39,264 nucleotides of DNA. Origin: Pseudomonadota bacterium (lineage in GTDB: Bacteria > Pseudomonadota > Gammaproteobacteria > Acidiferrobacterales > Acidiferrobacteraceae). The notes beneath the pieces are model-generated. The model worked only from the letters and a program-made list of their open reading frames with translations. It searched no databases and was not told where the DNA came from. The stretch spans positions 1 through 39,264 of the forward strand of contig JAKBUS010000021.1 of NCBI GenBank assembly GCA_021841585.1. Reading direction: 5' to 3'. This document shows, one piece after another, positions 1-39,264 of this stretch. Each line of letters opens with the position of its first letter. Position 1 is the first letter of the stretch. The translations under genes were made by a program, and so were the position numbers.

Positions 1-206
1 GCGGGATGCACGAGCGTCAGTCGCTCCAAGGTCGAACCCATGAAGGCGTGGCCCGCCTCGTGCGAGCCCACATGGAAGGCGTCCAGAAGCCCCAGCGGCC
101 ATGATCGGAAACAATGGCATTCAGGGCAGAAATGGACCCCAATTCCTGGACACTAGCTTAGGTGGATATCTGCCCCTACAGTAACGCAACAAGGAGCAGA
201 AATCCT

Positions 207-587
207 ATGAGCAAGACACGACGTAATCACGCCCCGCAGTTTAAGGCCAAGGTGGCCCTTGAGGCCCTGGCCGGGGAAAAGACCATAGGCCGTGCGGCCT
301 ACAATGTCCACGAGATCGCCGCCAAACATCAGGTCCACCTAAACCAGGTGACCCAGTGGCGTAGGCAACTCATCGACCAGGCGGCGGAGGTCTTCGGCAA
401 GCCCGCGGGCAAGGCGCCCGCCGACGATTGCGAGGCGAGAGAATCGGGCGGTAGCGGCTTGATTTTAGGGCATTGTGTAGGCGTTTGCGTGAGGGTGCTT
501 GGCGTGCCGGCATGGCTTAGGGTTAGCCCTGAGCCTGCCCGGAAGGGATATGGGTCTCGGAATCATTCTATCCCCTCTGGGGCATAG
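207..587 (+). pseudogene. Truncated IS3 transposase OrfA
   Basis: The start ATG at 207 follows an AAGGAG ribosome site at 191-196. The first 70 or so residues read as an IS3/IS911-type OrfA: a basic N-terminus, an FKAKVALEAL helix, an HQVH..QVTQWRRQL helix-turn-helix and then QAAEVFGK. Compared with the family there is an extra block of roughly nine residues (GRAAYNVHE) between GEKTI and the EIAAKHQVH stretch, inside the DNA-binding region. The leucine zipper that normally follows, the programmed frameshift site and orfB are absent; the remaining 55 or so residues are unrelated read-through sequence. The protein is very unlikely to be functional. Confidence 0.6.
514..535 (+). promoter_or_regulatory. 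Hairpin in the dsr leader
   Basis: GGCTTAGGG (514-522) pairs with CCCTGAGCC (527-535) around a TTAG loop: nine pairs, one of them a G-T wobble. It lies about 115 bases upstream of the dsrA start and has no T-run after it, so it is not a typical terminator. It could be an operator-like repeat or a leader RNA structure. No convincing sigma-70 promoter was visible between 440 and 650. Confidence 0.3.
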
Positions 588-651
588 GCGTCCTGGAGGG
601 TGTTACGTAGTCTCTCGCTCACATGCCTTAGCCCTTGCATAAGGAGCGGCG

Positions 652-1929
652 ATGACAGACGGAAAGAAGATGCCTAAGACCCCCATGCTCGATAAGCTCG
701 AAGGGGGACCTTGGCCGAGTTTTGTGACAGGCTTGAAGCGGCTCGCCAAAGACGAGTCCAAGCCCTATGCCCCGATGATGAAGGATCTCCTGGGTCAGCT
801 GGAGCACTCCTATGAGACCCGGAAGGGCTACTGGAAGGGCGGCACGGTCGGGGTGATAGGCTACGGTGGGGGCGTGATCCCGCGCTTCTCCGAGGTGGCC
901 GACAAGTTCCCGGCATCCTCCGAGTTCCATACCCTGCGCATCATGCCGGCACCCGGCATGCACTACACCACTGAGGTGTTGCGCAAGATGTGCGACGTCT
1001 GGGAGGAGTACGGCTCGGGGCTCATCGCTTTGCACGGCCAGAGCGGCGATATCATGTTCCAGGGCTGCAGCACGAAGAACGTGCAGCCGGCCTTCGATGC
1101 CTTCAACGATATGGGCTTCGACATGGGTGGGGCGGGACCGGCGTTGCGCACCTCGATGTCGTGCGTGGGCCATGCGCGCTGCGAGCACTCCTGCTACGAC
1201 GAGCCGCGCGCCCACCGGCAGGTCATCAATGAGTTTCTGGACGAGATGCACCGTCCGGCCATGCCCTATAAGTTCAAGTTCAAGTTTTCGGGCTGCCCCA
1301 ACGACTGCACTAACGCCATTCAGCGCGCGGACATGGCCGTGATCGGTATGTGGCGCGACGACATGAAGGTCGACCAGAAAGAGGTCAAGGCGTTCGTGGC
1401 CGAGCGCGGGCGGTCCTATGTCATCGACAACATCATCACCCGCTGTCCGACGCATAGCCTGAAGCTTGCCGACGACGACACCCTGAAGGTCGATAACCGC
1501 AACTGTGTGCGCTGCATGCACTGCATCAACGTCATGACCAAGGCCCTGCATCCGGGCGATGATCGCGGCGTGACCCTGCTTTTGGGAGGCAAGCGCACCC
1601 TGAAGATCGGGGACCTCATGGGCACCGTGATAGTGCCGTTCCTGCCCATGAAGACCGACGAGGACTATGAGCAGCTGGTCGACATCGGGCGCCGGGTCAT
1701 GGAGTTCTTTGCCGACAACGCCCTGGAGCACGAGCGCACCGGCGAGATGATCGAACGCATAGGCTTCGCCAACTTCATGGAGGGCGTGGGCCTGCCGATC
1801 GATCCCAACATGGTCAGCCACCCGCGCACCAATCCCTACGTCCGCATGGACGAGTGGGATGCGGCGGTGGCCGCCTATGAGGAGGGTCGCAAGGGTCAGG
1901 GGGCGCATAACAAGGGGGGTCAGTCATGA
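652..1929 (+). CDS. dsrA: Reverse-type dissimilatory sulfite reductase, alpha subunit
   Basis: Catalytic subunit of cytoplasmic DsrAB, which in sulfur oxidisers runs towards sulfite, taking sulfur delivered on DsrC. The 425-residue length is normal. Four cysteines that hold the sirohaem-coupled [4Fe-4S] cluster are visible in the standard C-X5-C / C-X3-C arrangement: C171, C177, C215 and C219, the last two in GCPNDC. An inserted ferredoxin domain follows, with C265 and then C285-X2-C288-X2-C291. The start is fixed by AAGGAG at 641-646, five bases before the ATG. It is the first gene of the operon and overlaps dsrB by four bases (ATGA). The oxidative direction is inferred from the company of dsrEFH and dsrL, with no dsrD seen. 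Confidence 0.97.
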   Translation: MTDGKKMPKTPMLDKLEGGPWPSFVTGLKRLAKDESKPYAPMMKDLLGQLEHSYETRKGYWKGGTVGVIGYGGGVIPRFSEVADKFPASSEFHTLRIMPAPGMHYTTEVLRKMCDVWEEYGSGLIALHGQSGDIMFQGCSTKNVQPAFDAFNDMGFDMGGAGPALRTSMSCVGHARCEHSCYDEPRAHRQVINEFLDEMHRPAMPYKFKFKFSGCPNDCTNAIQRADMAVIGMWRDDMKVDQKEVKAFVAERGRSYVIDNIITRCPTHSLKLADDDTLKVDNRNCVRCMHCINVMTKALHPGDDRGVTLLLGGKRTLKIGDLMGTVIVPFLPMKTDEDYEQLVDIGRRVMEFFADNALEHERTGEMIERIGFANFMEGVGLPIDPNMVSHPRTNPYVRMDEWDAAVAAYEEGRKGQGAHNKGGQS

Positions 1930-2993
1930 GCGCACGCCGTGCCGTGGAGTCGGGGGTACCGGAACTCGACCCCTATCTGCATCCGCTGTTGAAGAAGAAC
2001 TACGGGGCCTGGAAGTGGCATGACCGCCCGCGCCCCGGGGTTCTGCACCACGTGGCGATGAGCGGTGACGAGGTGTGGACAGTACGCGCCGGTACTCAGC
2101 GCCAGTTGGACGTCCATACCGTCCGCGCCCTATGCGACATCGGCGATCGTTATGCCGACGGCTTTATGCGCTTTACCTCGCGCAGCAACGTCGAGTTCAT
2201 GGTGGCCTCCCAATCGCAGGTGGCGCCGCTCATCGAGGCCTTGGGCAAGGGCGGCTTCCCGGTCGGCGGGACGGGCAACTCCATCTCCATGATCTCGCAT
2301 ACGCAAGGCTGGCTGCACTGCGACATCCCGGCGACCGATGCCTCGGGCGTGGTGAAGGCCTTGATGGACGAGCTCCACGAGGAGTTCATCCACGAGCGCA
2401 TGCCCAACAAGCTGCGCATCTCGACCTCCTGCTGCGAGATCAATTGCGGCGGCCAGGCCGACATCGCGGTCAATATCCAGCATACCAAGCCGCCGCGCAT
2501 CAACCACGACGCCGTGGGCAATGTCTGCGAGCGGCCGACGGTGGTGGCACGCTGTCCGGTGGCGGCGATCCGCCCAGCGCTTGTAAACGGCAAGCCCTCG
2601 CTCGAGATCGATGAGCGCAAATGCATGTGCTGCGGGGCGTGCTATCCGCCGTGCCCGCCGATGCTCATCAACGATCCCGAGAACTCCAAGATCGCGATCT
2701 GGGTGGGTGGCAAGCATGCCAATGCGCGCAGCAAGCCGACTTTCCATAAGCTCGCGATCGCCAATCTTCCGAACAACCCGCCACGCTGGCCGGAGGTGGC
2801 GGCGGTCGTGAAGGCCATCATCCATGCCTACAAGGACGATGCCCATGACTGGGAACGCCTGGGGGAGTGGATCGAGCGCATCGGTTGGCCGCGGTTCTTC
2901 GAGCTCTCAGGCCTGCCGTTCACGAAGTTTCATATCGACAACTGGCGCGGCGGGCGCGGAAGCTTGAACGCCTCGGCGCACCTGCGCTTCTAG
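1926..2993 (+). CDS. dsrB: Reverse-type dissimilatory sulfite reductase, beta subunit
   Basis: Partner of DsrA in the alpha2-beta2 enzyme; it carries the active sirohaem. The 355-residue length is usual. Cluster ligands expected for DsrB are present: C132 in the GWLHCDIP segment, then C169/C170 and C174 in SCCEINCGG. A ferredoxin domain follows, with the CPVAAIRP cysteine and the CMCCGACYPPCP set. Translation is coupled to dsrA through the ATGA overlap at 1926-1929. The gene ends 13 bases before dsrE, behind a GGGAGGGG ribosome site. Confidence 0.97.
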   Translation: MSARRAVESGVPELDPYLHPLLKKNYGAWKWHDRPRPGVLHHVAMSGDEVWTVRAGTQRQLDVHTVRALCDIGDRYADGFMRFTSRSNVEFMVASQSQVAPLIEALGKGGFPVGGTGNSISMISHTQGWLHCDIPATDASGVVKALMDELHEEFIHERMPNKLRISTSCCEINCGGQADIAVNIQHTKPPRINHDAVGNVCERPTVVARCPVAAIRPALVNGKPSLEIDERKCMCCGACYPPCPPMLINDPENSKIAIWVGGKHANARSKPTFHKLAIANLPNNPPRWPEVAAVVKAIIHAYKDDAHDWERLGEWIERIGWPRFFELSGLPFTKFHIDNWRGGRGSLNASAHLRF

Positions 2994-3006
2994 GCGGGAG
3001 GGGCGG

Positions 3007-3366
3007 ATGAAGATCGGCATCCTGGTGAACGAAGGTCCGTACACGCATCAGGCCTCGGATTCTGCCTACCAGTTCGCGGTGGCGGCGTTGAAGGCCGGGC
3101 ACAAGGTGACGCGGGTGTTCTTCTACCACGACGGCGTGCAAAACGGCTCGTCGCTCACCGAGCCCCCGCGCGATGATCGCCAAATCGTCGAGCGCTGGGG
3201 CAAGCTTGCCGGCCAATACGAGGTGGATCTCGTGGTGTGCGTGGCGGCGGCGCTGCGGCGCGGCATCCGCGAGCAGAACCTCGCCGAGGGCTTTCGGATC
3301 TCGGGGCTAGGCCAACTCGTCGAGGCCGGTATCCAGAATGACCGGCTCGTGGTGTTCGGGGATTGA
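3007..3366 (+). CDS. dsrE: Sulfurtransferase subunit DsrE
   Basis: Subunit of the cytoplasmic DsrE2F2H2 complex (TusBCD-like) that accepts persulfide sulfur, typically from a TusA/rhodanese relay, and hands it to DsrC. The 119-residue chain has the DsrE fold, and the sulfur-binding cysteine falls at C78 in VVCVAAALRRG, the position established for A. vinosum DsrE. That cysteine separates true DsrE from DsrE-like proteins lacking it. A strong GGGAGGGG site precedes the ATG. dsrF follows ten bases after the stop codon. Confidence 0.95.
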   Translation: MKIGILVNEGPYTHQASDSAYQFAVAALKAGHKVTRVFFYHDGVQNGSSLTEPPRDDRQIVERWGKLAGQYEVDLVVCVAAALRRGIREQNLAEGFRISGLGQLVEAGIQNDRLVVFGD

Positions 3367-3376
3367 GGGGGGGGGT

Positions 3377-3766
3377 ATGAGCGCAGAGGACGGTGATACA
3401 CCGGGCGTGATAAAGCGTTTCCTGTTCGTGAACCGCAAGGCCCCGTACGGCACGATCTATGCCCTGGAGGCCCTGGAGGTGGTGTTGATCAGTGCCGCCT
3501 TTGACCAGGATGTGAGCCTCGCCTTTCTGGACGACGGCGTCTATCAGGTGCTCGCGGGCAACGACCCATCGGGCATCGGCATGAAGAACTTCTCGCCCAC
3601 CTATCGGGCGCTCGACGACTACGACATCACCAAGCTCTATGTGGAGCGCGAGTCGCTTACCGAGCGGGGGCTGCCGGAAGACGGCTTCGTGGTGCCGGTG
3701 AACGTCGTATCGCGCGCCGAGATGGCGGCGATCATGAGTCAGCAGGACGTGGTTCTGTCCTTTTAA
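3377..3766 (+). CDS. dsrF: Sulfurtransferase complex subunit DsrF
   Basis: Structural partner of DsrE and DsrH in the hexameric sulfur-relay complex (TusC homologue). The 129 residues begin, after a short tail, with the RFLFVNRKAPYGT strand-turn typical of DsrF. The frame is open back to 3338, but ATG 3377 is preferred because it avoids a 29-base overlap with dsrE and follows a purine run. That run is nine consecutive G residues (3367-3375), directly after the dsrE stop, and appears to serve as the ribosome site. dsrH follows 16 bases downstream. Confidence 0.93.
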   Translation: MSAEDGDTPGVIKRFLFVNRKAPYGTIYALEALEVVLISAAFDQDVSLAFLDDGVYQVLAGNDPSGIGMKNFSPTYRALDDYDITKLYVERESLTERGLPEDGFVVPVNVVSRAEMAAIMSQQDVVLSF

Positions 3767-3782
3767 GAGATCAGGAGGGGAG

Positions 3783-4085
3783 ATGTTGCATACCGTGAAT
3801 AAGTCGCCATTCGCGAGCGCGACGCTCACACAATGCCTGGGGCATCTCACCGACGGGGCGGCGGTGCTCCTGATCGAGGATGCGGTGGTGGGTGGGGTCG
3901 CTGGCACCGCGCCTGGGGCGCTGCTCGCCGAGTGCCTGAAGGGGCACAAGGTGTATTGCCTGGGGCCTGATCTCATGGCCCGCGGCATCAGTGAGGGGCG
4001 CTTAGTGAAAGGGATACAGACGGTGGATTACGCGGGGTTCGTGCGGCTCGTGACCGAGCATGACGCCGTGCAATCGTGGCTTTAG
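3783..4085 (+). CDS. dsrH: Sulfurtransferase complex subunit DsrH
   Basis: Third subunit of DsrEFH (TusB homologue). The 100-residue chain opens with the family signature MLHTVNKSPF and carries C18 in TQCLGHL, matching the conserved DsrH/TusB cysteine. The start is set by AGGAGGGG immediately upstream (3774-3781). It sits between dsrF and dsrC, the usual order in sulfur oxidisers, which puts donor and acceptor proteins side by side. Confidence 0.94.
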   Translation: MLHTVNKSPFASATLTQCLGHLTDGAAVLLIEDAVVGGVAGTAPGALLAECLKGHKVYCLGPDLMARGISEGRLVKGIQTVDYAGFVRLVTEHDAVQSWL

Positions 4086-4112
4086 CGCAATCAACGGGGT
4101 AAGGAGTTCATC

Positions 4113-4445
4113 ATGGCATACGAAGTCGACGGCAAGACGATAGCGGCCGACGAAGAGGGCTACATCGTCAATCTCGCGGACTGGAGCGAGCCCTTGGGGG
4201 CGCTCATCGCCAAGAGCGAGGGTCTCGAAATGACCCCGAACCATTGGGAGGTCGTGAACTTCCTGCGCGAGTACTACAACGAGTTCCAGATCGCGCCCGC
4301 GATCCGCGTGCTCACCAAGGCGATCGGCAAGAAGTTGGGCCCCGACAAGGGCAACAACAAGTATCTCTACGACCTGTTTCCCTACGGACCGGCCAAGCAG
4401 GCCTGCAAGATCGCCGGGCTGCCGAAGCCCACGGGCTGTATCTAA
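4113..4445 (+). CDS. dsrC: Sulfur carrier protein DsrC
   Basis: Small swinging-arm sulfur carrier (TusE/DsrC family). It takes sulfur from DsrEFH, presents it to DsrAB, and is reset through DsrMKJOP. The 110 residues end in the required C-terminal arm: C98-X10-C109, with C109 penultimate (sequence GLPKPTGCI). Both cysteines mark it as a true DsrC able to form the trisulfide, not a one-cysteine TusE. AAGGAG at 4100-4105 gives the ribosome site. It is followed by a strong hairpin at 4452-4491, before dsrM. Confidence 0.96.
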   Translation: MAYEVDGKTIAADEEGYIVNLADWSEPLGALIAKSEGLEMTPNHWEVVNFLREYYNEFQIAPAIRVLTKAIGKKLGPDKGNNKYLYDLFPYGPAKQACKIAGLPKPTGCI

Positions 4446-4451
4446 AGGTCG

Positions 4452-4491
4452 TGCGCGCCGCCGGGTCGGCGAGGGTCGATCGCGGCGCGCA
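4452..4491 (+). promoter_or_regulatory. Intercistronic hairpin between dsrC and dsrM
   Basis: TGCGCGCCGC (4452-4461) is perfectly complementary to GCGGCGCGCA (4482-4491), a ten-pair GC stem with a 20-base loop, beginning seven bases after the dsrC stop. There is no T-run, so it is not a classic intrinsic terminator. This 77-base gap is the widest inside the operon after dsrB. It may protect the dsrC 3' end or reduce read-through, allowing more DsrC than membrane complex. Confidence 0.45.
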
Positions 4492-4522
4492 GGCTTCCGG
4501 GTAGGGGGATCAGGAGGGCGTC

Positions 4523-5299
4523 ATGTCGGCGTGGACCATAGGATATGCGGTGCTCTTGTATGTGGCCTTCACGGTGTTGGTGGGGGGCGTAGTCTACAAG
4601 ATCGGGATCTATGCCATGACGCCGGCGCCGTTGCGCATACCGACTATGCCCGCGCCGCGCACGCGCAGCGGGGTGGCGATGCGTCTGGGGCGCGAGGTGG
4701 CGCTCTTTGCAAGCCTTTTTCGCGGCGACAAGTGGGCGTGGATCTGGAGCTATCTCTTCCATGTAAGCCTCCTGCTCGTGCTCATCCAGCACCTGCGCTA
4801 CGTGCTCGTGCCGGTGCCGCAGTGGCTGGTGTTCGAGTCGCCCTTTGGCAGCTACGCGGCGTTCGTGTTGCTTATCTCGCTTGCAGGCCTCTTGGGCCGC
4901 AGGCTCATGATCGCCCGCGTGCGCTTCGTGACCGCACCGTCGGACTATCTGATACTGGTGCTGTTGCTTTTGATTGCCGCGACCGGGGCGCTGATGCGCT
5001 TCGTGGACCGCGCCAACATCGTCGGCTTCAAGGCCTTCATCCAGGGTGTCATGGCGCTGCATCTGGAGCCCCTGCCGCTAAGCCCGCTGATCTTAGTCCA
5101 TGTGGCCTCGGTGGCGGGGCTCATGGTGATCTTCCCGTTCAGTAAACTCCTGCACGCCCCGGGGGTGTTCTTCAGTCCCACGCGCAATCAGGTGGATTCG
5201 AGCCGCCTGGAGGCGCAGGGCGCCGGGGATGCCAGCGCGGCCGACGTGAGCGCGCAGCCGCAGGCGCATGCCCCGGCGATGCGTGAGGGGGCGCGATGA
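4523..5299 (+). CDS. dsrM: DsrM, membrane cytochrome b of the DsrMKJOP complex
   Basis: NarI-like di-haem cytochrome b that exchanges electrons between the quinone pool and DsrK. The 258 residues show five hydrophobic segments, roughly at 5-26, 76-98, 108-128, 143-164 and 186-207. Histidines lie in membrane segments as haem-ligand candidates (LFHVSLLL, QHLRY, LVHVASVAG, SKLLH). The C-terminus is a hydrophilic Ala/Glu-rich tail. AGGAGGG precedes the ATG, and the end overlaps dsrK by four bases (ATGA). Confidence 0.93.
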   Translation: MSAWTIGYAVLLYVAFTVLVGGVVYKIGIYAMTPAPLRIPTMPAPRTRSGVAMRLGREVALFASLFRGDKWAWIWSYLFHVSLLLVLIQHLRYVLVPVPQWLVFESPFGSYAAFVLLISLAGLLGRRLMIARVRFVTAPSDYLILVLLLLIAATGALMRFVDRANIVGFKAFIQGVMALHLEPLPLSPLILVHVASVAGLMVIFPFSKLLHAPGVFFSPTRNQVDSSRLEAQGAGDASAADVSAQPQAHAPAMREGAR

Positions 5300-6786
5300 G
5301 CGATATCGAGGTCCCGGTCCTTCAGGATTATGTGCCGACCCCGGAGCTTAAACCGGGGGCGATGAGCCACCTGAAACCCTTCAAGGCCTCGCCCGAGCAC
5401 CAGGCGGCCCTGGGATTTCCGGGGACCTTGGTGGATGACTGGCAGGAGGTGGCGATCCGCAGGCTCGGGGAGCTCGTGGATGGCTCGCGGGCCTTGCGCG
5501 TCTATCTCGACTCCTGCGTCAAATGCGGGGCCTGCACCGACAAGTGTCATTACTTTCTGGGGACCGGCGATCCGCGCAACATGCCGGTGGCGCGCCAGGA
5601 CCTCCTGCGTAAGGTCTATCGGCGCTATTACACCTGGGCCGGGCGCTGGTTTCCGTGGCTCGTGGGGGCCACCGACCTGACCGAAGAGGTGCTGGACTCC
5701 TGGTACAGCTACTACCACCAGTGCTCGCAGTGCCGGCGCTGTTCGGTGTTCTGTCCGTTTGGCATCGATACCGCCGAGATATCGATGGCCGCGCGCGAGA
5801 TCCTAGATAGCGTGGGCGTGGGCCAGAAGTACTGTAATGAGATCCTGGGCAAGGTCCACAAGATCGGTAATAACTTAGGGCTACCGGAGCCGGCGCTGCG
5901 TAACACGCTCGAGGGCCTGGAAGAGGACGTGAAGGATGCCACCGGCGTGGATGTGCGCTTCCCGGTGGACGTGGTCGGCGCCGAGGTGCTTTTGATCACG
6001 CCGTCCGCCGATTTCTTCGCCGAGCCGCACATCGACGGGCTCATAGGCTACGCCAAGGTCTTTCATCAGGCCGGCATCAGCTGGACCTTGAGCTCACAGG
6101 CCTCGGAGGCCGCCAACTTCGCGATGTTCATCGGCAGCCGCGAGCAGATGCAGAAGGTCGCGCAGCGCGTGCGCGATGCGGCGATCGCGCTCAAGGTCAA
6201 GCGCATCGTGGTCGGCGAGTGCGGGCATGCGTGGCGCGTGGCCTATGCCTTCTGGAGCACGCTCATAGGGCCGCTCGACTTCCTCGATCCGCGCTACCCG
6301 CGCCCGCAGCACATCTGCGAGGTGACCGAGGGGTTGATCGCGCGGGGGGCCTTGAAGCTCGACATGTCGGCCAATGATGACAAGGTCGTGACCTTCCATG
6401 ATTCGTGCAACGTCGCGCGCGCCACGCGCATGGGCGACCGCCCGGGCGGCCAGTTCACGGTGCCGCGCTCGGTGATCCGCTCGGTGTGCGCGCATTTCGT
6501 GGATATGGATCCTGCGACTATCGGTGACCGCACCTTCTGTTGCGGCGGCGGCGGCGGGCTTTTGACGGATGACCTCATGGAGCTGCGCGTGAAGGGGGCG
6601 CTGCCGCGAATGCAGGCCCTGAACGCGGTGGTCCAGGACAATAAGGTGACACACATGGCGGCGATCTGCGCGATCTGCAAGACGCAGTTTAGCAAGGTTC
6701 TGCCGTCTTACGGGCTGCCTCGGGAGATGGTGATCAGTGTCCATCAGCTCGTCGGGGATGCCATTGTTTTGGGTGCCAAAGACTAG
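5296..6786 (+). CDS. dsrK: DsrK, HdrD-like Fe-S catalytic subunit of DsrMKJOP
   Basis: Cytoplasmic Fe-S subunit related to heterodisulfide reductase HdrD; thought to act on DsrC thiol/disulfide or trisulfide with DsrM. In 496 residues it has two ferredoxin-type cluster motifs (C74-C77-C80-C84 and C143-C146-C149-C153). A CCG-type site for a noncubane [4Fe-4S] cluster follows: C371, C415-C416 in FCCGGGGG, C458-X2-C461, with an additional C309 in GECGHAW. All expected cysteines are present. Translation is coupled to dsrM by the ATGA overlap. Confidence 0.95.
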   Translation: MSDIEVPVLQDYVPTPELKPGAMSHLKPFKASPEHQAALGFPGTLVDDWQEVAIRRLGELVDGSRALRVYLDSCVKCGACTDKCHYFLGTGDPRNMPVARQDLLRKVYRRYYTWAGRWFPWLVGATDLTEEVLDSWYSYYHQCSQCRRCSVFCPFGIDTAEISMAAREILDSVGVGQKYCNEILGKVHKIGNNLGLPEPALRNTLEGLEEDVKDATGVDVRFPVDVVGAEVLLITPSADFFAEPHIDGLIGYAKVFHQAGISWTLSSQASEAANFAMFIGSREQMQKVAQRVRDAAIALKVKRIVVGECGHAWRVAYAFWSTLIGPLDFLDPRYPRPQHICEVTEGLIARGALKLDMSANDDKVVTFHDSCNVARATRMGDRPGGQFTVPRSVIRSVCAHFVDMDPATIGDRTFCCGGGGGLLTDDLMELRVKGALPRMQALNAVVQDNKVTHMAAICAICKTQFSKVLPSYGLPREMVISVHQLVGDAIVLGAKD

Positions 6787-6807
6787 CCGTCATATAAGGG
6801 GATGAGC

Positions 6808-8715
6808 ATGGCCAATGAGACGCACACCGCGGAGTCGAGCCGCACCTTCCGGCGTTACCGGGACGGGGACTCGCAGCCCGAGTCCTGGCAGGAATACATC
6901 TTCAAGGCCGGCTGGTCCTACAAGTGCCCGGTCTATGTGCAGCGCACGCCGACCTGCCAGAACGGCTGCCCGGCGGGCGAGGATATCCGCGGCTGGCTGG
7001 ACGTGGTGCGCGGCCTCGACAAGCCCGCCCAGGGTGTCACCTGGCAGGAGCATGCCTTCCGCAGGCTTACGCGCGCCAATCCGTTCCCGGGGATCATGGG
7101 CTATGTGTGCCCGGCCCCGTGCGAGGACGGGTGCAATCGCCGGGCGGTCGAGGATCGGGTCGGGATCAACGCCGTCGAGCAGTTCATCGGCGAGGCCGCG
7201 CTGAAGGCCGGCTTCACCTTCGCAAAACCGGCAAAGGAGAGCGGCAAGCGCGTGGCCATCATCGGCGGCGGCCCAGGCGGGCTTGCGTGCGCCTATCAGC
7301 TGCGCCTGAAAGGGCATGCCTGCACGATCTTCGAGTCGCGCGAAAAACTCGGCGGCATGCTGCGTTATGGGCTGCCCAATTACCGCACCCCGCCCGCCGT
7401 GGTGGAGGGCGAGATCCAGCGCATCCTCGATCTCGGCGTGACGGTCAAGACCGGCGTGCGCGTGGGCCAGGACGTGAGCTTCGCGGACATCGACCGCGAT
7501 TACGACGCGGTATTCTGGGCGATCGGCACGCAGGTCGGGCGCATCCCCGAGATCCCGGGGGCCAATGCCGAGAATTGCATAGGCGGTATCGAGTTCTTGC
7601 GCGAGTTCAACGAGGGGAAGCTGCCGTCGGTGCCGCGCCGCATCGTGGTCATAGGCGGCGGCGACACCTCGATCGATGTCACAACCGTGGCGCGCAAGAT
7701 CGGCGGGTTCTCGGGGATGAAGCCCGATGGTTCGCCGCTCACCTATACCGCCGACATGGTCACGCAGGCGGCCATCCACAGCGGCCAGAAGGTGACGCTC
7801 ACCTCGGTGCTGCCGACCAAGAAGCTGAAGGCCGCCGAGCGCGAGGTCGAGGACGCGCGCTCCCTCGATGTCGCGATCATCGGCAACATCATGCCGCTGT
7901 CGGTGACCCTCGACCGTGACGGACGGGCCTGCGGGGTACGCTTTGCGCCCTGCGAGCACGCCAAGGACGGCAAGCGCGTGCGCGCCGCCGGTGACGAGAT
8001 CGAGATCGAGGCCGATCTCGTGGTGTTCGCCATCGGCCAGATGGCCGACATGAAAGGCCTTGAGATGTTGGATAACGGCCGCCATGCCATCGCCCCGGGC
8101 CCCGGCCTGCAGGTCATAGGGTACCCCAAGCACTTCGTGGGCGGCGACATCATCGTGCCGCATCTGCTCGCGACCGCGGTAGGGCATGGGGCGGTGGCCG
8201 CCGAGGGCATCGATGCCTTCCTGAACGGCCAGCCGGTGGCGCGCCGCCCGCACGTCGACAAGCGGCATTTCGAGATCCGCGAGGGGCTACCGAAGGACGC
8301 CAAGCCCGTGGACGGCATGGTGACAAGCCCAAATGCGGTGCACAACTTCGAGAACCGTGCGCACCGCGAGGTGATCGAGGCAGACGCTTTGTTCCTCGCG
8401 CACTTCGCCACCACCCCGCGCATAGAGCGCACCGAGCGTAGGCTCTCCGAACTGTTCGCCGAGGGTGGCACGCGCATCGCCGTGCTCGACGAGGCGCAGG
8501 CGGTGGCCGAGGCCAAGCGTTGCATGAGCTGTGGGTTGTGCCTTGAGTGCGACAACTGCGTGGTGTTCTGTCCGCAGGTGGCGGTGAAGAAGGTGCCGCG
8601 TGACCAGAAGGCGCTCGGCTACTACGTGACCACCGACTACACGCGCTGCATAGGCTGTCACATCTGTGCGGATGTGTGTCCAGCGGGCTACATCCAGATG
8701 GGTCTGGGGGAGTGA
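6808..8715 (+). CDS. dsrL: DsrL, NAD(P)H:acceptor oxidoreductase of the Dsr pathway
   Basis: Iron-sulfur flavoprotein related to the glutamate synthase small subunit. It links DsrAB to NAD(P)+/NAD(P)H and is essential for sulfur oxidation in A. vinosum. Visible parts: an N-terminal cysteine-rich Fe-S region (TCQNGCPAGEDI and CPAPCEDGCNR), the FAD fold (IIGGGPGGLACAYQL), the NAD(P) fold (VVIGGGDTSIDV), and a C-terminal domain with two ferredoxin motifs (CMSCGLCLECDNC...CP and CIGCHICADVCP). An in-frame ATG at 6802 is possible, but AAGGGG at 6796-6801 abuts it. The same site is spaced correctly, six bases, for ATG 6808, giving 635 residues. It indicates oxidative Dsr metabolism. Confidence 0.95.
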   Translation: MANETHTAESSRTFRRYRDGDSQPESWQEYIFKAGWSYKCPVYVQRTPTCQNGCPAGEDIRGWLDVVRGLDKPAQGVTWQEHAFRRLTRANPFPGIMGYVCPAPCEDGCNRRAVEDRVGINAVEQFIGEAALKAGFTFAKPAKESGKRVAIIGGGPGGLACAYQLRLKGHACTIFESREKLGGMLRYGLPNYRTPPAVVEGEIQRILDLGVTVKTGVRVGQDVSFADIDRDYDAVFWAIGTQVGRIPEIPGANAENCIGGIEFLREFNEGKLPSVPRRIVVIGGGDTSIDVTTVARKIGGFSGMKPDGSPLTYTADMVTQAAIHSGQKVTLTSVLPTKKLKAAEREVEDARSLDVAIIGNIMPLSVTLDRDGRACGVRFAPCEHAKDGKRVRAAGDEIEIEADLVVFAIGQMADMKGLEMLDNGRHAIAPGPGLQVIGYPKHFVGGDIIVPHLLATAVGHGAVAAEGIDAFLNGQPVARRPHVDKRHFEIREGLPKDAKPVDGMVTSPNAVHNFENRAHREVIEADALFLAHFATTPRIERTERRLSELFAEGGTRIAVLDEAQAVAEAKRCMSCGLCLECDNCVVFCPQVAVKKVPRDQKALGYYVTTDYTRCIGCHICADVCPAGYIQMGLGE

Positions 8716-8716
8716 C

Positions 8717-9196
8717 ATGCACGCTCGCGCGGGGGTGCTGGCGGTCCTTTTGGTGGTGCTCGCGTTGGGTGCCGTGTGGGCGACCCACCAAGGTCCCGTG
8801 CCCATGCCGGTGATCCCGCGCGCCCCCGGGCACTGTGTGCTGCCGACTGCGAGCATGCGCCGCACGCACATGATGCTGTTGCGCGCCGTGCGCGAGGAGA
8901 TCGTGCGGCATGACGCGCGCGACACGCGCTTTCGGATCACGCATTGCGTGGCCTGCCATGTCGAGCATACCGCGAGCGGCCAGCCGATCCCGGTAAACGC
9001 CCCCGGGCAGTTCTGCGCGACCTGTCATACCTACGTCGGCGTGCACATCGATTGCTTCGCGTGCCACGCGGCGGTGCCGAGGAATCCCATGAAATTCGGT
9101 GGCATCGGCGGTTCGAATTCGGTGCAGGCGGCGTTTCGCATCCCACAAGCGCTGCGGGGCCGCTTTCTGTCCGGTGGCGCGGGAGGGGGACGATGA
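8717..9196 (+). CDS. dsrJ: DsrJ, periplasmic trihaem cytochrome c
   Basis: Periplasmic multihaem subunit of DsrMKJOP, anchored by an uncleaved N-terminal hydrophobic helix (residues 5-24). Exactly three haem c sites are present: C77VACH81, C100ATCH104 and C113FACH117. C40 in PGHCVLPT matches the unusual cysteine that can ligate one haem (His/Cys coordination) in A. vinosum DsrJ. The length is 159 residues. The ATG lies one base after the dsrL stop, and the end overlaps dsrO by four bases. Confidence 0.94.
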   Translation: MHARAGVLAVLLVVLALGAVWATHQGPVPMPVIPRAPGHCVLPTASMRRTHMMLLRAVREEIVRHDARDTRFRITHCVACHVEHTASGQPIPVNAPGQFCATCHTYVGVHIDCFACHAAVPRNPMKFGGIGGSNSVQAAFRIPQALRGRFLSGGAGGGR

Positions 9197-9972
9197 ACGA
9201 CGAACGACGCGGCCAGCCGTTGATTGACGCCGTCGCGGGAGACGAGGCGCCGGATTCCGCGCGCCGTCGGCTCCTGAAGATGGCCGGGGCGGCGGTGGCC
9301 CTGACGCTCGCGCCGGGGGTCACGGTACTCGCCCGGGATCTGGTCCTAAAGGGCGGACGCAAGGCGAGATCGCCGGTGCGCTATGGGCTTTTGATCGACG
9401 CCAATGCCTGCAAGACCGGGTGCGACGCCTGCGTGCGCGCCTGCCAGGACTACAACGGCCTGTCGCACGACCCGGGACCGGACAATGCCCAGTGGATCCG
9501 CAAGGTCACGATCACCGATCCCGGCACCGGGTTTACGCGCAGCTTTCCGGTCATGTGTCAGCACTGCGAGGACGGGGCGTGCGTGGACGTGTGTCCGACC
9601 GGCGCCTCGTTTAGGCGTCCCGACGGCATCGTGCTCGTGGACAAGCACCGTTGCATCGGCTGCCGCTATTGCCTCATGGCCTGCCCCTACAAGGCGCGCT
9701 CGTTCGTGGGGCGCGTGGTGACCGACCAGCGGCCCTGGGCGCCGCGCGGCAAGGGCACCGCCGAGGGCTGCACGATGTGTGTCGAGCGCGTGATGGCGGG
9801 CAAGCAGCCGGCGTGCGTGGCGGCCTGCCAGAAGGCCGGCCACAAGGCCATGATGTTCGGGAATCTGCATGACCCCAAGAGTGCGATCGCGGTGCGGCTC
9901 TCGAAGGTCGCGACCACGACCATACGCGCCGACCTCGGCATGGGGCCAGGCGTGCACTACCGGGGGATTTAG
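9193..9972 (+). CDS. dsrO: DsrO, periplasmic Tat-exported ferredoxin-like subunit
   Basis: HmcB/NrfC-type Fe-S protein that carries electrons between DsrJ and DsrP. The 259 residues start with a twin-arginine export signal (S22-A-R24-R25-R-L-L-K) and a hydrophobic stretch ending near LAPGVTVLA. Cysteine groups for up to four [4Fe-4S] clusters follow: ACKTGCDACVRAC, CQHCEDGACVDVCP, CIGCRYCLMACP, and CTMC with a distal CVAAC. The ATGA overlap with dsrJ couples translation. Confidence 0.94.
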   Translation: MNDERRGQPLIDAVAGDEAPDSARRRLLKMAGAAVALTLAPGVTVLARDLVLKGGRKARSPVRYGLLIDANACKTGCDACVRACQDYNGLSHDPGPDNAQWIRKVTITDPGTGFTRSFPVMCQHCEDGACVDVCPTGASFRRPDGIVLVDKHRCIGCRYCLMACPYKARSFVGRVVTDQRPWAPRGKGTAEGCTMCVERVMAGKQPACVAACQKAGHKAMMFGNLHDPKSAIAVRLSKVATTTIRADLGMGPGVHYRGI

Positions 9973-9998
9973 GGGTGGCCAGCGGGACCGGAGGAATT

Positions 9999-11264
9999 AT
10001 GACGAAGGTGGCCTATCGGGAGATCGCCGGGCAAAGCGCCGGCTACTGGGCAGCGGTGGTGGCATGCGCGCTCATGGCGGCGGTGGGCGTGGGCTCGGCG
10101 TTCTACATGCGCGCGGAAGGTCACCACGTGACCGGCATGAATAACCAGATCGTATGGGGCATGCCGCATGTGTTCGCGGTGTTTTTGATCGTCGCCGCCT
10201 CCGGGGCCTTGAACGTCGCCTCGATCGCCTCGGTGTTCGGGCGTAGCCTCTACAAGCCCCTGGCGCGCCTGTCGGGGCTGCTCGCGATAGCGCTGCTCAT
10301 CGGCGGTCTGTGGAACCTGGTACTCGATCTCGGCCGTCCCGGACACATCCTGGCGGCGGTGCTGTACCCGAATTTTCGTTCGATCTTTGCGTGGAACATC
10401 TATCTCTATACCGGTTTTTTGGTGATCGTCGGCTTTTATCTGTGGTTCATGATGGAGCGACGCCTAAACCCCCACACCCACAAGGTCGGGGTGCTTGCCT
10501 TCCTGTGGCGCCTGGTACTGACAACTGGTACCGGGTCCATTTTCGGGTTCCTCGCCGCGCGTAGTGCTTATGACTCCGCGGTGTTGGCGCCCCTTTTTAT
10601 TCTCACGTCCTTCGCCTTGGGCCTTGCGATCTTCGCGCTCGTGCTGGTGGCGGGGTTCGAGACCTTGGGACGGCCGGTGGGCGCACGCCTGCTGGCGCGC
10701 CTGAGGCAGCTTTTGGCGGTGTTCGTGGCCGCCGTTTTGTATTTCGTGGCGGTCTACCACCTGACCAATATCTACATGGCCGGCCATCGGGGCATCGAAT
10801 CGTTCGTGCTCCTAAACGGCGGTATCTACACGGGACTTTTCTGGCTCGGGCAGGTCGGCATCGGCGGGGCGGTGCCGCTCGTGCTATTGCTGCGCCGCGT
10901 ACCGCGCGATGACACCACGCGCTTGCGCCGCTCGCTTTTGGCGGGCGCGGCGGCGGTGGTGGCGGGCGGGCTGTGTCAATTCTACGTGCTCATCATCGGT
11001 GGCCAGGCCTACCCGCTCAAGATGTTTCCGGGGATGGTCGTAAGAAGCTCCTTCTATGACGGCGTGGTGCACAGCTACATCCCGCGCTGGCCGGAGACGG
11101 TGCTGGCGCTGAGTGGGGTGGCGGTCGCCGCCCTCATCGTCCTGATCGGCGTGCGCCTCCTGCCGTTTTTGCCAGAGGGCCTCGCAGACGAGGTGGTGAG
11201 CGCGCATGGCGCGCGGCCGCCGGCGGCGGAGGCCGAGACCGCTAAGACCGCGGTGGGCGCATGA
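9999..11264 (+). CDS. dsrP: DsrP, NrfD-like integral membrane subunit
   Basis: Polytopic membrane protein of the NrfD/PsrC family, the quinone-interacting partner of DsrO in DsrMKJOP. The 421 residues contain about ten hydrophobic helices, for example near residues 15-40, 50-75, 90-115, 125-150, 195-225, 235-260, 340-360 and 365-390. A GTG at 9975 is in frame, but ATG 9999 is preferred because GGAGGAATT directly precedes it. The gene ends with an ATGA overlap into dsrN. Confidence 0.92.
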   Translation: MTKVAYREIAGQSAGYWAAVVACALMAAVGVGSAFYMRAEGHHVTGMNNQIVWGMPHVFAVFLIVAASGALNVASIASVFGRSLYKPLARLSGLLAIALLIGGLWNLVLDLGRPGHILAAVLYPNFRSIFAWNIYLYTGFLVIVGFYLWFMMERRLNPHTHKVGVLAFLWRLVLTTGTGSIFGFLAARSAYDSAVLAPLFILTSFALGLAIFALVLVAGFETLGRPVGARLLARLRQLLAVFVAAVLYFVAVYHLTNIYMAGHRGIESFVLLNGGIYTGLFWLGQVGIGGAVPLVLLLRRVPRDDTTRLRRSLLAGAAAVVAGGLCQFYVLIIGGQAYPLKMFPGMVVRSSFYDGVVHSYIPRWPETVLALSGVAVAALIVLIGVRLLPFLPEGLADEVVSAHGARPPAAEAETAKTAVGA

Positions 11265-12694
11265 CCGCGCGTGTGTATCTCTCGGCCGCCCACAAGTCCT
11301 CGGGCAAGACCACGGTCTCGATAGGTCTCGCGCGCGCGCTCAAGGACCTCGGGCACGTCGTCCAGACCTACAAGAAGGGCCCCGATTATATCGATCCGTT
11401 GTGGCTGACCGCGGCCTCGGGACGTGCCTGCCAGAACCTCGATTATCACACCATGGACGCAGGCGAGATCGGCGCGCTCTACGAGCGGGCCGCGATCGGC
11501 GCCGATTGCCGGTTGATCGAGGGGAATAAAGGGCTCTACGACGGGGTGGCGCTCGATGGCAGCAACAGCAATGCCGCGCTCGTCGCCCAGCTCGCCACCC
11601 CGGTGGTGCTCGTGATCGACTGCCGGGGCGTGAGCCGCGGCGTGGCGCCGCTTGTGATCGGCTACCGGCACTTCGATCCGTCGATAGCGATTGCCGGCGT
11701 GGTGTTGAACCGCGTGGGCGGGGCGCGTCACGAGGGCAAATTGCGCGCGGTGTTGCAGGAGTATACGGACGTGCCGGTGCTCGGCGCGGTGCATGAATCG
11801 GCGGACCTCGCCATCACCGAGCGGCACCTGGGGCTCGTGCCGAGCGGCGAGTGGGAGGGGGCCGAGGCGCTTATCGCGCGCCTGGGGCGGGCAGTCGCGG
11901 CGCAGGTCGATGTCGAGGCGATCGCGCGCTTAGGTGAGGATGGGCGCCCGCCCCAAAGCGTACCGGCCGCGCGCGCCGGGGGCCGGGACGTGCGCATCGG
12001 CATCGCCCGTGACCGGGCGTTCAGCTTCTATTACCCCGGCGATCTCGAGGCCCTGGAGGCCGCCGGCGCCGAGCTTGTGTTCTTCGATACCCTGAACGAT
12101 ACCCGTCTACCCGAGGTCGACGGCCTGTTCCTGGGGGGCGGGTTCCCCGAGACCGAGGCCGACTTGCTTGCCGCCAATACCGCCATGCGCGCGGCCATAC
12201 GCGCGGCGATCGAGGATGGACTTCCCACCTACGCCGAGTGCGGCGGGCTCATGTATCTCACGCGCGGCCTCAGCTACGAGGGGCGCACGCACCCCATGGT
12301 CGGCGTGATCGCCGCCGATACGGTCATGGAGGCCAAGCCCGCGGGGCATGGTTATGTGCGGCTTGCGGCCACGGCCCACCACCCCTGGGCGCGCGGGGCG
12401 CTCGACCACGGTCCGCTGCCGGCCCATGAATTCCACTATTCCCATCTCGTGAATATCGCCCAGGACACGACCTACGCCTACGAGGTCACGCGTGGTACCG
12501 GCATCTCCAAAGGCCGCGACGGCATCGTGTACAAGAACCTGCTGGCGGGCTACGCGCACCTGCGGGATGTGGCAAGCTGCCCGTGGACCGCGCCGTTCGT
12601 GGGCTTCGTGCGCGCGGCGCGTGCGCGGCGCCTGTCCCCGGCCTGGGCTCGGCCTGTGCAAACAGGCGAGGCCCGCCATGCCCAAGCCTTATGA
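11261..12694 (+). CDS. dsrN: DsrN, sirohaem amidase (CobB/CbiA-like)
   Basis: Glutamine-dependent amidotransferase of the cobyrinic acid a,c-diamide synthase family; in the Dsr pathway it amidates sirohaem for DsrAB. The N-terminal half is a P-loop ATPase (SAAHKSSGKTT, residues 4-14, then KKGPDYIDP). The C-terminal half is a class I glutaminase domain with nucleophile C327 in YAECGGLMYLTRG and a late histidine in HEFHYSH. The length, 477 residues, is near the family norm. It is coupled to dsrP by ATGA and overlaps the next gene by 17 bases. Confidence 0.93.
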   Translation: MTARVYLSAAHKSSGKTTVSIGLARALKDLGHVVQTYKKGPDYIDPLWLTAASGRACQNLDYHTMDAGEIGALYERAAIGADCRLIEGNKGLYDGVALDGSNSNAALVAQLATPVVLVIDCRGVSRGVAPLVIGYRHFDPSIAIAGVVLNRVGGARHEGKLRAVLQEYTDVPVLGAVHESADLAITERHLGLVPSGEWEGAEALIARLGRAVAAQVDVEAIARLGEDGRPPQSVPAARAGGRDVRIGIARDRAFSFYYPGDLEALEAAGAELVFFDTLNDTRLPEVDGLFLGGGFPETEADLLAANTAMRAAIRAAIEDGLPTYAECGGLMYLTRGLSYEGRTHPMVGVIAADTVMEAKPAGHGYVRLAATAHHPWARGALDHGPLPAHEFHYSHLVNIAQDTTYAYEVTRGTGISKGRDGIVYKNLLAGYAHLRDVASCPWTAPFVGFVRAARARRLSPAWARPVQTGEARHAQAL

Positions 12695-14111
12695 CGTCGC
12701 GGTCATAGGTTGCGGAGCCGGGGGCTATCAGGCGGCCATTAGCGCCGCGCAGTGCGGGGCACGGGTGGTACTGATCGAGCGCGAGGGGGCCGGCGGGGCC
12801 TGCCTTAATCGCGCCTGCGTGCCGAAGAAGGCCGTGGCGCATGTAGCCTCGGTACTGGCGGTGGCGCACGGCCTGCTCGGGCGCGGGCTTGCCGGCGGCA
12901 TGCGCGGCGACCTTGCGGCGATGATGGCCCATGAGCAGGCGCTGGTCGCCGATCTGCGCCGCGGACTGCCGCAGCGCTTAAAGGCGCTTTCCATCGATAT
13001 GGTGACCGGGCACGCGCGGCTTGTGAGCGCGCATGGGATCGCCGTGACCGGGGAGCGTGGGACCGCGACCATCGAGGCACGGCGCGTGATCCTGGCGGCT
13101 GGCGCCCGCCCCCGTGCGCTCCCCGCCTGCCCCATAGACGGCGAGCGCGTGGTCGCCGCCGACCGCCTGATCCCCTTGCTCGCCTGCGAGCCCCGGCGGC
13201 TTCTGTGCCTGGGTGGCGGGGCCACCGGGGTCGAGGCCGCGTTCCTGTTCCGCGCGTTCGGCGCGGAGGTCACGCTCGCCACCCGCGGGGAACGGCTGCT
13301 GGCGAGGCCCATGATCTCGGAGCGCGCCGCGCGGCTCCTGGAGCGCCGGCTTTCGGAGTCGGGGGTGACGATCCTAAAGAAGGCGTCGGTGAGCGCCACC
13401 CAAGTCGATGACGCCGGCGTGACGTTAAGCTTTCAGGATGGACGCGAGGGGCGCTTCGATCGGGTGCTGGTGGCGGTGGGCTGCGTGCCGCGCGCCGATG
13501 ATATCGGCTACCGCGCCCTTGGGGTGCAATGCGACGGCGAGGGCTTCGTGGCGACCCGCGAGACTTTGGAGACCAGTGTGCCCGGTATCTATGCCGTGGG
13601 GGACATGAAGGGCGGCCCGATGACCGCAGCCGCGGCCCTGCACGATGGGCGCATTGCCGGCGAGAACGCGGCACTCGATGGCCACAGGCGGCGTAACTAC
13701 CACCAGGTGCCGATGGTGATCGACTCGATCCTGCCGTTGGCGGCCGTGGGGTTGTCCGAGGATTTAGCCGAGCGCGCCGGGTTCGCGCCGGAGGTGGTCT
13801 ATATTCCTTATGGGGCGTCGGTGAAGGCCCGTACCCAGGGCGCGAGCGCGGGCTTCATCGAAATCGTGCATGATGAGGAGACCGGGCAGATGCTGGGGGG
13901 CTGTGTCGCCGGGGGTGGGGCCGATGAGCTTGTGCACCTGGTGCTCGCCGCGTGCCGCTCGCGCCGCGGCCTATGGTCGCTTGCCGATCTCGATTATGGA
14001 CATCCATCGTATGGCGAGGAGCTGGGGGCGGCGGTGAGCGCGCATCTTGCCGGATTCATGCGCTCGCGGCCCACGGTATTCCGGCCGGGGATCTACGCAT
14101 CCGGGGATTGA
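12678..14111 (+). CDS. Dihydrolipoamide-dehydrogenase-like flavoprotein disulfide reductase
   Basis: Class I pyridine nucleotide-disulfide oxidoreductase, 477 residues. It shows an FAD fold (IGCGAGGYQAA), a redox-active pair C42-X4-C47 in GACLNRACVPKK, a nucleotide-binding fold (GGGATGVEAAFL), the second FAD motif (GIYAVGDMKGG) and the C-terminal H442-X4-E447 dyad (HPSYGEE). All catalytic parts of a lipoamide or glutathione reductase relative are therefore present. After the second nucleotide-binding strand the sequence reads VTLATRGERLL, with no acidic residue, which hints at NADPH over NADH. The 17-base overlap with dsrN places it in the dsr operon, where A. vinosum has dsrR/dsrS. The substrate is unknown; a DsrC or DsrEFH disulfide, or lipoamide, are guesses. 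Confidence 0.85.
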   Translation: MPKPYDVAVIGCGAGGYQAAISAAQCGARVVLIEREGAGGACLNRACVPKKAVAHVASVLAVAHGLLGRGLAGGMRGDLAAMMAHEQALVADLRRGLPQRLKALSIDMVTGHARLVSAHGIAVTGERGTATIEARRVILAAGARPRALPACPIDGERVVAADRLIPLLACEPRRLLCLGGGATGVEAAFLFRAFGAEVTLATRGERLLARPMISERAARLLERRLSESGVTILKKASVSATQVDDAGVTLSFQDGREGRFDRVLVAVGCVPRADDIGYRALGVQCDGEGFVATRETLETSVPGIYAVGDMKGGPMTAAAALHDGRIAGENAALDGHRRRNYHQVPMVIDSILPLAAVGLSEDLAERAGFAPEVVYIPYGASVKARTQGASAGFIEIVHDEETGQMLGGCVAGGGADELVHLVLAACRSRRGLWSLADLDYGHPSYGEELGAAVSAHLAGFMRSRPTVFRPGIYASGD

Positions 14112-14152
14112 AGACAGGGTTTTCAGGATTCGAACGCAGGGACGGGGAAGGG

Positions 14153-14158
14153 TATAGT
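14153..14158 (+). promoter_or_regulatory. Possible -10 box upstream of the narX-like gene
   Basis: TATAGT lies in the 90-base gap after the flavoprotein gene, about 43 bases before the kinase ATG. The -35 region 18 bases upstream (TTCGAA) is poor. It may let the kinase-regulator pair be expressed apart from the dsr operon. No terminator is evident between them, so read-through is also possible. Confidence 0.3.
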
Positions 14159-14201
14159 GGCCCATGTATAGGGATTGGCGGGGCTTGGGCGCGAGGTCAA
14201 C

Positions 14202-15827
14202 ATGGAAGGGTCCTTTTGGCAGAGGATCGGTGTTTTGGATAGGCGCGGTGGCGTCGATGGCACGCCGCCGGCCAGCGGCTGGGCGCGGCCCAGGCGGCTG
14301 TGGCTCATGTGGATGGCGCCGACCCTGCTCACGGGCCTGCTCGCCACGGCCATGGTCGCGGTAGCGCTCGATGGGGGCTCGCATCCCGTGCTGACCCACG
14401 ATCTGGCGCTCGCCGCACTCGCCGCCGCGCTCTTGGTGGCGGCGGTGCTGTGGGTGGCCACGGTGCGGTCGCTGTGGCGGCCGCTCGCCCATTTGCGGCG
14501 TTGGGCGATGCGCGTGCGCGATGGCAATCTCTCGGCGCGCATCCCCGAGGATCGCGCGGTGGGTGAGTTTGCGGAACTGGCCTCGGATGTGAATGCCCTG
14601 GGCGAGCGCCTGAAGACCCTCACACAGGAGCGCGCCGGTGGGGACTCGCGGGTGATCGCCCGCTGGCTCGCGGTCCTAAACGCCATCACCGCCGGTATCG
14701 CCTCCTCCCAGGACCTAGACGAGCTCCTGCCGCGGTTCCTGTTTACACTGCATAGCGCGGGCGAGGTGCGCGGCGGGATCGTGCGGCTCCTGACCGGCGA
14801 TGGCCACCTGCGACTGGTGGCGAGCATCGGGCTGCCCGATGACATCGTCGAGCACGAGCGGCGTGTGGCGCTTGATTGTTGCCTGTGCGGGCAGGCGGTG
14901 GGACGCAGGACCCTGAGCGTGGGCCAGGACCTGAACGCCTGCTGCACCTCTTGGGGCCAGAACCCGTTCCCGGACGAGGACCTCGTGCTGCTTGCCATCC
15001 CCTTGCGCTACGACGGCCGCGTGGTGGGGCTTTATAACCTGTTCATGGAGCGCGCGCGCGTCATAGGGCAAAGCGACGTCGAAGATCTCCTGTTGGGGCT
15101 CGGCCAGCACCTGGGGGCGGCGATCGAGAAGATGCGCCTGCAGGACGAACGCCGGCAGCTGTCGCTCTTGCAGGAGCGCATGGCGATCGCCCACGAATTG
15201 CATGATTCGCTCGCCCAGACCCTGGCGAGCCTGCGCATCCAGGCCCAGGTCCTGGGCGAGACCATAGAGCCGGATAGCTATTCGGCGACGCGTACCGAGT
15301 TTGCCCGCCTGAGCGCCGGTCTTGAGATCGCGCATAAGGAGGTGCGCGGGTTGATCCGTAACTTCCGCGCCGGCGGTGCCGAGGGCGGGCTGTTACCGGC
15401 GCTGGACGCGGCTATCGCGCGTTTCAAGGAGGAGACCGGTATCCCCGTGTATGTGCAGAAGGATTGGCACGGGGCGTTGCCGGTGACCCACGAGACCCAT
15501 GTCCTGCGTGTGATTCAGGAGGCCCTGGCCAATATCCGCAAGCACGCCCATGCGCAGACGGTGCGCGTGCTGCTGCAGTCCGAGGCCGGCGGGGATTATA
15601 AGGTTCTGATCGAAGACGATGGCGAGGGCCCGGTATCAGCGGCCGAGCGCGCCGATCGGGATGATGGGCACTTCGGACAGACGATCATGCGCGAGCGCGC
15701 GCATGCGATCGGGGGCGAGTTGCGCGTGGAGCACGAGGCCGGGGAGGGCACGCGAGTATGGCTCACATTCCCCGATCCGGCGCGCGTGACCGAACGGGCG
15801 GTGGCGGTGGCGGAGGTGGCGCGGTGA
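14202..15827 (+). CDS. NarX-family sensor histidine kinase with cysteine-rich GAF domain
   Basis: Sensor kinase of 541 residues. Two transmembrane helices (about 30-52 and 65-85) are separated by only a dozen residues, so the periplasmic nitrate-binding domain of NarX is missing. HAMP (about 86-140), GAF (about 160-310), HisKA_3 with phospho-acceptor H334 in HELHDSLAQ, and HATPase (about 430-530) follow. The GAF region carries C226, C227, C229, C247 and C248, suggesting an internal redox, metal or Fe-S sensor. The start ATG follows GAGG at 14193-14196. The end overlaps the regulator by four bases (GTGA). Position right after the dsr genes suggests control of sulfur metabolism, which is inference. 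Confidence 0.85.
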   Translation: MEGSFWQRIGVLDRRGGVDGTPPASGWARPRRLWLMWMAPTLLTGLLATAMVAVALDGGSHPVLTHDLALAALAAALLVAAVLWVATVRSLWRPLAHLRRWAMRVRDGNLSARIPEDRAVGEFAELASDVNALGERLKTLTQERAGGDSRVIARWLAVLNAITAGIASSQDLDELLPRFLFTLHSAGEVRGGIVRLLTGDGHLRLVASIGLPDDIVEHERRVALDCCLCGQAVGRRTLSVGQDLNACCTSWGQNPFPDEDLVLLAIPLRYDGRVVGLYNLFMERARVIGQSDVEDLLLGLGQHLGAAIEKMRLQDERRQLSLLQERMAIAHELHDSLAQTLASLRIQAQVLGETIEPDSYSATRTEFARLSAGLEIAHKEVRGLIRNFRAGGAEGGLLPALDAAIARFKEETGIPVYVQKDWHGALPVTHETHVLRVIQEALANIRKHAHAQTVRVLLQSEAGGDYKVLIEDDGEGPVSAAERADRDDGHFGQTIMRERAHAIGGELRVEHEAGEGTRVWLTFPDPARVTERAVAVAEVAR

Positions 15828-16468
15828 AGGTGTTTTTGATTGACGATCATGCATTGTTCAGGAGCGGGCTCGAGCACCTGCTCGTGCGCCGCGGCATCGA
15901 GGTGGTGGCCACCAGCAACGACGGCGAGCAGGCCCTGGCGCCTATCCAGGCGACCTGCCCCGATATCGTCCTACTCGACATCCGCATGCCCCGGATCGGT
16001 GGCATCGAGACCTTGAAGGCGCTGCGCGCGGGCGGCGTGACCGCGGCCATCGTCATGCTCACGACCTCGAGCGAGGAGGCCGATCTCGTGGCCTCGCTGC
16101 GCTACGGGGCGCGCGGCTATCTCTTGAAGGACATGGAGCCCGATAGCCTAGTTGCGGCGCTCGCGCGCATCGAGGCCGGTGAGATGGTGGTGGCCCCGGA
16201 GTTTGCGCCGGTGCTCGCGCACTTTATCCAGAGCGGACCGCAGGCCCTGACCGCCTCGCACGCCTTCAGCGAACTCACTCCCCGCGAGCTCGAGATCCTG
16301 GGCCACCTCGGCGACGGCCAGAGCAACAAGCTGATCGCCCGTGATCTCGGGATATCCGAGGGCACCGTGAAGCTCCACGTCAAGGCCATCCTGCGCAAGC
16401 TCAAGCTCACATCTCGTGTCCAGGCGGCGGTACGCTCCGTGGAAGAGGGTTTGAGCCGCAAGGGCTAA
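15824..16468 (+). CDS. NarL/FixJ-family response regulator
   Basis: Two-domain transcription regulator of 214 residues. The receiver domain (1-120) has acidic residues D7 and D8 and phospho-acceptor D52 in LLDIRMPR. A LuxR-type helix-turn-helix (about 148-210) follows: LTPRELEIL, NKLIARDLGISEGTVKLHVKAIL. The start is GTG 15824, whose last bases overlap the kinase stop codon, so the two proteins are made as a pair. It is the cognate partner of the upstream kinase by position. Targets are not known; the dsr operon is the obvious candidate. Confidence 0.93.
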   Translation: MKVFLIDDHALFRSGLEHLLVRRGIEVVATSNDGEQALAPIQATCPDIVLLDIRMPRIGGIETLKALRAGGVTAAIVMLTTSSEEADLVASLRYGARGYLLKDMEPDSLVAALARIEAGEMVVAPEFAPVLAHFIQSGPQALTASHAFSELTPRELEILGHLGDGQSNKLIARDLGISEGTVKLHVKAILRKLKLTSRVQAAVRSVEEGLSRKG

Positions 16469-16993
16469 AATCACGGGGTGGGGCGGTATTGGACGGCACC
16501 CGGTGCCCGATCGTGAGGGCGCCTTTCCTGTCGCCCTACGGGAAGCGGCGGGCCGGCCCGGGCGCGGGTCGCGAACGGGGCTTTTCAGAGTCCCGGTATC
16601 CGGCATGACGCAAGGCTTACGGCGCAAAGCGCCGGGCCCCGTCGGTCCCTGCCCACAGGCCTGCTCGGCGCACTCGCCCGGCCTCGTGAGGGCGATGAAC
16701 GGCTATTAGACCGTTCTTCCCGTCTGAAACCGGTTTTCCTTGATATTTCAGTTGGCTATCTGGACAACGCGGTTCCTCGTACAGTCTACACCGGGAAGCT
16801 CGCCACGCACCCTTCGCCACTAGGTAGGGGAGGTTGGCGCGCTTGGTGTATGCGGCGGTGTTTCGAGGCGCGTGGTTGGGCGTAGGGGAGCACCTTGGGG
16901 CTTGCGCCTATCTTGGGCGAAAGCGCCGGGCCGAGGGAGCGCATGAATGTCTAGCTGAGTGTGTGCTTCGCTAGCCTAGCGGAGGGCCAATGT
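16469..16993. other. Non-coding stretch with small palindromes
   Basis: No credible gene on either strand. Several inverted repeats are present: GGCACC-C-GGTGCC (16495-16507), GAACGG/CCGTTC (16697-16716, loop of eight) and the palindrome AAACCGGTTT (16727-16736) followed by TTCC. One of these may end narL transcription, but none has a good T-run. CGCTAG-C-CTAGCG lies just before the ribosome site of the next, broken gene. The short open frames here have no recognisable protein character. Confidence 0.4.
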
Positions 16994-17522
16994 ATGGGGC
17001 ATATGTGGCAGGATGCGCCGGTTTACTGCGTGCTGGCTCAGGTGCGGTTCAATCCTATCCTGAAACTCGACTCCTTTGTTGGCGCCATTCAAGACTCCTT
17101 GCGCCGCGAGCATCCAGACTTTCCGCGTGTAACGACCATGACGCTGGTTGTTGCGCCAAGCGGGGTGGGGTGCGTGCCCCACCACAACCGACTTTCGAAA
17201 ATCGTTATCTGCTGAAGAATAGGGACAAAACGGCGGGCTTATAGCCTCGATACCGCCTCGCTTGCCTTTCAGTCAACAGACTATCCGAGGCTTGGCGTTT
17301 TCCGGGGCGTCTCTCAAGGGCCTTGCTGCCGTAAACGATGCGGTCGGGCCGAGCTTTGTCGAGCGGGCAGGAATCCGTTACTTGAACGCCGTGTATCCGG
17401 GGCCAGGAGCGGCGCTAGGCGCCCATCTCATACCGGAGGTTCGGGGGCTCACTCAGAAACGACAGGGGACTTTGACGCATACCTTCTCCAAGACGCGAAC
17501 CGCAGAAGGCGCGGGAGCATGA
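16994..17522 (+). pseudogene. Frameshifted TIGR04255-family gene
   Basis: ATG 16994 has a good ribosome site (GGAGG at 16981-16985), and the first frame reads as the N-terminus of TIGR04255 proteins (DAPVYCVLAQVRFNPILKL...), stopping at 17215. Similarity continues in other frames: ENRYLLKNRDKTAG up to about 17240, then YSLDTASLAFQSTDYP at about 17241-17290, then NDAVGPSFVERAGIRYLNAV and TLTHTFSKTRT to about 17515. That needs at least three frame changes. The C-terminal half of the family is missing. The family function is unknown. Identification rests on remembered family sequence, not a search. Confidence 0.6.
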
Positions 17523-17774
17523 GAGGGTGAGGCGCGGCCTTGAGGGCAGCGTTTGCGCCGCTAGCGCGCCCAGGAGGCGATTGCCGTCCCATCGTGCGCA
17601 GACGAGAGGTGATCGCCCCGTTTGTCGCCGCTTGGACGGATGGACAGAGTTCCGCCATGCGGGTTCTACCGCGCCATCGAGCGCCGTGCCAGGAGGACGC
17701 CACCGTATCGGCCGCCCCATTTAGGGCCGATGACCCGCTTGTTGGCGCAGGGGGCCGGGGCCCCCGCTTTCCGT

Positions 17775-19184
17775 CTATCCGGCGGCGCGCAGGTCGCTTG
17801 CCTGTACGTCGCTGCTTTGCGCCCAGCGATCATGAAGGCGCACGACCTCGCCTATGACGATGAGCGTGGGCGGCTGGATGGCCTCGTGGGCGACGATGTC
17901 GGGGAGGTCTGCGAGGGTGCCGGTGAGCACCCGTTGTCCGGGCGTCGTGCCCCGCTCGATCAACGCCGCCGGGGTGGAGCGCGGCAGGCCGTGGGCCATG
18001 AGCTCGCGGCTTATGGTCGAAAGCGCCGCGACCCCCATGTAGAACACCAGGGTTTGGTGCGGTTGGGCAAGGGCCCGCCAGTTGAGGGTCAAGTCGTCTT
18101 TGCGGCAGTGGCCGGTGACAAAGACGCAGGACTGGGCGTAATCGCGATGCGTGAGCGGCAGATGGCCGTAGGCCGCACAGCCGAGTGCCGCGGTGATGCC
18201 GGGTACCACCTGGAAGGGGATACCGGCCTCCACGAGGGCGTCGATCTCTTCGCCACCACGCCCGAAGATGAAGGGGTCGCCGCCCTTGAGGCGCACGACC
18301 CGTCGGCCGCTCGCGGCGAGCTCCACGAGGATCTCGTTGATCCGCCCCTGGGGCACGGCGTGGTGCCCGGCGTCTTTGCCGACATCGATGCGCTGGGCCT
18401 CGCGCCGGCAGAGCGCGAGCACGGGGGCTGCCACCAGGCGGTCATGGACGACGACGTCGGCCTCCTGCATGAGGCGCAGGGCGCGCAGGGTGAGTAGGTC
18501 CGGATCGCCGGGGCCCGCGCCGACCAGGGACACGAGCCCCACGCCGGCGCCTTCCGGCTGCGCGAGCTCGCGCTCGAAGGCCTCGGCCGCCGCGTTCTCC
18601 TCGCCGGCGAGCAGCAGTTCGGCGGCCGGCCCCTGGAGCACGCGCTCCCAGAAGCGGCGCCTCTGGGTGGGCGAGGTGATCCGCTGACGGACCTCGGGGC
18701 GGTGGCGGGCCATGAAGGCGGCAAGCGCCCCATAGGTCGACGCCACCAGGGTCTCCAGGCGCGCGCGCAGGAGGCGCGCGAGGACCGGCGAGGTCCCACC
18801 GCTCGACACGGCGACCAGCACCGGCGAGCGGTCGATGATCGACGGCATAATGAATGTACAAAGTGCCGGATGGTCGACCACGTTGACCGGCACCCGGGCG
18901 GCGGTGGCGGCCTGATAGACGCGCTTATTCGTGGACGCGTGATTGGTGGCGGCGATCACGACGCGCGCGCCCGCGACGTCGGCGACCGTGAAGACCCGCG
19001 CGATATGGGTGATGGTGCCGGCGGCCTTCGCGGCCGCGAGCTTTGGGCAAAGCTCCGGGGACACGACCACCACGTGGGCGCCCGCGCCCTGGAGCAGGCC
19101 GACCTTGCGTGCCGCCACCTCGCCGCCGCCGACCACCAGGACACGGGCCGAACGGATGTCGAGAAAAATCGGTAAGTAGTCCAT
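17775..19184 (-). CDS. cysG: Sirohaem synthase CysG (bifunctional)
   Basis: Makes sirohaem from uroporphyrinogen III. The N-terminal domain (about 1-150) is the NAD-dependent precorrin-2 dehydrogenase/ferrochelatase (YLPIFLDIRSARVLVVGGGEVAARK). The C-terminal domain (about 210-460) is the SAM-dependent uroporphyrinogen III methyltransferase (VSLVGAGPGDPDLLTLRA, VRLKGGDPFIFGRGGEE, YMG). The 469-residue length matches the fused enzyme. The frame is open to a TTG at 19202, but ATG 19184 matches the family start MDYLPIF. It faces the dsr genes from the opposite strand and supplies the cofactor that DsrAB uses and DsrN modifies. It could equally serve assimilatory sulfite or nitrite reductase. Confidence 0.94.
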   Translation of the reverse strand: MDYLPIFLDIRSARVLVVGGGEVAARKVGLLQGAGAHVVVVSPELCPKLAAAKAAGTITHIARVFTVADVAGARVVIAATNHASTNKRVYQAATAARVPVNVVDHPALCTFIMPSIIDRSPVLVAVSSGGTSPVLARLLRARLETLVASTYGALAAFMARHRPEVRQRITSPTQRRRFWERVLQGPAAELLLAGEENAAAEAFERELAQPEGAGVGLVSLVGAGPGDPDLLTLRALRLMQEADVVVHDRLVAAPVLALCRREAQRIDVGKDAGHHAVPQGRINEILVELAASGRRVVRLKGGDPFIFGRGGEEIDALVEAGIPFQVVPGITAALGCAAYGHLPLTHRDYAQSCVFVTGHCRKDDLTLNWRALAQPHQTLVFYMGVAALSTISRELMAHGLPRSTPAALIERGTTPGQRVLTGTLADLPDIVAHEAIQPPTLIVIGEVVRLHDRWAQSSDVQASDLRAAG

Positions 19185-19746
19185 AAAGCGTCTCTTCGCC
19201 AAGTTTAGACACAGTCCACACCGTAGGGGCTTTTCAGGCTATACCCCCGTAGGGATACGGGGCTTAAGGCGTGGCCGCGGCCCGGGCATCCCATGCGGTG
19301 GTCCTGGCGGTGTTCGTGGCACGGCACGGCGATTGCCCGTGCCCGCCCGGTCGGCGGCACCAAGGCCGTGGTCGCCGTCATGAGTCAATACGATCGAAGG
19401 CCCAAGGCGCGCCACGCGCACGGCATAAGGCCGTTTCATGGCAACGGAATATCGAAAACCTCTTATAGTGGCAGGCCGCGGCCGATATGGGACACGCTTT
19501 ATCAGGCGGATCATTTGCTGGTATCCATTGGTTTTTGGCTTATGCCGGAGGGCTACCTTTTCCGAAAAAATTTCTTGTGATATGAAATGAATGCGGACTT
19601 TTCTGGAATGAAAGGCGCAAAATATCTATAAAGTATAAGAATGGTCTAAAAAAGAATAAAACCGGCAGGACCGGCTTTTGTGCGCGGCGTCATTGACGCC
19701 GGCGCTCATGGACAGAAAAGCGGTGATAAAAACAGCGGGAGGGTGT
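19185..19746. other. Intergenic region with AT-rich segment and hairpin
   Basis: The divergent gap between cysG and the membrane protein gene. I see no convincing gene. The part from about 19500 to 19680 is strikingly AT-rich against the surroundings, with stretches such as AAAATATCTATAAAGTATAAG near 19620, and probably holds the promoter of the downstream gene. CGGCGTC (19685-19691) pairs with GACGCCG (19695-19701) around ATT, forming a tight leader hairpin 45 bases before the ATG. Confidence 0.4.
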
Positions 19747-20754
19747 ATGGAGAAAAAGGCGGCGGATAACCTGGGCGTGCTGTTGCGCAGTTATGAGGCC
19801 TTGTACAACTGGCGGGCACTGCTCATGTTGGCGGGGAGTTTCGCGGTGGCCGGGCTTGCCATCATCGGGGCCTCGGATATGGCCATGGGGGGCGGGGGAC
19901 GGATGGCCGTGGCCATGCTGCTGGGGCTTGTGGCGTTGGTGGTGGCGGTCATGGGCGTGAACGGCAGTGGCCTGATGCTGGCCGATCAGGCCTACGATCG
20001 ACCCATCCAGCCGTTCGTGAGTGCGTTCTTCGGGGGGCTGCGGGTAACGCTTTCGGCGATCGGCGTGCTCGTGCTGTTGGGGCTCGGTTATGCGCTGGTG
20101 TTCCTGGTGGTGTTTTTGTTGGCGCTACTCGCGCGCATCCCTGGCATCGGCGGGGTATTCGCCTTTCTATTGGCGGGTCCCTCGGTGCTGGTCTTGTCAT
20201 TGACCATGGCGGTGCTACTGCTCGCCGCGCCTTTGGCGCTGGCGGCCCTATGGCATGGGGACGGCATGACCGCGGCCTTGACGCGGGCCGTGACGATCGT
20301 GGTCAAGCGTCCGCTCGATGTGTTCATGCGCTTTCTGGTGTTGGGGCTCATCGTCATGCCCGCCGCGTTTTTCCTGTTTGCGATGGTGGGTATGGGCGAT
20401 ATGAGTGTCGCCGGGATGTATCTCGTCGATGCCTTGAGGTCCATGGGTGGCAACTTTCAAGGCGGCATGGGTGGGGGTCCCTATGGCGGGATGGGGCCCA
20501 TGGCCTCGTTGTTCGGGTCCCTGATGGGCCGAGGCCTGGGGGCCGCCGGCGTATCCACCGCGCTGGTCTGGTATCTGGCGATCGCGGTCGTGGGACTGAT
20601 CCATATGCTCGGCGTGATATTGATCTATGGATCGGTGAGCGATGGCATTGGATTGGACGGGTTCGAAGCGATGGCGCGCCAGGCGGCGCGCATCAAGGCG
20701 CGGATGGACGAACATAAGCCGACCTCCGACGGGCCGGGCGGGCCTTCATTCTAG
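19747..20754 (+). CDS. Polytopic membrane protein with Gly/Met-rich loop, unknown function
   Basis: Not recognised. The 335 residues contain about seven hydrophobic segments (about 24-45, 58-80, 98-125, 127-145, 155-185, 205-228 and 278-305). A long loop at roughly 230-275 is rich in Gly and Met (MGGNFQGGMGGG, GGMGPMASLFG). The C-terminal tail is charged (RIKARMDEHKP). GGAGGG just upstream of ATG 19747 gives a good ribosome site. The gene stands alone, facing jetD convergently. The Met-rich loop could bind soft metals, but this is only a guess; it may simply be a flexible linker. Confidence 0.75.
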   Translation: MEKKAADNLGVLLRSYEALYNWRALLMLAGSFAVAGLAIIGASDMAMGGGGRMAVAMLLGLVALVVAVMGVNGSGLMLADQAYDRPIQPFVSAFFGGLRVTLSAIGVLVLLGLGYALVFLVVFLLALLARIPGIGGVFAFLLAGPSVLVLSLTMAVLLLAAPLALAALWHGDGMTAALTRAVTIVVKRPLDVFMRFLVLGLIVMPAAFFLFAMVGMGDMSVAGMYLVDALRSMGGNFQGGMGGGPYGGMGPMASLFGSLMGRGLGAAGVSTALVWYLAIAVVGLIHMLGVILIYGSVSDGIGLDGFEAMARQAARIKARMDEHKPTSDGPGGPSF

Positions 20755-20842
20755 CCTCCAGCGCTGGTCTCGAGCGCCGGGCCTTAAGGCGCGCCCACTT
20801 CAGCAGCGGCCTGCCGGGGCCTCGCCACCGGCGGTGCGCGCA

Positions 20843-22039
20843 TCAACGGAGGGCGCCCGAAGGGCCCGGGTCCGTCGCCCGCGCCAGCGCCTGTTCCACC
20901 CATCGAAATCCGATGCGCTCCTGTTCGAGGCGCAGTTGCGGGCGGATGCGATTGTCGCGCAAAGCGTCATAGAGCGCGCGCTCCTCGGGGGTGAGCCGCG
21001 CAAGGTCGCGCGCGGTCGGCCGGTCCTCGTGTCCCCACTGGTATTCGAAGGCAAACAGCGTCGCTCTATCCATGAGCAGCGACTCGGCCTTCGGGAACAC
21101 GGCGCGCAGTTGGTCGAGGATGGCAAAGCCGTGGGTGTCGATGTCGCCCCAGTAATGGAGGCGCGCGTGGGCAAGCCAGGGGATGTCCTTTAGCATGCTA
21201 AATCCGTAGCCCGCGCCGAACAGGGCGATCGCCCCCGGGACTTTCGGGAGGGCCAGGAAGTTCACCTCGTTTTCGGTGATGATGACCTGTCGGGCCCCGG
21301 GGTCCAGGCGCGCGAGGCTTGGCGCGTCGAGGGTGATGTCAGCGCCGATGGCGGCAAGCGGCAGGCCCTCATCGAGTGGTCGCAGGCGCACGCGCACGGG
21401 CTTTTCGCGAAAGCCGTAGCGTGCGGCGAACGCCGCCACGCCGGTGGCCGCCGATGCGCGTAGGGGGTCTGGAAGCGCGCGATCCAGAAGTTCGGCGAGC
21501 ACCCCGCGGTGGGCCTCCAGGAACTTGCTGTCACCGCCCGGCAGGTCCATCTGGCGCAGATAGATATCGGGTCGCGGGTGCTCGCGGATCCAGGCGATGA
21601 CCGCGAGCAGGCGCCCCCAGGATGGCGCCAGTTCGAGGGTGCGTAGCGGGTGGCGCGCCAGCCAGTCGAGCAGTGCCGGGCACGCCTCTTCGGTGGCCGC
21701 GAGCAGTTTTGCGAATTCATCGGCGTCGGGGGTCTTGCCGATGAGCGCCAGGGCGTCTTTCCGGCTATCGATCCAGATCTCGGCGGGCAGGGCGTTGGTA
21801 CCTAGGGTGCGGTGGCGGACGGTGCGCATCACCACGCGTACATGGGGGAGGGCGCGCAGGTTAGCCGCCCACGCACGGACTGCGTCGAAGTGTTCGCCGA
21901 TCTCGCGCGAACTTGGGCCCTTGCATGGCAGGCGCCACGGGAAGTCCGAGCGGCCGGTGACCATGGCCGATAACAGCGCGCCGCGCGCGAAATGCCGGGC
22001 GACGTGCGCGCGGATGTCCGCAAGCGAGGTCCAGCTCAT
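20843..22039 (-). CDS. jetD: JetD, Toprim-like nuclease of Wadjet
   Basis: Effector nuclease of type I Wadjet, which cuts circular plasmid DNA after loop extrusion by JetABC. The 398 residues fit DUF3322 (N-terminal arm) plus DUF2220 (C-terminal Toprim-like). Acidic metal-site motifs are visible: ITENEVNF at about 251-258, [10 protein letters not shown] at about 294-303 and RLEQERIGF at about 372-380. ATG 22039 overlaps the jetC stop by four bases, so it is the last gene of the operon. All expected acidic residues appear intact. Confidence 0.93.
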
Positions 22040-25000
22040 CCGGCGATCCGGGCCTTTTCGGCGCGATACTCCTCAATCGTCAGATTGCGGAGTTTGGAGG
22101 ACTGCCCGTCTTCATTGTGCACGAAGCCCACGCACGCGACATACGGTTCGATGATGTGGATCTTCTGCAGGGGAGTGACGATCAGGATCTGGAGGTTGAG
22201 TTCCTGAAAGAGCCGCAGCCCGTATTGCGCCGACTCGTCGGAGCCGCGCCCAAAGGCCTCGTCTATGACTACGAAGCGAAACGAGCGCGAGCGCGTCGCC
22301 CCCCACTCCAGGCCGAATTGATAGGCGAGGCTTGCGGCGAGCACCGTGTAGGCGAGCTTTTCCTTCTGGCCGCCGGATTTGCCACCCGAGTCGGAATAGT
22401 GCTCGTATTCGCTCTCGTCCTCGCGCCAGCGCTCGCTGGCCGCGAACACGAACCATGCGCGCACGTCGGTGACCTTCGCGGTCCACCGCCGGTCGGCCTC
22501 CGATTGCCCCTCGCGTCCCCGGAAGCGCTCGATGATGCGCTTGACTTGCAGAAACTTGGCCTCCGAGTACTGGGCGTCGTCGGAACCGGTGAGCGCCCCC
22601 TCGGTGCACGCGCGCAGCTCGCCCTGGAAATCGCGAATGTCGGCGTCGGGCGTGCGTTCGGCCTCCAGGACGATGTAGCGGCCGGGGTTATAGTCGATCT
22701 TTGTCAACGAACCGTTCACGCGATCGATGCGCTCCTTGATGAGCTCGCGCTCGCGCGCGAGCTGCGACTGGAAGTTCGCGACCTCGCGGATGGTGTTCTC
22801 ATTCAAGAGTTCCTTGAAACGTGTTTCGAAGCCGGGCAGACCGTCGGCGATCAGGTCGTCTAGCATTTTGCGGTATTCAAAGCCGGCCTCGACTGCGGCG
22901 TCGATCTCGGCGGTCTCAAGCCTGTAGGCCTCGCGATAGGAGGCCATGGCCTGAATGATGCGATCACGCAGTCGCGCAAGCCTGCGCGCGCATTCCGCGC
23001 CGTGCCGCCCGACCGCCGAGCGCATTTCGTTGGCGCGATTCTCGCAGGACTCGAGCGTGAGCGTGTGGCCGCCCAGGATCTCGGCGGACAGGCCGTCTAA
23101 TGTGGCGAAGGCCGTGGCATGGCGCGCGAACGCCGGGTCGTCGAGGACCTCCTGGACCGCCTGGCGCAGCACCTTGGTGTCGCTTCGGCGCTGTTCGCAC
23201 TTGGCGCGCAGGTCGCGCTCGGCCTCGAGTTCATGGTCGCGTCCCTGACGTTCGGCGCTGACTTCCTTTAGGCGCAGGGTCAGTTGTCTTAGGGCGTCGG
23301 AGGCCGATTCGAGCTTGTGACGCTCGTCTTCGAGCGCGGCCACTTCGGCGGCCGCGGTACGCCAGTCGAGCTCCCGAAAGTCGCGGTACTCGTCGAGGCG
23401 CGCAAGCAGGGTCAGGCGTTCCCTGAGGCTCCCATGGGCGGCCTGGGTGCGGGTGAGGCGCGTCGCGCATTCGGCGATCTCGCCTTCGAGCGCGCGCGCC
23501 TGGGCCTCCAGGGCGGCGATCTTGGCGGTGTTGGTCCAGCCGAGGATGTAGCGGCTGCGGTCCGTCAGGCGATGGCGGTCGTCTTTCTCATGGCGGTCGC
23601 CTAAGCCCTTGATCTGGCCGGCGCGGGTGAGCGCGCGGGTCTCGCGCTGGAACTGCTCGTAGGTGTCGCAGCAGGCGACATCGAAGCGCTGCGCGAGCTC
23701 GCGCTCGAGCCATTCGTAGAACGGCGAGTCCGGCCGGATCTCGAGCTTGCGCACCAGGGAATCCGGGTGCATGGAGATGGCCGCCGCGCGTGCCGCCGGG
23801 CGGACCCGAAAGTACACGATGCGGCCCTTCAGGTCGGTCTTGTCCACCCACTGCGCGACCTCGGCGTAACGGGCATCGGGGATCAGTAGCGACAGGCCAA
23901 AGCCGTGGAGCAGACGCTCGGCCGCCCCCTCCCACGCGTCCTCCTCGGGGCGCACCTGCAGGAGTTCGCCGGCAAACGGCATGTCTGCCTCGCGCGCGCC
24001 GAGCGCTTGGCAGAGCGCGGTGCGGATGGCCGCGTGGCGCGAATCGATGTTGCTGCGCCGCGCCTTCAGGTCGGTGATCTCGGCGGTGAGGATGTCATGC
24101 CGCCCGCGGGCCTCGCGCAGCGTCATGGCCTGCTCGGTAAGGGTGTTCTGGAGGGCCGCCTCCTCGCTGTGGGCGAGGTCGGCGTGGCGCGTGAGGCGCG
24201 CGCGTTGCGCAAGAAACGCCGCCTCGTCTTCGGCCGGCGCCTCGCCCAGGGCCGCGCCGAGTTCTCCGTAGTGTCGGGCCTTGTGCGAGCGCGCGTCACG
24301 CTCGCGCCCTTTGCGCTCGATGTCGTGGGCGAGCCGTTCCAGGCGGTCGCCGCCGTTGTCGGCGATCTCGCGCTTCAACTCATCCTCGGTTATGCGCAGG
24401 CCGTCGCGGGCCTCGGTAAGGCGCGCCACCGCCCGCTCGCGCCGCCCCCATTCCTGGTCGATATGGGCGAGGCGTTTATCGAGCAGGTCGGCCTTCAGGC
24501 GCGCGAAGTAGGGGTGCACGGCCTCGCGCGCCGCCTCCCAGGCGCCGAGATGGTCCTGGGTCTTGGCGTGTTCGTCGAGATGGGCCACGAGTGGCGTCAA
24601 GAGCTCGACCTGGCGCCGGGCCTTTAGGACCGCTTCGTGGGCGCGGTTTAGGTTGTCGAAATGGTCGATCAGGGCCTGGATGCGCGGGGCCACGTCGAAC
24701 GGTTCGAGCATGTGGTGGCGCACGAAGTCGGTGAGGTTGCCGACCGACTTCATGGAGACCGTCTGGTGGAACAGGTCGAGGGCCTGTTCGTTGTCGATCC
24801 CAAAGCGCCGCCGAAACCACGCCCCATAGGGTGGGAAGCTGTCGAAGACCTCGGCGCCCTGGCCGCGCAGGCGTTTACGCAAGGTCGTTATATCCGATCC
24901 GAAGTGCGCGAAGTCCTCGGCGATCGCAAGGCCGCGCTCGGCACCGACATAGAAGCGTGCCGGCTGGCCTTGCGGATCCTTGATCCAGAACACCTGGGCG

Positions 25001-25428
25001 ATGGTCACGGTCTGGTCGTAGCCGGCGTTATGGAAGACCCCAAGGATCACCGAATAGTGTTTGTGGTCGCGTAGCGCGATGGGGCGCGCCGAGTGGCTGG
25101 CCTCGCCGCGTTCCGACTTGTAATGACCAAGCACATAGGAGCGCAGCGAGCGCTCTTTCAGATCGGCCCCCGCGGCCTTGTTGTAGGCGATGCGCTGCGC
25201 CGGCACGAGCAATGTGGTCACGGCGTCGACCAAAGTCGACTTGCCGGAGCCGATGTCGCCGGTGACAAGTGCGTTGCGCCCGTCGGGGGCAAGCGACCAC
25301 ACGCGGCCATCGAAGGTCCCCCAGTTGAAGACCTCGAGGCGCTGGAGGCGAAAGCCCGCGAGGCGGTCGTCGTCTGCAAAATCGAGACTCAGGGTCTCGG
25401 GGGTGGTGGCCGCATCAGGCGTCCTCAC
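22036..25428 (-). CDS. jetC: JetC, SMC-like ATPase of Wadjet
   Basis: MukB/MksF-type SMC ATPase, the DNA loop-extruding motor of Wadjet. Walker A is G57DIGSGKST65. A very long, charged coiled-coil middle follows (heptad-like Leu/Ala with Glu/Arg), then the signature [12 protein letters not shown] (about 1012-1023) and Walker B VVIDEAFG (about 1049-1056). The frame is open further upstream, but GTG 25428 is chosen because CGGAGG sits six bases before it; this gives 1130 residues and a 14-base overlap with jetB. It is coupled to jetD by an ATGA overlap. Confidence 0.94.
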
Positions 25429-26044
25429 TGGCAACCTCCGTGGACGGGTCGAGCTGTTCTTTGTAGGCCTTGAGGCGATCGGCGAAATCAGCCAGCCATT
25501 GGGCATCGACGAAGGCCTTCAGGATGCGCCGTACCTCGTAGCTTACCGGTCCCCCGGCGGACCCGGTAGGCTTCAGGCGGCGCACGAAGCCGAGATCGGC
25601 GATGCGGTTGATGTGGGTCTCGATCTGGTCGACGCGCTTGACCTCATTGGCGGTCTCGGGCAGGAACACGCGCACCAGTTCCACGATCTCGTCGCGCGTC
25701 ATCACAAGCCGGGTATCGCCGCTAGTGGCGTCGAATTCGGCGAGGCGCTTTCGCAAGAGCGCAAGCAAAAGGCTCACGCCAAAGGACAGCGGGCGGCGCG
25801 CCACGAGTCGCGGGAGGGCATCGTCTTCGGTGGGCCGCGAGCGCAGGAAGGCGTAGCCCTCGGCCTCATCGATCACGAGTTCGAGCCCGAGCACGCCGAC
25901 ATAGTCGCGGACCCGGGCCTGCAGGCGCAGGAGTAGGCCCCATAGCCGGGTCTCGTCGTCCTCATAGAGGACCCCCTTCAAAAGGGGAATCACCACCGCC
26001 GAGAGTTCAATCCCGGCATCGAGCGCTTCTTCGACCATAGCCAT
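25415..26044 (-). CDS. jetB: JetB, MksE-like subunit of Wadjet
   Basis: DUF4194 protein of 209 residues, equivalent to the KITE/winged-helix subunit MksE that clamps DNA against the SMC heads. The family-type features are an N-terminal acidic helical part, the [21 protein letters not shown] segment, and a C-terminal winged-helix part ([32 protein letters not shown]). The ATG shares one base with the jetA stop codon (TAATG), indicating translational coupling. Confidence 0.92.
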
Positions 26045-27498
26045 TATCTCGTGAAGATGACGCGCGGGATGTGCGCGCGCCGCTTCCGCTCACGTCCGTC
26101 GGCCTGCACACTATGCCATAAGATGGCATCCGTCATGTTTTCGTCGACGCAGGCCTTGGCATCGGCGGCCGCGAGATTGAGGTAGGCGACGAGTTCCGCG
26201 AGCCCATGACGCAAGGGATGCAGCTCGCAGACCTCGCGCAGTGTCACCTGTGCGCGGTTTTGCAGGGCCTGGCGCACGTGGCGCGCGAGCTCCGCGGTAT
26301 CGACCACGACCTGGGTGTACAGGGCGCTGTCATCGACGTCGGTGATCCCGGCCATGATCGGGATGTCGATGATCGCCGCACGCACAGGCGGGCTATAGAG
26401 CGGGCGCTCCAGGGGCAGTTCGATGGCCGCCGCGGTCTCGGGCAGGGCCATGACTGCGCCTTGCGGCGGGCCCTCGCGCAGCCCCAGGGCAAGCCCCTCG
26501 ATGTCGCGCAAAAGGTCCATGATGCGGCGGTTTTCGAGCCACGCGCGGTCATCCAGGAAGCGGCGCAGCTGGCGGGAGAGCTGGGCTACCGTGCGCTGGG
26601 TATGTTCGCCTGCCGCCAGCCAGTCATGATGGATGCGGCGGATGCGCGGGTCGGGCGCGAGCGCGGCTATCGCCGGCAACGCCAGGATCTGCGCGAGCCG
26701 GCGCGTCAGCTCCTCCTCGCGGTCGCTGGCCATAAGGAAGTCGAAAAATGCCTGAAAGCTCCGGCCCTCATCGGAATCGGTGATGAGGTCGCGTTCGCCG
26801 AGGATCTCGGCAAGCAGGGCGCCCTTGGAGCCCTCCCAGAGGGCGATGCGTTCACGCACGCGGCGGTCGAGCAGACGGAAGTTGTGCTCGACCTGGCGGA
26901 AGTCCGAGAGCAGCTCACGGGAGAGCTGCGTGAACTGCTGAAAGCGATCCTTGAGGGCGCTGTCTTCGAGGAGTGGTACGTCGCCGCGAGCGATGCGCGC
27001 CATCTCAGCGTCGATCTCATCGCGACGCGCTTGCAGCTCGGCTAAGCGCACCGCCGGATCGGTCTCGCTGCCCTCGCTCATCTGGCGCAAGAGCGTAAAG
27101 AGGGTCAGTAGGCGCGAGCCGGTGCCGACGAACGTGCGCGCGGCGAGCGTCGCGAGCCAGGCGATGGCCTTCTCGGCGGCCGGGGTGAGATCGTACTGGG
27201 GTTCGTCGGATTGCGCGGCGTAGAATTTGCGCAGCCAGTCCTTGTCAGGCGAGGCCCAATCGTCGAGATAGGCGCGCGCCGTTCGCGGAAAGGCCGCCGC
27301 GCCTTGTTGTTGGCGCAGGCCGTAGAGCTCGTCTTCGAGGGCCTCGACGAGGTCGGCCTCGGCGATCGCCCGGCGGTTGGGGGTCACGAACGCGCGCTCC
27401 AGGAAGCTTGCCACGAGCGGCGCGTGGTCGGAGCACAATAGGCGCCAGGCCGGATGGTTCTGGCGCAGCAGGTTGAGGGTCGCGTAATCGAGGCTCAT
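26044..27498 (-). CDS. jetA: JetA, kleisin-like subunit of Wadjet
   Basis: DUF3375 protein of 484 residues, the kleisin (MksB-like) that bridges the JetC heads and binds JetB. The sequence is largely helical, with the DUF3375-type N-terminus (LNLLRQNHPAWRLLCSDHAPLVASFLE) and a C-terminal PRVIF end. First gene of the jetABCD operon. No good ribosome site precedes the ATG (the upstream bases read GCAAGCCC), while a TAATAT box lies only about ten bases upstream on this strand. The transcript may therefore have a very short or absent leader. Confidence 0.92.
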   Translation of the reverse strand: MSLDYATLNLLRQNHPAWRLLCSDHAPLVASFLERAFVTPNRRAIAEADLVEALEDELYGLRQQQGAAAFPRTARAYLDDWASPDKDWLRKFYAAQSDEPQYDLTPAAEKAIAWLATLAARTFVGTGSRLLTLFTLLRQMSEGSETDPAVRLAELQARRDEIDAEMARIARGDVPLLEDSALKDRFQQFTQLSRELLSDFRQVEHNFRLLDRRVRERIALWEGSKGALLAEILGERDLITDSDEGRSFQAFFDFLMASDREEELTRRLAQILALPAIAALAPDPRIRRIHHDWLAAGEHTQRTVAQLSRQLRRFLDDRAWLENRRIMDLLRDIEGLALGLREGPPQGAVMALPETAAAIELPLERPLYSPPVRAAIIDIPIMAGITDVDDSALYTQVVVDTAELARHVRQALQNRAQVTLREVCELHPLRHGLAELVAYLNLAAADAKACVDENMTDAILWHSVQADGRERKRRAHIPRVIFTR

Positions 27499-27965
27499 GG
27501 GCTTGCAGATATTAGCATGGTCGCCCCGCTATGCGCTTGCGGCCGACGCTGAGCGTCGCAAGCCACTGATCGCCGCAGGGGAGACGAGACGGGACCGATC
27601 GAGTATTTTCCCATTCCTACCGGAATCAGACCCAAGGTTTTTCGCGCCCATTTGTGACGGACACCGGGGCTACTCGGTACGGACAAGGCTACCGACTGGG
27701 TACCGGATAAAAACTCCGCCAGGTCTTCAATGGAGCTCAGGTTATAGAGGTTTATAAGGGTTTAAATCTTCTTGTGATGAACAAAACTCGACCAGACTTT
27801 AGACCCATTATTTCATGTTGGAAGAGGTTGATCCTGGACGCCAAGGCGTGCATAGCTGTACCCTATTGACAAGGTCGAATGGCCGACGGACCATTTTTCC
27901 TTGGCGCGTGGTAGTGGGGCGCGCGAGAGGTCTACGACCCTGGGGATAACGGGGCAGGGGGGGGT
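27499..27965. other. Divergent intergenic region upstream of jetA
   Basis: 467 bases between two divergent genes with no credible gene. GCTTG (27535-27539) pairs with CAAGC (27559-27563) and CGACGC (27544-27549) with GCGTCG (27553-27558), an 11-pair bulged hairpin close to jetA. The part from about 27700 to 27860 is AT-richer than the surroundings. TTGACA at 27866-27871 is a perfect -35 hexamer facing the DUF3617 gene, but the -10 position 17-19 bases on (around CCATTT) is weak. Confidence 0.4.
27535..27563 (-). promoter_or_regulatory. Bulged hairpin upstream of jetA
   Basis: An 11-pair inverted repeat (5 plus 6 pairs, with a four-base bulge CGGC on one side and a TGA loop), 37 bases upstream of the jetA start. 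It may be an operator or part of the jet promoter region; alternatively it could stop incoming transcription. There is no T-run on either side. Confidence 0.3.
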
Positions 27966-28427
27966 ATGTGGCGTCTGCGGGCGGTGCATGGGGTGGCGCT
28001 GTCAGTGGTTGGTCTTGCCATGGCGATTCCGACGTGGGCGCGCACGCCGTTGCCCGGCGAATGGCGGTCGCGCATGGTCATCAAGATGCCGGGCATGAGC
28101 GCGCAAATGGCGGCGGCGGCCGCGCGCCCGGTCATAGGCTGCGTGCCGAATACGCGGAAATTCGCCATACCGCCGGCGCCGCCGCTCATGCACTGTAGCG
28201 AGGCGCAAGTGCGCAACGACGCCGGCGGCCTGACCATCGATGTCGTGTGCGCGGCGCACGCCATGCGCGATACCATTCACCTCGATTACCGCGTAAGCTC
28301 GGACCGCAAGTCCTATACTGTGCATGAGCGCTCGACGATCACGGGGCCTGGGGTGCGTCATGTGATCGTGGTCACCGGCCGCGGGCGCTGGCTTGGTCCG
28401 CGATGCGCGCCGGGCGTGGCGCGATGA
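27966..28427 (+). CDS. DUF3617-type exported protein
   Basis: Small exported protein of 153 residues with a signal peptide (MWRLRAVHG followed by a hydrophobic stretch, probable cleavage after TWA near residue 25). The mature part has the DUF3617 layout: PGEWRSRMVIKMPGM, a CVPN cysteine, a HCSE cysteine, a VVCAA cysteine, then an IHLDYRVSSDRKSYTVHERSTI-like region and a final C. Four cysteines suggest disulfides in the periplasm. A G-rich run directly before the ATG serves as the ribosome site. The family function is not known. Confidence 0.7.
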   Translation: MWRLRAVHGVALSVVGLAMAIPTWARTPLPGEWRSRMVIKMPGMSAQMAAAAARPVIGCVPNTRKFAIPPAPPLMHCSEAQVRNDAGGLTIDVVCAAHAMRDTIHLDYRVSSDRKSYTVHERSTITGPGVRHVIVVTGRGRWLGPRCAPGVAR

Positions 28428-28521
28428 AGCGGTGTCTCATGGCCCGCGCGCGTGTCCGTGGCCGGGGTCGACGGGATCTTTGAGCGGCCGGGAGGCGGGG
28501 ACCGGACATGGGGGGTGCGGT

Positions 28522-29079
28522 ATGAACGCCATCGAGGCGATCACGACGTGTTATCGCAAGAGCTTTCATAAGCGTGGGCGCGCGAGCCGCTCGGAGTTCT
28601 GGTGGTTTGCGCTCTATTATCTCGTCCTCGAGGGCGTTTTTGATCTCCTCGTGCAGGGCCGAAGATCTCACGCGCCGCCATCATTGCCAGTCGAGCTGCT
28701 GATCTTGGCGGTCGGCCTATTCGCCATCTATTCCTTTTTTCCGTTCGTGTCCGCCGAGATCCGGCGCCTGCATGATGTCGGGCGCAGTGGCTGGTGGCTT
28801 GTCGCTGGCATGCTCATGGGGGCGCTGACCGAGGCGGCGCTGGGGGTGGATGTCATGTCGGCGCTGGCCACCTATAGGCTCCGGCATTTCGTGCGCGCGC
28901 TCATAAGCGGCGGCCACTGGGGGCTCATGCTCGCGCTTATTGCGACCGCGGCGATCGAGATCGCGGTGTTCATCTTTTTGGTATTACCAGGGACGGCCGG
29001 TGACAACCGTTACGGTCACGATCCACTCAGAGCCGGGCGCGTGAAGCGAGACGACCCCCGTTTTGCGGGCGGGCATTAG
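28522..29079 (+). CDS. DUF805 inner-membrane protein
   Basis: 185-residue membrane protein with the DUF805 signatures: FHKRGRASRSEFWWF near the start, EIRRLHDVGRSGWWL in the middle and LPGTAGDNRYGHDPL at the end. Four hydrophobic helices are visible (about 30-47, 56-75, 92-108 and 135-158). The insertion between the last two (VDVMSALATYRLRHFVRAL) makes it longer than the usual 120-150 residues. A GGGGGGTGC stretch precedes ATG 28522. Function unknown. Confidence 0.85.
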   Translation: MNAIEAITTCYRKSFHKRGRASRSEFWWFALYYLVLEGVFDLLVQGRRSHAPPSLPVELLILAVGLFAIYSFFPFVSAEIRRLHDVGRSGWWLVAGMLMGALTEAALGVDVMSALATYRLRHFVRALISGGHWGLMLALIATAAIEIAVFIFLVLPGTAGDNRYGHDPLRAGRVKRDDPRFAGGH

Positions 29080-29104
29080 CCCCAAGCGCGGTCTGCCACA
29101 CGAA

Positions 29105-29129
29105 GGCCCGCGGCGCGACCGCGCGGGCC
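29105..29129 (+). promoter_or_regulatory. GC hairpin downstream of the DUF805 gene
   Basis: GGCCCGCG (29105-29112) pairs with CGCGGGCC (29122-29129). CACG/CGTG just outside can extend the stem by four pairs across a small internal loop. No T-run follows. It is probably a transcript-end or processing structure in the 129-base gap before the hybrid kinase. Confidence 0.35.
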
Positions 29130-29208
29130 GCGTGGCGGATAGGGATCGCTTCCCCAGGGCTTCGCGCTTGGGTAGCATAGCCGGGGTTGCCATGATCATC
29201 CGGAACCC

Positions 29209-32200
29209 GTGAATCCCCCTGTGCCTTCCGCCCAGACACCGGCACTGCGCCCGCGCATCGTCCTGATCGCGGCGCTTGCAAATATCCTCATCGGCGCAGG
29301 CGCGTTGTGGGGATGGCTGGTGTTGCGTCCGGAATGGGTGCAATGGAATCGCCATCTCGCGCCGATGCCGTTCAATGCCGCGCTATCGCTGGTGCTCGTG
29401 GGCGTGGGGCTCGTGCTGCTCTATCGCGGTCTGTTCCAATCGGCCGTGCTCGTGAGCTTGCCGGTCGTGCTCTACGGCACGCTCGCGGCCGTGAGCCAGC
29501 TTGCGCGCACCCACCTGGGTATCAATCATCCGCTGTGGTTGCCGGTTCAGACCCCGCATTTTTTCCATAGGCCGGTGCGCCTATCGCCCTTGAGTTGCGC
29601 GATGTTCATGGTCGCGAGTTGCGCGACGGTGTTCGCGGGCCTGGTTCGCGCGCGCGCCCCGGGGCCGGCGGCCGGTGCCCTGCTCGTGGCCTTGAGTGCC
29701 GCTGGGCTGATCGGTCAGCTGACCTTCATGTGGCCGATCTGGCGCGCCCTGCGCGAGGTGTCGCTGCCCGGATCACTGGCGTTTTTTACGCTGGGCGCCG
29801 CGGTGCTGGCGCGTGGCTGGACGGAGCTGCGCGCGCGCCGCCTGGGGCTTGCGTTCGTGACCGCGACCATGCTCCTTACGGTCACCGTGGTGTTGACCGT
29901 GGCGGTGAATACCTACGAGGACGACGAGCTCATGCGCATGACCGGGGGCGTCTTGCAGGGCGTCGCCGACCAGATCCGCGCGCAAGAGCACCGGCCGCTC
30001 GCGGTGGCGCGCCTGGCCGCGCGTTGGAAGGCCTTTGGCATGCCTGCGGTCGCGCGCGCCGAGGGGGGTGCGCGGCTCTTGCAACGACAAGTCCCGGGCC
30101 TGCAGGCCGTCATCTGGGTCGCGCCCTCGTCGCGGGTGGTGTGGCGGGTGCCCAATGCCGGCTATCCGCGGGTCGTCGGCCGCTTTCTGGATGCCGATCC
30201 GCGCCGGGCGCTGGTGCTCGAGCGCGCACGCATGAGCGATCACCCGGCCATGACCTCGCTCATCCCGCTGTTCAAGGGCGGGCGCGGTTTCGTGGTGGTC
30301 GCGCCGGTGCGCATTCATGGCCGCTTTATCGGTTATCTCGGCGGCATCTTCGATACCCGCGGCCTGCTCTCGCGGCTGGTCGCCAATCTTTGGCAGGGCT
30401 ATCACGTCAGTGTGTGGCTGCATGGTCAGCGTTTTTTTGTGCGCGGGCGCCCGGGCGCGGTCCGCTATCGGCATACCGGTCATGTGCGCTTTCTGGGGCA
30501 GAGTCTTACGATCGCGGTGACCCCGGGGGGGCGCATCGTGCGCAAGATCGCGGTCGGCCTACCGGCGATCGTGCTCACGAGCGGCCTTTTGCTTACGTTG
30601 TTTGCCGCCGCCGCGGTGTATGCCATGCAGGAGGCGCAACGCCATGCCGCTTCACTCGATCGCCTGAATACCGGCCTCGAGAATCTGGTGCTGGCGCGCA
30701 CCGCGGCACTACGCGAGGAGCGTGAGCGCTGGCGGGTGACGCTCATGAGCATCGGTGATGGCGTTATCGTCACCGATCACGAGGGCCGCGTGCAGGCCTT
30801 GAATGCCGAGGCCGAGCGCTTGACTGGCTATCGCGACAATGAGGCGCGCGGCCTGCCCGTGGATCGTGTGTTCCCGCTCCATCGCGACCTCGAGGGGCTG
30901 CCCGTCGAGGGGCCGGTGGCGCAGGTCTTGCGGAGCGGCCAGGTGCAGCATCTGCGTAGCCCGTCGATCCTGAAGACTTACGATGGGCGGGTCCTGCAGG
31001 TCAGCGATTCGGCGGCCCCGATCCGTGATGAGGATGGCGAGGTCGCGGGCGCGATCATGGTGTTCCGCGACGTCACCCAGCACCAAGCCCTGGAAGAGCA
31101 GGCGATGAGGGTGAAGAGCCTGGAGGCCCTGGGGGTGCTGGCCGGGGGTATCGCCCATGACTTCAATAATATCCTGACGGCGATCTTTGGGAACATTACG
31201 CTAGCGAAGATCCATGCGCCTGGCGACCCGGCCTTGCAGGGGGCGCTGGCTGACGCCGAACGTGCCAGTTGGCGGGCGCGCGAACTGACCTTTCAGCTGC
31301 TGACCTTTGCCAAGGGCGGGGCGCCGGTCAAGAAGCCTGGCTCGATTGGGGAGACCGTGCGCGACCTCACCACGTTTTTCATGAAGGGCTCGGCGGTAGG
31401 CTGCGATATCGACATCCCCGGGGATCTGTGGCCGACCGAGTTCGATCCCGATCAGATGGGTCAGGTGATCCAGAACATCGTCTTGAACGCCAAGGAGGCC
31501 ATGAGTGGCGCCGGGGTCTTGCAGGTCACGGCGCGCAACGTGACGCTGGCCACTACCGAGATCGTGGATCTCGCCGCCGGTGATTATGTGCAGATCGCGT
31601 TTTGCGATAACGGCCGCGGTATCGCCCCGGAGTATCTGGCACGAATCTTCGATCCATACTTTTCCCTGAAGCCTTCGGGCACGGGGCTCGGTCTTGCGGT
31701 CACCTATTCGGTGGTCAAGCGCCACCAGGGTATGGTGACCGCGCATTCCGTGGTCGGGCACGGCACGACGCTTACGCTGTACCTGCCGCGATCGGGGGTC
31801 GACCCCCGGCCGGCGGTCGACGCACCCGGGCATGGACCGCTGGCACCCGGGTATGGCCGGCGGATCCTGATCATGGATGATGACCGGGACGTGCGCGCCA
31901 TAGGCGTACAGCTATTGCAAAGCCTGGGCTACGAGGTCGCCGAGGCCGCCGATGGCAACGAGGCGCTGCGGCTCTATGAGAAGGCGCGCGCAACACGGCC
32001 GTTTGACGCCGTGATCCTGGATCTTACGGTGCCCGGTGGCATGGGTGGCAAGGAATGCGTGCGCAAGCTGCGCGAGCGCGATGACAAGGTGCGCGCCATA
32101 GTCGCCACTGGCTATTACACCGATCCGATCATGGCGCAGTATCAGGCCTATGGATTCGACGCCTCCGTCCAGAAACCCTACCGCCTCGAGGATTTGGCGG

Positions 32201-32226
32201 CGGCGCTTGCGCGCGCGCTCGGCTAG
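29209..32226 (+). CDS. Membrane-bound hybrid histidine kinase (PAS, HisKA, HATPase, receiver)
   Basis: 1005 residues. Residues 15-200 hold about six membrane helices. A helix at about 208-230, an extracytoplasmic sensor region of about 220 residues (CHASE/PDC-like by position) and another helix at about 447-470 follow. The cytoplasmic part has a PAS domain (about 505-630), HisKA with H650 in GGIAHDFNN, HATPase with DNGRGI and GTGLGL motifs, and a receiver with D938 in ILDLTVPGG. The start GTG 29209 has only a weak ribosome site. No output domain is present, so it probably signals through an unlinked partner. Its receiver resembles that of the kinase at 36130-38400, suggesting a related pair. 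Confidence 0.88.
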   Translation: MNPPVPSAQTPALRPRIVLIAALANILIGAGALWGWLVLRPEWVQWNRHLAPMPFNAALSLVLVGVGLVLLYRGLFQSAVLVSLPVVLYGTLAAVSQLARTHLGINHPLWLPVQTPHFFHRPVRLSPLSCAMFMVASCATVFAGLVRARAPGPAAGALLVALSAAGLIGQLTFMWPIWRALREVSLPGSLAFFTLGAAVLARGWTELRARRLGLAFVTATMLLTVTVVLTVAVNTYEDDELMRMTGGVLQGVADQIRAQEHRPLAVARLAARWKAFGMPAVARAEGGARLLQRQVPGLQAVIWVAPSSRVVWRVPNAGYPRVVGRFLDADPRRALVLERARMSDHPAMTSLIPLFKGGRGFVVVAPVRIHGRFIGYLGGIFDTRGLLSRLVANLWQGYHVSVWLHGQRFFVRGRPGAVRYRHTGHVRFLGQSLTIAVTPGGRIVRKIAVGLPAIVLTSGLLLTLFAAAAVYAMQEAQRHAASLDRLNTGLENLVLARTAALREERERWRVTLMSIGDGVIVTDHEGRVQALNAEAERLTGYRDNEARGLPVDRVFPLHRDLEGLPVEGPVAQVLRSGQVQHLRSPSILKTYDGRVLQVSDSAAPIRDEDGEVAGAIMVFRDVTQHQALEEQAMRVKSLEALGVLAGGIAHDFNNILTAIFGNITLAKIHAPGDPALQGALADAERASWRARELTFQLLTFAKGGAPVKKPGSIGETVRDLTTFFMKGSAVGCDIDIPGDLWPTEFDPDQMGQVIQNIVLNAKEAMSGAGVLQVTARNVTLATTEIVDLAAGDYVQIAFCDNGRGIAPEYLARIFDPYFSLKPSGTGLGLAVTYSVVKRHQGMVTAHSVVGHGTTLTLYLPRSGVDPRPAVDAPGHGPLAPGYGRRILIMDDDRDVRAIGVQLLQSLGYEVAEAADGNEALRLYEKARATRPFDAVILDLTVPGGMGGKECVRKLRERDDKVRAIVATGYYTDPIMAQYQAYGFDASVQKPYRLEDLAAALARALG

Positions 32227-32325
32227 CGTGGCCGAACGCCGCTTGTCGGCGGTGCCGGCCTCTGCGCACACTCCCCACCAGGGCCTGAGGCTGGACGGCC
32301 GCAAGGGGGTGACGTGGGGTGGTGG

Positions 32326-33873
32326 ATGCGAGGCAGGGGCTGGGCACCGGCGATCATGTGGGCCGCGGTGCTTGCAGGTGGCGCGCTACCCGTAGCGCAC
32401 GCTTTTGATTACGCCGATGTCGTGGCCAAGGCTCGACTGCTGGCGGCGCGCCCCTTCAAGCCGCAGCCGCGCATCGTGGGGCTTGCGCGCCTAAACTACG
32501 ACGACTACCGCAGCATCCACTTCCGGCCGACCGCCACCCTGTGGCCGCGGCGGCGTCTCCATCTCCAGTTCTTTGCGCCCGGCTACCGCTTTGTACGCCC
32601 GGTGTCGATCTCAGTGCTGGCCGCCGGGCGCGTCCACGCCCTGCGGTTCCATCGCTCCTTTTTTCGTATCTCTCACGGCCTCTATCCGCGCCACCTGCCG
32701 CGGACCGCGGGCTACGCGGGCTTTCGGGTGCTTTATAACGGTTACCATCCCGATCGCTCGCCGGTGGCACCCAACAATCAGGTGATCGTGTTCCTCGGCG
32801 CGAGCTATTTCCGCGCCAAGGGCTCGCATGAGCAGTTCGGGCTGTCGGCGCGGGCGTTGGCCCTGGACACCATCGCCGCGCGTCCCGAGGAGTTTCCGCA
32901 CTTCATCGCCTTCTGGATTCGGCGTCCGGCGCGGCGTGCGCGCGCCCTGACGGTGTTTGCGCTCATGAATAGCCAGAGCGCCACCGGCGCCCTGCGCTTT
33001 CTCATCCGTCCCGGGCGCGCCGTGCATGTCCGGGTGCGCGCGACATTTTTTTTCCGTAGGCGCGTGCACGAGATTGGTTTAGCGCCGCTTTCCAGCATGT
33101 ATATGTATGATCTGTGCGATAAGCGTCCATGGGCCTATCCGCGTCCGGCGGTCCATGATTCCGAGGGCTTTCTGCTCGCGAGCCTGCGGGCCGTGCGCTG
33201 GCGGCAGCTCGCCAACCCCGCGCGCGTGCATCAGTTCGTGTTCCCAATCCGCCATCTGCGCGGCTTTGGCCTCATTCAGCGGGACCGGGACTTCTTTGAC
33301 TATGAGTCGGTGTCGATGCGTTATCAGGGGCGGCCAAGCGTGTGGATCCGCCCGCGCGGCGCATGGGGGCCGGGCAAGGCCACCTTGATTGAGATCCCGA
33401 CCCCCAATGAGACCAATGACAACATCGTGGCCTTCTGGCAGCCGGCCCGCGCGCCCTCGCCCAAGCGGGCCTATCGTCTGCGCTATACCATGATCTGGAA
33501 CGGCGCGGGACCGCCGGAGGCCCTTTCCCGCGTCGTGCGCACCCGCGAAAGCGCCCGCTGCGCGCATCGGCCGGTGCGCTTTGCCATCGATTTTAAGGGC
33601 GCGAGGCTGCGCCGGCTCATCACGGAGGGGCGTCTGGCCGCGCGCCTGCGGACCACGGCGCCGGGCATGCCGATCTCGGACATTCACTTGCAAGCGGTGG
33701 CCCCGGACCGGGCACGCCTTAGCTTCACGGTGGCCGCGCACCGCCCGCCGGCTTTGCGCATCCGTGCGGTGCTCATCGCCGGCGGCCGTCCGGTCAGCGA
33801 GATCTGGGATTATGTGGTGATGCGCGAAGAGCCGCCGATGCACGTTTTGCGGCGCGCACGGGGTGGCGCGTGA
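32326..33873 (+). CDS. opgG: Periplasmic glucan biosynthesis protein OpgG-type
   Basis: 515 residues with a signal peptide (MRGRGW, hydrophobic core, cleavage near AHA). The mature protein opens with the OpgG/MdoG pattern FDYADVVAKARLLAARPF. Typical blocks follow: YDDYRSIHF, GYAGFRVLY, VFLGASYFRAKG, YGLSARALALDT equivalents, and APLSSMYMYD, HDSEGF, FGLIQRDRDF. OpgG acts in the periplasm on osmoregulated beta-1,2-glucans (GH186-related). The usual PTPDETNDNIVA(Y/F)W block reads PTPNETNDNIVAFW here (N361 for D). A GTG at 32314 is in frame, but ATG 32326 gives the cleaner signal peptide. opgH is not in the window. The end overlaps the next gene by four bases. Confidence 0.88.
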   Translation: MRGRGWAPAIMWAAVLAGGALPVAHAFDYADVVAKARLLAARPFKPQPRIVGLARLNYDDYRSIHFRPTATLWPRRRLHLQFFAPGYRFVRPVSISVLAAGRVHALRFHRSFFRISHGLYPRHLPRTAGYAGFRVLYNGYHPDRSPVAPNNQVIVFLGASYFRAKGSHEQFGLSARALALDTIAARPEEFPHFIAFWIRRPARRARALTVFALMNSQSATGALRFLIRPGRAVHVRVRATFFFRRRVHEIGLAPLSSMYMYDLCDKRPWAYPRPAVHDSEGFLLASLRAVRWRQLANPARVHQFVFPIRHLRGFGLIQRDRDFFDYESVSMRYQGRPSVWIRPRGAWGPGKATLIEIPTPNETNDNIVAFWQPARAPSPKRAYRLRYTMIWNGAGPPEALSRVVRTRESARCAHRPVRFAIDFKGARLRRLITEGRLAARLRTTAPGMPISDIHLQAVAPDRARLSFTVAAHRPPALRIRAVLIAGGRPVSEIWDYVVMREEPPMHVLRRARGGA

Positions 33874-35216
33874 GGCGTGTGCGCCGCTTGGGCCGATGGG
33901 CGCGGGCAATGATGGGCCCGGCGGCGTTCGCGTTTGGGTTTATCGGAGGGGTGGGGCATGGCGCCATTGCCCACGGCGTGGCGCCGGCGGCAAGCGCCTT
34001 TGAGCGCATCGTGCCGCTCTCGCCGCTACCGGTGGCGCGCCGTGCGCGGGCGCGGCCGTGGGCGCGTCTTGCCGGCCGCGACGGGATATGGGTCTTATGC
34101 GAAAGCGGCACGCGTCAGCGCCTGCGCGTGACCCTCCCGAAGGGCCTGACGCGGCGCTGCGCGGCGCTGCGTGTCACCATGCGGAAGGCCGGTGGCCGGC
34201 GTGTCACCTGGCTTGCCATGAGCCGCGGGTCGTTCTGGGCGCGGCCACTTGCGGCATCGCGAGGGGTGGTGGTGCGCGCCCTCGGCGCCCGCGGGGTGTT
34301 TCGGCGCGTGACCCTTGCGGTGCATGCGGGGCGTCTTATGGCTGTGGTCGGTGTCAGGGCCCCGGGCGCGCGTGCCCGCTATCATCTGATCATCTCCGGC
34401 CGGCGGATGGTGCGCATGGCGGTAAGCGAGCAGGCCTTCTATCGGGATACGACCAGTGCCCGGCGGGATCGGCCGGCGCTTGCCGGATTTTACGATTTCG
34501 GGGTCGGCACGGGGCAGCCGGCATCGGCCCTCGATCCGGCGCGCCATGATGCCGACGGTCTGTGGCTCGCCGATGCCCGCGGCCACTCATGGGTGCCGCT
34601 GCGAAATCCCGCTCGCCCCTGGCAGCAGGCCTATGGCCCGGGGGTGCGCGCCTTGGGCCTCCTGCAGCGCGATCGCGCGCGGCGCAACTATGGGGCGCAC
34701 GCCGCGCGCCTTCAGGATGCCCCGGATGTCATCGTGCGCGGCTTTGGACGCTTCGCGCACGTGACGTTGCGCGAGCGGCCGACGGCAAGAGGCGCCGCGC
34801 CCAATGTGTGGGTGGTATTTGGGCCCCAAGCGGCGGATCGCGAGAGGCTGCGCTATCGTCTCGCATGGACCCGTACCCCCAAGCATCGCGGCGATCGCGC
34901 GATCGTGGTGTCCACGCTCCTCGGCGGCAATGCCCGCAGTGGGGCGCGCATGTACGTCATCGATTATGCCAAAGGCCCGATCACCCGGCGGCTCCCGGAC
35001 CATGCGATCGTAGGCGAGGTGCGGGTGCACCCCGATACCTTCGTCACCCAGGATACCGTGCGCTACAACCCGTACACGCGCGGTTATCGCCAAGTCCTGC
35101 AGCTCATGCCGGTCCCTGGGCGCGCGGTGCGCGTGCGCGCCTGGCTCGCGGTGCATGGCGCGCGCGTCTCGGAGTTCTGGCGCTATGTGCTCCGCGCCCC
35201 GCGCATCGCCCGCTAG
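33870..35216 (+). CDS. Divergent OpgG-like paralogue
   Basis: 448 residues, with an N-terminal export signal (about 1-43). Only the C-terminal half (about 205-448) is recognisably OpgG-like: DADGLWLADARGHSWVPLRNP, LGLLQRDRARRNYG, RYRLAWTR, then DTVRYNPYTRGYRQVLQL and FWRYVLRAP. The N-terminal half is shorter than in OpgG and shows no clear similarity. The conserved TxDETNDNIVAYW block is replaced by ARGAAPNVWVVFG (from about 305), so hydrolytic activity is unlikely. It is translated with opgG through a GTGA overlap, suggesting a partner or accessory subunit. Very Arg/Ala-rich. Confidence 0.75.
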   Translation: MRRVRRLGRWARAMMGPAAFAFGFIGGVGHGAIAHGVAPAASAFERIVPLSPLPVARRARARPWARLAGRDGIWVLCESGTRQRLRVTLPKGLTRRCAALRVTMRKAGGRRVTWLAMSRGSFWARPLAASRGVVVRALGARGVFRRVTLAVHAGRLMAVVGVRAPGARARYHLIISGRRMVRMAVSEQAFYRDTTSARRDRPALAGFYDFGVGTGQPASALDPARHDADGLWLADARGHSWVPLRNPARPWQQAYGPGVRALGLLQRDRARRNYGAHAARLQDAPDVIVRGFGRFAHVTLRERPTARGAAPNVWVVFGPQAADRERLRYRLAWTRTPKHRGDRAIVVSTLLGGNARSGARMYVIDYAKGPITRRLPDHAIVGEVRVHPDTFVTQDTVRYNPYTRGYRQVLQLMPVPGRAVRVRAWLAVHGARVSEFWRYVLRAPRIAR

Positions 35217-35276
35217 CGGCGCGGCCTGCGCCTGCGCTGATAATATCGCCGCGGGCACATAGGCGCGGGAGGCGTC

Positions 35277-36011
35277 ATGGCGGAGGTAATGAGGAATGAT
35301 TTGGGGCAGGAGGTGGGCCTGCCTGTGATCGGCTGGCGGCCGCCGGCCCGCCCAGATGATCGCGCGCTTAACGGGCGGTGGTGCACGCTCGAGCGGCTCG
35401 ATGGCGAGCGCCATGCGCGCGCCCTCTATGATGCCAACGCCCACGATCGCGAGGGGCGGATGTGGACCTATCTCCCGCATGGACCGTTCGCGGATTTCAG
35501 CGGCTATCAGGCGTGGATCAGGAACGCCTGCAATAGTACCGACCCGTGGTTCTATGCGATCGTCGACCACGCCACAGGCCGGGCTGCGGGGATTGCCGCG
35601 TATTTGCGCATCAACCCGGAGGCGGGTTCGATCGAGGTCGGTGCCCTGGTGTTCTCGCCGCTTCTGCAACGCCGTCGGGCGGCCACCGAGGCCATGATGC
35701 TCATGATGGCGCGGGCCTTCGCGCTCGGTTACCGCCGCTATGAGTGGAAATGCGACGCCTTGAACCAGGCCTCGCGGAACGCGGCATTGCGCCTGGGCTT
35801 TCGTTACGAAGGGACGTTTCGCAAGGCGGCGGTGATCAAGGGCCGCAATCGCGACACCGCCTGGTATGCCATCACCGACGACGAGTGGCCGGCACTGTCG
35901 CAAATCTTTGCGCGCTGGGCGGACCCTGCGAACTTCGATGACGCCGGGCGCCAACGGGTGGCGCTGTCGGCGCTCACCGGCGCCTGGCGCGCGCACCGCG
36001 AGGCTTCGTGA
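35277..36011 (+). CDS. GNAT N-acetyltransferase (RimJ/RimL type)
   Basis: 244-residue acetyl-CoA-dependent acetyltransferase. The fold is seen in the N-terminal substrate part (LNGRWCTLERLDGERHA), the central strands (FYAIVDHATGRAAGIAAYLRI, SIEVGALVF), the pyrophosphate-binding turn (LLQRRRAATEAM) and the ASRNAALRLGFRYEGTFRKA block typical of the RimJ/RimL group. GGGAGG precedes ATG 35277, and TAATAT at 35241-35246 may be a -10 box. Substrate cannot be deduced. It lies between the opgG pair and a kinase without obvious functional linkage. Confidence 0.88.
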   Translation: MAEVMRNDLGQEVGLPVIGWRPPARPDDRALNGRWCTLERLDGERHARALYDANAHDREGRMWTYLPHGPFADFSGYQAWIRNACNSTDPWFYAIVDHATGRAAGIAAYLRINPEAGSIEVGALVFSPLLQRRRAATEAMMLMMARAFALGYRRYEWKCDALNQASRNAALRLGFRYEGTFRKAAVIKGRNRDTAWYAITDDEWPALSQIFARWADPANFDDAGRQRVALSALTGAWRAHREAS

Positions 36012-36084
36012 CGCCTATATAAAAAGGGCTTTATGCGCAGTCGATAAGGGGATGCGCGTGTCGCGGCTCAGCTTGTTCACCAAT

Positions 36085-36111
36085 CGATCGCGGTTCACAC
36101 TGGCGCGATCG
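36085..36111 (+). promoter_or_regulatory. Inverted repeat upstream of the soluble hybrid kinase
   Basis: CGATCGCG (36085-36092) and CGCGATCG (36104-36111) are perfect inverted copies with an 11-base spacer, centres about 19 bases apart. The repeat ends 18 bases before the kinase ATG, overlapping the ribosome-site region. A TATATAAAAA tract lies at 36015-36024. Spacing suits a dimeric DNA-binding protein or a leader hairpin. Confidence 0.35.
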
Positions 36112-36129
36112 GGATGTGGAGGGCAGGCG

Positions 36130-38400
36130 ATGGCGATACAGCAGCAGGAGGCATGGCGGCATCGCGCCTGGGCGGTCTTGGGGCAGGTCTCGGCCGAGGC
36201 CATGATCGCCTGGGCCCATGACGGGCGGGTGTTGGTCTGGAACGATGGGGCCACGCGACTCTATGGTTTCGAGGCCCGCCAGGTGCTCGGGCGTGACGCG
36301 CGATCATGGCTCGGCATCCCCGATCACACCTGCTGGCCCCCCGCTGATCTGCATGGGCGCCTTGCGCTCGAGCTCGAGCGGCGCCACAAGGACGGCACGC
36401 CGCTTGCGGTGCTTGCCGACTTGCATCCCATAGAAGACGAGCACGGCCAATTCATCGGTGTCGCCGAGGTCGGCCGTTTCGCCCCGCGCACGCTCAGCAT
36501 GGCGCGCGCCCAGCAGCAGGCCTCGCGATTGCATCTGGCGGCGATCGTCGAATCCTCGGAGGACGCGATCATCGGCAAGTCCTTGAATGGCGTGATCCGG
36601 TCGTGGAACCACGGGGCTGAGCGCGTGTTCGGCTACAGCGCCGAGGAGGCCATCGGTCAGTCGGTGACGATGCTGATCCCGCCGGACCGCTACGGCGAGG
36701 AGGACCGTATCCTCGCGGCGATACGTGCAGGCGAGCGCGTGCCGTCTTATGAAACCATGCGGGTGCGCAAGGATGGCCGTTTCATCCAGGTGTCGGTTAC
36801 GATTTCGCCGGTCTATGATCTTTTGGGCCGCGTGGTCGGGGCCTCCAAGATTGCCCGCGACATCACCGCCCAGCGCTCCGCAGAGCGTGCCCTGGCGGAC
36901 GCCGAGGAACGCCTGTGCGCGGTGGTCGATGCCGCGCCCGTGGCGCTGTTTGCGTGTGACGCGCAGGGCCACATGACCTTGCTGAAGGGGCACGCACTCG
37001 AGGGCTTGGGCTTCAAGGGCGATTGGCTCGTGGGCCGCCCATTGCTGGCGCTGCGCGGCGGTGCCGCCGAGGGATTTGCGACCCAGCTCGCGCGCGCCTT
37101 GCGTGGGGAGCGGTTTACCGCGGTCCTCGGGGTCGCGGGCGGGCTCGTGGAGATACGCTGGTTGCCGGTGCTGGGGGCGGAGGGGGCCATCACCGGCGCC
37201 TGCGGGGTGGTTATCGATGTCACCGAGCAGCGCCGTGCCCACGAAGAGGTGGCGCGTACCAGTAAGTGGGAGCTGCTCGGCACGCTCGCGGGCGGGATCG
37301 CGCATGATTTTAACAACGTGCTCGCGGCGATCGTGGGTAACCTCGCGCTCGCGCGCATGAAGCTCGGGCCGGCCTCCGAGGCCATGGGCTTTCTCGTCGA
37401 ATCCGAGAAGGCGGCGATGCGCGCGCAGGGCCTTACCCGGCAGCTCCTGGGTTTCGCCAAGGGCGAGCGCGCACCGCGGCGCGTGGTGGATCTCGGGGCC
37501 TTGATCGAGTCGACCGCGCGCTTTGCCTTGGGGGGATCGAACGTGCGCGCACAGGTGCTCGTGGCCCGCGACCTGTGGAAGGTCCGCGGCGACGAAGGGC
37601 AGTTGAGCCAGGTCCTGAACAATCTTGTCATCAACGCCCAGCAGGCGATGCCGGCCGGCGGCTCCGTGGAGATCCTGGCGCGCAACGTGTCCCTGGGCGG
37701 GCACGAGGCCGCGCCTGCGGCCGGGGATTATGTGTGCGTCGACTGCGTGGATCGTGGTGTTGGCATCGACAAGCGGGACGTGACGCGCATCTTCGACGCA
37801 TTCTTTACGACCAAGGCGCAGGGCAGCGGGCTTGGGCTGACCACGAGCGCGCGCATCATCAATGAGCATGGCGGGCGCATCGAGGTGCAATCACGTCCAG
37901 GAGAGGGTACGCGCGTGCGTTTCTATTTGCCGCGGCAGGGTGAAGAGGTGCCCGCGTCACGGGCAGGGGGTTTTGCAAGGCCGCCCAGGGCACGTATTCT
38001 GTTCATGGACGACGAGGAGCCGATCCGCAAGGTCACGCAGGCGATGTTGACGCATCTCGGCTATGAGGTGTGTGTCACGGCCGACGGCGCGGCGGCGTTA
38101 AGCGAGTATCGGAAGAAGCGCTACGATATCGTCATCCTCGATCTCACGGTGCGCGATGGTCTCGGGGGGCTTGCCACGCTGGAGCGCTTGCGCGCGCTCG
38201 ACCCGGGCGTGGTGGCCATCGTCTCGAGCGGTTATTCAAGTGATCCGGTGATGGCCGACCACGAGCGCTATGGTTTCGTGGCCAAGGTCCCCAAGCCCTA
38301 CACCCCCGAGACCCTGGATGCCGCCATCGCACCGCTCGTGAGGGGCGCGGGGCGCGCCGACGGCGGGCCCCGCAGCGCGGCTGGCGCGCATCGGGATTAG
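36130..38400 (+). CDS. Soluble hybrid histidine kinase (PAS repeats, HisKA, HATPase, receiver)
   Basis: 756 residues, no membrane helices. Three PAS-type domains in series are seen (about 12-120, 125-250 and 255-370); the second is the clearest, with IVESSEDAIIGKSLNGVIRSWN and EEAIGQSV. HisKA follows with H392 in GGIAHDFNN, then HATPase (DRGVGI, GSGLGL) and a receiver with D671 in ILDLTVRDG. The start is set by GGAGGG at 36118-36123, six bases before ATG 36130; an in-frame ATG at 36052 lacks spacing. It shares the HDFNN kinase core and receiver style of the membrane kinase at 29209-32226. The partner protein is unknown. Confidence 0.9.
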   Translation: MAIQQQEAWRHRAWAVLGQVSAEAMIAWAHDGRVLVWNDGATRLYGFEARQVLGRDARSWLGIPDHTCWPPADLHGRLALELERRHKDGTPLAVLADLHPIEDEHGQFIGVAEVGRFAPRTLSMARAQQQASRLHLAAIVESSEDAIIGKSLNGVIRSWNHGAERVFGYSAEEAIGQSVTMLIPPDRYGEEDRILAAIRAGERVPSYETMRVRKDGRFIQVSVTISPVYDLLGRVVGASKIARDITAQRSAERALADAEERLCAVVDAAPVALFACDAQGHMTLLKGHALEGLGFKGDWLVGRPLLALRGGAAEGFATQLARALRGERFTAVLGVAGGLVEIRWLPVLGAEGAITGACGVVIDVTEQRRAHEEVARTSKWELLGTLAGGIAHDFNNVLAAIVGNLALARMKLGPASEAMGFLVESEKAAMRAQGLTRQLLGFAKGERAPRRVVDLGALIESTARFALGGSNVRAQVLVARDLWKVRGDEGQLSQVLNNLVINAQQAMPAGGSVEILARNVSLGGHEAAPAAGDYVCVDCVDRGVGIDKRDVTRIFDAFFTTKAQGSGLGLTTSARIINEHGGRIEVQSRPGEGTRVRFYLPRQGEEVPASRAGGFARPPRARILFMDDEEPIRKVTQAMLTHLGYEVCVTADGAAALSEYRKKRYDIVILDLTVRDGLGGLATLERLRALDPGVVAIVSSGYSSDPVMADHERYGFVAKVPKPYTPETLDAAIAPLVRGAGRADGGPRSAAGAHRD

Positions 38401-38556
38401 GGGCGCGTGACAAAAGACCGGCCGGCCGAATACGCTATTGGGGAGGATCCCGATGGGGTATATCCTTGCGAACACACCGCCAGCAGGCGCATTCGCTCGC
38501 ATGCCGGCGCGTTGCGCGGCCAGCCGGTGATGGCCGCATGGCAATCGGTCAGACGC

Positions 38557-38574
38557 CCGCGATCGTCATCGCGG
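38557..38574 (+). promoter_or_regulatory. Hairpin before the HNH nuclease gene
   Basis: CCGCGAT (38557-38563) pairs perfectly with ATCGCGG (38568-38574) around a CGTC loop, followed by TTTAT. It ends 20 bases before the nuclease ATG. It could be a weak terminator for the kinase transcript or a translational control stem. Confidence 0.35.
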
Positions 38575-38594
38575 TTTATCGGAACGGGGAAATC

Positions 38595-39014
38595 ATGAAG
38601 AAAAATGGCGAATCACGGCGGCCGGGAGGCAATCTGGATGGCGGGCGGCTCGATGCCATCGTGGCGCGCGCCCATAAGGAGGCGGACACGCGCATGGGCG
38701 GTTATCGCGAACAGTCGCTACGGCTTCATCCGCATGTGTGCGCGCGTTGTGGCCGTGCCTTCGACCGCAGCAATCTGCACGAGCTGACCGTCCATCATAA
38801 GGATCACAACCACGACAACAACCCGCCCGATGGCAGCAACTGGGAGAATCTCTGCCTGTACTGCCATGATTGGGAACATCAGAAGTATTCGTACGCGGTG
38901 ATCGGGGCGTGCACCGATTTCGGGCTCACGGCGAAACCCGCAGCCCCCGCGGAGGCCCAGCATAATCCGTTCGCGGGGCTCAAGGAGGCGCTCGCTCGCA
39001 AGCGCGAGGAGTGA
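38595..39014 (+). CDS. yajD: YajD-type HNH nuclease
   Basis: 139-residue HNH protein. Zinc-type cysteine pairs (CARCGRAF and CLYCHDWEH) flank the nuclease motif TVHHKDHNHDNNPPDGSNWENL, giving the His-Asn-His metal site. The N-terminal LDAIVARAHKEADTRMGGYREQSLRLHPHVC segment matches the YajD family. The C-terminus is a short Ala/Pro tail ending in KEALARKREE. A GGGGA stretch precedes ATG 38595. Stand-alone YajD proteins have no established physiological role; no phage or toxin context is seen here. Confidence 0.88.
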   Translation: MKKNGESRRPGGNLDGGRLDAIVARAHKEADTRMGGYREQSLRLHPHVCARCGRAFDRSNLHELTVHHKDHNHDNNPPDGSNWENLCLYCHDWEHQKYSYAVIGACTDFGLTAKPAAPAEAQHNPFAGLKEALARKREE

Positions 39015-39030
39015 TCGCCGGGGCCCCAAA

Positions 39031-39068
39031 CGGAAAGACCGGCGGCCCCAAGGGACCGCCGGCCGGTC
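39031..39068 (-). terminator. Terminator between converging yajD and cold-shock gene
   Basis: GACCGGCGGCCCC and GGGACCGCCGG (39037-39062, extendable to 39068) fold into a strong GC hairpin with a tiny loop. On the minus strand it is followed by TTTCCGTTT, suiting the cold-shock gene. On the plus strand a run of six T occurs further on (39087-39092), behind a short AGGC/GCCT stem, which may serve yajD. Confidence 0.6.
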
Positions 39069-39095
39069 TACGACAGGCTTTCTGCCTTTTTTGGC

Positions 39096-39264
39096 TTAGG
39101 CCGGTGTGACCTGAGTGGCCTGAAGACCCTTCGGTCCCTTCTCGACCTGATAGGTCACGGCCTGGCCTTCGGCCAGGGTTTTGAAGCCCGAGCCGCTGAT
39201 GGCCGAGAAATGCACGAATACATCCGCGCTCCCGTCCGAGGGAGAAATGAAACCGAAACCCTTC
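39096..39264 (-). CDS. Cold-shock protein (CspA family), 3' part
   Basis: The gene runs off the window; the last 55 codons and the stop are present. The readable protein begins [11 protein letters not shown] (RNP1) and continues DVFVHFSAI (RNP2), then a [14 protein letters not shown] block and the end ATQVTPA. This is a single OB-fold nucleic-acid chaperone that unwinds RNA structure. The start and upstream region lie outside the window, so cold-inducible control cannot be judged. Confidence 0.93.

What the first reader, a model, noticed from the sequence alone, without database searches (positions are those of the whole stretch)
14202..16468. NarXL-like pair with a cysteine cluster, next to dsr
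The kinase lacks a periplasmic sensor domain but carries five cysteines in a short part of its GAF domain (C226, C227, C229, C247, C248). That points to internal redox, persulfide or Fe-S sensing. Position directly after the dsr operon makes it a candidate regulator of sulfur oxidation, for which few dedicated two-component systems are known.
Basis: partly seen in the sequence, partly recalled or inferred. Interest (0 to 1): 0.6.

Follow-up and report, generated by a model that had tools for sequence, protein, structure and literature searches.

The report
Dedicated two-component regulator of sulfur oxidation
A sensor kinase and DNA-binding regulator related to nitrate-sensing proteins sit right after the sulfur-oxidation (dsr) genes in many sulfur-oxidising bacteria, and a conserved DNA palindrome lies in front of those genes, so this pair probably controls them.

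Summary
In detail: a membrane kinase (HAMP, GAF, HisKA_3, HATPase; no periplasmic domain) with all five cysteines at 226-248, overlapping a NarL-type regulator. Across 274 genomes, 83 have kinase and dsrA, 7 and 11 only one. New here is a likely operator: a NarL-like palindrome, TAYCCC-N4-GGGRTA, upstream of dsrA in 31 of 41 genomes at up to 1 mismatch and 40 of 41 at up to 2 (shuffled maxima 1 and 5), and not found in 5 of 5 examined dsrA genomes without the regulator. In the window it precedes dsrA (569-584) and cysG (19242-19257), the genome's only perfect copy. The cysteine claim is partly right: C227, C229 and C247 form a widespread triad, but it seems older than the dsr linkage, canonical NarX has its own cluster, and 30 of 88 genomes lack the full triad. 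The regulator role is well supported by comparison; the signal is unproven.

The parts
14202..15827 (+). sensor histidine kinase, 541 aa, NarX-related, no periplasmic sensor domain
   Evidence: only HisKA_3 match found in the own genome
14709..15128 (+). GAF domain (residues 170-309)
   Evidence: Pfam GAF_2; AlphaFold2 of residues 148-318, mean pLDDT 88.8; GAF folds in PDB
14877..14945 (+). cysteine cluster C226-C248; widespread triad C227, C229, C247
15824..16468 (+). NarL-type response regulator, 214 aa, GTG start overlapping the kinase stop
   Evidence: recognition helix TVKLHVK invariant over 133 homologues
569..584 (+). predicted operator TATCCC-CTCT-GGGGCA (1 mismatch), 67 bp before the dsrA start
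19242..19257 (-). predicted operator TATCCC-TACG-GGGGTA (0 mismatches), 39 or 57 bp before the TTG or ATG start of cysG; only perfect copy in the genome
   Evidence: same place in near relatives
652..14111 (+). dsr gene cluster (dsrA, B, M, K, L, O, P, N among others) ending in a lipoamide-dehydrogenase-like gene; presumed target
   Evidence: some names by place, see observation check
17775..19202 (-). cysG-type siroheme synthase; presumed second target (siroheme is the DsrAB cofactor)
   Evidence: Pfam

Best explanation
This is a dsr-dedicated two-component system related to NarX/NarL. It lacks the periplasmic nitrate-binding domain and is fixed at the end of the dsr operon in many gammaproteobacterial sulfur oxidisers. 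The membrane-tethered kinase reads an internal signal through its GAF domain, most likely the redox or persulfide state of a Cys-x-Cys...Cys triad, and phosphorylates the regulator. The regulator then binds the palindrome TAYCCC-N4-GGGRTA upstream of dsrA, and in this lineage upstream of cysG, so that the sulfite-reductase operon and the siroheme it needs are controlled together. Shown by sequence: linkage, co-occurrence, domain make-up, triad, palindrome and its distribution. Inferred: phosphotransfer, DNA binding, direction of control. Least certain: the signal (thiol or persulfide about 0.45, Fe-S or another metal about 0.25, other or none about 0.3).
For: Linkage: 99 of 109 unique loci with at least 3 kb upstream are dsr-linked, 98 with dsrN within 4 kb on the same strand; regulator follows in 113 of 115. 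Co-occurrence in 274 genomes: 83 both, 7 kinase only, 11 dsrA only, 173 neither. Own genome: one HisKA_3 match, no narG or napA over cut-off. Palindrome in 41 dsrA upstreams: 20, 31 and 40 with 0, up to 1 and up to 2 mismatches; 30 mononucleotide shuffles give means 0, 0.13 and 2.6; TATCCC-N4-GGGATA tops all perfect hexamer dyads with spacers 0-12 (13 of 41; best of 20 shuffles 2). The 141 kinase loci hold 21 sites with up to 1 mismatch in 2.26 Mb. Of 54 perfect copies in 50 kinase genomes 23 lie just before dsrA. Not found (3-4 mismatches at best) in 5 of 5 examined dsrA genomes without the regulator. 7-2-7 layout; helix TVKLHVKA against NarL TVKVHVKH. C229 and C247 are invariant in alignment A2, and all three triad cysteines in A3.
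Against: The full triad is missing in 30 of 88 genomes (11 have no cysteine there, 9 one, 6 two, 4 four in another spacing), and short kinases without the GAF domain occur in G039 (dsr-linked), G097 and G180, so the cysteines cannot be the input everywhere. The triad is also in a narG-linked long kinase (L091) at the base of the clade. G097 (regulator and short kinase) and G014 lack the site, and 10 of 41 lack it at up to 1 mismatch. Genome-wide the pattern is not enriched in the own genome at up to 1 mismatch (11 sites against 21 for the backward pattern), and away from dsrA perfect copies are near background (31 against 22 for the backward pattern in 50 genomes), so no large regulon is supported. 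The 5 regulator-negative genomes come from 3 families. 11 dsrA genomes had no long kinase, so dsr can work without it. No binding, phosphotransfer or expression data exist here.
Confidence: 0.7

Rival explanations
1. It is still a nitrate/nitrite sensor (a true NarXL) that happens to sit by dsr and couples sulfur oxidation to nitrate respiration.
For: Kinship with NarX/NarL; the palindrome resembles NarL sites, and perfect copies lie near narG in G267 and near napA in G014; 44 of 80 kinase-plus-dsrA genomes do have narG or napA over cut-off (set count); in Hyphomicrobium sulfur regulators affect narQL (PMC12423496, passage).
Against: No periplasmic domain or P-box in the window kinase (by eye); own genome lacks narG and napA over cut-off, and 36 of 80 such genomes have neither (a few of these hold fragments); a sister species (G207) has a separate long NarX close to narG; narG or narK near 1 of 132 loci.
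Confidence: 0.08
2. Same dsr regulator, but the triad binds an Fe-S cluster or another metal, and the system senses oxygen or redox state rather than sulfur.
For: CxC...C geometry; NarX itself has a cysteine cluster of another spacing; Staphylococcus NreB uses Fe-S (recalled).
Against: Only three widespread cysteines per chain; a weak HMM alignment (E 0.015) puts C229 on the Cys of the VCG motif of a free-methionine sulfoxide reductase, a thiol-chemistry GAF, though C247 does not fall on a Cys there (catalytic role recalled).
Confidence: 0.25
3. Same dsr regulator, but the cysteines are structural or vestigial and the input comes through the membrane/HAMP part, quinones or another GAF ligand.
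For: Full triad lost in 30 of 88 genomes with 13 changes on the tree, 4-5 of them forced by well-supported branches; a GAF-less short kinase is still dsr-linked in G039; palindrome within 2 mismatches in all 12 triad-less genomes examined.
Against: In the best 30 loci two of the triad cysteines are invariant at about 40% identity; triad-less rows include many long branches, so function may have changed.
Confidence: 0.2
4. The palindrome upstream of dsrA is read by another transcription factor, and the linked pair regulates something else.
For: No binding data; 21 of 50 kinase genomes and 9 of 30 genomes without kinase and dsrA have a perfect copy elsewhere (counted), so the pattern alone is not specific.
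Against: NarL-type 7-2-7 layout; no site in 5 of 5 examined genomes without the regulator; perfect site in G039 and G180, which keep regulator and short kinase.
Confidence: 0.12

Closest known systems
NarX-NarL / NarQ-NarP (E. coli and relatives)
   Same: HAMP, GAF-like central region, HisKA_3 kinase; NarL-type regulator with nearly the same recognition helix; 7-2-7 palindromic site; a cysteine cluster in the central region of NarX (PMC3519889 and PMC1805755, passages)
   Different: No periplasmic nitrate domain or P-box; spacing CxC...C instead of NarX's C-x4-C-x2-C type cluster; linked to dsr, not nar; site mostly TATCCC rather than NarL's TACYYMT (recalled consensus); separate side of the tree, SH-aLRT 94
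NreB-NreC (Bacillus licheniformis sulfide sensor; Staphylococcus oxygen sensor)
   Same: NarL-family pair controlling sulfur oxidation genes (PMC9918477, passages)
   Different: NreB senses through a PAS domain; other phylum; controls sqr and pdo
SqrR, SoxR, sHdrR, CstR/YrkD sulfane-sulfur repressors
   Same: Cysteine-based control of sulfur oxidation (PMC12423496, PMC9918477, passages)
   Different: One-component repressors, not kinases
Free methionine-R-sulfoxide reductase and DevS/DosS GAF domains
   Same: GAF fold; C229 aligns with the VCG Cys of fRMsr (weak match); DevS GAF is among the best sequence matches in the PDB
   Different: fRMsr is an enzyme and C247 has no aligned Cys there; DevS uses haem, and no haem ligand was looked for here

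Membership tests
NarX nitrate sensor kinase | HisKA_3 plus HATPase core related to NarX/NarQ | tested here: met
   NCBIfam NarQ 160 bits and NarX 137 bits over the kinase core, both far below the equivalog cut-offs of 553 and 578
NarX nitrate sensor kinase | Periplasmic nitrate-binding domain with P-box | tested here: not met
   About 10 residues between the two hydrophobic stretches (by eye); long NarX relatives carry the domain (P-box name recalled)
NarX nitrate sensor kinase | Linkage to nitrate respiration genes | tested here: not met
   NarG near 1 of 132 unique loci; no narG or napA over cut-off in the own genome
NarX nitrate sensor kinase | Response to nitrate/nitrite | not testable with these tools
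   needs biochemistry
NarL-type response regulator | Receiver plus GerE helix-turn-helix with NarL-like recognition helix | tested here: met
   below the NarL equivalog cut-off (217 of 250 bits)
NarL-type response regulator | Binds 7-2-7 inverted heptamers | tested here: inconclusive
   a conserved palindrome of that layout is present; binding not tested
Dedicated dsr regulator (proposed) | Conserved synteny and co-occurrence with dsr | tested here: met
Dedicated dsr regulator (proposed) | Controls dsr transcription | not testable with these tools
   needs expression data
Fe-S sensor kinase of NreB type | Four cysteine ligands in the sensor domain and bound cluster (recalled) | tested here: inconclusive
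   three widespread cysteines per chain; all five in 12 of 132 unique loci; cluster not testable

The most novel reading that the evidence does not exclude
A nitrate-respiration switch was converted into the dedicated master switch of reverse-dsr sulfur oxidation across many Gammaproteobacteria. It senses cytoplasmic sulfane sulfur or persulfide by a cysteine triad in a GAF pocket (a sensing chemistry I do not know of for NarX kinases) and coordinates dsr with siroheme supply through a re-tuned NarL box. It might also explain the NarXL annotated in Allochromatium vinosum, which has no evident nitrate reduction genes.
Probability: 0.35. Interest if true: 0.82.

Novelty: new variant of a known kind. 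Interest (0 to 1): 0.68.

Why it matters
The reverse-dsr pathway is a main route of sulfur oxidation in free-living and symbiotic Gammaproteobacteria. In eight full-text searches aimed at it (open-licence papers only, mostly seen as listings) I saw no transcription regulator named for it; only the IscA-like DsrR is described as taking part in regulation (PMC11406059, passage). A conserved kinase, regulator and operator make that control directly testable, and they warn that 'NarXL' annotations in sulfur oxidisers may not mean nitrate sensing.

Tried and rejected
Rejected: the five-cysteine cluster as one unit (all five in 12 of 132 unique loci). Rejected: the triad as a dsr-specific invention (present in narG-linked L091 and in long NarX-type kinases of G014 and G107). 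Led nowhere: sigma-70 promoter scans at 400-700 and 14000-19700 (nothing found); the plain NarL consensus as a score (means 10.95 against 10.40 shuffled; controls 11.08 against 10.50), which only pointed to the palindrome by eye before the unbiased dyad count; cysteine distances in the model (no coordinates in the box). Perfect sites away from dsrA were looked at in 7 fetched stretches: one before cysG in the sister species G207, one before an operon ending in cysG (G080), one before a 999-aa PhsA-like molybdoprotein (G034); the other four gave no clear pattern. Of the 11 own-genome sites only the two in this window looked promoter-placed, judged by ORF geometry alone.

Selection and drops: the kinase set (90 of 274) was cut by hand at about E 1e-56, so it holds some matches that cover only GAF and kinase core; the weakest, G109 (4.8e-56), was counted. 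dsrA (94 of 274) was cut at E 1e-30 and includes fragments. Of the 11 dsrA genomes without a long kinase, G039, G097 and G180 have a short kinase plus regulator and G233 a kinase cut by a contig end. Two of the 90 kinase genomes (G109, G208) are not in the cysteine count. dsrA upstreams were taken from 41 of 83 genomes, chosen for having sequence upstream, not at random; regulator-negative G070 and G079 were not examined for the site. narG/napA searches used 80 of the 83 (G099, G109, G238 left out because a call takes 80). Nitrite and NO reductase genes other than nirB and nrfA were not searched. The tree left out two rows (G226b, G109k) and is a quick search rooted on NarX by choice. The 80 named loci were ranked by GAF similarity, so their full triad conservation (71 of 71 unique) is biased; the 88-genome count is the fair one.

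Full report
What is there. The window's kinase (14202-15827, 541 aa) and regulator (15824-16468, 214 aa) are as described, the regulator starting at a GTG that overlaps the kinase stop. The kinase has HAMP, GAF_2, HisKA_3 and HATPase_c, about ten residues between two hydrophobic stretches (by eye), and five cysteines in all, at 226, 227, 229, 247 and 248. It is the only HisKA_3 match found in the 2.57-Mb genome. Upstream lie dsr genes (dsrA, K and O over their NCBIfam cut-offs, others below it or named by place) and a lipoamide-dehydrogenase-like gene.

Relatives and linkage. In 274 genomes of the class, 90 have a long relative (GAF plus kinase core) and 94 have dsrA (fragments included); 83 have both, 7 kinase only, 11 dsrA only, 173 neither (Fisher p 7e-49, not corrected for kinship). 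Of the 11, three have a short kinase with regulator and one a kinase cut by a contig end. A wider draw over the phylum found the kinase at E at most 1e-60 in 1 genome besides the own, of 249 searched. Of 109 with at least 3 kb upstream, 99 are dsr-linked and 98 have dsrN within 4 kb upstream on the same strand; the regulator follows in 113 of 115; with E. coli queries narG (and narK) is near in 1 of 132, and nirB, nrfA and a napA of over 40% identity in none. The ten unlinked loci are eight from genomes that do have dsrA elsewhere, and G134 and G236 without dsrA. narG passes its cut-off in 18 and napA in 34 of 80 kinase-plus-dsrA genomes; 36 have neither over cut-off, the own genome among them, though a few of these hold fragments.

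Cysteines. In the 30 best loci C229 and C247 are invariant and C227 is kept in 26, the other four having a cysteine one place earlier; C226 is found in 6 and C248 in 2. Over 88 genomes the counts are C227 66, C229 63, C247 68, and the full CxC...C triad is present in 58: 55 of 81 dsrA genomes and 3 of 7 without dsrA. Of the 30 without it, 11 have no cysteine in the region, 9 one, 6 two and 4 four in another spacing. All five cysteines occur in 12 of 132 unique loci, the window and its kin. E. coli NarX has its own cysteine cluster in the same region, known from print (PMC3519889, PMC1805755, passages), and so do long NarX kinases in these sulfur oxidisers, for example in G207, the window's sister species, close to narG. 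On a quick tree built without the cysteine columns and rooted on NarX, the 88 kinases separate from 16 NarX-type ones (SH-aLRT 94); their first branch is G236, a long kinase with a NarX-like periplasmic part, near narG and narK and with the triad; two further triad-bearing long kinases (G014, G107) sit at the base of the NarX side. The plainest reading is that the triad is older than the dsr linkage and was lost several times (13 changes, of which well-supported branches force 4-5; many losses are on long branches). Short kinases without the GAF domain, with the regulator beside them, occur in G039 (dsr-linked), G180 and G097.

Structure. AlphaFold2 gives a confident GAF fold for residues 148-318 (pLDDT 88.8), and Foldseek finds GAF domains, free-methionine sulfoxide reductases among them. 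By sequence the nearest solved domains are PtsP and DevS GAF domains. With a short profile of the cysteine region, C229 falls on the Cys of the VCG motif of free-methionine sulfoxide reductases (E 0.015 for the S. aureus enzyme 3ksf; 0.0034 for a Klebsiella GAF protein of the same motif); C227 falls on a glycine and C247 on no cysteine there. That this Cys takes part in catalysis is recalled. In the model C227 and C229 lie at the start of, and C247 in, two short helices between strands, about where GAF ligands sit (recalled); distances could not be measured.

Operator. Scanning dsrA upstreams with the NarL consensus gave little enrichment over shuffles but showed a recurrent palindrome by eye. 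An unbiased count of perfect hexamer dyads with spacers 0-12 in 41 upstreams puts TATCCC-N4-GGGATA first (13 of 41; best in 20 shuffles 2). TAYCCCNNNNGGGRTA is found with 0, up to 1 and up to 2 mismatches in 20, 31 and 40 of 41, against means of 0, 0.13 and 2.6 in 30 mononucleotide shuffles. In 37 of 40 it ends 143-278 bp before an automatically chosen dsrA start; in the window 67 bp. The 141 kinase loci, mostly without the dsrA upstream, hold 21 sites with up to 1 mismatch in 2.26 Mb. Of 54 perfect copies in 50 kinase genomes, 23 lie just before dsrA; the other 31 are near the background of 22 for the backward pattern, and in 30 genomes without kinase and dsrA there are 11 copies against 3 backward. 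In the own genome sites with up to 1 mismatch (11) are fewer than for the backward pattern (21). So the signal is at dsrA, not a large regulon. The palindrome has the 7-2-7 layout of NarL sites (recalled), and the regulator's recognition helix TVKLHVKA differs from NarL's TVKVHVKH by V to L and H to A; K183, L184, H185, V186 and K187 are invariant in 133 homologues. Among dsrA genomes without a long kinase, five in which the regulator was also not found (G032, G131, G142, G177, G255; three families) have no site (3-4 mismatches at best), while G039 and G180, which keep regulator and short kinase, have perfect sites and G097 has none; two more regulator-negative genomes were not examined. Second dsrA copies have sites with 1, 2, 2 and 3 mismatches (4 copies). 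Twelve triad-less genomes in the set keep the site within 2 mismatches, 7 within 1 (read), so the output side does not depend on the triad. In the own genome the single perfect site is 39 or 57 bp before cysG and a one-mismatch site lies before dsrA. Near relatives have a perfect site at cysG too (L095, L101, L102, L103, L260), and in G080 one precedes an operon that ends in cysG.

Print. Eight full-text searches of open-licence papers aimed at dsr control showed no transcription regulator named for reverse dsr; I read passages of a few and otherwise saw listings, and subscription journals are mostly not covered. DsrR is described as taking part in regulation (PMC11406059, passage). The Allochromatium vinosum genome paper notes NarX/NarL (Alvin_1057/1058) without nitrate reduction genes (PMC3368242, passages). 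That may be the same system; not tested.

Verdict. A dsr-dedicated, NarXL-related two-component system with a predicted operator is well supported by comparison; its signal is open, with thiol or persulfide chemistry at the triad the first guess.

Noticed in passing
window 20843-27498 (-): JetD of a Wadjet defence system (Pfam JetD_C and DUF3322) followed by ORFs of 1156, 209 and 484 aa that may be the rest of it; only JetD was scanned.
   Followed up: partly
L247 14054-14956, L248 9138-10118, L250 4672-5493: Short kinases (open frames of 274-327 aa) without the GAF domain but with the regulator beside them; two of the three genomes keep a perfect palindrome before dsrA.
   Followed up: partly
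downstream of the regulator in many loci, e.g. L114 11747-12232: A rhodanese-like gene follows the pair in 52 loci, and a LexA/S24-like small gene on the other strand is found in 29 (clusters; names by eye, not scanned).
   Followed up: no
L091: Long NarX-like kinase with the CxC...C triad near narG and narK in a dsrA-negative genome: a possible intermediate between nitrate and dsr systems.
   Followed up: partly
L262 2745-5769: A perfect palindrome just before the open frame of a 999-aa PhsA-like molybdoprotein, possibly a sulfite-oxidising SoeA (name recalled); not resolved.
   Followed up: partly
window 652-1929: The window's DsrA is closer to DsrA of G032 and G177 (73-74% identity), which lack the kinase, than to 13 others measured in fetched stretches (59-65%), and several genomes hold two dsrA copies.
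   Followed up: no
window 12675-14111: A lipoamide-dehydrogenase-like gene between dsrN and the kinase, about where 56 loci have a small IscA-like (DsrR-type) gene (cluster, name by eye).
   Followed up: no
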